The position numbers and the translations under genes were made by a program. The notes below the pieces were generated by a model, which saw only the letters and a program-made list of their open reading frames with translations, did not search any database and was not told where the DNA came from. 64,000 nucleotides of DNA from Actinomyces lilanjuaniae (lineage in GTDB: Bacteria; Actinomycetota; Actinomycetes; Actinomycetales; Actinomycetaceae), in contig NZ_CP032514.1 of the NCBI RefSeq assembly GCF_003606385.1, positions 1,674,001-1,738,000 of the forward strand, written 5' to 3'. Position 1 is the stretch's first letter. Each line of letters opens with the position of its first letter. This document shows, one piece after another, positions 1 to 64,000 of this stretch.

Positions 1-819
1 TGATGTCTCCGATAGCCCACACCCCGGGGTGGTCAAGCACCCGTAGGTGGCTGTCGACGCGAATGGTCCCGTCGTAGCGGCGGATGTCGTCGTAGTCCTC
101 GCCGAGGAAGCCCGTGGCAGCCGCGGAGCCGTAGGCGCGGAACCACATGTCGGCCTCGATACGACGCCCGGCCCTGGTGTCCACCCGGAACGGGGAGAGG
201 ACCCCCACGTCAACCGGTGGCAGGTAGCCGAGGGTGTCACCGGTGACGACCTCGACACCGCGCTGGGCCAGCTGGGCGGAGATGGACTGCCGCAGCTCGG
301 GCCTGCAGTCGTCGGAGGGGAGGATCTGGTCGGCCGCCTCCACCAGAGTGACCTTGATGTCGGGAAAGGCGGAGGTGATCTCCCCCGCCAGCTCGATACC
401 GACCCCTCCGGCCCCAAGGATAAGCACCCGCGCTGCCTGCTCCAGGTTGGTCCGTACCCGCTCGATGCGGGCCTTGGCGATGACCGAGGAGGACTCCATG
501 TGCTTGGCGGGGAACGGGTAGGCCGTCCCCGTAGCCAGGACGAGGTGGTCGGCCTCCAGCGGCCCCTCGCCGGAGACCTCCACCGTGGTCCCCGCACCGC
601 CAGGGCCGTACCGTGGACGACCCGCCCATGTACCAGGAGGTTGTCGTAGGGGATGAAGATCTTGTCGGCCCACTCCCGGTCCACGGCGGCCCTCAGAGCC
701 GCGGCGTGGTTGACGAAGGTGTCCTTCTGCTCCACGAGAGTGACCTCAGCGACGTCATCAAGCGCCTTGGCGACCGTGATGCCACCGTATCCCCCTCCGA
801 CAACAGTGACGCGAGCCAT
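1..819 (-). CDS. FAD-dependent NAD(P)H oxidoreductase (NDH-2/AIF2-like), cut by window edge, one frameshift
   Basis: Flavin oxidoreductase of the two-Rossmann type, probably passing electrons from NAD(P)H to a quinone or another acceptor. The start at 819 is preceded by a GGAAGGAGC ribosome site. The FAD-binding glycine motif VVGGGYGG is at residues 6-13. A second, NAD-binding motif LILGAGGVGIELAG lies in the middle, and the reading ends at the window edge in WAIGDI, the usual FAD-contacting motif. The frame breaks at the four-C run at 590-593: one extra base joins the VRG part to TTVEVSGEGPLEADHLVLATG. There is therefore no unbroken frame here. The C-terminus lies outside the window. The family is clear; the exact substrate is not. 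Confidence 0.8.
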   Translation of the reverse strand, partial: MARVTVVGGGYGGITVAKALDDVAEVTLVEQKDTFVNHAAALRAAVDREWADKIFIPYDNLLVHGRVVHGTALAVRGPRWRSPARGRWRPTTSSWLRGRPTRSPPSTWSPPRSSPRPASSGYGPTWSRQRGCLSLGPEGSVSSWRGRSPPPFPTSRSLWWRRPTRSSPPTTAGPSCGSPSPPSWPSAVSRSSPVTPSATCHRLTWGSSPRSGWTPGPGVVSRPTCGSAPTAPRLPRASSARTTTTSAATTGPFASTATYGCLTTPGCGLSETS

Positions 820-1038
820 GTGTGCTCCTTCCGGTCAGGCAGGTGGTTGCTGACGGCCGTACGGCGGGCTCGTCCCCGTCACCACGGTCCGCCCGCCGTC
901 GCCATGGACACATCCTGCCACGAGCTGGTCACCCGGTGAAGTCGTTGGGGAGAGGAGGACGCCGGAGGGACAGGCATGGCCCGGAACCCCGACCAGACGT
1001 CCGGGCGCACGACAGGACCGCTCCCCCTGGTCCCGGCC

Positions 1039-1572
1039 CTACAAGCCCTCACCTGCCACCATGCGGATGATGAGGCTCATGGTCTCCTCGTCCTGCAGGT
1101 CTACGCCCGGCGAGTCGTCAGCACGGCTGAGCCACCATCCGTCGACAGCGAGGAGTCCCACGCGCTGGATCGGCGTGAGGGTGCTGACGTCACCCACCCA
1201 CTCGCTGTACAGGGTGTCCCAGGCCGCAGCCAGCTGGGCCGCCCTCGAGACCGGCGACATCACGAAGGACAGCTCTCCACGCTGGATCTCGCCCTCCAGA
1301 ATGCTGCGAGCCAGCGCCTGGAGGCGCTCAGCCTGGCTCGCCTGCCCTAGAGGTTTCCCCAGGGCGAGGCGGGCAGCAGCCTGCCAGTGCTCCAGCAGCA
1401 TCGAGGCGATCCCGGCCGCGAGGTCGTCCTTGGTGGGAAAGTGGTAGACAACCCCCCCGCGGGTAACCCCCACACGCTCGGCCAGCGCCTCGAACGTCAG
1501 GGCGTCGAAGCCCTCCTCGTGGGTGATCTCCAGGGCACGTTCCATGATGAGGGCACGTCTGGACTGCTTCAT
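1039..1572 (-). CDS. TetR/AcrR family transcriptional regulator
   Basis: A 177-residue repressor-type protein. Residues about 9-57 form the TetR helix-turn-helix, with FEALAERVGVTRGGVVYHFP as the recognition segment. The remainder is the helical ligand-binding domain. The gene starts 38 bases after the stop of the drug-exporter gene on the same strand, so the two probably form one transcript. An inverted repeat in front of the exporter (3182-3198) is the natural candidate operator, giving an autoregulated efflux module. The ligand is unknown. Confidence 0.9.
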   Translation of the reverse strand: MKQSRRALIMERALEITHEEGFDALTFEALAERVGVTRGGVVYHFPTKDDLAAGIASMLLEHWQAAARLALGKPLGQASQAERLQALARSILEGEIQRGELSFVMSPVSRAAQLAAAWDTLYSEWVGDVSTLTPIQRVGLLAVDGWWLSRADDSPGVDLQDEETMSLIIRMVAGEGL

Positions 1573-1610
1573 GACCTTATGATGTCACGCCCCTGTCCCA
1601 CCCCACCCCG

Positions 1611-3168
1611 TCAGGAGACCTCGCCGCCGTCCTGCGCACCCTGGGCGGGAACACGGCGGGCGGCCATAATCCCGGCGAGGACCAGGATGGCAGCCGCGAT
1701 CACGGCGGTGGTCTGCATGGCGTGGGTGAAGGCCGTCCGGGCCTGGTCCAGCAGAGCAGCCTGGTCAGGGCTGGAAGCGTCCACAATGCCTGACAGCGTC
1801 GGCAGAGACTGCCGGGCCGCCTGCGCTACCTCCGCCGGGACACCGTGCGCCACGGTACCCAGGTAGAGACGGTATCCGACGTCCTGGACCGTCCCCAGCA
1901 CCGCGATCCCCAGAGCAGCACCGAGCTCCATACCCGTCTCAGAGACGGCAGAGGCTGCCCCGGCACGCTGGGCAGGCACCGTTGCCAACACGGCCCCGGT
2001 AGAGATAGTGAAGCCGAGGCCGACCCCGGCCCCCACCACCAGCATGCCCGCGCAGATAAGGACGATGCCGACGACACCACCGTAGGACTCCGCCACGGCG
2101 ACCAGGGCCAGCCCGGCTGCGGCCGTCAGAAGACCTCCTCCCAGCGCCCTGCCGTAGCCCAGGTGCCGTAGCGCCCAGGCGACCACGGCCACGACGACGA
2201 CTGCGGCGAGAGAGGCCGGCATCTCGGTCAGGCCGGCGTAGAGGGTGGACATGCCTCGCACCAACTGGAGGTACTGGGAGAAGAAGTACAGTAGTCCCGC
2301 CAGGGCAAAGTTGGTCATGACGGTAGCCAGGACGGCCCAGGTGAAGGCGGGCCTGCGGAACAGGGTAACGTCGATGAGCGGGGTGTCCAGGACGCGCTGC
2401 CGCCGCAGGAAAACCCAGCTCGCGCCCGCACCTGCCGCCAGGGCCAGGACCGCCAGGAGCGTCAGCCCGTCGTGGGCCAGGGACTTCACTGCGTAGACCA
2501 CCGAGACGATCGCCACGACAGACAGGACAGCAGAGGGCAGGTCGACCGGGCCCCCCTGTACGTTGCGCGACTCTGGGAGCAGGAACAGGCCAGTGACCAC
2601 GACCAGCACCATGACGGGCACGTTGATGAGGAAGACGCTGCCCACCAGAAGTGCTCCAGGAGGAGCCCGCCCACCACAGGCCCAGAGCCAGACCACCCGA
2701 CGCGCCCGCGGACCATATCGCGATGGCCGTGGCCCGGGTGCGAGGGTCAGGGAATATGGTCCGCACCAGGGAGAGTGTGGAGGGCATGATAGTGGCACCG
2801 CTGAGGCCCAGCAGCGCCCTGGCGGCAATGAGTGTCCCGGCGCTGGGCGCCAGCGCCGCCAGGGCGCTGGAGACCCCAAAGCCCACGGTCCCGATGAGGA
2901 GAAGGCGGCGCCTGCCGACACGGTCCGCCAGGTTACCCATGGTGACGAGCAGTCCGGCCAGGACGAAGGAGTAGATGTCACCGATCCACAGCAGTTGGCT
3001 GGCCGTGGGGCCCAGGTCTGCGCTCATCAGGGGAACCGCCAGGGACAGGACCGTGGAGTCGATGGACAGCAGGGTCACCGCCAGGGCAAGGACGGCCAGG
3101 GCACACCAGTCCCGCCTTCTGGGGACGGTGCGCCCTGGGGACGCGAGGGTGCAAGGCGTGTGGGTCAC
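1611..3168 (-). CDS. MFS drug exporter, DHA2 (EmrB/QacA-like) family, two frameshifts
   Basis: Proton-driven multidrug exporter in the cytoplasmic membrane, about 519 residues once repaired and expected to have 14 membrane helices. The N-terminal half shows the MFS signature GNLADRVGRRRLLLIG after helix 2 and the DHA2-type TLLSIDSTVLSLAVPLM in helix 1. The GTG at 3168 is chosen because upstream sequence reads as promoter. The frame breaks twice within 40 bases, at the GGCCC at 2679-2683 and the CCC at 2641-2643. One extra base at each gives [20 protein letters not shown] in one frame. The pair with the downstream TetR gene suggests regulated efflux. Confidence 0.8.
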
Positions 3169-3181
3169 GCCTGAAACTTTA

Positions 3182-3198
3182 CTATACGTACAGTATAG
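3182..3198. promoter_or_regulatory. Inverted-repeat operator overlapping a -10-like box before the exporter gene
   Basis: CTATAC and GTATAG form perfect 6-base arms separated by 5 bases. The site lies 14 bases upstream of the exporter start codon. On the minus strand it contains TATACT, which resembles a -10 hexamer. A TetR-type repressor bound here would block transcription. Assignment to the neighbouring TetR is inference. Confidence 0.5.
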
Positions 3199-3287
3199 AT
3201 TGGTGCGGGTCCGTTGTGCTGCTACGCACAGGCAGGGCAGGAGCAGCCTCGCTCGGACCGCCCCGGGCACAGGAGGTACCCAGCAGG

Positions 3288-4520
3288 TCAGGACCGTGGA
3301 GACCTGCCCTCCTCGTCTCCCGCCTGGAGGCCCAGGACTCCCGCGACGTCGGGCGGGAAGTAGCCCGGCCCCTTGAGCACCTTGCCGTCCTCACGGTAGA
3401 CAGGCCTGCCGTCCTCACCCAGCTTGGACATGTTGGAGCGCTGGACCTCGGCCAGGACGGCGGCCAGGTCGATCCCCGTCTCCAGGGCCATGCCGTAGAT
3501 GACGTAGACCAGGTCCGCTAGGGCGTCGGCTGCGCCCACTGTGTCGCGGGTACCGTCGTCGCAGCGGACCGCCCGGGCGTAGGCGGCCTCGACCTCGGCC
3601 CGGGCGTCGGCACCGTAGACGGCACCGGTGAGCTCGGCGAACTCCTCGGCGACCAGGCTCATGCGCATGCCCAGGCTCGGACGGTCTAGGCAGGGGCCGT
3701 CGGTGCGGACCGGCAGCTCGTAGACGTGGTGGAAGCGGCGCACCAGGGCCTCAGGGTCGTCCCCCTCCCGCCTGCCCACGCCGTCGTGGGGCACCAGGGG
3801 CGTCCAGGCTGCCCCGGCACGACCAGCGCCACCGGAGCCGCTCCCCCGCCCTGGTGCTGCCACCTCTGGTCCGGAGGCTCCCGCCCGGACACTCCTGGGA
3901 GCGGGACCGTCCCAGGGGGCTCGAGGCTCACGCGGGTCACCAGGCAGGAGGGTGGCGTACCAGGCGTCGTGCAGGTCCCCCTTGTTGGGCAGCGCGGCCC
4001 GCAGATGAGCCTCCCGAGTAAAGCCGAGCCTCCAGGCCACGCGCCAGGAGGCCCAGTTGGGCACGCCGTCGTGGACCTCGCAGACCCAGCGCAGCGCGGC
4101 GGCACGTACCGGTCCGGACGCGTCAAAGGCGAGGTCGACGACGGCGCGCACAGCCCGGGTCATGACACCGCGGCCCCGCGCCTGGGCGGCCAGGCTGAAC
4201 CCGAGCGTGCGGACGTCGCCGGGCTGTGCGCCCAGGCTGACCAGCCCAACCAGGTACCAGCCCCCCCGGCCGTCAGACTCGCGTATCCCCCAGGTCAGCT
4301 CCTTGCCGGTCTTCCACCCGGGGGCGGCGACGTCGTTGACGAAGTCACGGGCGTCCTCCACCGTGTAGCCGTGCGGCACAGTGAGCCACTCCTGGATGTC
4401 AGGGTCGTCGCAGATCTCGGCGATACGCTCGATATCAGCCAGCGTGGGCGCGGACAGCAGGAGCTCAGGACAGTCGCCGTCGGCAGGGACCGTAATATCG
4501 CAGGGCTGCATGGTCGTCAT
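3288..4520 (-). CDS. GNAT acetyltransferase fused to a MazG-like NTP pyrophosphohydrolase domain
   Basis: A 410-residue two-domain protein. Residues about 10-190 are a RimJ/RimL-like GNAT domain (FSLAAQARGRGVMTRAVRAV is the acetyl-CoA loop; NWASWRVAWRLGFTRE follows). After a Pro/Gly/Ala linker, residues about 250-390 form an all-alpha MazG/PRA-PH-like domain: MRMSLVAEEFAELTGAVYG carries the EExxE-type metal site and ADALADLVYVIYG the second acidic motif. The tail VLKGPGYFPPDV is typical of this actinobacterial MazG-like group. An earlier GTG at 4568 would add 16 residues; neither start has a strong ribosome site. Probable roles are acylation plus nucleotide clean-up; substrates are unknown. 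Confidence 0.75.
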   Translation of the reverse strand: MTTMQPCDITVPADGDCPELLLSAPTLADIERIAEICDDPDIQEWLTVPHGYTVEDARDFVNDVAAPGWKTGKELTWGIRESDGRGGWYLVGLVSLGAQPGDVRTLGFSLAAQARGRGVMTRAVRAVVDLAFDASGPVRAAALRWVCEVHDGVPNWASWRVAWRLGFTREAHLRAALPNKGDLHDAWYATLLPGDPREPRAPWDGPAPRSVRAGASGPEVAAPGRGSGSGGAGRAGAAWTPLVPHDGVGRREGDDPEALVRRFHHVYELPVRTDGPCLDRPSLGMRMSLVAEEFAELTGAVYGADARAEVEAAYARAVRCDDGTRDTVGAADALADLVYVIYGMALETGIDLAAVLAEVQRSNMSKLGEDGRPVYREDGKVLKGPGYFPPDVAGVLGLQAGDEEGRSPRS

Positions 4521-4689
4521 ACTAGCGTCCCGCCAAGACCGCCATCTCTCTCGTGATGAGACAGGCACGCCCCTAGCTCACGCGGCGTCGCGGCTACCGC
4601 GTACTGTCGTCTGCTGGTGCCGCCCTAGCCTGACTCCGGGCTGGGTACGGTGTTGACAAATCTGCACCCTACGAAGTGGAGCACTCACC

Positions 4690-5283
4690 ATGTCCTACGC
4701 AAGCAGCCCTGGCCAGGGCGCGCCCCAGCCGCAGCAGGCCTATGCCCAGCAGGCCGGAGCCTACCCCGGCCAGCAGAATGCCTACGCAACAGGCAGTGCC
4801 TACGGGGCCGGCTACGGCTACGGGGCTGGCTACGGCCAGCCCGGCTTCTCCCCCACCCTGTCTCCTGAGGTCGCGCCGCTGCCGGGAGCCGACCCCATCC
4901 AGGCGGTCAGGCGCTTCTTCCAGCGCTACGCCCAGTTCCGCGGCTACGCCTCACGCTCAGAGTTCTGGTGGGCCCTCGCTGCCCTGCTCGCGGCCCAGCT
5001 TGTCGTCACGCTGGTGGTGCTGGGCCTGACGGCCGGCAGCGCTGCGGCCTCCTCCGACGGAACGCCGAACGCGGCAGTCATAGCCGTGGGCTGGTTCCTG
5101 TACATGGTCATCGGTCTAGGCACCATTGTCCCGTACATAGCGTCGGGGGTACGTCGTCTCCACGACGGCGGGTTCTCCGGGCTGTTCTTCCTCCTCGTCC
5201 TGGTACCCGGCGGGAGCATCGCGCTCATTGTGCTGTGGTGCCTGCCCTCCCGCCCCGAACGCTACCGCCCCGAGTGGGGCTGA
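4690..5283 (+). CDS. DUF805 family membrane protein with Gln/Tyr/Gly-rich N-terminus
   Basis: A 197-residue inner-membrane protein. Residues 1-65 are low-complexity, rich in Gln, Ala, Tyr and Gly (repeats such as GYGYGAGYGQ). The DUF805 core follows: AVRRFFQRYAQFRGYASRSEFWW, then hydrophobic helices and the conserved RRLHDGGFSGLFFL segment. GTGGAG stands 8 bases before the ATG. The function of DUF805 proteins is not established. The disordered, sticky N-terminal tail is common in actinobacterial members. Confidence 0.85.
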   Translation: MSYASSPGQGAPQPQQAYAQQAGAYPGQQNAYATGSAYGAGYGYGAGYGQPGFSPTLSPEVAPLPGADPIQAVRRFFQRYAQFRGYASRSEFWWALAALLAAQLVVTLVVLGLTAGSAAASSDGTPNAAVIAVGWFLYMVIGLGTIVPYIASGVRRLHDGGFSGLFFLLVLVPGGSIALIVLWCLPSRPERYRPEWG

Positions 5284-5327
5284 CCCGCACCGTCCCGGTG
5301 CTGATCAGGCCCGGCGCCCGGAACGCG

Positions 5328-5384
5328 ACAGACAGAGACAGATAGAGAAAGAGACGGATAGAGAAGCAGAGACAGACAGAGAAC
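5328..5384 (+). repeat. Purine-rich low-complexity tract (GACAGA/GATAGA)
   Basis: About 57 bases between the DUF805 gene and the hairpin that follows the tRNA gene. It consists almost only of G and A with scattered C and T, in irregular GACAGA and GATAGAGA units. On the minus strand it is a pyrimidine tract directly after the hairpin at 5385-5425, where a terminator would have its U-rich tail. Confidence 0.6.
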
Positions 5385-5425
5385 GAGGGGCCCCGGAAGC
5401 CAGGTACTGGCTTCCGGGACCCCTC
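5385..5425 (-). terminator. Strong hairpin, likely terminator of the tRNA-Leu transcript
   Basis: A 19-base stem (5385-5403 with 5407-5425, one mismatch) with a 3-base loop, directly 3' of the tRNA gene. It is followed on the minus strand by a C/T-rich tract rather than pure T. It may also stop the convergent DUF805 transcript. Confidence 0.65.
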
Positions 5426-5433
5426 TGCCCGGG

Positions 5434-5520
5434 TGTCCGAGGGGGACTTGAACCCCCACGCCCGTTTAATAAGGCACTAGCACCTCAAGCTAGCGCGTCT
5501 ACCTATTCCGCCACTCGGAC
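5434..5520 (-). tRNA. tRNA-Leu (anticodon GAG)
   Basis: Acceptor arms GTCCGAG and CTCGGAC pair at 5514-5520 and 5435-5441, with A73 at 5434. The T-arm loop GGTTCAAGTCC type is present. The anticodon stem CTAGC/GCTAG holds the loop TTGAGGT, giving anticodon GAG at 5484-5486. The long variable arm is typical of a class II leucine tRNA. CCA is not encoded. Confidence 0.95.
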
Positions 5521-5659
5521 AGGATGACTCCTGCTGCCTCAGTAGCACCAGGCAACGCAGAGAAACTTAGCACGACCGCGGCGAAGCCGACAAAACCAGC
5601 CCACAGTGCTTCCCGTCACAACTTCCCGTCACACTGATCTGGGACAGCCTTCTTAGGGC

Positions 5660-6673
5660 TCAGGCAGGCTCTGTACCCACGACAGCCCGCATCGACCAGC
5701 TCTCCCCCGGCATGATGGTGGGGGCGTCCTGGCGGACCGCGCCCGCCTCCACGCAGAGCATGGAGGCGAACTCGTCATCGGCCATGTCCGGCATGGCGGC
5801 GCTGCCAGTGGACCACGGGTTCCACACGATGGTGGAGGCGGCGTTGCGCTTGCGCACCGTGATGACCCTGTGGTGACCCGGGTCCGACACCCGCAGGTCA
5901 CTCTCGCTGCGGTAGATGCGGTCGACCGGCCCGCTGACCGTGACGGGTCCGCGTTGCAGCAGGTGGCGCCCTCCCGCCCCGGGAGGGGGGTTCTCGGGAA
6001 GACCGCTGAGGACACTGCCGGAGAGGTTGTCGGTGAAAGGGGCGCCGTCCAGGCCGCTGACCTCGGTCCCGGTCACGTCATGGACCGCCAGGTAGGTGTG
6101 CAGCGCCGCCTCCACGGTCCGTGGGGAGGCGGCGTCGTTGCGCAGCGACAGGCTCAGGACCAACTCGTGGCCTACCTCCACCTCGTACAGGGCTGTCAGG
6201 TGGTCCCGGGAGAGCAGGAACAGCGCCCGCACCCCGGCCTCCCTGGTGGGCGACACTGACAGCAGCCGCCAGGGGCTGGTACGCGCCCACCCGTGCCTGG
6301 GGCGGGCGTCACCGTGGATCCCGTCGCTGAAGACCGGCAGGCACAAGGGTACGCCGCCGCGGATCGCGGTCCGTCCGTCAAAGACAGCCTGGCGGGAGGT
6401 GAAGATGACCTCCTTGCTGCCTCGGGGTCTCCAGGAGGTCACGGTGGCGCCGTGGAGGTAGACCTCCCCGTACCCGGCCGGAGCATCGACCAGGAGACGG
6501 GGCTGACCGCCCCGTCCGGCGGTGAGGGCCGCAGTGGGGGGAAGAGACAGGGACGGGCCGGCCTGGCCAGTACCAGGGACAGGGTCCGCGCCAGCGCTGA
6601 GGGCGGTGCTGCCCGGGGCACCGGAGGCTCCGCTGGTGTCGTCGGGGGTGTGGCGATGTGCTGCATGTGCCAT
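5660..6673 (-). CDS. D-hexose-6-phosphate mutarotase (aldose 1-epimerase family, YeaD-like)
   Basis: A 337-residue cytoplasmic enzyme that interconverts the alpha and beta anomers of hexose 6-phosphates. The first 55 residues are Ala/Gly/Pro-rich and probably disordered. From residue 56 the galactose-mutarotase fold is visible: YLHGATVTSWRP, then the conserved IRGGVPLCLPVFSDG and HGWAR (active-site His), and LHTYLAVHDV later. The gene diverges from the AI-2E transporter gene, with 84 bases between starts. No partner sugar genes are present. Confidence 0.85.
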   Translation of the reverse strand: MAHAAHRHTPDDTSGASGAPGSTALSAGADPVPGTGQAGPSLSLPPTAALTAGRGGQPRLLVDAPAGYGEVYLHGATVTSWRPRGSKEVIFTSRQAVFDGRTAIRGGVPLCLPVFSDGIHGDARPRHGWARTSPWRLLSVSPTREAGVRALFLLSRDHLTALYEVEVGHELVLSLSLRNDAASPRTVEAALHTYLAVHDVTGTEVSGLDGAPFTDNLSGSVLSGLPENPPPGAGGRHLLQRGPVTVSGPVDRIYRSESDLRVSDPGHHRVITVRKRNAASTIVWNPWSTGSAAMPDMADDEFASMLCVEAGAVRQDAPTIMPGESWSMRAVVGTEPA

Positions 6674-6757
6674 GCTTCCACGCTAGTAGGCTAGCCCCCT
6701 TCCGTCAGCCCGACCACAGTCACAGCACCCCCCACAGGTAACTTAAAGGACGAGTCC

Positions 6758-8320
6758 GTGGACACAGACCTGCCTCCGGAGCCGCTTACGCAGCCGCCCT
6801 CCGGCACCGCCGACGAGGCCCAGCAGGAGGTGCTCGTGCCGCAGGCCCGAACTCCCGCAGCAGCTGACCAGGCACCGGACGGCGCGAGCCCCCGCGGCGG
6901 CACCCACCGCACCGGGGTGCTCGCACACCTGCGTCGCGTCCGTGAGATCCTGGGACGCACCATCGACCGGGCCGAGGAACGACGCCAGGCGGACCGCGCC
7001 GCCCACCTGGCCTACCATCAGGAGGGCGGGGCTAGCCAGGGCGCACAGGACATCGGGCAGGACATCGGGGCCGAGCAGCCCAACCAGGTCGGCCCAGCTA
7101 GCACCACCGACTCCGACCAGGCGCTGGCCGCCCACCCGCCTGCCACGGCACCACGGAAGCCCGCGTACCCGCAGGCCATCGCGGTACCGGCTACTGACGA
7201 CGTCACGACCCGCACTGTCCTGGCTTCCCTACCCCGCTGGCTGGTCCGTGGGGGCCTAGGAGCCTGGCTGCTGCTGGGCGTCATCATCATCGTCTCCCTG
7301 ATGGTGTTCGTCACTGCCAGAGTCGTCCCGGTGTTCGTCGGGCTGTTCATCGCCCTGGTTCTCACCTCGATCCTCCAGCCCCTGGTCAGCCTCTTCGTCC
7401 GAGTGATGCCCCGCTACCCGGCGACCTTCCTGGCTCTGCTGACGGCACTAGCCTCCCTGGTGGGCCTGGTTGCCTACGTCGTCACCTCAGTTACCGGCCA
7501 GTGGGACTCCCTGGCGGCCCAGTTCAGTGACGGCCTGGACACCATCGTCGACTTCGTGGAGACGGGTCCGCTCCCCCTGCACGTAACCCAGCAGCAGCTG
7601 ACGGAGCAGTTCCAGGAGTGGGTCTCCCAGGGCCAGGACTACCTGCAGAACAACGCCCCGTCGCTGGCCAGCGAGGTCCTGTCCAACGCCAGCGGCCTCG
7701 TCGACTTCTTCGCCGTCATGGCCCTGGCTGTCTTCTCCACGATCTTCTTCCTGGCCTCCGGGGAGAAGATGTGGCGCTGGTTCCTCAACGAGCTGCCCGC
7801 CCACCTGCGTGAGTCCGTGCACCGGGCCGCCGGAGCAGGGTGGTACACCTTCGCCGGGTACGCTCGCGGCACAGTCATTGTCGCCCTCACCGACGCGATC
7901 ATGGCAGGGATCTTCCTGCAGCTGGTGGGAATCCCCCTGGCCGCCCCGCTGGCGGTGCTGGTCTTTATCGGTGCTTTCATCCCTCTGATCGGCGCCCCGG
8001 TGGCCATGGTGATCGCCATGGTGGTGGCCCTGGCCTCCCAGGGGCCTCTCACCATGGTGGTGGTAGGCCTGGGCGTGGCCGGCATCGGCCAGATCGAGGG
8101 TCACATCCTCCAGCCGCTCATCATGGGCCGACAGGTCTCGCTGCACCCGGTGGTCGTCATCATCGCGGTAGCCGTCGGGACGTACTCGGCAGGACTGCTG
8201 GGGGCGATCGTCGCCGTCCCGGTCATCAGCGTGGCCTGGTCGGTGTACTCCGAGCTGCACGTGCGCGACGCCCCGGTGCTCGGGGAGCTGCCTGCCTACA
8301 CGGCCACCCGGCGGGAGTAA
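6758..8320 (+). CDS. AI-2E family transporter (PerM-like permease)
   Basis: A 520-residue membrane protein starting at GTG with AAAGGACGAG seven bases upstream. Residues 1-165 are hydrophilic and partly charged. From about 170 there are two N-terminal helices (LLLGVIIIVSLMVFV and VGLFIALVLTSIL), a soluble middle region with DYLQNNAPSL, and a C-terminal bundle including VFIGAFIPLIGAPVAM and GQIEGHILQPLIMGRQV. The last is the family's conserved segment. Members export small molecules or act as antiporters; the substrate here is not known. Confidence 0.85.
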   Translation: MDTDLPPEPLTQPPSGTADEAQQEVLVPQARTPAAADQAPDGASPRGGTHRTGVLAHLRRVREILGRTIDRAEERRQADRAAHLAYHQEGGASQGAQDIGQDIGAEQPNQVGPASTTDSDQALAAHPPATAPRKPAYPQAIAVPATDDVTTRTVLASLPRWLVRGGLGAWLLLGVIIIVSLMVFVTARVVPVFVGLFIALVLTSILQPLVSLFVRVMPRYPATFLALLTALASLVGLVAYVVTSVTGQWDSLAAQFSDGLDTIVDFVETGPLPLHVTQQQLTEQFQEWVSQGQDYLQNNAPSLASEVLSNASGLVDFFAVMALAVFSTIFFLASGEKMWRWFLNELPAHLRESVHRAAGAGWYTFAGYARGTVIVALTDAIMAGIFLQLVGIPLAAPLAVLVFIGAFIPLIGAPVAMVIAMVVALASQGPLTMVVVGLGVAGIGQIEGHILQPLIMGRQVSLHPVVVIIAVAVGTYSAGLLGAIVAVPVISVAWSVYSELHVRDAPVLGELPAYTATRRE

Positions 8321-8334
8321 CAGCCTCGGCAGCA

Positions 8335-8380
8335 GAAACGTCATAGGACAACATGGTGCCGCGTTGTGCTATGACGTTTC
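8335..8380. terminator. Bidirectional hairpin between convergent genes
   Basis: An 18-base stem (8335-8352 with 8363-8380, one mismatch) with a 10-base loop lies between the stop codons of the AI-2E transporter and dnaE2. GAAACGTCATAG and its complement form the outer stem. Position and symmetry suit a shared terminator; there is no long T tract on either side. Confidence 0.65.
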
Positions 8381-8468
8381 CGTTGCCCAACGCGCGCGAC
8401 CCGACACGTCACCTCACCGTGTGCCGTCACACCGGCCACACTGACCCAACCAACCTGGCCAAGCACAC

Positions 8469-11400
8469 CTAGCGCCAGTCCCGGCTGCCTGTGGAGACGA
8501 CACCGGGCAGGGCGTCCAGGCGCTCGGCAACCAGGGACACCGCGCCGTCAGCTCGCTCCACCAGCCCCCGGACAACCAGCGCGGCAGCCCGTCGTCCTAC
8601 GTCCTGGTAGCGTCGCCACACGCCTGCAGGGCACACGACGTTGAGCAGCCCGGTCTCGTCCTCCAGGCTGAGGAAGACCACACCGGTAGCGGTACGCGGG
8701 TGCTGCCGGTGGGTGACCACCCCCGCCGCCCTCACCCGCTTCCCCGGCTCCTGGCTAGCGGCCTCCGCGAGGGTCAGGACACCGGCCTGGCCCAGCCGGG
8801 ACCGTACGAGCACGGTCGGGTAGCCCCGGGGTGACACCCCGCTCAGCCTGATGTCCGCCGCCTGGCGCTCAGGCTCACCCATGACCGGCAGCGCAGGTGC
8901 CTTGACAGCGACAGCGGTGCCGGGCAGGGGCGGCTGAAACCACCTGTCCCCCTCCTTCGCAGCCCGGTGCAGGCGCCCCGACGCCAGGGGGCCTGCCGCC
9001 CACAGGGCCTCGCGACGGTGTGTACCGAGACCGGACAAGGCGCCGCAGGCCGCCAGAGTCTCCAGGTGCCGACGTCCTAGGCGCACACGCTGAGCCAGGT
9101 CCTCCACGTCCCTGTAGGGACCCGCCTCCAGGCGCTGGGAGACGATCTCCTGCGCGACACCGCCTCCCAGCCCCCTGAGGGAGGCCAGCCCAAGGCGCAC
9201 GCCCAGGTCCCCGTGGACGTCCAGGAAGGTCAGGGCGTGCGGCGAGGGGCTGACAGGCCCCCAGGGATCGGCTCCGTCCTCACCAGCAGGACCCCCGCCG
9301 CAGGAGCCAGGGGCACCCGGCGCAGGACGCTGCTCCACGGTGGCCAGGACAGCCGAGGCATTGACGTCGGTCGGCAGGACCCGCACCCCGTGGCGACGCG
9401 CGTCGGCCACGAGTGACTGCGGTGACCAGAACCCCATGGGCTGGGCTGCCAGGACCCCGGCGTAGAAGTCCTCGGGCCTGCGGACCTTGAGCCAGGCTGA
9501 GGCGTAGACCAGGTAGGCGAAGGAGAAGGCGTGGGACTCAGGGAACCCGAAGTCGGCGAAGGCGCGCAGCTGGTCGAAGACGGTCTCAGCCGTGGGGGTG
9601 TCGATACCGTGGGCCTCCATACCCGCGACGAAGCGGTCGTGCAGGGCCTCCATCCGCTCTGTCGACCTCTTGGAGCCCATGGCCTGACGCAGGGTGTCCG
9701 CCTCGGCAGGGGTAAAGCCGGCGGCGTCAACGGCAATCTGCATCAGCTGCTCCTGGAAGAGGGGGACGCCCAGGGTCCTGGCCAGGGCGGGTCTGAGCAC
9801 CTCGTGGAGGTAGGTGACCGGCTCGTGGCCGAGCCTGCGGCGGATGTAGGGGCTGACGGCGTCACCCTGGATAGGGCCGGGGCGTATGAGGGCCACCTCC
9901 ACGACGATGTCGTAGAAGGTCGAGGGTCGCAGACGCGGCAGAGTGGCCATCTGGGCACGCGACTCCACCTGGAAGACCCCGACGGTGTCTGCCGCGCTGA
10001 GCAGCCGATAGACGGCAGGGTCGTCCTCCGGCAGAGTGTGCAGACTCCACGCCTGCCCGGCCTGTGACGGGCGTGTCCTGCCCCCGGTACTGACACCACC
10101 GCTGGCTGAGGGGGCGCAGTCGGCGGAGCCCCTGGCGCCAGCCGTGACTGCGGGCACCGCACCAGCCACGGCCCCCTGGTCGGCAGGGGTCTCGGGGACG
10201 GTCTCACCCCGCTGGGACAGCGAGGTGAAGGACAGCCGCAGGGCGGTCAGCTCCCCCAGCCCCAGGAGGTCGAGCTTGACCAGGCCGGCTGCGGCACAGT
10301 CGTCCTTGTCCCACTGCAGGACACTGCGGTTCTCCTTGGCCGCCCAGCGCACCGGGCAGACCTGCGTAACCGGGCGGTCGCACAGGACCATCCCCCCGGG
10401 ATGGACGCCCAGGTGCCGGGGCAGGCGCAGCAGCCGCCCCGCCACCTCCAGGACCTGGGCGGGGACCGTCTCACCAGACGACTGCACCGACGTCGGGCCG
10501 GGCTCCTTCCGTAGAGCCGCTGACCACCGCGAGGCAGCGCCGGGGGCAGCCGCCCCCAGCCAGGTACCCGCCTGGCTGGCCCAGGCGTCCTGCACCCCGG
10601 GCGGGTAGCCCAGTGCCCGGGCCGCGTCACGCACCGCCGAGCGGGGCCGGTAGGAGATGACGTTGGCGACCTGGGCAGCGTAGTCGCGCCCGTAGCGGGT
10701 GTAGACGTGCTGGATGACCTCCTCCCGGCGACAGGCCTCGATATCCAGGTCAATGTCTGGGTACCCGCTGCGCCCCGGGGACAGGAAGCGCTCGAAGAGC
10801 ATGCGGTGACGCACGGCGTCGACAGCCGTGATCCCCAGCGCGTAGCAGACCGCGGAGTTCGCCGCCGAGCCCCGCCCCTGGCACAGGATCCCCTGCCGCT
10901 CACAGAAGTCGACGACCGAGCGCACGATGAGGAAGTACCCAGGGAAGCCGCGCTGCTCGATGACAGCGAGCTCGTGCTCCAGGACCTGCCAGGCTCGCGG
11001 GTCCTCCTCGGGGGTGCCGTAGCGGCTGGTCGCACCGCGGCGGGTGAGCTCACGCAGCCAGGTGGCGGGCGTGTGGCCGTGGGGGACCTCGGGAGAGGGC
11101 AGGTCCGGGGCGATCAGGGACAGGTCGAAGGCGATCTCGGCTCCGATCTGCGCCGCAGCCTCCACCGCCGCCGGAAGGCGGCGGTGGAGGCGGACCATGT
11201 CCTGCGCCCCACGCAGCCAGCGTCCAGTGGCGGGCAGGTACCCGCGAGCGCCTTCCAGGTCGGTCGCCAAGCGGGTCGCCGTCAGGACGTCAGCCACGGG
11301 GGCGTCGCCGGGGCGGGCGCAGCGTACCGCCCCCGTGGCCACGAGCGGCAGGTGGTGGGCACGGGCCAGTCGGGAGAGCACCTCGGTGAGGGCCGCGTCG

Positions 11401-12056
11401 CAGGGGCCACCGTCCAGGGCGATCTCGACAGCCAGGCCGGCACAGGCGCTGGCCTGGGGGGTGCCCGCTGCCGTTCCCACCATGTCCCGGTCCTGGTAGC
11501 GAGGACGGTCGGGGTCGGCAAAGAGCTCGACGAGGCGTCCCAGGCAGGAATCCGCCGCCGCTAGGTCCCAGTCCTGCGGGCGACGGGGATCGCCTAGCGC
11601 CCGTCGCAGAGGGCCGTTGGCGGTGCCGGTGAGGACCAGGCAGGCAGGAGCGGACGTCGGGGTCCCGGTGCCGAGGCTACCGCCGCCGGTACTGCAGCCG
11701 TGCAGGGCCTGGGCCAGGACGAGCAGGTCGTGGGCGGGCTCAGCGCGGTGCCCGGTACCCAGGTTGTGCCGGGATATGGCGGACACGAGGCGCCGATACC
11801 CCTCAGGGCCACGGGCTAGAACGGGAAGGTGGGAGCCGTCGGCCACAGTGAGCTCGGCGCCGTGGGCCGTCGGCAGCCCCAGGGACCGACCAGCCTGGGC
11901 GTGCCTGACGATGCCGGGGACGCCGTCGTGGTCGGTCAGGGCCAGCGCCTCCAGCCCCAGGTCCATGGCTGCCTGGACCAGGTCCTCGGGCTCGTTGGCG
12001 CCGTCAAGGAAGGAGTAGGCGGAGTGGGCGTGCAGCTCTGCGTAGCGGTGAGTCAC
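8469..12056 (-). CDS. dnaE2: Error-prone DNA polymerase DnaE2 (ImuC)
   Basis: A 1195-residue alpha-subunit C-family polymerase for translesion synthesis, working with ImuA and ImuB. The PHP domain opens the protein (YAELHAHSAYSFLDGA, LTDHDGVPG). The polymerase core holds the catalytic PDIDLDIE and the GRGSAANS segment, and VALIRPGPIQG and FGFPESHAFSFAYLVYASAW follow. The C-terminal OB fold contains GVVTHRQHPRTATGVVFLSL. The length and lack of a clamp-binding tail suit DnaE2 rather than replicative DnaE1. A LexA-like box lies about 105 bases upstream. tdk separates it from imuB on the same strand. Confidence 0.93.
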   Translation of the reverse strand: MTHRYAELHAHSAYSFLDGANEPEDLVQAAMDLGLEALALTDHDGVPGIVRHAQAGRSLGLPTAHGAELTVADGSHLPVLARGPEGYRRLVSAISRHNLGTGHRAEPAHDLLVLAQALHGCSTGGGSLGTGTPTSAPACLVLTGTANGPLRRALGDPRRPQDWDLAAADSCLGRLVELFADPDRPRYQDRDMVGTAAGTPQASACAGLAVEIALDGGPCDAALTEVLSRLARAHHLPLVATGAVRCARPGDAPVADVLTATRLATDLEGARGYLPATGRWLRGAQDMVRLHRRLPAAVEAAAQIGAEIAFDLSLIAPDLPSPEVPHGHTPATWLRELTRRGATSRYGTPEEDPRAWQVLEHELAVIEQRGFPGYFLIVRSVVDFCERQGILCQGRGSAANSAVCYALGITAVDAVRHRMLFERFLSPGRSGYPDIDLDIEACRREEVIQHVYTRYGRDYAAQVANVISYRPRSAVRDAARALGYPPGVQDAWASQAGTWLGAAAPGAASRWSAALRKEPGPTSVQSSGETVPAQVLEVAGRLLRLPRHLGVHPGGMVLCDRPVTQVCPVRWAAKENRSVLQWDKDDCAAAGLVKLDLLGLGELTALRLSFTSLSQRGETVPETPADQGAVAGAVPAVTAGARGSADCAPSASGGVSTGGRTRPSQAGQAWSLHTLPEDDPAVYRLLSAADTVGVFQVESRAQMATLPRLRPSTFYDIVVEVALIRPGPIQGDAVSPYIRRRLGHEPVTYLHEVLRPALARTLGVPLFQEQLMQIAVDAAGFTPAEADTLRQAMGSKRSTERMEALHDRFVAGMEAHGIDTPTAETVFDQLRAFADFGFPESHAFSFAYLVYASAWLKVRRPEDFYAGVLAAQPMGFWSPQSLVADARRHGVRVLPTDVNASAVLATVEQRPAPGAPGSCGGGPAGEDGADPWGPVSPSPHALTFLDVHGDLGVRLGLASLRGLGGGVAQEIVSQRLEAGPYRDVEDLAQRVRLGRRHLETLAACGALSGLGTHRREALWAAGPLASGRLHRAAKEGDRWFQPPLPGTAVAVKAPALPVMGEPERQAADIRLSGVSPRGYPTVLVRSRLGQAGVLTLAEAASQEPGKRVRAAGVVTHRQHPRTATGVVFLSLEDETGLLNVVCPAGVWRRYQDVGRRAAALVVRGLVERADGAVSLVAERLDALPGVVSTGSRDWR

Positions 12057-12161
12057 GAGCCAGGTCCCGGAAGGCCGGTAGCGGGGACGGTGACGTAGGA
12101 AGCCACAGGATCGGTACGGTCGGCAGCGCGGGGAACGCGCCCCTCACAGCGCTCCAGGCAA

Positions 12162-12177
12162 TCGAACATGTGTCCAT
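12162..12177. promoter_or_regulatory. LexA-like SOS box upstream of dnaE2
   Basis: TCGAAC-ATGT-GTCCAT matches the Gram-positive/actinobacterial consensus TCGAAC-N4-GTTCGA in the left half and in part of the right half. It lies between tdk and dnaE2, where SOS control of dnaE2 is expected. The match is imperfect, so operator strength would be lower than at imuA. Confidence 0.55.
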
Positions 12178-12234
12178 ACTAGTGGCGCTGACGACGCTAG
12201 CGGCACCAACGACAGGCTCGGCCCTGGCAGCCCC

Positions 12235-12882
12235 TCACTGCTCCGACAGAGTACCTCCGGCCGCGAGGTAGCACTTGCCGCACAGGGACTCGTAGGTGAC
12301 GTCGCCAGCCTCCCCGGAGTCAATGACGACCTGGTCCCCGTCGAAGACGAACCCTCCCCCCTCGCCGCCGGGCCCACCTCCAGCCCTGCGGGCGTTGAAG
12401 ACCGCCTTGCGGCCGCAGCGGCAGATCGTCTTGAGCTCCTCCAGGGAATGGGCGATCTCAAGCAGGCGACGTGACCCAGGAAAGCTGCGGGTCCGGAAGT
12501 CGGAGCGGATGCCGTAGGCCAGGACGGGGACGTCGTCGAGGAGGACGAGCTCCATGAGCTGGTCCACCTGGGAGGGCGTGAGGAACTGGGCCTCGTCCAC
12601 CAGGACGCAGTCCAGGACGTGGCGCAGCGGGGTCCCGGCCTCGTGGTCAGCCAGGGCACGGCGCAGCACCAGGGCGCGCAGGTCGTCCTCGTCCTGCACC
12701 AGAAGATCCACCTCGCGGGACACACCCAGGCGGGAGACCACGGCACTCCTTCCCCTGGTGTCCACGACGGCCTTGACGACCAGGACGGTCTGCCCGCGCT
12801 CCTCGTAGTTATGGGCGGTCTGGAGCAGGCTGGTGGTCTTGCCGGAGTTCATGGCGCCGTAGCGGAAGTAGAGCTTGGCCAC
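12235..12882 (-). CDS. tdk: Thymidine kinase
   Basis: A 215-residue type II thymidine kinase that salvages thymidine to dTMP. The P-loop is FRYGAMNSGKTTSLLQ near the N-terminus. VLVDEAQFL is the DE-containing Walker B motif, and GIRSDFRTRSFPGS is the conserved lasso-side segment. Zinc-binding CRCG and the later CGKC complete the family pattern. GTG at 12882 is chosen because GGAGGAACC stands just before it; a longer frame to 13440 would be non-homologous. It sits inside the mutasome block, between imuB and dnaE2. Confidence 0.93.
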   Translation of the reverse strand: MAKLYFRYGAMNSGKTTSLLQTAHNYEERGQTVLVVKAVVDTRGRSAVVSRLGVSREVDLLVQDEDDLRALVLRRALADHEAGTPLRHVLDCVLVDEAQFLTPSQVDQLMELVLLDDVPVLAYGIRSDFRTRSFPGSRRLLEIAHSLEELKTICRCGRKAVFNARRAGGGPGGEGGGFVFDGDQVVIDSGEAGDVTYESLCGKCYLAAGGTLSEQ

Positions 12883-12970
12883 GCGGTTCCTCCTCCTGGT
12901 CGGCGTACCGGCCCGTGGACCTGTCGGCGTGCTGGCACCCTCCAGGTACGGCAGCCACGGCTGTCGCCTG

Positions 12971-13010
12971 CCCGGGACGTTCTTGCCCGGGACGTTCTTG
13001 CCCGGGACGT
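12971..13010 (+). repeat. Short tandem repeat, 15-base unit
   Basis: The unit CCCGGGACGTTCTTG occurs twice (12971-12985 and 12986-13000) followed by 10 bases of a third copy. It lies in the 271-base gap between the end of imuB and the start of tdk. No gene is visible in that gap. Confidence 0.8.
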
Positions 13011-13153
13011 CCCGGTGCGGCGTGACTACGGTACACGCTGCCACGCACGCTGCTGTCAGCGTCCGGGGACTGGGAGATCGCAAGCGGCAGAAGCCGGTGG
13101 GCAGGAGCAGGGGGTCAGGGCAAGACCGCCTGAGGTGTTGCAGGAGCAGCAGG

Positions 13154-14914
13154 TCAGGAGTAGACGGCGTCAAGCCACCACTGCCCTGCGCGCACGAGCA
13201 GCAGGGGCGGTCCCAGCTCGGGGACCACCTGGAGGTAGGCGCGCCGTGAGGCGCCCCCAGGCCTCCACCACGCCTCGCTGACGGGCCAGGGTCCGGCCCA
13301 GGAGCGGACACGCAGCCGGTGGGGCGAGCACGCCCCGGGAACACACCCGAGGCAGGCCCGCCGGTCCCGCAGGCAGACCGCCTCCGGGCAGGAGACCTCC
13401 AGGTGGGCGGGGGTACCAAGCAGCTGCCCCTGGACGTCAACGTCCAGGTCCTCGCCTAAGGCGCTGCCAAGTCGTACGGGACAGGGCCGGGGCAGGACCA
13501 CGGAGGGAGAGGGCTCTGGGAGCATCCCAGCCCACGGGACGCTTGTCCGTCCCTCCTGCGACCGAGGAAGGCCCTGGGCAGGGCCGGTACGCCCACGCTC
13601 CTGCCCCTCCTGCTCCCCCCAGGTGACGCAGCGCGCCCGCGAGCGCGGGTCCCACCCGGGGACGACCTGAGGCACCTGGACGCTACCTGCACCCAGGAGG
13701 GACTCCAGACGGCTCGCTGCGCGGTGCGCCCGCCTGGCTGACTGGTCACCGGCGCCCCGCCACAGGCCTGTCTGGGCTGCCCCGGCGGGAAAGAGCCCGA
13801 GGGCGACCAGACGCAGACGCTCCAGGGCCGAGGCGGGCGGGCGCCCAGATCGGCCTGCCAGCCAGCCCTCCAGCTGCCAGCGCACACGGTCGGTGACCTC
13901 GGCGGCCGTGGGAGTGGTCTCCAGCATCCAGCAGCGGCACAGACCGGTCCCGTCCTGGCATGACGCCTCCACCAGGAGACGGTCGGCAGCCAGGCCTAGG
14001 GAGACGAGCCTGGAGACCAGCTCCTCAGCCAGGTTCCGGGCTGCAAAGGCAGCGGTGTCGGCACGCTGCGCAGGTGGGTCCAGGACGGCCTCCACGCTCA
14101 CGTCCCTGGCGGGCCGGGTGACGCGCGGCACCTCGTGCTCGGTGCCGCAGGCCAGCCGGTGGAGCCTAGCGCCCGTCGGCCCGAACCGGGCCGCGAGATC
14201 GGCGTGGGGCAGGCGCGCCAGGTCGCCCAGGGTGTACAGGCCCAGGCGTCCGAGGACCTCCACCAGCTCGCGGCCCTCGGCCCTCAGACGGGGGGTGGTC
14301 AGGCAGGCCAGGAGCGACTCCAGCGGCCAGGGCGCGAGGAAGTCAGGAGTATCCCCGGGCTCGACCAGGACCCCCTGGCGGGCGGCGAGGACCGCTCCGG
14401 CCAGGGAGCCGGCAACGCCGACCTGGCATTCGACGTCAGCCTCCTGTGCCACGGCCTCGACCAGAGCCGAGGCCAGCGGATCCTCTCCCCCGGCCCACCG
14501 TGCTGGGCCGCGGGCGGGGCACAGTGCCAGGCCCGGGCGGGCGACGATCGGGTCCGCCAGGATCGCGCTGACCGCGTCCATGACGAGCTCGAAGCCGCGG
14601 GCCTCACGCTCTGCCTGGGGCGGCAGGATGAGGAGCCCAGGACAGGTGGCCCGGGCCAGGCGCGTCCTCATGCCGACGGTGACCCCGGCAGCACGGGCTG
14701 GTGCCGAGGCGGCCAGGACCCGGGCAGCGGCGACGGCCACAGGCGACAGGGCCGGGTCCACATCAGCGCGGCTCTCCCGGAGTCGGGCGCCCCGAGGGGA
14801 CGAGCCGCTTGCACGACGCTGCTCACGGGCCTCCAGGGTCAGGGCCACCACGGGCCAGTCAGGCACCCACAGGGCCAGGAGGCGTCTTTCCGGCACGGCT
14901 CCCGAGGCGCTCAT
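13154..14914 (-). CDS. imuB: ImuB, Y-family polymerase-like mutasome protein
   Basis: A 586-residue protein. ImuB proteins are inactive Y-family polymerases that link DnaE2 and ImuA to the sliding clamp. The N-terminus RRLLALWVPDWPVVALTLEA is the ImuB hallmark; the usual Y-family catalytic acids are not in place. GMRTRLARATCPGLLILP and ELVEVLGRLGLYTLGDLARL (helix-hairpin-helix) follow. The last 150 residues are Arg/Pro/Gly-rich. Its ATG overlaps the imuA stop (ATGA), so translation is coupled. SOS control via the imuA box is likely. Confidence 0.88.
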   Translation of the reverse strand: MSASGAVPERRLLALWVPDWPVVALTLEAREQRRASGSSPRGARLRESRADVDPALSPVAVAAARVLAASAPARAAGVTVGMRTRLARATCPGLLILPPQAEREARGFELVMDAVSAILADPIVARPGLALCPARGPARWAGGEDPLASALVEAVAQEADVECQVGVAGSLAGAVLAARQGVLVEPGDTPDFLAPWPLESLLACLTTPRLRAEGRELVEVLGRLGLYTLGDLARLPHADLAARFGPTGARLHRLACGTEHEVPRVTRPARDVSVEAVLDPPAQRADTAAFAARNLAEELVSRLVSLGLAADRLLVEASCQDGTGLCRCWMLETTPTAAEVTDRVRWQLEGWLAGRSGRPPASALERLRLVALGLFPAGAAQTGLWRGAGDQSARRAHRAASRLESLLGAGSVQVPQVVPGWDPRSRARCVTWGEQEGQERGRTGPAQGLPRSQEGRTSVPWAGMLPEPSPSVVLPRPCPVRLGSALGEDLDVDVQGQLLGTPAHLEVSCPEAVCLRDRRACLGCVPGACSPHRLRVRSWAGPWPVSEAWWRPGGASRRAYLQVVPELGPPLLLVRAGQWWLDAVYS

Positions 14915-15856
14915 CCTGCGCCCCGCAAGGGCGCGGGAGGCGCGGGAGAGGCAGAGGCGGTGGCCACCGGGTCGGGCTCACCCACGCCCAGCCCGTGCGG
15001 ACCGTGGGTGAGCACCGTGCCGCCCAGGCCTCGGTCCGGGTCGCTCAGGCTCCAGCCCAGGGCTCGCAGGTATCCGCCCGGCATCTCTACCGCCCCCCGG
15101 CGGGTGGAGGGCGCGGCGGGAGGCGCGGTCGGCACCGCCTGAGGGTGCAGGGGGACGACGACGCCCCTGCCGTGCGCCTCCTCACACGGGTCATGACCCG
15201 CGCTACCGTCCACCTCACGCACGTCACTGCGCACCTCGTCAGGTAAGCCCAGGCCGGCCGCCCGGGAGCGGCCTCGTCAAGGCGGGACCGCTCGCAGACC
15301 AGGGTCCGGGCACCCTGCCAGGGCAGAGGAGTGAGGATCAGGGTGCCACGCTCCCGTGCCCGTACGAGCAGGCGCCTGCGGCTGCTGGTAGCCAGGCACC
15401 CTGCCGCCTGGGAGGTCAGGAGGAGGACATCGACCCCGTCGACCAGGACTCCCGCGGCAGCCAGGACGCCATCGTGCCCCAGGCCGTCGGCAGGGACGCT
15501 GAGGACCCGGGACAGGTCAAGGCCGAGCTCGGCAGCGGCGCACCAGCCCACCCCTCCCCTCCCAGAACCCCGCACCAGCCGTAGACGCCCTGGCGCAGCG
15601 CCGCAGCGGCCAGGAGGACCGCGGCGGACCCTCCAGGTGCAGGGCCCCGGCAGGGCAGGACCCCAGGTAGTCCAGAGCCCGGAGCGTCCCGAGGACCACC
15701 GGGTGCCGATGGCCCGTTGGAACCCGTGCGCACCGTCGTGGTGGTCGTGGTGGCGCAGCCCGGTGGTCTCCTCCGCCCGCCTGAGGGCCAGACGCGCCGC
15801 AGCCAGCCGCGCGCCCTGTCCCCGAGGGGCTCACCACTACCGCAGACTCCAGTCAT
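14911..15856 (-). CDS. imuA: ImuA-like mutasome protein, five frameshifts
   Basis: A RecA/SulA-related accessory protein of the DnaE2-ImuB mutasome, 316 residues when repaired. GGGAGGAGTAC stands directly before the ATG at 15856. Reading requires one added base at each of five sites: the CCC at 15814, the CCC at 15723, the CCC at 15629, the CCCC at 15551, and about 15240. The result is continuous: LAAARLALRRAEETTG, LGTLRALDYLGSCPAGALHL, GVYGWCGVLGGEGVGWCAAA, LDLSRVLSVPADGLGHDGVL and the C-terminal GGYLRALGWSLSDPDRG. It ends in an ATGA overlap with imuB. Without repair no piece exceeds about 160 relevant codons. Confidence 0.78.
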
Positions 15857-15886
15857 GTACTCCTCCCTAGACGGACCAGACACGGC

Positions 15887-15902
15887 TCGAACAGATGTTC
15901 GA
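15887..15902. promoter_or_regulatory. Perfect LexA (SOS) box upstream of imuA
   Basis: TCGAAC-AGAT-GTTCGA is a perfect palindrome and an exact match to the Gram-positive/actinobacterial LexA consensus. It lies 31 bases upstream of the imuA start. This is strong support for DNA-damage induction of imuA-imuB. Confidence 0.9.
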
Positions 15903-16128
15903 CCGTGAGGCCCAGGGTACCTCCGGGCACCGACACGCTCAGCCTGGTCACGCTCGGCCAGTCGGCCAGCCCCGCCGGCCACTGCGGTGACGTGGCTCCC
16001 CCAGCTGCTCTACAGTGGGAACCACACGGCTGTCGTTGTCTCACCCGGACACCAACCGACCTCACCCGGATCTCAGGAACCGGACCGCAAGCCAGACATC
16101 CGCGCACCGCACCCTCTGGAGGCACACC

Positions 16129-16703
16129 GTGGCAACCAACCTCACCCGCCACGACCGCCCGCGCCCTACGACTTCCTGCCCCGTGTCCCCGCCTTCACCC
16201 TGGTCTCCCCGGACGTGACTGAGGGTGAACGCGTCCCCGACAGATTCACGGGCCTCCACGACAACATCTCCCCCGCGCTGAGCTGGTCGGGCTTTCCCGA
16301 GCAGACCCGCTCCTTCGTCGTGTCCTGCTTCGACCCTGACGCGCCCACCCCGGCCGGGTGGTGGCACTGGACCGTGGTGGACCTGGACGTGTCGGTGACC
16401 TCGCTGGAGCAGGGGGCGGGCACCAGCGACCTCCACCTGGACGGAGCCGCCTTCCACCTGGCCGGGGACAGCGGGGACCACGCCTGGTTCGGCCCCTACC
16501 CCCCGGCCGGGGACGGAGACCACCGCTACGTCTTTGCCGTCTCCGCCCTGGACGTAGACACCCTCGGGCTTGACGACGGGGCCTCCCCCACCGCCGCCGC
16601 CTTCACGCTGGCCACCCACTGCCTCGCCCGGGCCACGCTGACCGCTACCTACTCCGTGCCTGGGCAGCCGGGTGCCGCGCCCTTCCTGAAGGAGGCTCAG
16701 TGA
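16129..16703 (+). CDS. YbhB/YbcL-type PEBP (Raf kinase inhibitor-like) protein, one frameshift
   Basis: A 191-residue phosphatidylethanolamine-binding-protein fold. The GTG at 16129 has TGGAGG eight bases upstream. Adding one base to the CCC at 16164-16166 joins MATNLTRHDRPRP to YDFLPRVPAFTLVSPDVTEG in one frame. The ligand-pocket motifs are clear: VSCFDPDAPTPAGWWHW and FGPYPPAGDGDHRY, then FAVSALDVDTLGL. The function of bacterial members is poorly defined. Its stop overlaps the SDR start (GTGA), so the two are co-translated. Confidence 0.85.
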
Positions 16704-17551
16704 CGCTACCGCCCGGTTCTACCGAGCCGACCCGACCCGGGGGACGCCGCCGTCAGGGCGAGGCCGCCACCCCGGCCTTCGGGTTCTCCACGACGAGCAG
16801 CTCCGGACGCCACCAGCGGCGCCCGATAGCCCTGGTGACCGGGGCGACCTCGGGCATCGGCCTGGCTGTGGCCAGGGACCTGGCGCGGGACCACAACCTG
16901 GTCCTGGTCGCCCGTACCGCCACCGACCTGGAGGAGCTCGCGGGTGCGCTGGAGGAGGAGTCCGGGGCCGCGGTCCTGGTGTGCCCGGTCGACCTGGCCG
17001 ACGACACCGCCCTGGCCTACCTGGTCAACCGGATCCAGCTCGACAGCCTCGACGTGCTGGTGCACTGCGCCGGGGTGGAGGCACCGGGAGCGGTCGAGAG
17101 GCTCACCCCGGCCCGCTGGCGCTCGGTGCTGGACCTGAACCTGGTGGCAGCCGCGCACCTGACGAGTCTGGTGCTGCCTGCCCTGCGGGCGTCCCGGGGG
17201 CTGGTGGTGTTCGTCGGCTCGGGTGCGAGCCTGCACGCCTGGCCGGGCCACTCCCTCTACTGCGCGTCCAAGGCGGGCCTCAAGGCCCTGGCCGACACGC
17301 TGCGCGAGGAGGAGCGCGGCCAGGTCCGGGTCACCTCCATCTACCCGGGTCGGGTGGACACTCCGATGCAGGAGCGGCTCCAGGCGCTCAGCGCTGCGCG
17401 CAGGCACGCGGAGGGAGGCCGCGCCCCGGCCTACCGTGCCGCTGACCACATGACGCCGCAGTCGGTGGCCTCGGCGGTGCGCCTGGCCGTGAGCACCTCC
17501 ATGGATGCGGTGGTCGAGGACCTGTCGATCCGCCCCTCTGCCATGCTGTGA
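16700..17551 (+). CDS. Short-chain dehydrogenase/reductase
   Basis: A 283-residue classical SDR using NAD(P)H. The cofactor motif VTGATSGIGLAVA lies at about residues 50-62, after a longer, low-complexity N-terminus. HCAGVEAPGA replaces the usual NNAG. The catalytic Ser and the YCASK pair are in FVGSGASLHAWPGHSLYCAS. IYPGRVDTPM is the conserved post-catalytic loop. An internal start near residue 45 is possible, but GTGA coupling with the PEBP gene supports the start given. The substrate is unknown. Confidence 0.85.
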   Translation: MTLPPGSTEPTRPGGRRRQGEAATPAFGFSTTSSSGRHQRRPIALVTGATSGIGLAVARDLARDHNLVLVARTATDLEELAGALEEESGAAVLVCPVDLADDTALAYLVNRIQLDSLDVLVHCAGVEAPGAVERLTPARWRSVLDLNLVAAAHLTSLVLPALRASRGLVVFVGSGASLHAWPGHSLYCASKAGLKALADTLREEERGQVRVTSIYPGRVDTPMQERLQALSAARRHAEGGRAPAYRAADHMTPQSVASAVRLAVSTSMDAVVEDLSIRPSAML

Positions 17552-17824
17552 CGTGCGACGTGCCACACGACGTTGCAGCGTAGCGCAGGAGCCTGACTTG
17601 CCGCGACAACGAAGCCCGCAACTACTGACATGGGAACGACCATCTTCGTAGTGGCGTCACTTGTGGGCACTGCACTGCCGCGCACCATATGGCTCTGCTT
17701 ACTCTTCCCTGCCCTAGATGCTTGGTCAGTTGGGCTTGAAGGGCTCGCCTCAAGTCCGTCAATTTCTGTCAACTCGACCTGCCCAAAACTACGGTGCGCT
17801 CAAACGGGATCGTTCAGGCTAGCA

Positions 17825-18460
17825 AACCCCGCGCAGCCGCTCGACCTTGCTGCCTGTGTGCGGGCGGTAGGGACCGACGCGGCGGCGCCTTGCCCCGGCG
17901 GCCTGGAGGACCTGGTTGAAGGCCCTGTTGCCGGTCGTGGCCTCCTGCACGGTCACGCCCGGGGAGGCGAGGAAGGCGCTGGTGCGCTGTCAGGATCCTG
18001 CGGCGGTCTGCCTGGTCTCGTCGTCAAGGCCCTCGCAGTCAGACGACCCTGGGGCAGCCGTCCACGGCGTGGTGGAGCCAGCACCAGCCGCGTACGCGCG
18101 TACGGGTGCGGCGGGCCTCCTGGTGGCGCGGTCCTGGGTCGGCCCGTGCCCGTCACACGGCCAGGCTTGTTGACAGCGACGTGGACCGGCTGGCCTGGGA
18201 CGGTCCTCCCCCTGCGCACCGGGGCGGGCACCTGCGTGCGGGCAGGCCGGTGGCCTGGCCTGCATCGGTGAGCCTGGGCATGCGGTAGTGCTTGAGAACC
18301 TGCCCCACGGCGAAGGGCGCCAGACCCAGGTGGCAGGGTGGTCCTGTGCGGCCCCACCGGCACGTGTACCTGACCACGATGATCCCTGCTCCCTCCTGCG
18401 CGCCAGCCGACTGGGGTCGTGGACCGGCCGGCTGGCACGGCCGGTCCACGACCGGCCCAC
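17825..18460 (-). pseudogene. IS481-family transposase remnant
   Basis: Pieces of an IS481 DDE transposase appear in different minus-strand frames. In order: CHLGLAPFAVGQVLKHYRMP (helix-turn-helix region), GQPVHVAVNKPGRVTG (cognate of the VHVDVKKLGR catalytic segment, first Asp lost), STTPWTAAPGSSDCEGLDDE, and RRVGPYRPHTGSKVERL near the C-terminus. Stop codons and frame changes separate them. It marks the left edge of the accessory island. Confidence 0.75.
18415..18453. repeat. Perfect 16-base inverted repeat
   Basis: GGTCGTGGACCGGCCG at 18415-18430 pairs exactly with 18438-18453 across a 7-base loop. It sits at the 5' end of the IS481 remnant. It could be a terminator-like hairpin or part of the element. 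Confidence 0.7.
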
Positions 18461-18815
18461 CCGCCAGCGGCTAGCCCAGCAGGCGCTACAACGTCAAGCA
18501 CTGAACCCCACAGACAGGCATATGAGATAAGTCACGTCAAAGGGTTGTACTCCGCGCACACATGTGTTACCATTCATGTATCAAGCGCGGGAGCGGTGCA
18601 TCACCGAGACCTGTGCCGCTCCTTCTGGGCTGGCATGCGTATCGGGAGCGTCCCGCACATCAAAGGCACGTCGCTTCTCACTCCTTGAGGCTAGTAGTCC
18701 ACAGTGACAATGGCAGTGTTGTCGTCACCCTCGCTGGACCTGCAGAAAGCTCTGCGCATACCTAAAGCCACCCAGGTTCAGACAACTGACACAGATCGAT
18801 ACGGAGTTCCGGTCC
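18461..18815. other. Intergenic region between IS481 remnant and MFS gene
   Basis: No convincing gene in 355 bases. Base composition shifts from GC-rich to mixed here. It probably holds the promoter of the MFS gene at 18816. An ATG at 18710 opens a 43-codon frame with no recognisable content. Confidence 0.4.
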
Positions 18816-20003
18816 ATGAACAACCATTCCTCCGTCCCTGAGGTACAAGATACTTCTTCCACCAGCGCACTCATCGTCGGATCAGTAGCCTTATTTACTG
18901 ATATGCTCGTGGTAGGCCTCGCCGTTCCAGTACTCCCGCTGTTGCCATCAGTGCTGGACGCTGGTCCGGCGGCTACAGGGATTCTGTTCGCCTCTTATGC
19001 CATTGCAATGGTTCTGGCAACCTTCGTCGCCGGACGTACCGTTGATCGGTACGGACCAAAGACCCCTCTACTAATCGGCCTCATAGGACTCGCGATTGCT
19101 ACACTACTCTTCGCCATGGGCGGCCCCTATTTCCTTCTTTTTGTGGCACGGTTCGCCCAGGGGGTAGCGGGAGGAATGTCTTGGGTTGCCTCACTGTCCC
19201 TGATTGCAGCTACCACCCCCATGGAGAAACGAGGGCAAGCCATGGGAATTGCGCTGTCAACAATCACGCTCGGCGTTCTCATCGGTCCGATAGTCGCCGG
19301 GTTCATGGTAGAGCATTTTAACACCTCCGCGCCCTTCCTACTCGCAGCTGGTGTGGCATTTGCTGACGGGCTGTTACGCATCATCCTAGTCAAAGGGACG
19401 CCCCGTGTCACCGATGACACTGGCGGGCCGCTCTCCGTCCTACGGGTTTCCGGATCTACGTCGATCGCGACCACCATCCTCGTCGGGGCAGCAGTCCTGG
19501 CAAGTTTAGAGCCAGTTCTTCCCGTCCACCTCAACACCAGCGCGCTTAACATCGGTCTGCTATTCGCCCTCGCCTCGCTTGCAGGAATTGTTGCAAACCC
19601 CGCCGTGGGCTATTATGTCGGCAAGGTTTCCTCCCGTCTGCTGACTGCTTCTGGGCTGTTATTCATTACCATCGCCCTCTTTATTGTTGGATTCGCCAAT
19701 GAACTCTGGCAGACAAGCGTGGGAATGATTTTTCTGGGCCTCTCGTCAGCATTCCTCCTTGCTCCCGCCACCACATTGATTGCCGACCAGGGATACAAAG
19801 CAAAGCCATCAACACTTGGCGGATCCTTCGCCCTGTATAATCTAGCTTACGCTAGTGGTTTAGCCATAGGACCATTGCTTACTGGCCTCGGGGTGCAACA
19901 GTTGGGATTTAGTATGGCTCTCGTAGTCGCTGCGGTCGTGTTGGCTCTCCTCGGCGGCTTCTCTCTCTCCAGGCTCCCGTCCGGTGTCGCGGCAAACTCC
20001 TAG
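18816..20003 (+). CDS. MFS transporter, 12-helix drug-exporter type, next to the RiPP operon
   Basis: A 395-residue major facilitator in the cytoplasmic membrane. VAGRTVDRYGPKTPLLIG is the helix 2-3 signature and FAQGVAGGMSWVASLSLIA the exporter-type helix 4-5 segment; LSTITLGVLIGPIVAGFMVE is motif C of drug antiporters. Codon use is less GC-biased than in housekeeping neighbours, like the RiPP operon 150 bases away on the other strand. It is the best candidate for product export and self-protection, by position only. Its TAG stop coincides with the edge of a 44-base IS-end-like repeat. Confidence 0.85.
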   Translation: MNNHSSVPEVQDTSSTSALIVGSVALFTDMLVVGLAVPVLPLLPSVLDAGPAATGILFASYAIAMVLATFVAGRTVDRYGPKTPLLIGLIGLAIATLLFAMGGPYFLLFVARFAQGVAGGMSWVASLSLIAATTPMEKRGQAMGIALSTITLGVLIGPIVAGFMVEHFNTSAPFLLAAGVAFADGLLRIILVKGTPRVTDDTGGPLSVLRVSGSTSIATTILVGAAVLASLEPVLPVHLNTSALNIGLLFALASLAGIVANPAVGYYVGKVSSRLLTASGLLFITIALFIVGFANELWQTSVGMIFLGLSSAFLLAPATTLIADQGYKAKPSTLGGSFALYNLAYASGLAIGPLLTGLGVQQLGFSMALVVAAVVLALLGGFSLSRLPSGVAANS

Positions 20004-20044
20004 CTGTACTTGCTTGTGAGGTTGTGTACGTGTTGTGCGGGGGT
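20001..20044 (-). repeat. IS110-end-like repeat, inverted copy of 27931-27973
   Basis: Read on the minus strand, this stretch matches the plus strand at 27931-27973 for nearly its whole length. Shared blocks include ACCCCCGCAC and ACACGTACACAAC. The partner copy lies just 3' of an IS110 transposase remnant, so the repeat is probably the end of that element. The two copies are in opposite orientation and enclose the RiPP operon. Confidence 0.6.
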
Positions 20045-20150
20045 CTTGGTCGCCGGTGCTGGTGTAGGGGCAAGTATATGAGTCCGGTCTCCTCCTTAAC
20101 AGATATAAACTGAGTTGGCAGCCTTATGGAAGTTGTCAGCGTAACTACGT

Positions 20151-20927
20151 CTAGCATACACCATCATCCAGCTCAGGTAGAAGAGAAAACGACGTTTGCG
20201 CTATAAAGCGTTCTTCGTCATCAACAGCAATTACTACCCAGTCACAATTTACCGCAGCAGAACCGCCAGACAACGGAAGGTCTGCCGTAACTATCGGCGT
20301 ATCAGGCGAACATAATACAGTTCTGCAAGAAGTAGTCCCTATTGTCTCCCACAATATATGTATAGGTGTCGTGCTACAAAGTTCTTCAAACGAGACACAG
20401 AAGCGGGCTACACGATTCCCATCATAATTCTTTTCTTCCCTGAGATAAGCATCCAATACCGGAATTGGTGAGACAAAATCTTGCCTGAAAGAGTAAGGAC
20501 CTATTCTTCCTTCTCTATCAAAAACAAAAGCGTCGGTGGTAAGAATATAACCTTCGCGATCACACACTGAAACATTGAAATAGTCTTTATTGTAATTTTC
20601 ATAAAATGGCACCAATAAAACTGTTGTTGCGCGCAAATTATCAGGACTAACGTGGTGAATAATCTCCCTGACTTCCTTGCGTTCTATGAAGAAGAACTTA
20701 TGAGTAATAACTTGTTCTTCGCGAAGGCGCGAGAACTGTGACATGAACTGCAGGCAGATTCCGCCTTCGATCGTACTTGCTTCCACCTGACAACTTACTG
20801 GATAATGTTCAGAAACAATTTGACTTAGAATGTGTTTCTGAGCTGCGGAAGCAATTGAGCATGTGTGAGAAAAGTCGTTACTCGTAATAGTATCCATCGT
20901 ATTGTGCAATCGAAATGATGGACTCAT
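20151..20927 (-). CDS. Unknown protein, last gene of the RiPP operon
   Basis: A 258-residue soluble-looking protein that I do not recognise. ATG at 20927 is chosen because AAAGGAG stands 11 bases upstream and it follows the cyclodehydratase stop by 17 bases. It has no signal peptide or membrane helix. Visible features are seven or more scattered cysteines, an acidic middle region (CDREGYILTTDAFVFDREGR) and a C-terminal all-beta-looking segment. Codon use is AT-rich like the three upstream genes. Position makes it a tailoring, leader-handling or immunity factor candidate. An earlier start at 20966 would overlap the upstream gene. Confidence 0.7.
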   Translation of the reverse strand: MSPSFRLHNTMDTITSNDFSHTCSIASAAQKHILSQIVSEHYPVSCQVEASTIEGGICLQFMSQFSRLREEQVITHKFFFIERKEVREIIHHVSPDNLRATTVLLVPFYENYNKDYFNVSVCDREGYILTTDAFVFDREGRIGPYSFRQDFVSPIPVLDAYLREEKNYDGNRVARFCVSFEELCSTTPIHILWETIGTTSCRTVLCSPDTPIVTADLPLSGGSAAVNCDWVVIAVDDEERFIAQTSFSLLPELDDGVC

Positions 20928-20944
20928 CGAGATCCTGGCTCCTT

Positions 20945-23103
20945 TCATGGAAGAGGATGTGGCCACGGGTTATCCGGAACCGTTTCGTAGCCAACTTCGC
21001 TTGGCAAGTTACGCAGGCGGTCACTTCCCAGCGGCCGTGCACGATGGGTACCAGAAAGGTGCACAAACCCGGGAACCATGACACGTACAGCACGCACACC
21101 TAGCATCTTAACGTCAACTGTAGTCAAATCCACTACGTAGACTTCATGGCCTGTCTTTAAAACTTCCGAAACCAAAAAATCTAGATCTGCATTCACATCA
21201 GAGCCAATATCAGTATGAACAGGAAGAGTTGGACGACATGGAATTGTCGACTTCTCTGGATCAATAATGTATCTCGCCTGATTACGTAACTCTGGATACA
21301 TGCTGTACAGAATAGCGTGGTGATTGAAATCCTCTAAGTTATCAAAATTTTCTCCCGGACTCCAATCCACATATGACGGCATGAGACGTCTAATATATGT
21401 TACCCCTTGCGCGGCTTCTAGGAACGACTTCCTGGCGGCTTGCTCATGAGTGGATCGACACGCACATCCAAAAGACATGATAACATTTCCTTCATGATAA
21501 GTATCCATTACAGCAGCTATCACCGGAAAGGAAACATCGAGAGTAATATCATATAACTCAACTTTCCAGTCTTTTGATAATCCATGATGAAACTCAGGAA
21601 GAGTCAAACTCCCTAAAACAGATGGCAACATCTTCCTGGGAGGAAGTCGATGCATCCACGATATAGCCAACGCATCACGCTCAACAATCTCCTGAAGGCC
21701 GCTAAGCACCGCCTGCTCGTAACTAGGACCTACCGCCATTCCAGTAGATATAGACTGAGCGAAAACAGATTCTCCCTCTAGTCTTCTATACGGGAGAAAA
21801 ACCTGGCACGCAGGAACCCACACGTCCACCTTATCTGACCATCGAACTGCTTTTACCCATCTGATTATAGTATCATTATCAAAGGGAACAAGAGGGAGAT
21901 TCATCCTTCCAAACTGCTGGTCGGTAAAGAATTTAAATAGAGTCGGATCCACCGCCTCGTCATCAAGACTATTATAACTACTAAGGCGTAAAGAACTTCC
22001 ATTATATATCCCTGCCGCGTAGCGCTCCAGCGACTCGCCTATGGCGGCAGTCCTGGCTTCCTTGGCTGAGAAACCGGCCCCTCCATTATTAACAGCACGC
22101 ATGGAACTACGTATGACCCTAGAATCAGAGGATGTGCTTCCACTTAAGTACACAGACGGTCCTATGGTCGGCTCAACGGGAGTTACCGAATGAATTATAC
22201 CAGTTCTCTCGTCAAGAGCATCCTCAATGTCCAGCGATTCTGTGATAGATGCCTCATGGTGAAAGTCCCTGCAAGTTTTACATGTTGGGACAGGAAGGAC
22301 CACGTGGGTACTAGGCACAAGGGTGTCCGTTTTTAGGAAAACAACTTCTTGCCCCTTAGAAGAACCGGTCCATTTAGTATACTCATTCAACCTGCGTATA
22401 ACCCATATCGCTATGCAGGACATAACATCGGGCAGAAGTTGATGCTTAAGAGGATGTGCTTCTGAGCGACGCAAACTTTCTATGTACTCTTGATAGAGTG
22501 AACTGTACTGCGAGTTTGCCACAGTTCTGGTACGTAAACAAGTTATGCAACCTCCGAGCGACGAAGGACGACGCAACGGGCCGATAAATGCCATACCGGT
22601 AGGTCCAAGACCAGCATATAGATAGCATGCTCTTTTCTGAAGTACAGCCCTCTGCAAATTGTCTATAGCGGGATCGATTAGAGAACGAGAAACTATGATA
22701 ACAACATCCCCGGTACCAGCGCTTGCTATGTTGTAGCCATGCTCCTGGAGCCTAGTACTTAGATCCGTCACCATCATTTCATCGCCCACTAATGACACAG
22801 TGGGTATAGCATCAATTGAAACGGGGTCATCGTTTTCATATAGTAAGACGCCGATATCAAGTAGCTGTCCCAGTATTTCTCCTATCTCTTCTTCGGAAAT
22901 TACTTCAATGAACTCTGCAACGATTTCGTGATAATATCGATACGAACTAAGGAATGGCCACAGCCTCCCCTCAAAGATATCGAGTCTCTGCCCTCAAGTC
23001 TATACACCATTTCTGAAGTTTCGATATAACCTGCCATACTCTCGGATGAAAGATGAACTGTTGCGTCCTTACGCAACTTTAGTCTTAACATGCCGCCACG
23101 CAT
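20945..23103 (-). CDS. Fused E1-like/YcaO azoline-forming cyclodehydratase (TOMM CD-type), one frameshift
   Basis: About 719 residues when repaired. YcaO enzymes use ATP to cyclise Cys/Ser/Thr of a precursor peptide to azolines. Residues 1-100 look like a RiPP recognition/E1-like domain. Two Cys pairs, CITC near 186 and CKTC near 275, are the zinc site of the C domain. The YcaO part starts near 300: GFSAKEARTAAIGESLERYA and SGLQEIVERDALAISW carry ATP/Mg-site acids. The last residues, NPWPHPLP, form the PxPxP tail of azoline-forming YcaOs. One added base at the AAA at 22973-22975 joins YRLEGRDSIS to FEGRLWPFLS. The start follows the dehydrogenase stop by one base. Confidence 0.85.
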
Positions 23104-23104
23104 C

Positions 23105-24761
23105 CTAATCCTTTCCCTTACTTCCTAAGGCAATCAGATGTAGAACTACATCGTCGACTCCATCGTAGCCTACAAACTCGTTCACGAGATCGTCTATGAA
23201 CCCTCCTATTGGGTGAGCAACGAGCCCAACACTGCCTGCAGCTACAATTATGCTCTGTGCTAAGTGTCCGCAATCCAGTAGGACGGTACGATAGCCCCGT
23301 TCCCAATATTTCCACTGATTTCTTCTAAGGGAAGCGCCGAGCAGCACCAGTACTGCTGACGATGATATGCGCTCTGAGTACCCAGTTAACTTACATGCGT
23401 ATGCCATCCTCGCATCTTCATTTACAAGTTGAAGGCAGTTCTTGTTTGGATTTAGATAATATAGGCCCCTATCTATTGTCGAAACATTCTCAACTAATAC
23501 AAATATATCATTCGAGTATAGCCCCCTCCTGAGGGCGTGGCTCGTAGAGGAAACTTTGTATTGCTGCTGCTATTAAATCCGGTTCCTGTAATCCATAGGC
23601 AGCATATAGTATGTGCGAAAGTTCTCTATATCCAATAGCTTCGTTACCGAATGGAGTCCAGGATCGACGAGTTCCTATAATCTCTTTAAATGGCGCAGTT
23701 CTAACCTCTGTGGTGTCGCTAAGCACATATTCACGCTTGGTGAATCTATAGTCACGCGTTGCGTGGCGCATTGTGGAAACTATGGGAGCAGCAGTTCTCT
23801 TTGAACTAACTACTGAAAGATCTTTGAAGTCAACGTATATTTTTGACCGTTCGTGAAATATTCTGGACGCCAGTACTTCGTGTCGGCCATGAGTCATTGA
23901 AAATTCGGTAGGTCCTAACAGCCCGATATGGATTGCATCTACTTCGGATAGTATACTTTCGCACATACCTTTCGGGGTGTTGCACATTTTAGCTTCTGAG
24001 ACCCATATTCCATGCTGTTTCCAAGTTCGCGTGTAGATATGCGGGGTTATGTCATATGAGATCGCATCTAATCTTTCAGTACTATCAGTATACTTCTTAA
24101 CACGTTCATCATTGTAATTGATCGATGCCATGTCTATCCAGGGTGCCGATCCCGTTCTTGGCAGCCGAAAAGCATCAAACTTCGAAAGGAGCATATCCTT
24201 CGCCCGGTGCTCAGCATCGTCACCGCAGCCAACAGCAGCAAGATAATTTGGCCTCCGGTCGAAGACCGATTCTATGATACGGACAGGCACAGGTACTACA
24301 TCAGTGTATGAACGAACAATAACTTTGCCTGCAATGTTCTTTAATTCTCGCACAGTTGGACTCGTCTGCTGGGCGGCTAAAGTTAGCCTGTTCTGGCTCG
24401 CCAGTAGAGTACTCACAAGTTTTTCGTAACATGATATTACTGCACGGCTCTTCGCGGAATCCTTGTCGAACGAAACACCAACAGCGGTGATATTACTATC
24501 ACCTACTGCACTCACACGTCGCGCAGTAAGTTCTTTTTCGGTAAGCAGTCTTACTGCATCTTTGAAGGAAGTTGCTGATGAAGCAATTTGGCGAATTTCC
24601 ACGGGGCGTGCCGAGAGCTCAATGCCAGGCTCACCGTCACTGTCGTCCACGAGCGCTGCTGTATGGTGCTCAAATCCAGGCAACACAGGGACCTGGCGCA
24701 CCGCTAGACGCATTCCCGACAACAGTTCTAGAAGTGTGTTTACTTTAATCCTGTTATCCAT
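23105..24761 (-). CDS. SagB-type FMN azoline dehydrogenase with long N-terminal extension, two frameshifts
   Basis: About 552 residues when repaired. SagB-type enzymes oxidise azolines to azoles with FMN. The dehydrogenase lies in the C-terminal half: FHERSKIYVDF, FKEIIGTRRSWTPFG, then, with one base added at 23555-23557 and one at 23522-23526, FPLRATPSGGGLYSNDIFVL, and finally WKYWERGYRTVLLDCGHLAQ. The first 290 residues are not typical; SFDKDSAKSRAVISCYEKL and CGDDAEHRAKDMLLSKFDAF faintly resemble YcaO helices. ATG 24761 has GGAG eight bases upstream and overlaps the previous stop. The next gene starts one base after its stop. Confidence 0.8.
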
Positions 24762-25659
24762 AGTACTCACTCCATGCTGCTTGCGGGGATTTAACGTCCG
24801 CACAGTTTCTGCAGTACGGATTTTTCCACACAGATATCTTTTTCTGCTCAAACTTGAGTACGTCCGCGATGACGACCGTACCCCATGGATGATATGGCCC
24901 TATAGGTGTCACCGCCCTCAGCGCTTGTGCTGCCAAAATTCCGCCGATCCAGGTTAGTGATGACGGCTGTCGACTGAGCCACGAAGAGCAGGGCGTGCTT
25001 GGTTGTTGCTCCGTTGTATTTCGAGCAGCGTTACACGCTGGGCAAGCAGATTCTCCGGGAGATACCCAGGGGCCAATTATAATCTCCGACGTATTGAATT
25101 GCACCGGTACCCATCTTCGCTTATCATCATGAAAATTGGTGGAATCCTTCAAAATCTCACTTTCGCTTGAGTATACTTTTATGATAGCAAATGCTCTTCT
25201 TGGACTATCGGCAACCATCAAGCCTTGGTCAAGTAGCATTGCGCGCCACTTCAATGCTATACTTTCTGGAGCCTCGATGTAAAACATTTTATTCTGAGTA
25301 CCTTCGTATATGCTGTCAACTTTCGCGCTTCGTCTAGCAAGGTACGTATATAACTGTCTAGTCGGCTCCGAAGTAACCTTTGCTGCTACGGGCAGCAATA
25401 TCCCTGCTTCTATAAGTTGATCAACGTACGGTTCAAGGAGCAAGAATTCCTCTTTAGAAATTTGATTCGACATAGGAATAGACCTGCATATTTTCGGCAC
25501 AACTTCCTTAAGAAGGACATTCATTGTCTCTTCCTCGCTCGGCGGAACCTTTATCGCCAACTTCTTTGCTCCGGTAGTTACAACTATTTCACCTCCAATC
25601 TTTGAAGAGACCTGCACATCCGACGCTGCTAACACTAGCGACCGAGAAGAAGTACTCAT
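24754..25659 (-). CDS. TOMM cyclodehydratase partner protein (E1/Ocin-ThiF-like)
   Basis: A 301-residue protein, first gene of the operon. Such proteins bind the precursor leader peptide and stimulate the YcaO enzyme. Residues 1-95 could be the peptide-recognition winged helix. Two Cys pairs, CPAC (206-209, in GPWVSPGESACPAC) and CRNC (283-286, in KNPYCRNC), are the structural zinc site of the family. WIGGILAAQALRAVTP between them is the conserved helix. The ATG has only a distant AAGGAG, 17 bases away. The cluster thus encodes two E1-like modules, this one and the N-terminus of the fused YcaO protein. Confidence 0.82.
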   Translation of the reverse strand: MSTSSRSLVLAASDVQVSSKIGGEIVVTTGAKKLAIKVPPSEEETMNVLLKEVVPKICRSIPMSNQISKEEFLLLEPYVDQLIEAGILLPVAAKVTSEPTRQLYTYLARRSAKVDSIYEGTQNKMFYIEAPESIALKWRAMLLDQGLMVADSPRRAFAIIKVYSSESEILKDSTNFHDDKRRWVPVQFNTSEIIIGPWVSPGESACPACNAARNTTEQQPSTPCSSWLSRQPSSLTWIGGILAAQALRAVTPIGPYHPWGTVVIADVLKFEQKKISVWKNPYCRNCADVKSPQAAWSEYYG

Positions 25660-25849
25660 GCTTGTTTCAACCCACTCCTTTGCATTTATCGGTGCTGAAC
25701 ATTACGCAACTGCTTATATTCTAGATCACTCTGATGCCTGCATCACTACTGTTATAGGTTGTTCTGACACACTACTTTCCGTGGTACACTTAGTTTACTA
25801 TTGATATACTCTGAAGTTCGCTGCCGTACTGGCATTGGTGCTGGTCAAT
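25660..25849. promoter_or_regulatory. AT-rich region with the presumed RiPP operon promoter
   Basis: This region lies directly upstream of the first operon gene. On the minus strand, TATAAC and AATATAAG provide -10-like hexamers, but no clear -35 pairs with them. On the plus strand an ATG at 25658 opens 48 codons up to 25804 (see findings). No regulator gene is visible in the cluster. Confidence 0.35.
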
Positions 25850-26150
25850 CTTGCTTGTCGTAGTGGACCGGCCGACGGCTGCGACCGGTCAGCGGCAGCC
25901 CAACTGGTAGTGGTCGGGTCCGCCCAGCCGTGGCCGACGAGCACCGAAGCCTCTCTGCTGCCAGGCACAGACCCTGTCAGCCGCGCCTACTACGACCGCA
26001 AGACCACCCGGGCAGACGCCACAACCTGGCCCTGCTCGCCTAGACCCACCGACGCATTCTCACCCTCTACGCCATGAAACGCGACAACTCTCTACTCCCC
26101 CTTCACCACCAAGAACCTACCTACCGCTGCTTGACACGTTACCTTGTTGG
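25850..26150 (+). pseudogene. IS110-family transposase fragment (C-terminal end)
   Basis: TDPVSRAYYDRKTTRADA, then in another frame THRRILTLYAMKRDNSL, match the C-terminal end of IS110 transposases (consensus DPVSRAYYDRK...RRLxVLYAMLRD). Only this end remains, with a frame change and a stop. It abuts the promoter side of the RiPP operon. Confidence 0.65.
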
Positions 26151-26352
26151 TGGTTGCCGGTGAAGGAGTGCCGGTGGCTGGGCCAGCGGTGGTCGGCATG
26201 ATGTCTTGCCCCTGTCGTCTGATGATCCGGGGGTGTTGTCACCGACCGTTGCGAGGCTGCTGGTGACCGCTGACTAGGGGAACGACCGCGCACTGTACGA
26301 GCTCCTTCGCAGGCGTCGGTGCGGCGCCGGGAGCCGAGGGCCGACCCGTATT

Positions 26353-27356
26353 GTGTTAGAGGTGAGCGTGTTTACTGCTTTGGAAGGACTGATCCTGATG
26401 GCTGTGACTGATGACAGGATGGCTGACGTGGCTGCTGGTACTTCCAGCGGGCGCGACGTGGTTAAGCGGCTGAGCGGCTGGGTGAGTCTGGTGGCCTGGA
26501 CGACCTATTCGAGCGCATCGACTCCGGCCAGGTCGAGTTGACCGGTACCGACGGGCTCCTGCCAGCCTTGCTCAAGGAGTCCCTGGAACGGAGCCTCCAG
26601 GCCGAGATGACCGAGCCTTGGGCTACGATAAGGGCAAGCACACGCCCGTGGCGCGTGGCAGCACCCGTAACGGCACACGACCAAGACCGTCAGCTCCGAG
26701 GTGGGCTCTTTAGAGATCGAGGTGCCCCGGGACCGGGCCGGCAGCCTCACGCCCCGCCTGGTGCGCAGGGGCCAGCGGCGCCTGGATGAGCTGGGCTCCA
26801 TGATCACCCGTCCTGTACGCTGGGTCCGCGCCTCCACGCGGTTCGTGACCTACCAGGACCGCAAGAGGGTCGCCGCAGCCCTCAGGCCCGTCTGCACCGC
26901 TCCCAGCCAGCAGGCCGCCCTGGAGGCCCTCGTCGACCAGCGGGGCCAGAAGTACCCCCAGGCCGTGGCGACCTGGCAGAGGGCCGGGAGCGGCTCGCCC
27001 CGCTCCCGGCCCTCCCTTCGGCCCTGCGCCGCGTCATCTCTCCCCCAGTACGTGGGAGGTGCCCCGCCGCCAACGCGATCGAGTCGCTGAGTTACCAGCC
27101 GCGCAAGGTGCCAAGAGACCGGGGGCGCCTTCCCTCCCACGAGGCCGCCGTCAAGCTGCTGTGGCTGGCCATCTGCAACATCGAGGACAGGCGCGCCCGC
27201 CAACGAGACAAGGAGCGCAACCAGCCACCCAGCAGGCACAGGGCCAAGGGCCGCCTCATCCAGGGGCACGCCACCACCAGCTGGAAACAGGCCCTCACCC
27301 AGCGCGCCGCAGCCTACCCCGACCGCCTGACCAACAAGCTCACACAGACAACTTGA
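26353..27356 (+). pseudogene. IS256-family (mutator) transposase remnant
   Basis: Segments in several plus-strand frames follow IS256 transposase order: TGTDGLLPALLKESLERSLQ, SSEVGSLEIEVPRDRAGSLT, RKRVAAALRPVCTAPSQQAA, and near the end NAIESLSYQPRK, ending in KLLWLAICNIEDRRARQRDK. The central catalytic part between the second and third segments is missing, so an internal deletion has occurred. Frame changes are also present. This copy cannot encode an active enzyme. Confidence 0.75.
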
Positions 27357-27364
27357 CAGGCTCT

Positions 27365-27980
27365 TAGAGGTCATCGCCGCCTGGTCCGCACCCGCCGACC
27401 TGCGCAAGGCCGACAGAGCGTGTACCGACGCTAGGCCCATTTCCAGCGGGTACAGACACCACACCGCCTGGACACAGGCCATCATCGACGACGTCGCCGC
27501 CCAGGTCGAAGCCTACCCGGCCCCCTGGCCACCCGCGCCTGACACCAGGGGCAGGACCGCAGCCGTCTTCCTGGCCGAGACCCTCGGCAGAACCTTCCCC
27601 ACCGGCGCCACCTGGCCTGACTGCTCCAGGCTCACTCCCGTCACCCGGCGCTCCGACTCCTCCATACACGGTGCCTACGTCTCATACGCCGACAGCAAGC
27701 ACCCCAAGCGGGCAATGCTCCTCCCAGCCCTCGCCTCCCTCAGACCAGACCCCGCATCCCGCGCCTACCACGACCGCAAACGCCCCAGGGAAAACATCAC
27801 AACCAAGCCATACCCGCCCTCGCACACCGTCGTGTCCTCACCCTGCACGCGATGATCCGAGACAGATCCCTCCACGCCCCCCAACCAGCACACGACTTAC
27901 CCGCCTCCGCTTGACACACCACACAGGGACACCCCCGCACGACACGTACACAACTGACAGGAAAGTACAGTTAGGCTTGG
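27365..27980 (+). pseudogene. IS110-family transposase remnant with its right end
   Basis: The C-terminal domain of an IS110 transposase is readable: FPTGATWPDCSRLTPVTRRS, then SSIHGAYVSYADSKHPKRAM and SRAYHDRKRPRE, with RRVLTLHAMIRDRSLHAP in a shifted frame. The catalytic N-terminal part is absent. The 43-base element end at 27931-27973 follows the coding remnant. Confidence 0.7.
27931..27973 (+). repeat. IS110-end-like repeat, partner of 20001-20044
   Basis: Matches the minus strand at 20001-20044, with the same ACCCCCGCAC and ACACGTACACAAC blocks in the same order. It is the copy adjacent to a recognisable IS110 remnant. Confidence 0.6.
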
Positions 27981-27989
27981 GTCATCGGT

Positions 27990-28265
27990 GACGTGAACCT
28001 TGGCGGACCAGGCGCCTCAGCAGGCCCCAGAAACGTGGTCGGCCGACTCGTCTTCGGTCGTCTTGTTCCCGGCAGCGAACGCGTGTGTACGGCAGGCCGT
28101 GGAGCCCACCAACACTTGTCGGCTGGCCTTGCCTACGGCGTTGGCCTGAGCGACCAACTCCGCCTCGACTCGCTCCCACACCCCCTCCAGTTGCCAGGCG
28201 CGACACAGGTCGTAGCCCCTCCACCACTGCCCGTAGCACATTGGAGTGCTGGGTGTTTTTCGGCC
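27990..28265 (-). pseudogene. IS5-family transposase fragment (middle part)
   Basis: WRGYDLCRAWQLEGVWERVE and LVGSTACRTHAFAAG match the middle of IS5-type transposases, including the region of the first catalytic Asp (here DS replaced by GS). The N-terminal part of probably the same element is found at 29202-29290, on the other side of an IS3 remnant. Confidence 0.65.
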
Positions 28266-28289
28266 ACACCTTGTTGGGTGTACTTATGC

Positions 28290-29180
28290 TGCTCTATCTG
28301 CTGTCAGCAACTGGGTCCCGGTCCTCGTTTGGGGCCGGTGGCCTAGTGCTTGAGTGGAGGTGTACCTGGTTGTATCTCGGATCGATCCGCGAGGCAATGT
28401 TACTGACCGCCTTCTTCCTTGTCGAGTACACCATCTGGTGGACCTTCTCGTTCTTCAGCGTGGCGTTGAAGGACTCTGCCCACGCACCCGCCCAGTCACG
28501 CCCCGGTCCGAGCCGCCGAAAGACGGATACCACAGGCCTCCAGGTGAACCGGGAACTCCTGGGAGGTGTACTGGCCCCCGGTCAGAGTAGAAGATAGTGG
28601 TTCCTCTCTCGTAGGGGCAGCGTTCTGTCGCCATGTCCACGGCCTCGCGTACCAGGCTGGTACGCATGCGGTCGGCCATCGCGTAGCCCAGTCCCAGTAC
28701 CCCGACCTTGACACCCGGACCACCGGCACATCGACGACACCGGGCAGGTCCCTCCTCGCTGGGGATGAGGGACTACCTCTGTCCTGCTCCTGATCCCTCG
28801 CGAAGAAGGCTGCGACTTTTCTAGGAACTCGACCTCCATCCCGGCCTCACGCAGTTCGGCCCTAAGACGGCGTGTCTCAGCAACCTCCTCCGCCGCTCCC
28901 GCCTCGTCGCCTCTTGCCTGCTCCCTCCCTGTACCACGCGACCCAGCTGACCACCGTCTGCAGCGGGATGTCATAGGCACCTGCCACGGCGGCCACCGTG
29001 CGGTCCTTAACACGCGACCTCACGCACCACCTGGGCACTGCCCCCAGCAGCGTGCTCCTGGCATGGTCCCACCCCTCACCGCTCATAAAGAGCCGTGTTT
29101 TGATCCCAGTAGCCGAGCAAACACCACCCACCCCCACAGACACGTCTCCCCACATGCCCCGATCCTTACCCCGCCCCATC
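28290..29180 (-). pseudogene. IS3-family element remnant (orfA and orfB pieces)
   Basis: VKDRTVAAVAGAYDIPLQTV near 29000 is the orfA helix-turn-helix. RRLRAELREAGMEVEFLEKS is the coiled-coil leucine zipper of orfA. VSRSGYWDW begins orfB; IFYSDRG, YTSQEFPVHLEACGIRLSAA and NAWAESFNATLKNEKVHQMV are its catalytic DDE-region pieces. Frames change between them and the middle of orfB is deleted. The order on the minus strand is preserved. Confidence 0.75.
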
Positions 29181-29201
29181 AGCCAGGAACCGTAACGGGT
29201 A

Positions 29202-29290
29202 CTACCGAGCGCAGGGCACAGGCAACAACGGGAGAGAAGAGAGCGGCTCCCACTGAGCGTCGGTCAGGTCATAACGGACAAAGATGCCTG
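29202..29290 (-). pseudogene. IS5-family transposase fragment (N-terminus)
   Basis: MGTGIFVRYDLTDAQWEPLS is the start of an IS5-type transposase (consensus RYDLTDAQW). Together with 27990-28265 it indicates one IS5 copy split by the IS3 element. Confidence 0.6.
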
Positions 29291-29412
29291 TACCCATCAT
29301 CCGAAGCGTTTGGCGAGATCCTGTGTAATTTAGCAGCTGGCACTCCGAAAGCCTCGTCTGCCCTGTGCCACACCGACCACATCCCGACTCTCGCAACAGG
29401 CCCCATCCGTTC

Positions 29413-29940
29413 TCAGCAGTCTCCGGTCGGGCGGGGTGACGGCTCCTGTACAGCCTGCGGCCCCGCCCCCTCCGAGGCGTGTCCTCCGGGGAAGCCGAGG
29501 CAGCGCCAGGCCTCGTAGACGACGACGGCTGCGGAGTTGGCGAGGTTGAGCGAGCGGCTGCCAGCCACCATGGGGATGCGGATCCGGCCGGTGACCCGGG
29601 GGTGGCTCATGACCTCCTCAGGCAGTCCTGTCGGCTCCGGCCCCAGCAGCAGGGCGTCGTCGTCACGCCAGTCCACCTGGGTGTAGAGGCGGTCGCAGTG
29701 CGCGGTGAGGGCGAGGACCCGTCCGGGGACGTGCTCCAGGCACTCCTCCAGGGTCTGGTGCACCCGCGTCCTGGCCAGGTCGTGGTAGTCCAGCCCGGCA
29801 CGACGCAGCCTGGGCTCGTCCATGCTGAACAGCGGGTCCACCAGGTGGAGGGCAGCACCGGTGTTGGCGCTGAGCCTGATCGCCGCACCGGTGTTGCCGG
29901 GGATCCGCGGCTCGAAGAAGATCATGTGCAGCACGGGCAC
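29413..29940 (-). CDS. trmL: tRNA (cytidine(34)-2'-O)-methyltransferase
   Basis: A 175-residue SPOUT methyltransferase that 2'-O-methylates the wobble base of certain leucine tRNAs using S-adenosylmethionine. The family motifs are IFFEPRIPGNTGAAIRLSAN (motif 1), LLLGPEPTGLPEEVM (knot motif 2) and IPMVAGSRSLNLANSAAVVV (motif 3, SAM pocket). The length is normal for TrmL. It starts with GTG, 13 bases after the end of the upstream flavoprotein gene, so the two are probably co-transcribed. It marks the return to chromosomal housekeeping sequence after the IS remnants. Confidence 0.92.
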   Translation of the reverse strand: MPVLHMIFFEPRIPGNTGAAIRLSANTGAALHLVDPLFSMDEPRLRRAGLDYHDLARTRVHQTLEECLEHVPGRVLALTAHCDRLYTQVDWRDDDALLLGPEPTGLPEEVMSHPRVTGRIRIPMVAGSRSLNLANSAAVVVYEAWRCLGFPGGHASEGAGPQAVQEPSPRPTGDC

Positions 29941-29952
29941 ATCCTGCCACCC

Positions 29953-31497
29953 TCAGGACGGCGGCATGGCGTCCAGGACGATGTTGAGCCCCTCGCTCAT
30001 GGTGGGGTGGGTGATGACGGCGTCACGCAGCTGCTGCCAGGTCAGGCCGCCCAGCATGGCCATCTGGACGCTGGTGACCACCTCGCTGGCCTCGGCCCCG
30101 ATGACGGCGGCCCCCAGGATGAGGTCGGTCTCAGCGTCCACGACCACCTTGTAGAAGCCCTCGGCGTGTCCCAGGGTCCTGGCACGCGGCACGGCTGCCG
30201 TGGGGCTCTTGGCGACCCGCACCGTGTAGCCGGCTGCGCGCGCCTCCTCCTCGCCCATGCCGACGTGCCCAAGCTCGGGCGTGGTGAACACGGCCCAGGG
30301 GATGAGCCGCCCGGCGGTGGAGGCCTCCTTACCTGCCAGCAGGTCGCGCAGGACGCGGAAGTCGTTCCAGGAGGCGTGGGTGAACTGGGGGGTCCCGGCC
30401 ACGTCGCCGGCGGCGTAGACGCCCTCGGCGCTGGTGCGCAGGTGGTCGTCGACGACGACGAACCCGCACTGGTCCACCTCCACGCCAGCGGCTTCCAGGC
30501 CCAGGCCCTGTGTGACAGGGGTACGCCCCAGGGCCACGAGCAGGTGGGAGCCGCTCACCTCGCGCCCGTCCTCGGTGGTGACCACGACCCCCTGCGGGGA
30601 GGGGGTTACGCGGCAGGCGCGGGCGCCGGTGCGGACCGTGACGCCCAGGGCCTCCAGGCCTGCGGTGACCTCGGCGGCCACGTCGGCGTCCTCGCGGTCC
30701 AGGACGTGCTCACCAGCGTGCACCACGGTCACGGGCACCCCCAGCATCCCCATGAGGGAGGCCATCTCCGTGCCGATCACGCCCCCGCCCAGGACCACCA
30801 GGTGCTCGGGCAGCTCGGGCAGGGTGAGCAGGTCCTCGCTGGTCCAGTACGGCACGTCACCCAGCCCCTGGATAGCCGGGACCGACGGCGTGGTACCGGT
30901 GTTGAGAAGAACTGTCCTACCACGTACACGGCGGGTACCGCCCTCGGCCAGGAAGATATCCACGGTGCGCTCAGCGACGAACCGGGCCGTGCCCAGGCAG
31001 AAGTCCATGCCGGAGGCCGGAAACATGGTCTCGTGGGCGGCGACCATGCCGCCGACCACCGCCTCCTTGCGCGACCGCAGGGCCGCCAGGTCGACACGGG
31101 CCTGGGACAGGGGGGTGGCCGCAGCCTGGTCTGCCCCGTCTGCGTCGTCGCCACCGCTGGCTGTGCTGACCTCGGTGGAGCCCTCAGCGCCCGGGAGGGC
31201 GGAGCCGCCAGTCAGAACCACGCCGTGGGCACGGGCGCCCTGGACGTCACGGAGGACCCGGGCGGAGGAGATGAGGGTCTTAGTGGGGATGCAGGCGACG
31301 TTGATGCAGGTCCCGCCGATCTTGTCCCGCTCGACCATGACGACGCTGTCACCGGCTCTGGCCCGGGCCATCGCCAGGGACTTGCCAGCCTTGCCTCCTC
31401 CGACGACGAGGAGGTCGACCTCCTCAGTACCAGCACTCTTCCCAGTGCTGCTGGTGCGCTCAGGGCCGGGACAGGCAGGCTGGTTGTGCTGCGGCAT
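29953..31497 (-). CDS. Class I pyridine nucleotide-disulfide oxidoreductase (dihydrolipoamide dehydrogenase-like)
   Basis: A 514-residue FAD flavoprotein. VVGGGKAGKSLAMARA binds FAD. GGTCINVACIPTKTLI holds the redox-active CxxxxC pair. VVLGGGVIGTEMASLMGMLG binds NAD(P)H, and YAAGDVAGTPQFTHASWNDF is the second FAD motif. ITHPTMSEG carries the His-Glu pair of class I enzymes. A hydrophilic insert of about 40 residues (near residue 105) is unusual. No lipoyl-enzyme genes are near, so it may be a mycothione reductase or mercuric-reductase-like relative rather than true Lpd. Confidence 0.85.
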   Translation of the reverse strand: MPQHNQPACPGPERTSSTGKSAGTEEVDLLVVGGGKAGKSLAMARARAGDSVVMVERDKIGGTCINVACIPTKTLISSARVLRDVQGARAHGVVLTGGSALPGAEGSTEVSTASGGDDADGADQAAATPLSQARVDLAALRSRKEAVVGGMVAAHETMFPASGMDFCLGTARFVAERTVDIFLAEGGTRRVRGRTVLLNTGTTPSVPAIQGLGDVPYWTSEDLLTLPELPEHLVVLGGGVIGTEMASLMGMLGVPVTVVHAGEHVLDREDADVAAEVTAGLEALGVTVRTGARACRVTPSPQGVVVTTEDGREVSGSHLLVALGRTPVTQGLGLEAAGVEVDQCGFVVVDDHLRTSAEGVYAAGDVAGTPQFTHASWNDFRVLRDLLAGKEASTAGRLIPWAVFTTPELGHVGMGEEEARAAGYTVRVAKSPTAAVPRARTLGHAEGFYKVVVDAETDLILGAAVIGAEASEVVTSVQMAMLGGLTWQQLRDAVITHPTMSEGLNIVLDAMPPS

Positions 31498-31813
31498 GAG
31501 GTCTCTCCTCTGGTCGTGCGGTCGCGCTCATCGCGGTGCGTCGGTGATGCTGCCGTCACAGGCGCGAGGCGCCGGACGTGCGCTAGGCCGAACGTCCCGA
31601 GCCGCCGCCCTATTCCGGAACGAACGGCAGGAAAACCGCAGGAAGAGAACTGGAGCGACCTGGGCACCACGGGCTAGGGTACGGACCACCTCGGCAGGCC
31701 CGGCAGATCCCGTCACGGCGAGGTACCAGGAGGGGAACCGGTGGGCCCAGGTAGTGCTGGACTCGGCCAACGGGGTACCAGGAGCACAGCAGGACACGAC
31801 AGGACAGGGAACT
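31498..31813. other. Divergent intergenic region
   Basis: 316 bases between the flavoprotein gene (minus) and the YbaK-type gene (plus). It should contain both promoters. I see no convincing -35/-10 pair, RNA gene or small gene. Confidence 0.4.
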
Positions 31814-32428
31814 ATGACCCACAGCAGTGACCCGCCCAGCAACCGGACCACTGACCGCTTGCGCGACCCCGAGGAGGTCTTTGCCGCGGACCCCGGGTGG
31901 CTCAGCGCCCTGGAGCGCACCGACCTGCTGGCGGGCCCGGTGGCGGCCGCGCTGCGCGAGCTGCCCCAGGTCGAGCTGGCCCACCAGGCCCGGGTGGTCC
32001 CGATCGACCCGGCCTTCTCCGACACTGACGCCCTCAACGCCCGGTACCACCTGGACCCGCGCGCTACCGGGAACTGCGTCCTCGTATCGGGCAAGCGGCA
32101 GGGCGAGGAGAGGTTCGCAGCCTGCGTGGTACGTGCGACCGACCTTGCCGACGTCAACCACGTGGTCAAGAGGCGTCTGGACGTGCGCAAGGCCTCCTTC
32201 CTGCCCGTGGAGAGGGCGACGGACCTGTCCGGCATGGCCTACGGCGGAATCACACCGGTGGGCCTGCCCGGGCAGTGGAGGCTGCTCATCGACGCCGCCG
32301 TCGCCGCCCGCCCCAGCGTCCTCATCGGCTCGGGCCTGCGCGGCTCCAAGCTGCTGGTCCCAGGCCAGCTGCTCGCCGCCCTGCCAGGCGCCGAGGTGGT
32401 CGAGGGCCTGGGCGTACCCACCACCTGA
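31814..32428 (+). CDS. YbaK/EbsC-type aminoacyl-tRNA deacylase
   Basis: A 204-residue protein of the family that hydrolyses mischarged tRNAs in trans. The conserved core is visible: NCVLVSGKRQGEERFAACVV with the catalytic-type Lys context, VVKRRLDVRKASFLPVERA, TDLSGMAYGGITPVGLP (substrate loop with GGITPVG) and VLIGSGLRGSKLLVPGQLL. ATG 31814 follows GACAGGGAACT, a weak ribosome site. The N-terminal 50 residues precede the domain proper. Confidence 0.85.
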   Translation: MTHSSDPPSNRTTDRLRDPEEVFAADPGWLSALERTDLLAGPVAAALRELPQVELAHQARVVPIDPAFSDTDALNARYHLDPRATGNCVLVSGKRQGEERFAACVVRATDLADVNHVVKRRLDVRKASFLPVERATDLSGMAYGGITPVGLPGQWRLLIDAAVAARPSVLIGSGLRGSKLLVPGQLLAALPGAEVVEGLGVPTT

Positions 32429-33082
32429 GCACCATCCAACCCATCCCCTGCCTACGCCGCTCCTCCCGCCGCGCAGCCACCTCCGCCGTCAACCGCACAG
32501 CCAGCCAGTTGCTCGGCTACGGCCTACGGGCGCGGAATTGCGGAGCAGGCGCCAGAAGCAGCAGGCGCTGGCAGCCTGAGGCATATACCCGTTTGCACCG
32601 TGTCAGGTAGGGTGGAACAGCACGATCCTGGCTAGTGCAGTTAACGCTTGTGTGGAGATAGTCCCGCTGGGACGGAACAGTGTGAGCTGATGTCATCTGC
32701 CCAGGTTGAGGTGGGATGGCACGGCTCCCGTCCTTGCGGACGCTTGCCAACTTGGCGTGAGTCGTACCCGTCCTCCTCGCGCAACTCTCGCCGAGGTGGA
32801 ACTCCTACAACAGATACCCCGCCTCACGCAGGACAATGTGATATATCGCATAAAGCGAGCATCCCAAGGCTGGTATGGAGAGAACCTCGCCCACCGCGCG
32901 GTCGCAATCGCGCACCCACGCCAGAGGCACAACCACCCACGCTAGAAGCATGCCGCGGCAGGGTCCGCAGGACCGGGTAGACACTGGCGAGGTGCTGTCC
33001 GGCCAGCAGCTCTTGACTCATGTCGCGCACCGCCCCACTGGGACAAGCGCCGCCTCTCACCAGGAGCAGTCTCCTAGCCGTC
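32429..33082. other. Intergenic region, no supported gene
   Basis: 654 bases without a recognisable gene. A TTG at 32706 opens 79 plus-strand codons, including VELLQQIPRLTQDNVIYRIK, which looks somewhat protein-like but has no start signal or family match I know. It may be another decayed mobile gene. Confidence 0.4.
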
Positions 33083-33646
33083 CTACCAGGAAAGGTCTCT
33101 GCGGGCTCCCCTGGGCCTCACGAACAGGTCGGTGGCTGGGAGGTTGAGGTACCAGGCGACCTGGCCCACCTCACCGACACGCCAGTCAACCTTTCCGGTG
33201 AACCTCAGCGACACCGCCGAGCGGGACATCCCCAGGAATCGGGCCAGCTCCGCCTGAGTGACACCCACCCGGGCCGCCTCCAGGCGGATGTTCCCGGCCA
33301 CCACCTGCGACAGGCCCGACTCTGTGCCCGTTCCCCTGCCCGCACGACGCCGCCTACCTCGCGCCCACGGAGCCTCGAGCGCCCGCGCCATCCCTGTCTC
33401 TTCAGCATCTTGCCCGCCCTCGACGCCTTCAGGAGGCTCAATGCCCCCGAGAGACTCAGCGCCCCCGGGAAACCTAGAGTCCCCGGGAGACTGGGTCCCC
33501 CACCTCCGGACCGCGAGCTCCGGCCCACCGGGGACATCCTGCTCCGGGGCAGGGACCATACTGTCCTCACCCCACGGTTCCGTCCCTCCCGAGTCGTCCA
33601 CGTCACCGTCCGGGGTGAACCCCGTGACGGCCCACAGATCGGTCAC
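33083..33646 (-). CDS. XRE-type helix-turn-helix regulator
   Basis: A 187-residue DNA-binding protein. The HTH is C-terminal: VTQAELARFLGMSRSAVSLR at about residues 135-154, followed by WRVGEVGQVAWYLNLPATDL, as in SinR/Cro-like repressors. The first 120 residues are Gly/Pro/Glu-rich and probably disordered. GTG 33646 is chosen because GGGAGG stands 6 bases before it; 120 bases of open frame upstream lack such a signal. The target is unknown. Confidence 0.75.
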   Translation of the reverse strand: MTDLWAVTGFTPDGDVDDSGGTEPWGEDSMVPAPEQDVPGGPELAVRRWGTQSPGDSRFPGGAESLGGIEPPEGVEGGQDAEETGMARALEAPWARGRRRRAGRGTGTESGLSQVVAGNIRLEAARVGVTQAELARFLGMSRSAVSLRFTGKVDWRVGEVGQVAWYLNLPATDLFVRPRGARRDLSW

Positions 33647-33929
33647 TGCCCGCCTCCCTCGCAAACGAGACTGCCAGCGCGCCGACCACGCCGACGTGCC
33701 GCCTGCCCGCCATCGTGACGTGCCGACCCTCACGTCGCCACGAGCCTGCGGGCAGCAGGTGGACAACCGCAGACAACCCCGTCACAACTTCCACCTGTGG
33801 AGCCCGGGCTCCCACCGGCACCCAGCAGTCGCCGAACGAGCACGGTCAGCCTCTGGCAGCGTCCCGGCAGGGGGACGAGAACGCAGCGTTGCCCCTGCTA
33901 CCTGGGGCGCTGCCCACCGGAGCCGCCCG

Positions 33930-36600
<2,671 letters not shown>

Positions 36601-36991
36601 GGTACTGCTCCTATCGTGAGGGTCCGCACCACCACGGACAGCCCACGGACAGTGGGACGGGCAGGTGGGAGAGACGGACAGACAAGACTGCTAGGGGCAG
36701 ACGGTACCGAAGGTCGTGTCACCTGCTGTCAACGGGCACGGCCGCCACCACTGTCTCACCGTCGACGCACCGCCGTCGCACCGATATCGCAGCGAACACC
36801 GTAGCGCCGTCGCGGTGGCGTCGTTGCTGTCACAGTTCCTTCACCGCCCCGGCCCGACAGAACAGCCACCACCCATTTACGTCACGCCAGTCGTACGCAA
36901 CACGAGCAAGATGAGTTTCAGGGCCAGGATCTGGCACGCGGAACAGGCACCAGGGCAGTCGTGCGACCTGCTCCCGCCAGCTCGGCCGGGC
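36601..36991. other. Intergenic region upstream of aconitase
   Basis: 391 bases between the acnA start and the end of the RNA methyltransferase gene. It must carry the acnA promoter. I see no RNA gene, repeat or small coding region. Confidence 0.4.
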
Positions 36992-38554
36992 TCAGTTCCG
37001 AACCAGCACTGCCACGGCCTCAAGGTGGTGGGTGTGGGGAAACGCGTCCAGCGCACTCAGTGCCTCCAGCCGGTAGCCGGACCTGAGAAAGACCGCCAGG
37101 TCACGGGCCAGGGCTGCCGGGTCGCAGGCCACCAGCACGACGCGCCCGGCCCCCGTCCGGGCAACCGCCTGGACCACCTGGCGACCGGCGCCCTGCCGTG
37201 GAGGGTCCAGGACGACGACGTCAGGCCCGCCGCCGTCGAAGGCGCTCCCCGCCGCTGACACTGTCCGAGGCGTCACCCTGCCTGCGGCCACCTGGGTCCA
37301 GCGGCAGCCGCGCAGGTTGCGGCGCGCGTCCCTGACGGCCTGGGCGTCCCCCTCCAGGGAACGGACCTGGCCGGAGGAGCCGACAAGCATCGCCAGGGGG
37401 AGCGTGAGCAGGCCCGAGCCCGAGTAGAGCTCCAGGACCCGCTGCCCGTGGGCAGGCCCCGGGTCCAGCGGCGTGCGGGTGTGGTCCCCGGGACTCGCGC
37501 CCCCAGGAGACCCGCCCAGGGCCGCGCGCACCACCCGGTCCACCAGCACCGTGGGTGCATCTACGTGTACCTGCCAGAAGCACCCGGGGTGCAGCAGGTA
37601 GCGCAGCTCCCCCAGCCCCAGGCCGGTGGCGTCGACAACCTCCTCCACGCGTGGCCTGTCTGCAGGACGTGCCGCTGCCGTGAGCACCTGGCCGTCCAGG
37701 AGGACAATGGGCTCGCCCCGGCTCGGGGACACAGCCCTGATGCGCCCACCTGGCCGGTAGCGACTGCGCCAGCGTGGCTCCTCCAGCAGGCCCAGCTCCT
37801 GGATGCGGGCGACCGCCAGGGGCAGGGACCTGAGGGGAAGGACTCTGTGGGAGCGGAAGGCGTGCATCCCGACCTGGCCCTCCTCGCCCACCTCCAGGGT
37901 GATCCGGGTCCGGGTACCTGTGCCCTGCACGGACACCTCCCGGGACGAGTCCGCACCCTGGTACACCTGTGTCGGCAGCGCCTCCACGGCGACGCCCCCG
38001 GGAGCGGCAGCACCGGGCAGCGCAGCCACCGCCTGGGCCACCTGCGGCCCGCCGACGCGCCGCAGGCAGTCAGCCAGCACCCACTGCTTCCACACGCGCT
38101 GGGCGGGCAGGCAGACGTGGGCCAGCTCGCCCCCACCGACCCCGAAGGGACCGGCCTCGGGCCACACCGAGCTCACCCGGTCCGGTGAGGGCTCGAGGAC
38201 CTCCACGACCTCGGCTCTCCAGGCCCTTGACGTCCGCTGGGTCACCCGGGCGCGAACCGTCTCCCCTGGCAAGGTGTGGCGGACAAACACCACCCGGCCC
38301 GAGGGGTCGTCCACGGGACGGGCCACGCAGTGACCCCCGTGGGCAGGGGCCGTGACCCTGAGGAGCAGGTCCTCCCCCTCCTGGTCTCCCGGCCCCGACT
38401 GTCCCGGCTTCCCGGTCCCGCTCGGCCACCCCCTCCCGGCAGGCTCAGGGAGACGGACCACCCCGGAGCCTCCAGGACGTCCACGGCGGCCACGACCCTC
38501 GGGTCGAGGGCGGCCGGACGCAGAGGATGCAGAAGGGGTACGGCGGGGGGTCAC
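36992..38554 (-). CDS. TRAM-domain 23S rRNA/tRNA uracil-C5 methyltransferase (RlmD/TrmA-like)
   Basis: A 520-residue SAM-dependent RNA methyltransferase. Residues about 45-125 form the TRAM RNA-binding domain (GGHCVARPVDDPSGRVVFVR, LPGETVRARV). The catalytic half has HPGCFWQVHVDAP, motif I VLELYSGSGLLTLPLAM, VVLDPPRQGAGRQVVQ (motif IV) and VLVACDPAALARDL with the nucleophilic Cys. GTG 38554 has GGAG six bases upstream; an earlier frame to 38800 lacks a site. The CxxC/Fe-S cysteines of RlmD are not evident. It lies downstream of the APC transporter on the same strand. Confidence 0.85.
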   Translation of the reverse strand: MTPRRTPSASSASGRPRPEGRGRRGRPGGSGVVRLPEPAGRGWPSGTGKPGQSGPGDQEGEDLLLRVTAPAHGGHCVARPVDDPSGRVVFVRHTLPGETVRARVTQRTSRAWRAEVVEVLEPSPDRVSSVWPEAGPFGVGGGELAHVCLPAQRVWKQWVLADCLRRVGGPQVAQAVAALPGAAAPGGVAVEALPTQVYQGADSSREVSVQGTGTRTRITLEVGEEGQVGMHAFRSHRVLPLRSLPLAVARIQELGLLEEPRWRSRYRPGGRIRAVSPSRGEPIVLLDGQVLTAAARPADRPRVEEVVDATGLGLGELRYLLHPGCFWQVHVDAPTVLVDRVVRAALGGSPGGASPGDHTRTPLDPGPAHGQRVLELYSGSGLLTLPLAMLVGSSGQVRSLEGDAQAVRDARRNLRGCRWTQVAAGRVTPRTVSAAGSAFDGGGPDVVVLDPPRQGAGRQVVQAVARTGAGRVVLVACDPAALARDLAVFLRSGYRLEALSALDAFPHTHHLEAVAVLVRN

Positions 38555-38624
38555 GTGGTGCTCCTGGTAGTCCTGGCAGTTCCTGACAGTCAGTAGGGTA
38601 CGCAGGGCCGCCACGGTCACGGGC

Positions 38625-40769
38625 TCAGCCCGGCCCGCCCTGTCCCCGGCGCCTCCGGGAGGCGCGGCGGGCAGCAACGTCTGCGTCCATGACGTCCTCG
38701 ACTCCCCCAGCGGCACCCTGGCCACCCGGGCCGCCCCGTCCGGGCTGGCCAGGCGTAGCCAGGCGCCAGGGGACGGAGGCCACGACCACGCCGGGGACAC
38801 GCCTCATAGCCGCCCCCAGACGCGTGGTGGTCGAGCTGAGGAGCACACGCTCCCACCAGTGGCTCACCAGGTGCTCGGGCAGGAACACCACGACCAGGTC
38901 CTGGGGGGCGTCACTACGCAGGGAGCGTATGTAGGACACCACGGGCGGCACCACCTCCAGGGTCGGCGAGCCCAGGACAGTCAGCGGGACGGCGACACCG
39001 GCCTCTTCCCAGGTCTCCACGAGGCGCTCAGCCGAGCCGTCGCCCATGTCGACCGTGAGCACCTCGACGGAGGCCGGGTGGGTGGAACGGGCGTAGGTCA
39101 GGGCACGCACGGTGAGCTGGTGGAACCGGGAGGCCAGGACCACCGCGCGCACCTGGGCGGGCAGGACCTCCACGTCCTGGAGCCCGTTGAGCGACGTCTC
39201 CGCGCTGACACGACGGTAGTAGAGCGAGGTCACGCGCATGATCAGGCACACGGCAGCCAGGAGCGCCAGGACGGCCAGAACGATCCACGCGTCCCGGGTC
39301 GGCCAGGTGCTCAGGAGGCCGACCAGGACTGTTCCGGTCGCCGCTGCGCCCGCAGCATTGAGCGCGCGGGAGCGCCGCATGCGCTGACGCGCGCGGGGGT
39401 CGGTTGCCCGGGCCAGCCCGTACGACCAGTGACGCATCATGCCCACCTGGACCAGGGTCAGGTAGACCGATGTCGTCAGCACGTAGGGCGGGAGGAGGCG
39501 AGCAACCGAGCCACGGGCCACCACCAGGAGGACGACGGCTCCCAGCCAGGCCATCGCGGCGCACCAGAGGCGGACCCGCCGGTCCCCCGGCTGGCACATC
39601 CTGTGCGGCAGCAGGTGGTCCCTGCCCAGCACGGCGGCGAGCACGGGCAGGCGGGTCAGGACCGTGGCGCCGACAAGCAGCATCACCGCCACAGTGGTCA
39701 CCACTACCAGGAAGGGGACCAGGGGGGCGTCGGCGAAGACGGCACGAGCCACCTGCACGCTGGCAGGCAGCTGGTGGTACCCCTCCCCCACGGGGAGATC
39801 GTCACGCAGCAGCTGCCCGGCCGGGTCCTCCACGACCCGCGCACCGACCGTCCCGGCTAGGTAGACGATCACCACCACCAGGGCGGCTCCGGTCGCCAGC
39901 AGGACAAGGCCGGAGACGGTGTCCCGCCTGGTGTCCTGAGCGGTATCTCGCCCGCCGCGCCGGGAGCCGTCAGGGCCGCTGCCAGGACGATCACCACGGA
40001 GACAACCTCCGCCGAAGACGGGCCCTACCCCGGTCAGGACAGCGGAACCGCTCACTAGCACCCCCATCACCGGGAGGAGTGCTGCCAGGGACGGCAGACC
40101 CTGCTGCCCGTGCTGCCCCCCTGTCTCAGGCAGGACCTCCAGGACAGCGGAGTCGGCCCGGCCCAGGCTGCCGGTGAGGTCCTGGGCCAGGCCAGCCACC
40201 ACCACGGCACCGAGGACCACGGCATAGGCGGGCACACATACCCGGGCGAGGCGGCTCAGCCCCCTGCCGACCTGCCTGTCGGCCCCCAGGACGGCAAGCC
40301 CCAGGGCCGCTGCCCCCACCGCCGCCACCTGCACCGTGGCAGGTGCCAGACGGGGCACGGTCACCGCCAGGTAGGAGGCGGCGGTGGCCGTGCACACGGC
40401 CAGGGCCAGGGCGTGGCACGTCAGCAGGGCGGCGGCTGTCACGAGCCCCGGCCATGTCCCCAGGCTGGAGGCCACGACCCCGTAGCCGAGGTCACCGACC
40501 CCCTGCCCCTCGCGCGCGGTCTGACGGTAGGAGACGGCCACGAGCAGGAGGAGGACCACGCACACCAGGACGGCTCCCGTAGCCAGCCCGGAGGCTGCCG
40601 CACCTGCGGCGGCGGCGGCAGCGGCAAGAACGGCGTCGGGGACGTAGGCCGTGACGGACAGGGCGGCCGCACCGGCCCAGGACCGGGACCAGGACGCACC
40701 GGCCGGGGCCCACGCAGAGGGGCCGGCTCCGAGCCGTCCCCTCCTGCCACGATCTGCGGTGTCACGCAC
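38625..40769 (-). CDS. APC-superfamily permease
   Basis: A 714-residue membrane protein of the APC amino-acid/cation family. About 12 hydrophobic helices run from residue 20 to 500, for example GAVLVCVVLLLLVAVSY, VVLGAVVVAGLA and LVPFLVVVTTVAVMLLVGA. The helix-1 unwinding motif is weak. The C-terminal 200 residues are soluble and include TVDMGDGSAERLVETWEEAG, as in APC proteins of the same actinobacterial locus. GTG 40769 is used; much of the open frame beyond is antisense to trkA. It is divergent from the TrkA genes (48 bases), so cation uptake is a reasonable guess. Confidence 0.8.
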   Translation of the reverse strand: MRDTADRGRRGRLGAGPSAWAPAGASWSRSWAGAAALSVTAYVPDAVLAAAAAAAGAAASGLATGAVLVCVVLLLLVAVSYRQTAREGQGVGDLGYGVVASSLGTWPGLVTAAALLTCHALALAVCTATAASYLAVTVPRLAPATVQVAAVGAAALGLAVLGADRQVGRGLSRLARVCVPAYAVVLGAVVVAGLAQDLTGSLGRADSAVLEVLPETGGQHGQQGLPSLAALLPVMGVLVSGSAVLTGVGPVFGGGCLRGDRPGSGPDGSRRGGRDTAQDTRRDTVSGLVLLATGAALVVVIVYLAGTVGARVVEDPAGQLLRDDLPVGEGYHQLPASVQVARAVFADAPLVPFLVVVTTVAVMLLVGATVLTRLPVLAAVLGRDHLLPHRMCQPGDRRVRLWCAAMAWLGAVVLLVVARGSVARLLPPYVLTTSVYLTLVQVGMMRHWSYGLARATDPRARQRMRRSRALNAAGAAATGTVLVGLLSTWPTRDAWIVLAVLALLAAVCLIMRVTSLYYRRVSAETSLNGLQDVEVLPAQVRAVVLASRFHQLTVRALTYARSTHPASVEVLTVDMGDGSAERLVETWEEAGVAVPLTVLGSPTLEVVPPVVSYIRSLRSDAPQDLVVVFLPEHLVSHWWERVLLSSTTTRLGAAMRRVPGVVVASVPWRLATPGQPGRGGPGGQGAAGGVEDVMDADVAARRASRRRRGQGGPG

Positions 40770-40817
40770 AGGGCCATTATTGCGCCAGCGCCTGGTGACT
40801 GGAGTACCGTCCTCCTC

Positions 40818-41487
40818 GTGCACTTCGTCATCATGGGCTGCGGACGGGTGGGGGCCACCCTGGCAGCCCGCCTGGACCGCACGGGCCACTCCGTGTCCGT
40901 CATCGACCGCTCTGCCGACGCGTTCCGGCGACTTCCCTCGGACTTCAGCGGCCGCAAGGTCAAGGGGATCGGCTTTGACCGCGACGCGCTGAACCAGGCC
41001 GGCATCGACGAGGCCTACGCCTTTGCCGCCGTGTCCAACGGGGACAACTCCAATATCGTTGCTGCCCGCGTCGCCAGGGAGACTTTCGGGGTGGAGCGGG
41101 TCGTGGCCCGCATCTACGACTCCCGACGTGCTGACGTCTACGCTCGCCTGGGCATCCCCACCGTGGCTACGGTCCGTCAGACTGCGGAGCAGATGATGCG
41201 CCGAATCCTGCCCGGGGGTACGGCACGCGAGCTGGAGGACCCGACCGGGGCGGTGGCCCTGCTCCAGCCCGACCTCTCCCCGGCGTGGGTGGGGACTCCC
41301 GTCCCGGTCCTGGAGGACAGGCTGGGCGTCAAGGTCACCTGGGTCTCCCGGGGAACACCGCCTTCGTCCCCCAGGCCACCAGCGTCGTCCAGGAGCATGA
41401 TCTTCTTCACGTCGCGGTGAACAGCGACCGCGTGGCCGGGGTGCAGCGCGCGCTCTCCCGCCCCCCGTACAGGAGGACCGTCCCTGA
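40818..41487 (+). CDS. TrkA-type K+ channel/transporter regulatory subunit (first), two frameshifts
   Basis: About 223 residues when repaired. VIMGCGRVGATLAARLDRTG is the RCK-N Rossmann dinucleotide motif, with VIDRSADAFRRL following. The RCK-C domain contains VTWVSRGNTAFVPQATSVVQ and HDLLHVAVNSDRVAG once one base is added in the G run at 41350-41353. A second added base in the C run at 41461-41466 lets it end in a TGA overlapping the next ATG (TGATG). Without repair it stops at 41420. Together with the next gene it should gate a K+ uptake protein encoded nearby, plausibly the divergent APC permease. Confidence 0.85.
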
Positions 41488-42203
41488 TGAGGATCACGAT
41501 CGCCGGAGCCGGCTCGGTGGGACGCTCTATCGGCCGCGAGCTTCTCAGCCACCACCACCAGGTCACCCTTGTCGACCGCTCCCCGGATGCCATGCGGATC
41601 GCCTCAGCCCCTGAGGCCGACTGGCTCCTGGCCGATGCCTGTGACGTCGACGCCCTGGAGAGGGCAGGGGCCGCAGACTGTGACGTGGTCGTGGCTGCCA
41701 CGGGGGACGACAAGGCCAACCTCGTCATCTCCCTGCTGGCCAGGACCGAGTTCGCCGTGCCCCGCACGGTGGCCCGGGTCAACAACCCTAAGAACGAGTG
41801 GCTCTTTGACGAGACCTGGGGGGTGGACGTGGCAGTCTCCACTCCCCGCTTCATGACGGCGCTGGTGGAGGAGGCCGTCAGCATCGGCAGCCTGGTTCCG
41901 GTCTTCCGCTTCCACCAGTCCGGCGCCCAGATGCACGAGCTAACCCTCTCCGGTGACTCGCCCGTGGTCGGCAGGCTGGTCCGCGACATCAGCCTGCCCC
42001 CGCACACCGTCCTGGCGGCAATCCTACGGGGCTACCAGCCTGTCAGCCCCGGCGGCGAGGAACGCTTCGAGGGGGGCGACGAGCTGGTCTTCCTGACCTC
42101 CCAGGAGGGACAGGACGACCTGCACCAGATTCCCCTGCTCTTTACCCGCCAGGACCCCGGGCCCGGCACCGCGCGCGACCAGACCGACCCCGAGGACCTG
42201 TAA
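41487..42203 (+). CDS. TrkA-type K+ transporter regulatory subunit (second)
   Basis: A 238-residue RCK protein with intact frame. TIAGAGSVGRSIGRELLSHH binds NAD(H)/ATP; LVDRSPDAM carries the acidic residue for ribose. VVVAATGDDKANLVISLLA and ARVNNPKNEWLF follow. The RCK-C ligand domain is SGDSPVVGRLVRDISLPPHT to FEGGDELVFLTSQEG. AGGAGGACCG stands before the ATG. The pairing of two single-RCK proteins is the usual actinobacterial Ceo/Trk arrangement. Confidence 0.92.
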   Translation: MRITIAGAGSVGRSIGRELLSHHHQVTLVDRSPDAMRIASAPEADWLLADACDVDALERAGAADCDVVVAATGDDKANLVISLLARTEFAVPRTVARVNNPKNEWLFDETWGVDVAVSTPRFMTALVEEAVSIGSLVPVFRFHQSGAQMHELTLSGDSPVVGRLVRDISLPPHTVLAAILRGYQPVSPGGEERFEGGDELVFLTSQEGQDDLHQIPLLFTRQDPGPGTARDQTDPEDL

Positions 42204-42235
42204 GAACGTGACGGCAGCCCGCGGCAGGAGGTCGG

Positions 42236-43051
42236 CTACGAGGCCTGACGACCCGGAGCAACCAGCAGCCACACCAGCCACAGGGTCAGGGCGAACAGCG
42301 GCACCCCCAGGACGAGCCTGGCGACTCCCAGCGCCGACACCGCCGAGTCGCCCGCCAGGTACAGGGGAACCTCGACAACCAGCCGCAGGCAGAACATCGC
42401 AGCCAGGACGGCGGTCCCCAGCCGGTAGCGGTGCCGCAGCCCGCGCTGGCCCGGGTCGGACCGCCAGCCCATCACCCCCGTCGCAGGGGAGGACCTCGTA
42501 GAGGTAGACGCGGAGGAGGATACCGAGGATGAGACCGCGGACACCGCGACACCGACGAGGGGCCAGCCAGCCACGAGCGAGCCGAGGCAGGCGACCAACC
42601 ACACACCGTTGATGACCAGGCCGGTGGCGTAGAAGTTCGAGGCCTCGCCGCTGCGCCAGGCCCACACCGCAGACACCAGGACCAGGACGACCCCGCCTAC
42701 CGCCTGGGTCGTGCCCTGGCGCTGCAGCAGCCGCAGGACCAGGGCCAGGGCACTGACGCCCAGGGAGACGAGCAGGGCAGGTACCAGCGCCTGGGGCCGC
42801 AGTGCCAAAACCAGCACGAAGACGACCGTGGGCACCGCGGACTCGGCGATCCCCCGCAGTCCGCCCACCGCCGCCAGGGCGTCAAAGCGCTCCGCACCGA
42901 CAGCGCCCAGTCCGCTGCCCCCCGAGGATGGGCGGACACCGCCGACCGGACCGACAAAGCCGGGAGAGGGCGTGCCGCCGGAGGAGGGAGTACCTGTCGT
43001 CGTTGTCATCGTGTCGTCCCAGTCTCCTGTCCTCGCGGCCTTGTTCCTCAC
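42236..43051 (-). CDS. DUF3159 membrane protein
   Basis: A 271-residue integral membrane protein. Residues 1-55 are Gly/Ser/Thr-rich. The DUF3159 core begins at GGLRGIAESAVPTVVFVLVL and continues with helices including LVPALLVSLGVSALALVLRL, the YATGLVINGVWLVACLGSL block and RLVLGVPLFALTLWLVWLLV. A Ser-rich insert (SSSVSSSASTST) lies between helices. GTG 43051 has GAGGAACC upstream; ATG 43009 is an alternative. It clusters with the OB-fold and DUF3710 genes, a conserved actinobacterial order; its function is unknown. Confidence 0.82.
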   Translation of the reverse strand: MRNKAARTGDWDDTMTTTTGTPSSGGTPSPGFVGPVGGVRPSSGGSGLGAVGAERFDALAAVGGLRGIAESAVPTVVFVLVLALRPQALVPALLVSLGVSALALVLRLLQRQGTTQAVGGVVLVLVSAVWAWRSGEASNFYATGLVINGVWLVACLGSLVAGWPLVGVAVSAVSSSVSSSASTSTRSSPATGVMGWRSDPGQRGLRHRYRLGTAVLAAMFCLRLVVEVPLYLAGDSAVSALGVARLVLGVPLFALTLWLVWLLVAPGRQAS

Positions 43052-43092
43052 GGTTCCTCACGGTTTCTTACGTTTCCCCATGGTTCCTCATG
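43043..43092. repeat. Degenerate tandem repeat GGTTCCTCAC-like
   Basis: Five imperfect copies of a 10-11 base unit (GTTCCTCACG, GTTTCTTACG, GTTCCTCATG). They fill the gap between the OB-fold gene stop and the DUF3159 start. On the minus strand each copy reads GTGAGGAAC, so several start-codon/ribosome-site look-alikes arise, which makes the start choice uncertain. Confidence 0.6.
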
Positions 43093-43516
43093 GCCCTGGT
43101 ACGGCTCGGCAGCCACGATAGCAGTCACGGTACGGTTCAGGGGGCGTCCCGAGAAGCTCGTAGGCGGGATTGTAGATACGGGGACGAGGGCTGCCGTCAG
43201 CGACCGTGCCCTCGGCCACCAGCCACTGACCGGGGTCGATACCTACGACGCGTCGCTGCCCCAGCCACACCAGGTCCAGGCGACCCGTGCCGTCGAACAG
43301 GTGCCCTATCAGCAGCGGCCTGCCCACCGCAGGGCTGTAGGTCACGGCCTGCAGCACACCACAGACCCGTGCTCTGCGCCGCACCAGGACCTCGGCGACA
43401 GCCTGGGTGCCGGGGTAGAGCGCTGTCTCCCCCGAGGCCCCCTCCTCTGGCTGCCGCGCGCCGCCGTGGCGCCAGGCCCCGCGCACAGCCCTGAGCACCG
43501 CGCTGAAGACACCCAT
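43088..43516 (-). CDS. OB-fold nucleic-acid-binding protein
   Basis: A 142-residue small protein. After 45 mostly basic and polar residues comes an OB-fold strand pattern: RRARVCGVLQAVTYSP, PLLIGHLFDGTGRLDLVWLG, QRRVVGIDPGQWLVAEGTV. It is the usual companion of DUF3710 and DUF3159 genes in actinobacteria; the molecular role is not established. It starts 14 bases after the DUF3710 stop. Confidence 0.8.
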   Translation of the reverse strand: MGVFSAVLRAVRGAWRHGGARQPEEGASGETALYPGTQAVAEVLVRRRARVCGVLQAVTYSPAVGRPLLIGHLFDGTGRLDLVWLGQRRVVGIDPGQWLVAEGTVADGSPRPRIYNPAYELLGTPPEPYRDCYRGCRAVPGP

Positions 43517-43529
43517 ATGATCGACGCGC

Positions 43530-44306
43530 CTACCGCACCTCGGCAACCGTCGGCCCGGGAGCCAACGGGTCCAGCCCCGGCAGCTCCTCGGCCTCCGGAG
43601 CGGCAGCCGCGCCCGGGGCGTGCAGCGGCAGCACCTCACGCGGAGGCCGCGCCTGCTCGTCACGCACGACGACGGTGCGGCGCAGCACCTCACGCAGCTC
43701 CTCGGACGGGTCGGTGCTGGAGGCGGCCGGCCCCTGAAGCACCGCACGCAGGAACCAGCGGGGCCCGTCGACACCGATGAAACGCACCGTGCCCATCGAG
43801 GTGGCCCCGTCAGGGGCGCGCATGGGGATCTGGGCCAGGACCTCGGTCCCGTAGTCACCCTCGACCTCCTGGTACCTGGCCCCGGCCCCGGACAGGCTCT
43901 GGGCGATGTCGGCACGCAGTTCGTCCCACACGCCCGAACTCTTGGGCGCGGCAAAGGCACGCAGCTCCAGGGAGGAGCCTCCCAGGGCAAGGACGGCGGC
44001 GGTGAGCACGCCGCCGGGAGCCTGCTCCAGCCGGACCTGCATACCGTCCACGGCCGGGACGCGCAGGGCGCCCAGGTCCACCCGTGTGACCTCCTCCTGC
44101 TCCTTGGGCAGGTTCGCGGCGTCCCAGGGCCCCTGCGTGGATGAGGAGGCGGAATCGCCCTCGGCGGGCGCTGCGGTCCTGGCCGCAGCGGGATCCACCT
44201 GCCCGGAGGGGCGTGAGGCCTGCCGTGTCGAGGCCTTCGAGTCGTCTCCAGCGCGACGGCTGTCGTGGTCACGGCGGTCTTCACGACGACGTGAGAACAG
44301 TCCCAT
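43530..44306 (-). CDS. DUF3710 protein
   Basis: A 258-residue cytoplasmic protein of an actinobacterial family of unknown function. MGLFSRRRED opens the protein, as is typical, followed by a disordered Ala/Ser/Pro stretch to about residue 65. The conserved domain includes VDLGALRVPAVDGMQVRLEQ, RADIAQSLSGAGARYQEVEG, YGTEVLAQIP and FIGVDGPRWFLRAVLQG. AGGAG precedes the ATG. The C-terminal 40 residues are variable. No dUTPase gene is found directly upstream, where I would expect it in many relatives. Confidence 0.85.
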   Translation of the reverse strand: MGLFSRRREDRRDHDSRRAGDDSKASTRQASRPSGQVDPAAARTAAPAEGDSASSSTQGPWDAANLPKEQEEVTRVDLGALRVPAVDGMQVRLEQAPGGVLTAAVLALGGSSLELRAFAAPKSSGVWDELRADIAQSLSGAGARYQEVEGDYGTEVLAQIPMRAPDGATSMGTVRFIGVDGPRWFLRAVLQGPAASSTDPSEELREVLRRTVVVRDEQARPPREVLPLHAPGAAAAPEAEELPGLDPLAPGPTVAEVR

Positions 44307-44576
44307 GCGGATCTCCTGAGCTCGACGAGTATAGGTAAGGAACGCCCGGCCCGAATGCGGACCGTGGCCCTGGACGAGGTCTGCGGACAGGCTCTGGGCG
44401 AAGTCTAGGACAAGCCCCACCAGCCGGCCCTGACGCACCTGCGAGGGTCGGCAGTCAGCACCAGAACGGCGGGCGCAGGTGACCTTCGCCGAGATGACCT
44501 GCCCACCAGGCGTGACAGCACGGCACCGTCAGCCCGGCACGTCAGCCCGGCGGGAGACCTCATGCTCACTGGATGC

Positions 44577-45173
44577 TCACTGGCTGCCGCCCAGGCGCAC
44601 AGGAACCATGGTCAGCCCGCGCCTGTCAAACACGATCGTGTCAAGGTCCGTCCAGCCCCACGCCAGCCGTACGCAGGAGCCCTCCGGACGCTCCGGGCAG
44701 GAGACCTCGGACACCTGGGGACCGGTGGTGAGCCAGGTCAGGAGGAGGGCAGCGCCCACCACTGCGGACACCGCCATGCCCACCCCTAGCCCGGGCAGAA
44801 GGCGAACGATCCTGCCAGGCTGGGCAAGGCCCGGCCGACGGGCGGCGTGCACGGACCACACCCTCGCCACCGCCCAGGAGCTGGCGACGGCGAGGGTGAC
44901 GCACAGGCCCATCAGGGTCACCCCTAGCACCAGCCAGGAGACGGAGGGAAGAAGGTAGGGCCGGACCGCGATGACGGTCTCAAGGTGCTGGTCCTGCGCG
45001 TAGGGGCCTCGAGCAGGCCTGGGCGTACCGAACCAGTAAGTCAGGGCCAGCAGGGCCGTCAGTATGCCTGTGCCCACGCTGGCCCACAGACGCGGGTCCT
45101 TGGCCGCCCGCCCCGGGAGGACCACTGCCTGCGGCAGCGGCTCCCGAGGCGCACGACCCGGCCAGTCCCTCAT
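44577..45173 (-). CDS. Hypothetical membrane protein
   Basis: A 198-residue protein with three clear hydrophobic helices: SVGTGILTALLALTYWF, LPSVSWLVLGVTLMGLCVTL and LLPGLGVGMAVSAVVGAALL. A final extracytoplasmic part (EVSCPERPEGSCVRLAWGW) has two Cys that may form a disulfide. I do not recognise the family. It follows the DUF4193 gene on the same strand with a 19-base gap. An 11-base duplication (ATGCTCACTGG twice, 44562-44583) spans the stop, so a second in-frame-like stop copy follows. Confidence 0.65.
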   Translation of the reverse strand: MRDWPGRAPREPLPQAVVLPGRAAKDPRLWASVGTGILTALLALTYWFGTPRPARGPYAQDQHLETVIAVRPYLLPSVSWLVLGVTLMGLCVTLAVASSWAVARVWSVHAARRPGLAQPGRIVRLLPGLGVGMAVSAVVGAALLLTWLTTGPQVSEVSCPERPEGSCVRLAWGWTDLDTIVFDRRGLTMVPVRLGGSQ

Positions 45174-45192
45174 GCTGACGCGCTGGCTGCCG

Positions 45193-45498
45193 TCAGCCGG
45201 CACAGTCAGCACATACCGGCAGGCCCGTGGCGTCGTCGACGTAGGCCAGCTGGCTGCGGTGGTGGACCAGGAAGCACTCCGAGCAGGTGAACTCGTCTTC
45301 AAGCTGGGGCACCACGTGGACCTTCAGCTCCTCACGGGACAGGTCCGCCCCGGGCAGCTCGAAGCCCTCAGCGGCCTCGTTCTCGTCCTCGTCAATAGCG
45401 GCAGACGACTGGTCCTTCTGCCGCGCAGTGAGCTCCTCAATGGAATCGGCCTCGGGCTCGTCCTCGTTTTTGCGGGGGGCGTCGTAGTCAGTCGCCAT
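45193..45498 (-). CDS. DUF4193 zinc-ribbon protein
   Basis: A 101-residue acidic protein of a family restricted to actinobacteria. MATDYDAPRKNEDEPEADSI opens it, then a Glu/Asp-rich region. The C-terminal zinc ribbon has FTCSECFLVHHRSQLA and the final CADCAG, giving two CxxC pairs. ATG 45498 is chosen because the family begins MATDYDAPR; a longer frame to 45531 is unlikely. It is often linked to RNA polymerase-associated functions by context only; no activity is known. Confidence 0.9.
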   Translation of the reverse strand: MATDYDAPRKNEDEPEADSIEELTARQKDQSSAAIDEDENEAAEGFELPGADLSREELKVHVVPQLEDEFTCSECFLVHHRSQLAYVDDATGLPVCADCAG

Positions 45499-45886
45499 GG
45501 CCTCGTCACTCTTTCTTTCGACGGCTCTCATCTAGCTCCCAGACCTCAGGTGGATCTCACCAGCGCGGGCAGCCTCGCGGCGCAGGTGTGGTGCCGCTGT
45601 GCCCCGTCCGGGAAGGGCACGCGCACCATAGCACCGAGGGACCTGCCGTCAAGTCAGAATGAAGGAGGAAACCGGAGAGTGAAACCGGGGAGAGAAAACA
45701 GGGGGAGGAGGACACCTGCCGGGCGCACGCCTCACAGCAGGCACACCGCCCAGCCTCCCGCCGTGGGCAGTCTCGAGGTGGCAGGCTGGGAACGACTGTC
45801 GTGTGGGCGTGCACAGGCGCCTCACAAGCAAGGCACGAGCCGCCGCATGAGCCACGGTACCGTCACGACGCTGAGGAGGGCTAGCC
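45499..45886. other. Divergent intergenic region, purine-rich centre
   Basis: 388 bases between DUF4193 (minus) and sepH (plus). Around 45660-45715 the plus strand is strongly purine-rich (GAAGGAGG, GGGGAGAG, GGGGGAGG). No small gene or RNA is apparent. GAGGAGGGC just before 45887 is the sepH ribosome site. Confidence 0.45.
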
Positions 45887-47215
45887 ATGGTCGAGCTCGA
45901 GCTGCTGGGAGCCAACGGGGACACGGTCGTCATGACTGACGCCAACGGTGAGCGCTACAGCATCGTCATCGACGACGCCCTGCGCGCTGCCGTGCGCCGT
46001 GACCGTGCCGCCGTCCTGCCGCAGCCGACTCCCGTCCTTGCCGACGCCCCCGTTCGCCCCCGCCAGCTCCAGGCCCTCATGCGCGCCGGAGCCACTGCCA
46101 CCGAGGTCGCCGTTGCCACCGGGATGGACGTGGCGCATGTGCGCCGCTACGAGGGACCGGTGGTCGCCGAGCGGCAGTGGGCGGTCACCCAGGCTCAGTC
46201 CTGCCGGATCGGCTGGGAGAAGGACTCGCCGCTGCTGGGCGACCTGGTGGTGGACCGTCTGGCGACACGAGGGGTCAACCCCTCCAGCCTGGAGTGGGAC
46301 GCCTTGCGTGAGGGCCGCGACCCGTGGCTCATCATGGTGACCTTCGTCCAGTCCGCAGAGGAGAAGCACGCCCGCTGGTCACTGGACCTGGCAGCCCGAT
46401 CCGTCCACGCCCTGGACGACGAGGCCCGCTGGCTCACCGAGGCCGCCTCCGCCTCGCGCCGTCCCGCCGTCTTCGACCAGGACTCTCAGGCCCCCGGGGC
46501 CTCGGCCCGCTGGGGCCAGGAGCCTGGGAGGGCTGGTGCGCCCGGGGCGGAGCATCCCGACCACGCCGCCGTGACGCCCTCGTCCCAGGACTCGGTCGGC
46601 CCTGACGAGGCTGTCCGGCACGACTTCGGCGAGGGCACCCAGCCTGCGCCAGGACCGTCCCACGTCCCTGAGCCCGCCTCCCCTGGCAACGGCTCCCCGG
46701 CCGGACCCGCCTCGGCTGCCACGACCCTGGACGCCACCGACGCCCTGCTGGCGGACCTTGCCTCCAACCGGGGACGACGCATGGAGGTCGAGGTGCCTGC
46801 AGAGGACCCGCAGGACGCGCTCCTGTTCTCCGACCAGGCCCCCGAGGCCCCACAGTCCGGGTACGCGGCGGAGGACGGGACCCAGACCTCCGGCATCCGT
46901 GCACAGGTCTACTCCATGTCCGAGCGTCGGCGTCGCGGCAGCGCAGGATCACGCCTCGCCCCGGCACCTGAGCCGAGCGACCCCACCTCGCAGACCCCCG
47001 CCGTCGGAGTGCCTGCCGACTCCGCGGACCCTGACACCGAGCCGGTACCGGAAGTCACGGCCCCCACCCGGGCGGGCAGCCGTGCCAACCTCGCCACGGA
47101 CCCCCAGACCTCTGCCGCCCAGACGGCTGCCTCCCCCGCGCCCAGGTCCAGACGACGCTCCCGACGCTCCGTCCCCTCCTGGGACGAGATCGTCTTCGGC
47201 GCCAAGCCGGAGTAG
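45887..47215 (+). CDS. sepH: Septation protein SepH
   Basis: A 442-residue cell-division protein that stimulates FtsZ assembly in actinobacteria. The N-terminal DUF3071 domain begins VELELLGANGDTVVMTDANG. Residues about 63-100 are the helix-turn-helix-like motif (TATEVAVATGMDVAHVRRYE) with GPVVAERQW following. After residue 190 the protein is Pro/Ser/Ala-rich and disordered, ending in SRRSVPSWDEIVFGAKPE, the conserved C-terminal WDEIVFG-type motif. The length is within the family range. Confidence 0.93.
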   Translation: MVELELLGANGDTVVMTDANGERYSIVIDDALRAAVRRDRAAVLPQPTPVLADAPVRPRQLQALMRAGATATEVAVATGMDVAHVRRYEGPVVAERQWAVTQAQSCRIGWEKDSPLLGDLVVDRLATRGVNPSSLEWDALREGRDPWLIMVTFVQSAEEKHARWSLDLAARSVHALDDEARWLTEAASASRRPAVFDQDSQAPGASARWGQEPGRAGAPGAEHPDHAAVTPSSQDSVGPDEAVRHDFGEGTQPAPGPSHVPEPASPGNGSPAGPASAATTLDATDALLADLASNRGRRMEVEVPAEDPQDALLFSDQAPEAPQSGYAAEDGTQTSGIRAQVYSMSERRRRGSAGSRLAPAPEPSDPTSQTPAVGVPADSADPDTEPVPEVTAPTRAGSRANLATDPQTSAAQTAASPAPRSRRRSRRSVPSWDEIVFGAKPE

Positions 47216-47268
47216 CCTCCGGCTAGCCCCCGTGCACTTCTTCTGTCTACCGGCCTACCGCTGCTGGC

Positions 47269-48642
47269 TCAGGTGACTGTCGTCATCAGCGGGACAGTCG
47301 TCTCTGCCCTTGTCAGGGAGCCGTGGACGCCGCGCATCGCCAGCGCGGCCTGGGAATGGACACGCGAGTCCACCAGGACCCAGGTGCCCTCCATAGCAAC
47401 CACGACGTCACCGGTGACGTCACGGGCCCTCGGCCCCAGGGGGCCGAGGTGGACGGCGGCCTCCTGCCGGGTGCCGACCCAGGCGGCGCGAGGCCCCAGC
47501 CGCTGGCGCCAGCGCTGGGCGACCTCCTGAGCCAGTGCCCCGTCAGCGTGCGGCAGGTGCAGGTGCGTGAACCGGGGCTCCCCGGCGACGGCCACCACGT
47601 CGCGAGCGAGGTCGGGGTGATCTGCCAGGTCCACCCTGTGCGCGGCATCGGTATCAACCATGCCGTGGTCGGCTGTCAGGAGGAGCCGGGTACCAGGCGG
47701 TACCCGGCGCTGCAGCTCTGCCAGCGCGGCGTCAAGACGCTCAAGCTGCTCCAGCCACTGGTGGCTGCGCCAGCCGTGGTGGTGCCCGGTGTGGTCAAGC
47801 TCACCGACGTAGAGGTACACCAGCGGAGTACCTGACCGCAGCGCCCTGGCCGCCTGTCCGGGGCGCTCCTCAAGACGGTCTGCCCCCAAGTGGGTCGTGC
47901 CCCGCAGCGCCGCCTCGGTGAGGCCGGAGCCGACGAAGCGGGCGGGCCCCACGCTTGCCGCTAGGCCGGTCCTGCCCGGAGCGGTCCCGGGCTCACGGCG
48001 AAGCCGCTCAAAGACTGTCGGGACGTCCTGCCAGGACCTGGGGTCCAGGGCACTTCCCTGCCAGGAGACGAGGCTGAGCAGCTGGTCCGCGCTGGGGACG
48101 GTCCCCTCGGGCAGGCGGCCGCCCAGAAGCGGGTTGAGCACGCAGTAGCCCACCATCCCGGTCGTGCCCGGCAGCGCGGTCGTGCCTAGGGTGGTCAGCG
48201 CGGCTGCCGTGGTCGTCGGCCTGCAGGTCGTCAGCCCCGCCCCGGTGCCGGAGCCGGTTAGCGCGGACCACTGGCGCAGGACCGGGGCGTGCCCGCGCCG
48301 CTGGTCCAGGAGCTCTGCACCCAGCCCGTCCACCAGCACGACGACAGTCGGCCTTGGTTCGGACAGGCCCCACGCACGAGCGCACCGGAGGGCCTGGTCG
48401 TGAGCCAGGACGGCCTCACCCAGGACCGGGTCGCCCACGTCGGCCAGCACCAGGCCCGCGCCGACAGCGGCGGCTGCCAGGACCTGGCGCAGGCCCGCAT
48501 GCTGCGTGCCTGCGGGAGTCGCAGCGCCAGGCACCACGTCACCGATGGGCGCGCCGGATACCGCAGGTACTGCACCCGGTGCCGTGTCCGCCGTGTCCTG
48601 GGTACGCGGGGGGCACCGGCTCCCCCCGGGATCGCCGCTCAC
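47269..48642 (-). CDS. Alkaline phosphatase-superfamily phosphodiesterase/nucleotide pyrophosphatase
   Basis: A 457-residue metal-dependent hydrolase. VVVLVDGLGAELL gives the first metal Asp. CRPTTTAAALTTLGTTALPG carries the Thr nucleophile. YVGELDHTGHHHGWRSHQW and LLTADHGMVD are the remaining Asp/His metal ligands. The architecture is that of type I phosphodiesterases. No signal peptide is visible, so it acts in the cytoplasm. Its GTG start overlaps the stop of the DUF5998 gene by four bases, so they are co-translated. Confidence 0.87.
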   Translation of the reverse strand: MSGDPGGSRCPPRTQDTADTAPGAVPAVSGAPIGDVVPGAATPAGTQHAGLRQVLAAAAVGAGLVLADVGDPVLGEAVLAHDQALRCARAWGLSEPRPTVVVLVDGLGAELLDQRRGHAPVLRQWSALTGSGTGAGLTTCRPTTTAAALTTLGTTALPGTTGMVGYCVLNPLLGGRLPEGTVPSADQLLSLVSWQGSALDPRSWQDVPTVFERLRREPGTAPGRTGLAASVGPARFVGSGLTEAALRGTTHLGADRLEERPGQAARALRSGTPLVYLYVGELDHTGHHHGWRSHQWLEQLERLDAALAELQRRVPPGTRLLLTADHGMVDTDAAHRVDLADHPDLARDVVAVAGEPRFTHLHLPHADGALAQEVAQRWRQRLGPRAAWVGTRQEAAVHLGPLGPRARDVTGDVVVAMEGTWVLVDSRVHSQAALAMRGVHGSLTRAETTVPLMTTVT

Positions 48643-49238
48643 GAGCCTGCCGCAGCCTGAGCCGTGGCCCGGGACAGGGCTCGGGCAAAGGCCTCGGCGC
48701 GGGCCAGGGCAGCGTCCCCCTCCACACCGGCGGCGATCCGCAGGGCGATGTCGTCAGGAGCCAGGACTCCCGACATCCCGTGGTCAGCCTGGCAGTCCGG
48801 GTCACCGCAGGTCACAGGCTCCAGGTCGATGCGGCGCACCGCCCCCCAGGAGACGGCGATCGTCATCTCCGTGAGGGTCCCGCCCCCTGCTGCGGGCTCG
48901 CTGACCCCCCGGGTCAGGGCCACCGAGCGGACACGACTGACCGGGACGGCCTCAGAGGTGGCCAGGGCGCCGGGGCGGCCGTCCTCCCGCGGGGCGTCGT
49001 CGACGTGGACGACGATGAGTCGGCTGGGGGTCAGAGCCAGGACGGTGAGGTGCCGGTGGACCGCGTCGGCAAACGTGGTCTCGGCGTGGACCAGGCTGAT
49101 CGTGACCTCCTCCTCGCCAGCCGCCAGGGCCAGGGTGTCCAGGACCAGCTCGGGGTAGTAGCCGGCGCGCTCCACCTCCAGCGCCAGGGCGCCGTCCGCG
49201 TGGGTGTCGTGGGAAGCCCGTCGTCGCGTGGGAGTCAT
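48639..49238 (-). CDS. DUF5998 family protein
   Basis: A 199-residue protein of an actinobacterial family of unknown function. The conserved run is ERAGYYPELVLDTLALAAGE, TFADAVHRHLTVLALTPSRL, VVHVDD and SVALTRGVSEP; the PH-like beta pattern is suggestive. PVTCGDPDCQADHGMSG has two Cys in a DPDC-x-DHG motif typical of the family. It is upstream of, and overlaps, the phosphodiesterase gene. Confidence 0.82.
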   Translation of the reverse strand: MTPTRRRASHDTHADGALALEVERAGYYPELVLDTLALAAGEEEVTISLVHAETTFADAVHRHLTVLALTPSRLIVVHVDDAPREDGRPGALATSEAVPVSRVRSVALTRGVSEPAAGGGTLTEMTIAVSWGAVRRIDLEPVTCGDPDCQADHGMSGVLAPDDIALRIAAGVEGDAALARAEAFARALSRATAQAAAGS

Positions 49239-49337
49239 GCCCGAATTGTGCCACCTGCGCCCCGTCGCCTCCGTTGGAGCGGTCACGGGTCGGGTGTCGT
49301 GGTGACAGCCTTCCCTGGCTGTGGCGACAATGCGCCT

Positions 49338-51869
49338 ATGTCGAAGTCCGCCTCCACCCAGGCCCCTCCCCCAGACGACGGAGAGATCGTCGAGCTCGAC
49401 CTGTCCACGGAGATGCGCACCAGCTTTCTGGAGTACGCCTACTCCGTCATCTACGCCCGCGCCCTGCCTGACGCCCGTGACGGCCTCAAGCCGGTCCAGC
49501 GGCGGATCCTGTTCCAGATGGACCGCATGGGGCTGCGCCCGGACCGTCCTCACGTCAAGTGCTCCCGTGTCGTCGGTGACGTCATGGGCCGCCTCCACCC
49601 CCACGGCGACGTCGCGATCTACGAGGCCCTGGTGCGCCAGGCCCAGCCCTTCACGATGCGGCTGCCCCTGGTGGACGGTCACGGCAACTTCGGCTCCCTG
49701 GACGACGGCCCCGCAGCGGCCCGCTACACCGAGGCCCGCCTGGCGGCCTCCGCGCTGGCGCTGACGGCGGACATCGACGAGGACACGGTCGACTTCTCCC
49801 CCAACTACGACTACACGCTCACCGAGCCCGGCGTCCTTCCCGCGGCCTTCCCTAACCTCCTGGTCAACGGAGCCTCGGGAATCGCCGTGGGCATGGCCAC
49901 GAACATGCCTCCCCACAACCTGGTGGAGGTGGTCGCCGCCGCCCGCCACCTGCTGGAGCACCCGGAGGCCACCCTGGAGGACCTCATGGCGCTGGTGCCC
50001 GGGCCAGACCTGCCCGCCGGGGGTGTGGTCGTCGGCCTGGACGGCATCCGGGAGGCCTACCGCACAGGCCGGGGGAAGTTCCTTACCCGTGCAACCGCCC
50101 ACATCGAGTCCATCGGGCCGCGCCGCAAGGGCATCGTCTTCACCGAGCTGCCCTACCTGGTGGGCCCGGAGAAGGTCATCGCCCGTATCAAGGACGCCGT
50201 GGCCTCCAAGAAGCTCCAGGGCGTCACCGACGTCAATGACCTGACCGACCGCAAGAACGGCACCCGCCTGGTCGTGGGGGTCAAGAACGGCTACAACCCG
50301 GAGGCCGTGCTCGCCCAGCTCTACAGGCACACCCCGCTGGAGGACTCCTTCGGGATCAACAACGTGTGCCTGGTTGAGGGGCAGCCGCGCACTCTGGGGC
50401 TGCGCGGGCTCCTGGAGGTGTTCCTGCGCCACCGCACCGAGGTCGTCACCCGCCGCACCCGGTTCCGACTGGAACGGCGCCGTGAGCGGGCGCACCTGGT
50501 TGACGGCCTGCTCATCGCCATCCTGGACATCGACGAGGTCATTGCCGTCATCCGCTCCTCCCAGGACGCCGAGGCCGCACGCACCAGGCTCCAGCAGGTC
50601 TTTGACCTCACCGAGGTTCAGGCGGCCTACATCCTGGAGCTCCAGCTGCGTCGGCTCACCAGGTACTCCGTTATCGAGCTGGAGAAGGAGAAGGAGGAGC
50701 TGGCCCGGGAGATCGGCAGACTGGAGGCGGTGCTGGCTGACGAGGCCCTGCTGCGCGACGTGGTCTCCCGCGAGCTGGCCGCCGTGGCCGAGGAGTTCGG
50801 CACGCCACGGCGCACCGTGCTGCTGGAGTCCTCCGGCGAGGACGTCGTGGGGGCCGCCCAGGTCTCGGACAGGGCAGAGGCGGGGGGAGGACCAGGCTCA
50901 GCCCCCCGGCACCAGGCGGTGGCACTCACGGCCGGTAGCACGCAGGTACCCCTGACTGTCCCCGACGTACCCTGTCAGGTGCTCCTGTCCGCCACAGGCC
51001 TGGTCGCGCGCACCAGCGGCCCTGAGCCGGTAGCCCGCACCGGTGCCCGTCGCCCGCACGACGCCCTGACCTCCCAGGTCCCAGCCACGACGCGCGGCAC
51101 GGTCGGTGCCGTGACGGACACCGGGCGCCTCGTCCTCATGGACGTGGTCTCCGTGCCAGAGGTCGAGCGGACCGGGGAGGCACCCTCCCTGGCCGGCTGC
51201 GCACCGGTGCACCAGCTGGTAGACACCGCCTCCGGGGAGAAGGTGGTCGGGCTGGTCCCCGTAGGCCCCGCCCAGACCGACCCCGTGGTCCTCGTGACGG
51301 CCCAGGGCGTGGTCAAGCGGGTACGTCCCGGGGACGAGCCCCGCAACGGCCAGACCTGGGGGGTCATCTCCCTGTCCGAGGGGGACCGGGTGGTGTGCGC
51401 AACCACTGCCGCCGACTCCGACTTCCTCGCCCTGGTCTCCTCCGACGCCCAGCTGCTGCGCTTCCAGGCCGCCAGGGTCCGGCCCCAGGGTCGGGGCGCC
51501 GCCGGGATGGCAGGCATCTCCCTGCGCCCCGGAGCCCGGGTGGTCTTTGGCGGAGCCGTCCCTGAGGAGCTGGTTGCCGAGGCCGTGGTGGTGACCGTCG
51601 CCGGTGCCGGGCAGACACTGCCCGGCACCGGCGGAGGCAGCGTCAAGGTCACTCCCCTGGACCGCTACCCGGCCAAGGGACGTGCCACGGCGGGTGTGCG
51701 CACGCACCGCTTCCTCCACGGAGAGCATGAGCTGGTGCTGGCGTGGGTCGGCGTGGCCCCCGTCAGGGCAGTGCGCTCTGGCGGCAGACCGACCCCTCTG
51801 CCGGAGCCTGACGAGCGCCGGGACGGCTCGGGGACCCAGCCAGACTCGCCAGTCACCGGAGTCGGCTGA
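49338..51869 (+). CDS. parC: DNA topoisomerase IV subunit A
   Basis: An 843-residue DNA breakage-reunion subunit. SFLEYAYSVIYARALPDARD, GDVMGRLHPHGDVAIYEALV (quinolone-resistance region) and DDGPAAARYTEARL with the catalytic Tyr are clear. The coiled-coil arm includes ELEKEKEELAREIGRLEAV. The C-terminal pinwheel has blades such as VVLVTAQGVVKRVRPGDE; no GyrA-box (QRRGGKG) is present, which favours ParC over GyrA. After residue 510 there is a Gly/Ala linker. parE lies 1.4 kb away on the other strand, across a GNAT gene. Confidence 0.9.
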   Translation: MSKSASTQAPPPDDGEIVELDLSTEMRTSFLEYAYSVIYARALPDARDGLKPVQRRILFQMDRMGLRPDRPHVKCSRVVGDVMGRLHPHGDVAIYEALVRQAQPFTMRLPLVDGHGNFGSLDDGPAAARYTEARLAASALALTADIDEDTVDFSPNYDYTLTEPGVLPAAFPNLLVNGASGIAVGMATNMPPHNLVEVVAAARHLLEHPEATLEDLMALVPGPDLPAGGVVVGLDGIREAYRTGRGKFLTRATAHIESIGPRRKGIVFTELPYLVGPEKVIARIKDAVASKKLQGVTDVNDLTDRKNGTRLVVGVKNGYNPEAVLAQLYRHTPLEDSFGINNVCLVEGQPRTLGLRGLLEVFLRHRTEVVTRRTRFRLERRRERAHLVDGLLIAILDIDEVIAVIRSSQDAEAARTRLQQVFDLTEVQAAYILELQLRRLTRYSVIELEKEKEELAREIGRLEAVLADEALLRDVVSRELAAVAEEFGTPRRTVLLESSGEDVVGAAQVSDRAEAGGGPGSAPRHQAVALTAGSTQVPLTVPDVPCQVLLSATGLVARTSGPEPVARTGARRPHDALTSQVPATTRGTVGAVTDTGRLVLMDVVSVPEVERTGEAPSLAGCAPVHQLVDTASGEKVVGLVPVGPAQTDPVVLVTAQGVVKRVRPGDEPRNGQTWGVISLSEGDRVVCATTAADSDFLALVSSDAQLLRFQAARVRPQGRGAAGMAGISLRPGARVVFGGAVPEELVAEAVVVTVAGAGQTLPGTGGGSVKVTPLDRYPAKGRATAGVRTHRFLHGEHELVLAWVGVAPVRAVRSGGRPTPLPEPDERRDGSGTQPDSPVTGVG

Positions 51870-51982
51870 GCTGCGGGTACCCGGCTGATGACCCTGCGGA
51901 GTGCGCCTGTGTGCCTGGCTGGAGCCCCTACCCGCCCCGCGGCACGCCAGCACACGGCCCAGGTCTGACGTGCCAGCCGCCT

Positions 51983-53047
51983 CTACACGTCCAGGACGTA
52001 GAGGACTGTCCCGCGCGTGGGCTCGTAGCCCAGGGACTCGTACAGGTCAACCGCTCCTGAGGGGTTGTCCGTGTCCACGCCTGCGGCCGCGTACTCCATG
52101 CCGTCAACCGCGTAGGCCTGCATGGCGGCACACAGCAGTGCCGAGCCCACGCGTCGGCTGCGGTAGTCACGCAGCACACCCAGCATGTCGGTGTAGCCCT
52201 CTGTCCAGCCCAGAGCCTCCCAGTCCTGCTCGTAGCGGCTGGAGCGAAGGTAGCCGGCCACCCGGGCACGGTCGCCGGAGCGGTCCATGGCGACAAAGCT
52301 CCAGCGGGGCGCGAAGTAGGCGTCTCCCTGCGCCCACTCCTCGGGGGTCAGGCTCCGCGAGCCCCAGCCCTCTCCTATGGCCTGGTTGTGCGCCCGGCGT
52401 ACAGCGTCGTCAATCTCGGGCGTCCACGGCTCGACCCGCAGGAAGCCGTCCAGCTGGACCACCGGGATGTCCAGGGCCAGGGAGCGACGTACCTCGCGGT
52501 ACCAGCGGCGGGGCTCGAAGCCCATGTGCCTCAGGTGCTCCTGCATCCGCTCGTCACCCTCCAGGACCGTGGTGACCACGTGGGCAGGCTGGTGCCGCGC
52601 CCTGGGACCGGCGGAGTCGGCCAGCGAGACCGCCCGCTCGGCCCCTACGAGGTGGCGCGCCCGCTCAGCCTGCCAGTGCAGCAGCGAGCGCCCGATCCCC
52701 TGCCCACGCCTGCTCGGGTCCACGACCCCGGTCATGGAGGCGTAGATCTCCCCAGCAGGGCGCAGACGTACCAGCCCGAAGGCACGCATGACCCCCTCCT
52801 CGTCGCGGCCTGCGACACCGGAGTAGGTGGGATCGATGAAGTACTCGGCGGTCTCCTGGGCGGTGGTCCGGTAGGGGGGGTCGTCCACCGTCTCTGCGCG
52901 GGAGATGAGAGCGGCGAGCTCGGTGTTGTCCTCAGGGCTCAGCGGCATCCACGACAGCTGGCGCGACAGCGAGGACCGGGGTCCGGGACGCAGCATGGCC
53001 CACGGGGACCAGCCCCCGCCACGAGGGGAACCATAGACTGGAGCCAT
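51983..53047 (-). CDS. Tandem GNAT acetyltransferase (MshD-like architecture)
   Basis: A 354-residue protein with two GNAT domains. The first has MTGVVDPSRRGQGIGRSLLH as its acetyl-CoA loop (residues about 105-124). The second has LGVLRDYRSRRVGSALLCAA and DTDNPSGAVDLYESLGYEPT. Two-domain GNATs in actinobacteria include mycothiol synthase MshD, but pocket residues cannot be judged here, so only the architecture is claimed. AAGGAGGGC precedes the start, nine bases away. Confidence 0.8.
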   Translation of the reverse strand: MAPVYGSPRGGGWSPWAMLRPGPRSSLSRQLSWMPLSPEDNTELAALISRAETVDDPPYRTTAQETAEYFIDPTYSGVAGRDEEGVMRAFGLVRLRPAGEIYASMTGVVDPSRRGQGIGRSLLHWQAERARHLVGAERAVSLADSAGPRARHQPAHVVTTVLEGDERMQEHLRHMGFEPRRWYREVRRSLALDIPVVQLDGFLRVEPWTPEIDDAVRRAHNQAIGEGWGSRSLTPEEWAQGDAYFAPRWSFVAMDRSGDRARVAGYLRSSRYEQDWEALGWTEGYTDMLGVLRDYRSRRVGSALLCAAMQAYAVDGMEYAAAGVDTDNPSGAVDLYESLGYEPTRGTVLYVLDV

Positions 53048-53266
53048 AAGACGCCCTCCTTCGGGTAGGGCCGGACCTGTCGGAGGTGTCCGGGGCTATC
53101 AAGGCTGGCAGGGCAGGACCGGGGCAAAGCCTACCTCAGGTCCGTCGGACGGCGAGTACGGCCTCCCTACCTGCGGCCTGTACCAGCCCGTCGACCTACT
53201 CAGCGCGCCACGCGTCGTCACCAGTCTGGTCGCTGCCACCGCCTGTCCGAGGCCTGCTAGAGGTTC

Positions 53267-55660
53267 TCAGGCGTCGATGCGCCCCCGGTCCACGTCCCTG
53301 GCGCCCTGGACAATAAAGTCCCGGCGCGGCTCCACCGAGCTGCCCATAAGGAGCTCGAAGACGGACTCCGCCCGGACAACCTCCGCCTCGTCAGCCAGGG
53401 TGATGCGCCGCAGGGTGCGGTGCTCGGGCTCCATCGTGGTCTCGGCCAGCTGGTGGGCATCCATCTCCCCCAGGCCCTTGTAGCGCTGGGGCTCCTTGAC
53501 GCTGCGCCCCGAGCGCTCCAGGCGTTGGAGGGTGGTCACCAGCTCCTCGTCGGAGTAGGTGTAGATGACCTCCTTCTTACGCCGCCCCCTGCCTGCCACC
53601 TCGATACGGTGCAGGGGCGGGACGGCGGCGAAGACCCGCCCGGCCTCGATCATGGGGCGCATGTAGCGGAAGAAGAGGGTCAGCAGGAGGGTGCGGATAT
53701 GCGCGCCGTCCACGTCGGCGTCAGTCATGAGGATGACCTTGCCGTAGCGCGAGGCGCCGATGTCAAAGGTCCGCCCGGATCCGGCCCCAACCACCTGGAT
53801 GATGGCCGAGCACTCGGCGTTGCGCAGCATGTCCGCCTGGGAGGCCTTCTGGACGTTGAGGATCTTCCCACGGATCGGCAGCAGCGCCTGGAACTCGGAG
53901 TTACGGGCGTTCTTGGCTGTTCCCAGGGCGGAGTCACCCTCGACGATGAAGAGCTCAGAAGCCGCCACGTCGTCGCTGCGGCAGTCAGCCAGCTTGGCGG
54001 GCAGGGAGGAGGTCTCCAGGGCCGTCTTGCGCCGGGTGATCTCCTTGTGGAGGCGTGCCGATACCCGGGCGCGCATCTCCCCGACGATCTTCTCCTCCAG
54101 GGAGCGGGCCTGGGCCTTGAGGTCCCTCTTGGAGGAGGTCAGTAGGGCCGTCAGCTCGGTGTCCACCACCCTGGCCACGATCTGGCGTACGGGAGCCGTG
54201 CCCAGCACCTCCTTAGTCTGGCCCTCGAACTGGGGCTCGGGTACGCGCACGGTCACCACGGCGGTCAGGCCCGCCAGGATGTCGTCCTTCTCGACCCGCC
54301 CGTCACGGGAGGTAAGCTTCAGTGCCCGGGAGTCCGCCTCGATGCGCTTGCGCAGCACCCGGGTCAGGGCCTGCTCGAACCCGCTGAGGTGCGTGCCTCC
54401 CATCGGGGTGGCGATGATGTTGACGAAGGAGCGCTCCGTGGTGTCGTAACCGACCCCCCAGCGCAGGGCCACGTCCACGAGGCAGGTCCGCTCGACCTCG
54501 ACGGGGCGCAGGTGACCGCCCGCGTCCAGCTGCTGTACGGTCTCGGTGTAGGTGCCCTGGCCCGTCAGGCGGAAGGTGTCCGTCACGGAGCCGTCGGAGG
54601 CCAGGAAGTCCACGAAGTCAGCAGTCCCGCCCCGGGCGTGGAAGACCTCGGCGGTGTCTGGGCTGCTGGCAGAGATGCTGCCACGGGTAGTGTCGTTACC
54701 GCCCCTGTGAATCTGCCCGCTGGCGGAGAACAGGTCACCATCACCCACCCTGACGCCCTTCACGGCATCCGCGACACTGGCAGCATTCCTTTGTGTGCCT
54801 GTCGTGGCTACCCGCAGGGAGGGCTCGTGGACGGCGTCGTCGGTGGCGCCAGCGTCCGCCGCCGGCGTGGAGGAGGCGGCCATCGCCTCCTCCTGGGGAC
54901 GGTGGTCCTCCAGGCGCAGGGTGAGCCCGGGGACCAGGAAGCTGGTCTGGCGCAGCCGGGCTCGCAGCGCTCCGGCGTCGAACTCAGTCGGCCTGGGGAA
55001 GATCTGAGGGTCAGCCCAGTAGCGGACCCGGGTGCCGGTCACACCCGCCCTCACCTTGCCGACCACACGCAGCTGCGAGGCCTGGGTAAAGCCGGTGAAG
55101 GGAGACTCCGGGCTGCGCCCGGCGGAGTCGTCGAAGACCCCCGGCTCACCCCGGCGGAAGCTCATGGCATAAGTCTGGCCACCCCGGTCCACCTCCACGT
55201 CCATGCGGGCCGCCAGGGCGTTGACCACGGAGGCGCCCACCCCGTGGAGGCCGCCTGCGGCACCGTAGGAGCCCCCGCCGAACTTCCCTCCCGCGTGCAA
55301 CTTGGTGTAGACCAGCTCCACCCCTGTCAGCCCAGAGGAGGGCTCGACGTCCACTGGAACGCCGCGGCCGTTGTCACGCACCTCGATCGACCCGTCGTCG
55401 TGGACGGCCAGGGTGATGTCGTCCCCGTGGCCCTCCAGGGCCTCGTCAACGGCGTTGTCCAGGATCTCCCAGACGCAGTGCATGAGGCCGCGCTGGTCGG
55501 TGGAGCCGATGTACATGCCGGGGCGCTTGCGCACAGCCTCCAGCCCCTCCAGGACAGAGAGGTGACGGGCGGAGTAGGAGGTCTGAGCAGGCTGCTCAGA
55601 CCTGCCTGACGTGGTGGCAGGCTTGTCTGTACGGCTGGTTGCGGTCTTGGATGCGGGCAC
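53267..55660 (-). CDS. parE: DNA topoisomerase IV subunit B
   Basis: A 797-residue ATPase subunit. YSARHLSVLEGLEAVRKRPG starts the GHKL domain; EILDNAVDEALEGH, DNGRGVPVD and GAAGGLHGVGASVVNALA bind ATP. The TOPRIM part has FIVEGDSALGTAKNARN and MTDADVDGAHIRTLL, the metal-site acids. The C-terminal RYKGLGEMDAHQLAETTM is intact. An unusual insert of about 80 residues (near 255-340, Ala/Thr/Ser/Asp-rich) sits in the GHKL/transducer part before the GGTADFVDFL strand. GTG 55660 is used. A LexA-like box stands 24 bases upstream. Confidence 0.9.
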   Translation of the reverse strand: MPASKTATSRTDKPATTSGRSEQPAQTSYSARHLSVLEGLEAVRKRPGMYIGSTDQRGLMHCVWEILDNAVDEALEGHGDDITLAVHDDGSIEVRDNGRGVPVDVEPSSGLTGVELVYTKLHAGGKFGGGSYGAAGGLHGVGASVVNALAARMDVEVDRGGQTYAMSFRRGEPGVFDDSAGRSPESPFTGFTQASQLRVVGKVRAGVTGTRVRYWADPQIFPRPTEFDAGALRARLRQTSFLVPGLTLRLEDHRPQEEAMAASSTPAADAGATDDAVHEPSLRVATTGTQRNAASVADAVKGVRVGDGDLFSASGQIHRGGNDTTRGSISASSPDTAEVFHARGGTADFVDFLASDGSVTDTFRLTGQGTYTETVQQLDAGGHLRPVEVERTCLVDVALRWGVGYDTTERSFVNIIATPMGGTHLSGFEQALTRVLRKRIEADSRALKLTSRDGRVEKDDILAGLTAVVTVRVPEPQFEGQTKEVLGTAPVRQIVARVVDTELTALLTSSKRDLKAQARSLEEKIVGEMRARVSARLHKEITRRKTALETSSLPAKLADCRSDDVAASELFIVEGDSALGTAKNARNSEFQALLPIRGKILNVQKASQADMLRNAECSAIIQVVGAGSGRTFDIGASRYGKVILMTDADVDGAHIRTLLLTLFFRYMRPMIEAGRVFAAVPPLHRIEVAGRGRRKKEVIYTYSDEELVTTLQRLERSGRSVKEPQRYKGLGEMDAHQLAETTMEPEHRTLRRITLADEAEVVRAESVFELLMGSSVEPRRDFIVQGARDVDRGRIDA

Positions 55661-55683
55661 GGGCGAACCATAGCGGATCAGGG

Positions 55684-55699
55684 TCGAACAGGCGTTCTG
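55684..55699. promoter_or_regulatory. LexA-like box directly upstream of parE
   Basis: TCGAAC-AGGC-GTTCTG matches the consensus TCGAAC-N4-GTTCGA except for the last two bases. It lies 24-39 bases before the parE start codon. The match is better than that at dnaE2, but one site alone cannot prove control. Confidence 0.4.
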
Positions 55700-55923
55700 C
55701 CCCACCACAGGGAGGTAGAACGCCTCCGCGCCGCCAGGACCGGGCCAGGGCAGTCGCAGCAGGTACGCCTCTGCCGGGCGCCGACCCGCAGGGTGAGCCT
55801 GATGCAGGAGCTCGACCACCGCGCGGATTCCCACCGTTCGCCGTGGGCACAGGTGCTGCGCCCGGGGCGGAAGGAGGCCTCCCGGGTAGGATCCGCCTGG
55901 CTGGACGTGATGTCATTGGGGTC

Positions 55924-56190
55924 ATGAACGCAATGAGCACGACCACCGCCGCCGCGACCGAGGCGACCGCGGCGGCCCCTGCCAGCACCACCTCCACAGA
56001 CCAGGCCCGGCGTCCCCTCACGACTGCTGACCGCTGCGACGCCTGTGGTGCCCAGGCCTACGTCCGGGTGGTCCTCGCCTCCGGAGAGCTCCTCTTCTGC
56101 GCCCACCACGGCCGCGCCCACGCGGACGCCCTGCAGGCCAGCGCCCTGTTCGTCCAGGATGAGTCCGACCGCCTCCTGTCCCAGGACTGA
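55924..56190 (+). CDS. Small zinc-binding protein (DUF7455-type)
   Basis: An 88-residue protein. After an Ala/Thr-rich first 28 residues it reads PLTTADRCDACGAQAYVRVV and ELLFCAHHGRAHADAL. CxxC plus CxHH supplies a compact zinc site. This small family is common in actinobacteria, usually near sigma-factor or topoisomerase genes, as here; its role is unknown. ATG 55924 fits the family start. A strong terminator follows 30 bases after the stop. Confidence 0.85.
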   Translation: MNAMSTTTAAATEATAAAPASTTSTDQARRPLTTADRCDACGAQAYVRVVLASGELLFCAHHGRAHADALQASALFVQDESDRLLSQD

Positions 56191-56220
56191 CTGACCCAGC
56201 CCAGTCCAGCACTGACGTCC

Positions 56221-56255
56221 GTGATCCCCCCGGCCCCGGAGGCCGGGGGGATCAC
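56221..56255. terminator. Perfect GC-rich hairpin terminator
   Basis: A perfect 15-base stem (56221-56235 with 56241-56255) and a 5-base loop, just after the small zinc protein gene. The following sequence has several T-rich bases (CTCTTCCGGTTTCCG) but no clean T run. Confidence 0.8.
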
Positions 56256-56458
56256 TGCTCTTCCGGTTTCCGTTTTCCACTCTCCGACCTTCGGGTGCGT
56301 GCAGCGACGCCCCGGCGCTCCCCTCCCGTACCCGAGCCTCGCACACCGTCCCGGGGAAGGCTTGGGCAGGCCGTCAGGCTCCGGGCAGGCCGGGGCGGCA
56401 GACGGGTTACCTCTGAAGGAGCGGCTGCGTGGGTGCGGGTGTGTGGGGTTGGTGGGTT

Positions 56459-58785
56459 TTAGCGGCCTAGGCCTCGGTTGCGTCGGTGTTTTCTGGTAGG
56501 GGTCTGGCGTGGGGTGGGGGGCTGGGTGGGCTGCTGGGTGGCTGCGGTGATCCTGGCCAGGACCTGCTCGCGGGTCAGCGGCCGGGGCGGCTGGCCCGGC
56601 CTGTCCGCCTGGGGCTGCTGGCCTGCCTGGGGCTGGGGCTGTGCTGGTGGCGTTCGTACGGCGGTGGTGGGCGGGTGGGGGAAGGAGGCCTCGCGCAGGC
56701 TGGCGGTGCGGGCGGGGCCGGTCCCGGCGAGTGCCTCCCGCGCGGCCCGGGGCTGGTTGCCCTGGCGGGCCGCCTGGGCCACTCGGGCCTCGATGTCGGC
56801 CAGGACCTCCTCGCGGGTCTGGGGCCGGGGCGGCTGGCCCGGCCTGTCCGCCTGGGGCGGCTGGCCCGTCTGGGGCGGCCCGCTGTGGTGGCGGCCGTCC
56901 GTGTGGGGCCTGGCTGGGTGGTGGCGGGGCCGGGCTGGCCTGGCTGGTGGGGCTGCCCGGCCCCGGGCCGGGTCGTGGCCGAGGGCGCGGGCTCTTGCGC
57001 GGGTGGTGGGTGCCAGGGTGGGTGGCCGGTGGCGATGGTGGCGGCGACGTGGGCGGGTGTCCAGGGTGGCCCCCGGGGGCTGGTGGCGTCCCTCTGGGCC
57101 TGGGTGCGGGGCTCCAGGTGGGTGCGCCCGTGTCGCAGGTCCTGGGCCAGGGTGGGGGAGTCTGTCAGCACCGCGCGCACCAGCAGGCGCACGTGCGGCC
57201 TCTGGTCGGCCGGGACGGCCAGGGCGGCCTGCTCCAGGACCGTGGCCACGGGAGGCTGCTGGCCGCCGATGGAGGAGTTGACCGCCCCGTGGCCCAGGGA
57301 GGGCCAGCCCTCGGTGGTGGTGGCGGGCCGGGAGGGGCCGAAGGTGACCTGGTCGGACTCGTGGAGCACCACCAGCGCCCGGTCCACCTCCCGCGTCGCG
57401 GCCCGCGCGTCCTCCCGGGAGAGCCGGTGCACGCGAGTCAGGTCACGCACGACCTTCCTCATAAAGAGTTTTTGTCCTTGCGGGTGCTGGTGGAGGTGGG
57501 CTGGCGTCCCTGGGTTCGGTAGGCGCGGATGCCCTCCAGCAGCCGCTCCGCCGACAGCAGGGACAGGGCACTGAGCTGTCGGTCCAGCTGGCGGGTGAAC
57601 TCGGAGGCCAGCTCCTGGGTGGCGGGCTGGTGGCCGGTGTGGAAGAAAACCTCCACCGGGGACCTGGAGTGCCAGGCCAGCGGGCTGTCAGGCGCCGCAG
57701 CAGACCCCTCCCACACCAGCACCGCCTGCCCACCAGCCCGCCCTGGGGTGAACATGTCCCCAGCCACCAGGGCGGAAGCGGAAGCCGCGCCCCCGTGGCC
57801 AGGGGCCTGGCCACCACCACCGCTGCGGCCGGGGACCGGCCCACCACCGGCCACACTGCCGCTGCCTGCGGGACCAGCGGCGGGGGCCGTGGGGCGCCCA
57901 CCCCCGCGCCTGAGCCAGCGGGGCCGTCCCCGCCAGCGCCCCGGCGTCACGACCCCGCCCCGGCCCGCCCGTCCCCTCGTCACCGGGGCCACCATCCCCG
58001 CCCGGGCCGCCGCCTGTCCCGTCGCTGCCGCTGCCGCCGGTGCCCGGGCCGCCTGCGGCAATGCCTGCGGCTGCCTGTGCGGCTGCGGAGGAGAAGTCGG
58101 GGCCCAGGACGTGGTCCTGGGCCTGGGCCAGGAAGACCAGGTGGGCGACCGCGTCCTCGATGCCGACCTGGCTGGTGCTCACCCTCCCGGTGAAGCAGTA
58201 GGCCGGGGTCAGCCCGTAGACCTGGTCAGCCCCCAGCACACCCAGGTTGTCTATGGCCCAGTCGGCCACCAGCACCCCGGTGTCGTCGTCGTCCAGGTCC
58301 TCCGACGCCGAGACCAGGGTGGTGGCGCCCTTGCGCTCGCGCATCACCGGGTCAGCCATGTCCCCGGCGCTGCCGGAGTCAGGGTAGACACGCCCCAGGA
58401 CCGGCTCCACGGTGAGCGCGGGTCCGGAGACCTCCCCCCACAGCTCCATGGTCCCCATCGCGGACCGGGCCAGGCACCACCACCGCTGGCTGGGGAACGG
58501 CACAGGGGTGCCCTCCAGCCACGCCTGGACCACCGGCGCCCACCGGAAGGGATCAGTGAACCACCACCGACCCTGCCCGAAGCCCTCGAAGCCGAACCTC
58601 TCCCACAGGTGCAGCACCGAGGCCGGAAGCACGCTCTGGAAGTAGCCCACGTGCTCCTGGGTCACCGGGGCACCCACACCCATCGGCGCGTACCCCTCCT
58701 CCACCAGGTCGTCCATGTTCGCGTCCACCCACTCCGGGGACGCGTGCAGCCACGCCTGGTACCACTCCTCCTTGCTCATCCGCAT
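56459..58785 (-). CDS. GAD-like/DUF1851 protein continuing into a polymorphic-toxin-15-like region, four frameshifts
   Basis: 776 residues when one base is added at each of four runs (57920-57923, 57882-57886, 57469-57473, 56905-56908). Residues 1-225 are a GAD-like plus DUF1851 unit: LPASVLHLWERFGFEGFGQG, WWCLARSAMGTMELWGEVSG, LGADQVYGLTPAYCF. A Gly/Ala linker runs to about 390. Then ELASEFTRQLDRQLSALSLL, ERLLEGIRAYRTQGR, LHESDQV (His 476, Asp 479) and LGHGAVNSSIGGQ follow the order of polymorphic toxin type 15 domains (LHNPDQ, VNSSIG). The tail is Pro/Gln-rich with a repeated TRE-x-VLA-x-I motif. As printed it splits into several shorter frames. No secretion signal is seen. Confidence 0.6.
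56554..56868 (-). repeat. Two direct repeats of about 64 bases in the toxin-like gene tail
   Basis: 56554-56616 and 56797-56861 share long identical blocks (for example GGGGCGGCTGGCCCGGCCTG). In the repaired protein they encode two copies of QPPQADRPGQPPRP-x-TRE-x-VLA-x-I. The copies are 243 bases apart. Confidence 0.7.
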
Positions 58786-58963
58786 AAACCAAACCGTAAC
58801 CCAGACCACGGAGGCAGCGCAGGCGTTTCAGGAAGCCAGTTTTCACCTATTTTCGTGACAAGCGGTCCGGAACTCGTCAACCAACTTCAGTGCAGTACCC
58901 TGTCCTGAAGAAGACAGCCAGAGGACCGTCCGCCCCCGGGCTGCGGCCGGTGCGTCACCTCGC

Positions 58964-60646
58964 CTAGTCCAGGTAGTCCCTCAGCACCTGGCTGCGTGAA
59001 GGGTGGCGCAGCTTGGACATGGTCTTGGACTCTATCTGCCTGATGCGCTCCCGGGTTACCCCGTAGACCTTACCGATCTCGTCAAGGGTCTTGGGCTGGC
59101 CGTCGGTGAGGCCGAAGCGCATGGAGACCACGCCCGCCTCCCTCTCCGACAAGGTGTCCAGGACGGCGTGGAGCTGCTCCTGCAGGAGAGTGAAGCTCAC
59201 CGCGTCGGCAGGGACCACGGCCTCGGAGTCCTCAATGAGGTCACCGAACTCGCTGTCACCGTCCTCCCCCAGGGGGGTGTGCAGGGAAATCGGCTCACGA
59301 CCGTACTTCTGGACCTCGACTACCTTCTCCGGGGTCATGTCCAGCTCCACGGCCAGCTCCTCCGGCGTGGGCTCACGGCCCAGGTCCTGCAGCATCTGGC
59401 GCTGGACCCGGGCCAGCTTGTTGATGACCTCCACCATGTGGACCGGGATGCGGATGGTGCGAGCCTGGTCCGCCATAGCCCGGGTGATGGCCTGACGGAT
59501 CCACCAGGTGGCATAGGTAGAGAACTTAAAGCCCTTGGTGTAGTCAAACTTCTCCACGGCACGGATCAGCCCCAGGTTACCCTCCTGGATGAGATCCAGG
59601 AACAGCATGCCGCGCCCGGTGTAGCGCTTGGCCAGCGACACCACCAGACGCAGGTTGGCCTCCAGGAGATGGTTCTTGGCCCGCTGGCCGTCCTGAGCCA
59701 CCCAGTGCAGCTCACGGCGCAACCTGGCGGGAAGGTCATTGCCCTCCTCGCTGAGACGGTACTCGGCGTACAGACCCGCCTCAATGCGCTTGGCCAGCTC
59801 AACCTCCTGCTCGGCGTTGAGCAGAGCTACCTTGCCGATCTGCTTGAGGTAGTCCTTGACCGGGTCCGCCGTAGCGCCTGCTGTCACGACACGCTGGGCG
59901 GGCTCGTCCGCCTCGTCACTGTCTGACACGGTGAAGGAGCCGTCCTTGTCCCCGCGGGAGCGCCGACCAGCCTTCTTGGCGGCGGCCTTCTCCGCCTCCT
60001 CACGACGCATCCGCTCCAGCTCCCCGGTCAGGGCGGCGATGGAGGGCTGCATCTTGATGCCCTTGATGACCCACCCCTTGAAGATGTAGCCGTTGAGGGC
60101 AAGGAACTCGCGCGCGACCATGGGCTCAGAGCCGTCCACGACGAATCGCGGCACGGGACCGTGCCCGTAAGGAGCCAGCGTGATGGGCTGCTCAATGGTG
60201 CCGTGGCCAGCGATCTCCAGGTCCTCGACCACGGTCCGGGAACGGATGAACAGCGTGGCCCCAGGGGCTAGCCTCACCCCCTTGAGCGAGGCAGGAGTGT
60301 TGAAAGGGCTGCGCTTGGAGCCGTCACCATCGGTCTCGAGGGTGACGTCAAGGTAGTAGTCCCGCAGCTCGGGACGCGGCTCCTCCCGGTCATCGTGGCC
60401 ATCCTCCGCGGAGGCCGCGTCCTCCGTGCCCTCAGCGTCCTCGAAGCCCTCCCCGGCGCCCACCGGGTCGTCCGCAAGGTCGTCGTCGGAGTCGTCAGGA
60501 TCCTCGGAGTCCTCGGAGTCCTCGGAGTCGTTGTCTAGGACCTCGTCCAGGTCCTCCTCTGCCTCGTCGTCAAGGTCGAAGTCATCAACGGTCTCGTTGA
60601 CGTCGTCGGTGAGCGCGACGCGGGTACGCGTCAGTGTGGAAGCCAC
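58964..60646 (-). CDS. rpoD: Principal sigma factor with beta-helix-like N-terminal segment
   Basis: A 560-residue group 1 sigma factor. Region 1.2 is [20 protein letters not shown]; region 2 contains [20 protein letters not shown] and [20 protein letters not shown]; region 4 ends [20 protein letters not shown]. Residues 10-90 are a very acidic Asp/Glu/Ser tract. Residues about 96-199 read like the N-cap of a right-handed beta-helix protein ([51 protein letters not shown]), which I do not expect in a sigma factor. GTG 60646 follows AAAGGAGCCCT. It is the last gene before a divergent polyprenyl synthase. Confidence 0.9.
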
Positions 60647-60865
60647 AGGGCTCCTTTCGCGTGAGCGGGCTTACGGCGGGCAGTGGGCTACAGCCGTCAA
60701 CTGATGCCCAACTGTCGCTACGAACAAGCAACTGACAGATTGTAGCGTTTATTCCCTAGGACGCCGCGTGGGGCACCCGTACCCCGTCCTGCTCCCGCCC
60801 GAGGCGGCTGGCCTCCAGGCACCTGGGCACCTCCCCCGCGCCCCCGATCCGGCTACCCTGTGCCC
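60647..60865. promoter_or_regulatory. Divergent region with a candidate rpoD promoter
   Basis: On the minus strand TACAAT (60738-60743 area) resembles a -10 element for rpoD, about 90 bases before its start. No clear -35 is seen. The plus-strand gene has no obvious ribosome site within 10 bases of its ATG, so it may be leaderless. Confidence 0.35.
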
Positions 60866-62017
60866 ATGCCTGACCTTCCCGAGCCGCTGACCGTCATACG
60901 CGAGGCCGTGGAGTCCCGGCTCAACCAGCTGCTGGCCGACTGCTGCTACCGGTGGGACGACCTAGGAGACGCCGGGGAGCACATGCTCGACGCGGCGTCC
61001 CAGGCTCTTGGCGGCGGCAAGCGCATGCGGGCCGTCCTAGGGGCCGTCGGCACCGCCCTCCTGGCACCGCACACCCTCCGGCCCCAGGCACTGACCAGCC
61101 CCCAGGCCATCCACCTGGCCGCTGCGCTGGAGCTCTACCAGGCCAGCGCGCTGGTCCACGACGACGTCATGGACGCGGCACCCAGGCGGCGAGGCCAGCC
61201 TGCCTCCCACAGAGTGTTCGCCCGCACCCACACAGCCAGCCGCTGGCTGGGTGAGGCGGAGGACTTTGGTACCAGCGCGGCAATCCTCCTGGGAGACCTC
61301 CTGCTGTCGCTAGCCGGGGAAGAGATGGGACGCGCCACGGCCACCCCGCTGGCGGGCACGGCTGCGGGGGAGCAGGCCCGCGCGGCCTTCGACGCCATGA
61401 CGACCGAGGTCGCCCTGGGCCAGTTCCTGGACGTGCGCTCCCAGGCCCTGCCCCTGCCCCGGCAGGAGGACCCTCTGCGAGCCTCGGCCAGGATGCACGC
61501 CAGCGCCCTGGCGGTGGTCCGGCACAAGTCGGCCCGCTACTCCGTACAGCACCCCCTTGTCATCGGAGCGCTCCTGGCTGGGGCACGGCCCGGCTCCGCC
61601 CTCCTGGACCACCTGCGGGACTTTGGCGAGGAGATCGGCATCGCCTTCCAGCTGCGCGACGACGACCTAGGTGTCTACGGTGACCCAGCACTGACAGGCA
61701 AGCCCGCCGGGGACGACCTGCGTGAGGGCAAGCGCACGGTGATGCTGGCTCTGGCCTGGGGGCGCACCGACGAGGCGGGCAGACGCGTCCTGGAGCAGGT
61801 CCTGGCCAACCGTGCGGCCGGTGAGGCCGAGGTCTCCCGCGCCGCCCAGGTCATTGAGGACTGCGGTGCCCGGGCAGCCCACGAGAAGCAGATCCAGGCC
61901 CACCGGCAGGCCGGCTACCAGGCGCTGGAACGCCTGCGTGCTCAGGAGGGCCTTAACTCTGCCTGTCTGGAGGACCTCGAGACCATGGCCCTGGTCCTCA
62001 CTGAGCGCAGTACCTGA
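60866..62017 (+). CDS. Polyprenyl diphosphate synthase (trans-type)
   Basis: A 383-residue isoprenoid chain-elongation enzyme. GGGKRMRAVLGAVG binds isopentenyl diphosphate. LVHDDVMDAAPRRRGQPASH is the first aspartate-rich motif (DDxxD) and FQLRDDDLGVYGDPALTGKP the second. GDDLREGKRTVMLALAWG follows. The product chain length cannot be read with certainty; geranylgeranyl or longer is likely for menaquinone or cell-wall lipid supply. ATG 60866 is preferred over the GTG two codons earlier. The kinase gene follows 32 bases later. Confidence 0.9.
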   Translation: MPDLPEPLTVIREAVESRLNQLLADCCYRWDDLGDAGEHMLDAASQALGGGKRMRAVLGAVGTALLAPHTLRPQALTSPQAIHLAAALELYQASALVHDDVMDAAPRRRGQPASHRVFARTHTASRWLGEAEDFGTSAAILLGDLLLSLAGEEMGRATATPLAGTAAGEQARAAFDAMTTEVALGQFLDVRSQALPLPRQEDPLRASARMHASALAVVRHKSARYSVQHPLVIGALLAGARPGSALLDHLRDFGEEIGIAFQLRDDDLGVYGDPALTGKPAGDDLREGKRTVMLALAWGRTDEAGRRVLEQVLANRAAGEAEVSRAAQVIEDCGARAAHEKQIQAHRQAGYQALERLRAQEGLNSACLEDLETMALVLTERST

Positions 62018-62049
62018 CCCCGGCTCCGAGATCATCCTAGAATCACGCC

Positions 62050-63672
62050 GTGGTCAAGGATCCCCTCATCGGTCGCCTGGTCGACTCTCGCTACGAGGTC
62101 GTTGCCCAGGTCGCCCGTGGCGGCATGGCCACGGTCTACCGGGCACAGGACCGGCGTCTGGACCGCGACGTCGCCCTCAAGCTCATGCACGCCCACCTGG
62201 CGGACTCCCCCGAGTTCGTCGCACGCTTCCGCCGTGAGGCTCGCGCGGCTGCGCGCCTGTCCAACCCGGGGGTGGTAGCCGTCTACGACCAGGGCAGCCT
62301 GGACGGCGTGGCCTACCTAGTCATGGAGTACGTCGAGGGCCCGAGCCTGCGGGACCTCATTGCCGTCGGCCCGCTGTCCGTCGGGGAGGCGCTGGGGCTA
62401 GTGGCACAGGTACTGCGCCCGCTGGGGGCCGCCCACCGGGCAGGCCTGGTCCACCGCGACATCAAGCCCGAGAACGTCCTCCTGCCTGCGGACGGGGCTG
62501 TCGCCAAGGTCGCGGACTTCGGACTGGCTCGGGCCGTCACCGAGGTGGCACAGACCACGACCGGTAACGTCCTGGGCACTGTCGCCTACCTGGCACCCGA
62601 GCTGATCACCTCCGGTGCCTCAACCGCTCGCGCCGACGTGTTCTCCGTCGGAGTCGTCCTCTACGAGCTCCTGACCGGGACCCTGCCCTTCCACGCCGAC
62701 TCCCCTATCCAGGTCGCCTTCCGCAACGTCCACGAAGACGTCCCCCTGCCTTCCACGACGGTCCCGCAGATGCCGACCGACGTCGACGAGCTGGTACGGA
62801 CCATGACCCAGCGAGACCCTCTCCAACGGCCTGGCGACGCTGACGCCGCCCTGACGCTGCTGCGCCACGTAGCGGGAGAGCTCACCGACTCCGACCTGGC
62901 TGTGCGTCGCGGCGGAGGCACCGGCTCAGAGCGGACCCAGGAGGTCATGGCTGCCAACGCGCGCGCGGCACGCTCAGCCATGGCAGAGACCCCCGAGCCT
63001 GACCAGGAGCGGGACACTCCCAGCGCAGGCATGCGTACCGTGTCCCTGCCGATCGGATCCATCGGCCCCGAGCCCGCCGGTACCGGCACCCGCCAGCTCC
63101 CCCGCAGGTCCCTCCTCACAGGAGACCGTGCCCAGCAGACCGTTCCTGTGCCCTCGCAGGGGCCTCCACAGGAGGCGGCCGGGCGACGCTACGGCCGACG
63201 GGCGCTACTTTCCGGGGTCGGCGTGCTGGTGCTGGCGGCAGGAGGCTACGCCGCCTGGTACAGGAGCGCTGGGCCAGGACGGCGCATCACGGTCCCCGAC
63301 ATCGTGGGGATGACGCAGCAGGACGCCCGCTCAGCAGTCGAGGGCCAGGGCCTGGTCTGGGCGACCCCCGCACGCGCCTACTCCGACACGGTGGCTGCGG
63401 GCCTGGTGATCTCCTCCGCACCGGGGGCGGGAGAGCGCGTGACCCGGGACCGGGCGGTGACGGCCGTCGTCTCCCGAGGCAGGCAGCGGGTTGACGTGCC
63501 CGACGTGGTGGGTATGAGCGAGGAGGAGGCCACGGCCGCGCTGGAGGAGGCGGGCCTGAGCGTGGAGGTCAGCCGTGTCCTGGGCGGCCTCCTGGGCACG
63601 GTGCGCTCCGTCGAGCCTGCGGCTGGTACCAGCGTCACGGTGGGCAGTACAGTCACCGTCACCGTGCTCTAG
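62050..63672 (+). CDS. Membrane Ser/Thr protein kinase with two PASTA domains
   Basis: A 540-residue PknB-type receptor kinase. The kinase domain spans residues about 10-275: GGMATVYRAQDRRL and VALKLMH (catalytic Lys), HRDIKPENVLLP, KVADFGLARAV, GTVAYLAPEL. A disordered juxtamembrane part leads to the single helix LLSGVGVLVLAAGGYAAWY near 390. Two PASTA domains outside the cell follow: VPDIVGMTQQDARSAVEGQG and VPDVVGMSEEEATAALEEAG. They sense peptidoglycan fragments in this family. It starts with GTG; its overlap in position with the isoprenoid gene suggests co-transcription. Confidence 0.92.
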   Translation: MVKDPLIGRLVDSRYEVVAQVARGGMATVYRAQDRRLDRDVALKLMHAHLADSPEFVARFRREARAAARLSNPGVVAVYDQGSLDGVAYLVMEYVEGPSLRDLIAVGPLSVGEALGLVAQVLRPLGAAHRAGLVHRDIKPENVLLPADGAVAKVADFGLARAVTEVAQTTTGNVLGTVAYLAPELITSGASTARADVFSVGVVLYELLTGTLPFHADSPIQVAFRNVHEDVPLPSTTVPQMPTDVDELVRTMTQRDPLQRPGDADAALTLLRHVAGELTDSDLAVRRGGGTGSERTQEVMAANARAARSAMAETPEPDQERDTPSAGMRTVSLPIGSIGPEPAGTGTRQLPRRSLLTGDRAQQTVPVPSQGPPQEAAGRRYGRRALLSGVGVLVLAAGGYAAWYRSAGPGRRITVPDIVGMTQQDARSAVEGQGLVWATPARAYSDTVAAGLVISSAPGAGERVTRDRAVTAVVSRGRQRVDVPDVVGMSEEEATAALEEAGLSVEVSRVLGGLLGTVRSVEPAAGTSVTVGSTVTVTVL

Positions 63673-63758
63673 CCAGCCCTCGTCACCAGACAGGCTGTGA
63701 ACCAGATCCTTCACCGGCTGCTGCGCCCGCCCGCAGCCCAGCCTCGCGATGCTCCCGG

Positions 63759-64000
<242 letters not shown>

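What the first reader, a model, noticed from the sequence alone, without database searches (positions are those of the whole stretch)
20151..25659. AT-rich azol(in)e RiPP (TOMM/LAP-type) operon in a GC-rich genome
Four minus-strand genes with overlaps or gaps of 1-17 bases encode an E1-like partner (CPAC/CRNC zinc site), a SagB-type FMN dehydrogenase (RATPSGGGLY and YRTVLLDCGHLAQ), a fused E1-like/YcaO cyclodehydratase with PxPxP tail, and an unknown protein. This set makes thiazoles/oxazoles in a ribosomal peptide. Two E1-like modules plus one clear YcaO is not the common arrangement, and the last gene is unrecognised. Codon use is unlike the host, indicating recent acquisition. It may encode an undescribed linear azole peptide or thiopeptide-like product.
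Basis: partly seen in the sequence, partly recalled or inferred. Interest (0 to 1): 0.88.

Follow-up and report, generated by a model that had tools for sequence, protein, structure and literature searches.

The report
Decayed telomestatin-type azole peptide cassette
A bacterium that is probably an Actinomyces carries an inserted, apparently broken and orphaned copy of the four-gene machinery that relatives use to make ring-shaped oxazole/thiazole peptides of the telomestatin and YM-216391 kind; it is most likely a relic of a known system, not a new antibiotic pathway.

Summary
The azole-peptide (TOMM) genes are real, but most likely a relic of a known kind. The order F/E1 – SagB dehydrogenase – E1-YcaO – DUF5944 fits the published description of telomestatin tlsO-P-Q-R and recurs in 8 other genomes read here (5 actinobacterial strains, 2 genomes of the window's order, 1 Brevibacillus). 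The 'unknown' fourth gene is DUF5944, the YmB1/TlsR family; its model shows two Ig/FN3-like beta-sandwich domains, which does not support YmB1's published label 'cyclodehydratase'. Intact relatives have a ~42-residue precursor with a short Cys/Ser/Thr core and acidic tail. A profile of such peptides finds one in 5 of 5 DUF5944-bearing genomes searched (2 outside the alignment), but none in this genome. The window's SagB homologue runs through three reading frames, and the YcaO N-terminal part lies in another frame. The cassette sits with IS remnants in a ~11.9 kb insertion; the site is empty in 3 of 3 relatives compared. One core host gene (acnA) is also out of frame, so assembly error is a live rival. 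'Linear azole or thiopeptide-like product' is not supported. In passing: a plantazolicin-like cluster elsewhere in the genome, and five telomestatin/YM-type precursors in other bacteria.

The parts
17552..29479 (.). ~11.9 kb insertion between an SDR gene (16700-17551) and a SpoU-type methylase gene; site empty in the relatives compared
   Evidence: In 3 of 3 relatives compared (L124, L126, L129; fetched from 3 of the 6 genomes) the two flanking genes are neighbours, and DNA matches to the window stop at 17551 and at 29480-29483
18816..20003 (+). MFS efflux transporter; membership of the cluster undecided
   Evidence: PF07690. 50-52% to the MFS beside cassettes L092/L094 and 40-43% to those near L005-L008, but 66% to a Dietzia plasmid MFS whose annotated 20.7 kb neighbourhood lists no azole gene and 61-62% to MFS genes in 4 other genomes of the genus
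20021..20044 (+). Left arm of a 24-nt inverted repeat, 96% complementary; partner at 27931-27954
   Evidence: with up to 3 mismatches only these 2 copies in the whole genome, 0 for the control
20151..20927 (-). DUF5944 protein (TlsR/YmB1 family), open frame; start chosen by me, the mechanical ORF reaches 20966
   Evidence: PF19369 E 1e-56; model pLDDT 89.4, all-beta, two domains
20945..22798 (-). E1-like plus YcaO cyclodehydratase (TlsQ-like), 617-aa frame with the conserved YcaO columns and PxPxP-type tail
   Evidence: TIGR03604 248.2 bits; alignment A1; tree
22900..23103 (-). Detached N-terminal part (leader-binding region, by position) of the YcaO protein, in another frame
   Evidence: ORF; frames read; 18 of the 19 relatives in A1 carry this part in one frame of 677-763 aa, the 19th (P0003, 600 aa) lacks it. 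No family model matched this piece alone
23105..24761 (-). SagB-type dehydrogenase (TlsP-like), spread over three frames
   Evidence: frames -3, -2, -1; the C-terminal piece alone matches TIGR03605, 57.3 bits, below the whole-protein cut-off 78.4; the N-terminal piece matched no model
24754..25659 (-). F protein: N-terminal winged domain plus E1-like domain with a four-cysteine site (TlsO-like), open
   Evidence: TIGR03882 43.3 bits; 25-32% to 6 relatives with all four Cys invariant; model pLDDT 83.3, Foldseek best to TruD and LynD heterocyclases, then MccB and a McbBCD chain
25821..29200 (.). IS remnants: IS256 (Mutator), IS3 (rve) and IS110-type pieces
   Evidence: an IS110-type piece at about 25.9-26.1 kb is my reading of the ORF, not a tool result
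27931..27954 (-). Right arm of the 24-nt inverted repeat

Best explanation
The island holds a decayed, orphaned modification cassette of the telomestatin/YM-216391 kind of macrocyclic polyazole RiPP. In intact relatives a ~42-residue precursor carries a short Cys/Ser/Thr-rich core (eight residues in tlsC) between an acidic leader and an acidic follower. The F protein binds the leader and brings it to the E1-YcaO cyclodehydratase, which uses ATP to close azoline rings; the SagB partner oxidises them to azoles with FMN (established chemistry of these families, not shown here). The DUF5944 protein, two Ig/FN3-like domains without a recognised active site, most likely acts as a non-catalytic scaffold or clamp that holds the complex or the rigid polyazole chain for head-to-tail closure (inferred); M16 peptidases trim leader and follower (proposed in print). 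In the window F and DUF5944 are open, the YcaO has its N-terminal part in another frame, the dehydrogenase is broken twice, and no precursor or peptidase was found, so the cassette most likely makes nothing.
For: Same four genes in the same order in the six best (L005-L010) of the 80 loci kept, and in two more genomes, L092 and L094. The other 74 of the 80 loci, some of them short, have no DUF5944 hit by phmmer at E 1e-3. Window YcaO lies within a 15-row clade (98/99 support); all 7 other rows whose neighbourhood I read carry the cassette. The published tls order O (unknown), P (FMN oxidoreductase), Q (YcaO), R (homologue of YmB1) fits, and deleting each of the four abolishes telomestatin (PMC5469769, section 6). 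DUF5944 = YmB1: L101/L102 fits the published order ymI-A-D-E-B1-C1-F-BC (which gene is D, E or BC is recalled), and a 261-aa Streptomyces nobilis DUF5944 protein is filed as cyclodehydratase. Breakage. Missing precursor: profile A4 gives best E 0.876 on 13 residues inside a 762-aa frame in this genome, but finds the precursor in 5 of 5 DUF5944-bearing genomes searched (4 tls-type, 1 ym-type), 2 of them not in the alignment (3.5e-13, 3.1e-9). Window YcaO branch 0.84 against 0.32 for its nearest row. Insertion and IS remnants.
Against: I had no TlsO-R sequences; the tls link rests on published gene descriptions plus YmB1 homology. The assembly has at least one other frame break in a core gene: acnA is in two frames here but lies in one open frame of 892-984 aa in 6 of 6 relatives. 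YcaO keeps its conserved columns, F and DUF5944 are open, and the closest YcaO relative (P0003, 600 aa) also lacks the N-terminal part, so that loss may not be damage. Missing peptidases prove little: deleting tlsS, tlsT or both only reduced telomestatin. On DUF5944, the telomestatin authors instead presume that TlsO and TlsR form the last thiazoline, and the fold matches are weak as whole-protein matches (TM-score at most 0.31 in the 50 rows listed). The sister place of P0003 has only 88/77 support. The precursor profile rests on 7 short peptides.
Confidence: 0.72

Rival explanations
1. The frame breaks are assembly errors and the cassette is alive, modifying a precursor too unlike the known ones to be found by the profile.
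For: acnA is also out of frame in this assembly. F, the YcaO core and DUF5944 remain open with conserved residues.
Against: Three breaks in ~5.5 kb against one in ~33 kb of host genes: by a simple Poisson sum 0.0007 at the point rate, but 0.066 at an upper 95% rate (the 33 kb and the upper rate are my own arithmetic). No precursor in the genome, although the profile finds those of 2 of 2 genomes outside its alignment. No peptidase or regulator family matched by the insertion ORFs scanned.
Confidence: 0.2
2. A reduced but working system: F, E1-YcaO and DUF5944 make azoline-only peptides, acting on a precursor elsewhere such as the one of the second azole cluster.
For: In heterocycloanthracin clusters the fused cyclodehydratase lacks ~100 N-terminal residues and depends on the F protein (PMC4603692, passage); the window YcaO (617 aa) has that shape, and so has P0003.
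Against: The second cluster has its own F/E1, YcaO (TIGR03604 208.5 bits, just under the cut-off 219.25) and SagB and a leader of another kind. The longer branch of the window YcaO suggests relaxed constraint.
Confidence: 0.04
3. A linear azole peptide or thiopeptide-like cluster.
For: F protein plus fused cyclodehydratase is, in the 2015 survey, almost confined to thiopeptide and heterocycloanthracin clusters (PMC4603692, passages).
Against: DUF5944 and the YcaO clade point to macrocyclic polyazoles. No dehydratase or cycloaddition family among the island ORFs scanned.
Confidence: 0.04

Closest known systems
Telomestatin cluster (tls), Streptomyces anulatus
   Same: Order F-like (tlsO), FMN oxidoreductase (tlsP), YcaO (tlsQ), YmB1-like (tlsR), as described in PMC5469769 (passages and section 6); that tlsO is the F protein is inferred
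   Different: In the window no precursor, regulator, fatty-acid-like genes or peptidases were found; the P homologue is broken and Q is split; AT-rich; host is not Streptomyces. No direct sequence comparison with tls proteins was possible
YM-216391 cluster (ym), Streptomyces nobilis, and the related loci L099, L101, L103
   Same: DUF5944 (YmB1), YcaO, nitroreductase-family (SagB-type) protein
   Different: L101 has a separate 476-aa YcaO in another part of the tree, a P450 and other genes in another order
Heterocycloanthracin and thiopeptide F-dependent cyclodehydratases
   Same: F protein with a fused E1-YcaO
   Different: No DUF5944 there as far as I know (recalled), other precursors, other products
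Cassettes in Kineosporia mesophila (L094; P0033 is identical to its YcaO) and G492 (L092)
   Same: Same four genes in order; MFS nearby
   Different: Open frames, GC-rich; in G492 an M16-like gene downstream (by eye, not scanned) and a precursor ending GCSSSSTTSSLDISDVEFE

Membership tests
Telomestatin-type (tls) macrocyclic polyazole cluster | Gene order O-P-Q-R (F/E1, SagB, E1-YcaO, DUF5944) | tested here: met
   against the description; tls sequences themselves not compared
Telomestatin-type (tls) macrocyclic polyazole cluster | YcaO in the clade of the intact cassettes | tested here: met
   15-row clade, 98/99
Telomestatin-type (tls) macrocyclic polyazole cluster | ~42-residue precursor with Cys/Ser/Thr core and acidic follower | tested here: not met
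   None in the window; best E 0.876 in the whole genome, positives in 5 of 5 other genomes searched
Telomestatin-type (tls) macrocyclic polyazole cluster | All four modification genes open | tested here: not met
   SagB in three frames, YcaO N-terminus detached, as assembled
Telomestatin-type (tls) macrocyclic polyazole cluster | Peptidase genes (tlsS, tlsT; M16 in L097) beside DUF5944 | tested here: not met
   DUF5944 is followed by the convergent MFS gene; in L097 by an M16 gene. In tls they are not strictly required
Telomestatin-type (tls) macrocyclic polyazole cluster | Head-to-tail polyazole product | not testable with these tools
   Needs metabolite analysis
YM-216391-type cluster | Stand-alone YcaO with P450 and FIVGSSSC-like core (gene names recalled) | tested here: not met
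   Window YcaO is fused to an E1 domain; no P450 among the island ORFs scanned; no such precursor in the genome
Thiopeptide | LanB-type dehydratase and [4+2] cyclase genes in the cluster | tested here: not met
   Not matched by the island ORFs scanned; the rest of the genome was not scanned for them
F-protein-dependent TOMM cyclodehydratase (wider group) | TIGR03882 protein beside a fused E1-YcaO | tested here: met
   TIGR03882 43.3 bits (F) and 47.1 bits (fused protein), cut-off 36.9; TIGR03604 248.2 bits. Dependence itself was not tested

The most novel reading that the evidence does not exclude
DUF5944 (YmB1/TlsR) is not a cyclodehydratase but a non-enzymatic double-Ig clamp that marks and drives head-to-tail closure across both the tls and ym types; the cassette in this genus is a surviving side branch that may still work through F, E1-YcaO and DUF5944 on an unrecognised peptide.
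Probability: 0.12. Interest if true: 0.6.

Novelty: new member of a known kind. Interest (0 to 1): 0.36.

Why it matters
It places a telomestatin-type cassette, most likely in decay, in a bacterial family where my search found no other (1 of 213 genomes, the own one), identifies the 'unknown' gene, and turns an old puzzle (what TlsR/YmB1 does) into a structural hypothesis: an Ig-like scaffold rather than a cyclodehydratase. The comparison also brings out several precursor peptides that may encode relatives of telomestatin or YM-216391.

Tried and rejected
Rejected: (1) SagB as one gene. (2) DUF5944 as a cyclodehydratase: the best sequence match to solved structures has E 1; Foldseek's best rows are Factor XIII, RbmA and fibronectin-type domains, with low TM-scores; VIA-align tested mainly residues 28-142, so the second domain is less tested and an active site is not excluded. 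(3) The MFS gene as proof of a larger cluster: first favoured, then weakened by closer relatives elsewhere: on a Dietzia plasmid with no azole gene listed nearby, and in genomes of the genus where DUF5944 was not found. (4) Fatty-acid-like genes as part of the system here: present beside the cassette in L097, not seen in the window; in tls their loss lowered, but did not abolish, telomestatin. (5) Plasmid origin: no DUF5944 or F match in plasmids; the YcaO matches listed there (40 of 119 records) have 22-32% identity.

Led nowhere: homologue search with the DUF5944 protein alone returned only itself; the first genome-contig scan found no relative; no paper in the held library names DUF5944. 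DUF5944 was found in 0 of 401 genomes of the family of G038 (the tool warns that nothing rang there, but the same model rang), though Corynebacterium cystitidis has a 44% YcaO relative whose neighbourhood I could not read.
Full report
WHAT IS THERE. The window lies at G000:C1:1674001-1738000 of a 3.02 Mb single-contig genome. Host DNA is 70.7% GC; the four genes and the stretch upstream are 40-47%, the neighbouring MFS gene 56%. On the minus strand from 25659 to 20151 lie: an F protein (E1-like, TIGR03882, 43.3 bits, cut-off 36.9), a SagB-type dehydrogenase, an E1-like plus YcaO protein (TIGR03604, 248.2 bits, cut-off 219.25) and a DUF5944 protein (PF19369, E 1e-56).

THE GENES ARE BROKEN AS ASSEMBLED. 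SagB proteins of three relatives (L006, L008, L010) align to the window in frame -3 up to 23592, frame -2 at about 23589-23521 and frame -1 from 23524 to 23108. The N-terminal part of the YcaO protein, present in one frame of 677-763 aa in 18 of the 19 relatives aligned (P0003, 600 aa, lacks it), is here a separate 67-aa ORF in another frame (22900-23103). F (301 aa), the YcaO core (617 aa) and DUF5944 are open. To judge the assembly I compared the window with proteins from three relatives: 31 same-frame stretches, 37.3 kb including two pairs that conflict in strand. One gene, acnA, is split between two frames, while in 6 of 6 relatives it lies in one open frame of 892-984 aa (in G440 the match comes as two pieces of one frame). 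At one break per ~33 kb (my sum without the conflicting pairs), three in 5.5 kb has Poisson probability 0.0007, but 0.066 at an upper 95% rate. Decay is favoured, not proven.

THE CASSETTE IS A KNOWN KIND. The six best (Streptomyces sp. WM6378, S. hygroscopicus, S. orinoci, S. sp. yr375, Pilimelia terevasa, Brevibacillus migulae) all carry F, SagB, YcaO and DUF5944 in the window's order; the other 74 loci, some of them short, have no DUF5944 hit. Two more genomes of the window's order have the cassette (L092, L094); the YcaO of L094 is identical to that of Kineosporia mesophila (P0033). DUF5944 is rare: 1 of 396 genomes of the phylum sample (the own one), 3 of 297 of the order (own included), 5 of 392 of the genus of G023 (Streptomyces, inferred; 2 tls-type, 3 ym-type), 1 of 213 of the host's family (the own one), 0 of 401 of the family of G038; the sampled sets overlap in part. 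In a 39-row tree the window YcaO lies in a 15-row clade with these cassettes (98/99), in a four-row group (100/100) with P0003, P0004 (Corynebacterium cystitidis) and P0005, on a longer branch (0.84) than P0003 (0.32). The ym-type YcaO proteins lie outside that clade.

LINK TO TELOMESTATIN AND YM-216391. The telomestatin paper (PMC5469769; passages; section 6) describes tlsC, a 42-residue precursor with core CTTSSSSS; tlsD-N, fatty-acid-like genes needed for an aliphatic amine; tlsO, unknown; tlsP, FMN oxidoreductase; tlsQ, YcaO; tlsR, homologue of YmB1; and peptidases tlsS and tlsT. Deleting any of O, P, Q or R abolished the product; deleting S, T or both reduced it. L097 (S. yr375) shows this layout: precursor, methyltransferase, then MaoC, acyltransferase, reductases, ACP, ketosynthase, class III aminotransferase and others, then F-SagB-YcaO-DUF5944 and an M16 peptidase. 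L101/L102 fits the published YM-216391 order ymI-A-D-E-B1-C1-F-BC (PMC10339500, passages) as JmjC, precursor with FIVGSSSC, YcaO, P450, DUF5944, two genes without a family match and a nitroreductase-family protein; a S. nobilis DUF5944 protein is filed as 'cyclodehydratase'. DUF5944 is therefore, with good likelihood, YmB1/TlsR. I did not hold the tls or ym protein sequences apart from that one. That FIVGSSSC is the YM-216391 core, and FIIGSSCC that of curacozole, is recalled.

NO PRECURSOR HERE. Precursors found in relatives: L005 core CSSSSSCS, L105 CTCSSSST, L097 CSTTTTSS, L092 CSSSSTTS, and a six-fold FIIATSCS repeat in Brevibacillus L010; core limits are set by analogy with tlsC and ymA. 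A seven-peptide profile finds a precursor in 5 of 5 DUF5944-bearing genomes searched (four tls-type, one ym-type), two of them not in the profile (3.5e-13, 3.1e-9; L010's genome was not held). In the window's genome its best score is E 0.876 over 13 residues inside a 762-aa frame. No peptidase lies beside DUF5944 in the island.

HOW IT CAME. In 3 of 3 relatives compared, the genes that flank 17552-29479 are neighbours, and DNA matches stop at 17551 and 29480-29483. The insertion also holds IS256-, IS3- and IS110-type remnants and a 24-nt inverted repeat at 20021 and 27931 that was found nowhere else in the genome. The MFS gene (18816-20003) belongs to the subfamily found beside intact cassettes, but closer relatives occur elsewhere: on a Dietzia plasmid whose annotated neighbourhood lists no azole genes, and in other genomes of the genus, where DUF5944 was not found.

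VERDICT. A real, horizontally gained azole cassette of known type, most likely dead. Novelty is modest: its place, its decay and the reassignment of DUF5944. Paper searches made; no title or abstract start that I saw in their listings reports a tls-type cassette in this genus, but the listings are cut to the best rows, subscription journals are mostly not held, and only PMC5469769, PMC10339500 and PMC4603692 were opened, none in full. I did not search print for the precursors listed above one by one.

Noticed in passing
L003 (G000:C1:2884000-2903000), 8110-15566: A second azole cluster in the same genome: F/E1, YcaO, SagB, ABC transporter and methyltransferase, with an upstream precursor ORF reading ...LFEPTAARCSSSSSTCCIACVRL; the layout recalls plantazolicin (resemblance recalled).
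   Followed up: partly
L010 8872-9408: Brevibacillus migulae: a 178-aa precursor-like ORF with six copies of FIIATSCS, beside a DUF5944 cassette and a second fused YcaO.
   Followed up: partly
L005 17495-17623; L097 2399-2527; L105 2074-2202; L092 17684-17800: Telomestatin-type precursors with cores that by analogy read CSSSSSCS, CSTTTTSS, CTCSSSST and CSSSSTTS; possible new telomestatin relatives.
   Followed up: partly
L011 around 3203: Clostridiales MAG: small ORF ending GCTTTSVDVNDLELEEK near a 35% YcaO relative; possible precursor of the same kind outside actinobacteria.
   Followed up: no
window 33933-36615: acnA is in two frames here, though it lies in one long open frame in 6 of 6 relatives: assembly error or real loss.
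   Followed up: partly
G000:C1:835138-836312: A second copy of the MFS subfamily, matched in two pieces; a copy likewise matched in two pieces occurs in G1108.
   Followed up: no
window 20021-20044 and 27931-27954: 24-nt inverted repeat found nowhere else in the genome; possible ends of an old element spanning the cassette.
   Followed up: partly
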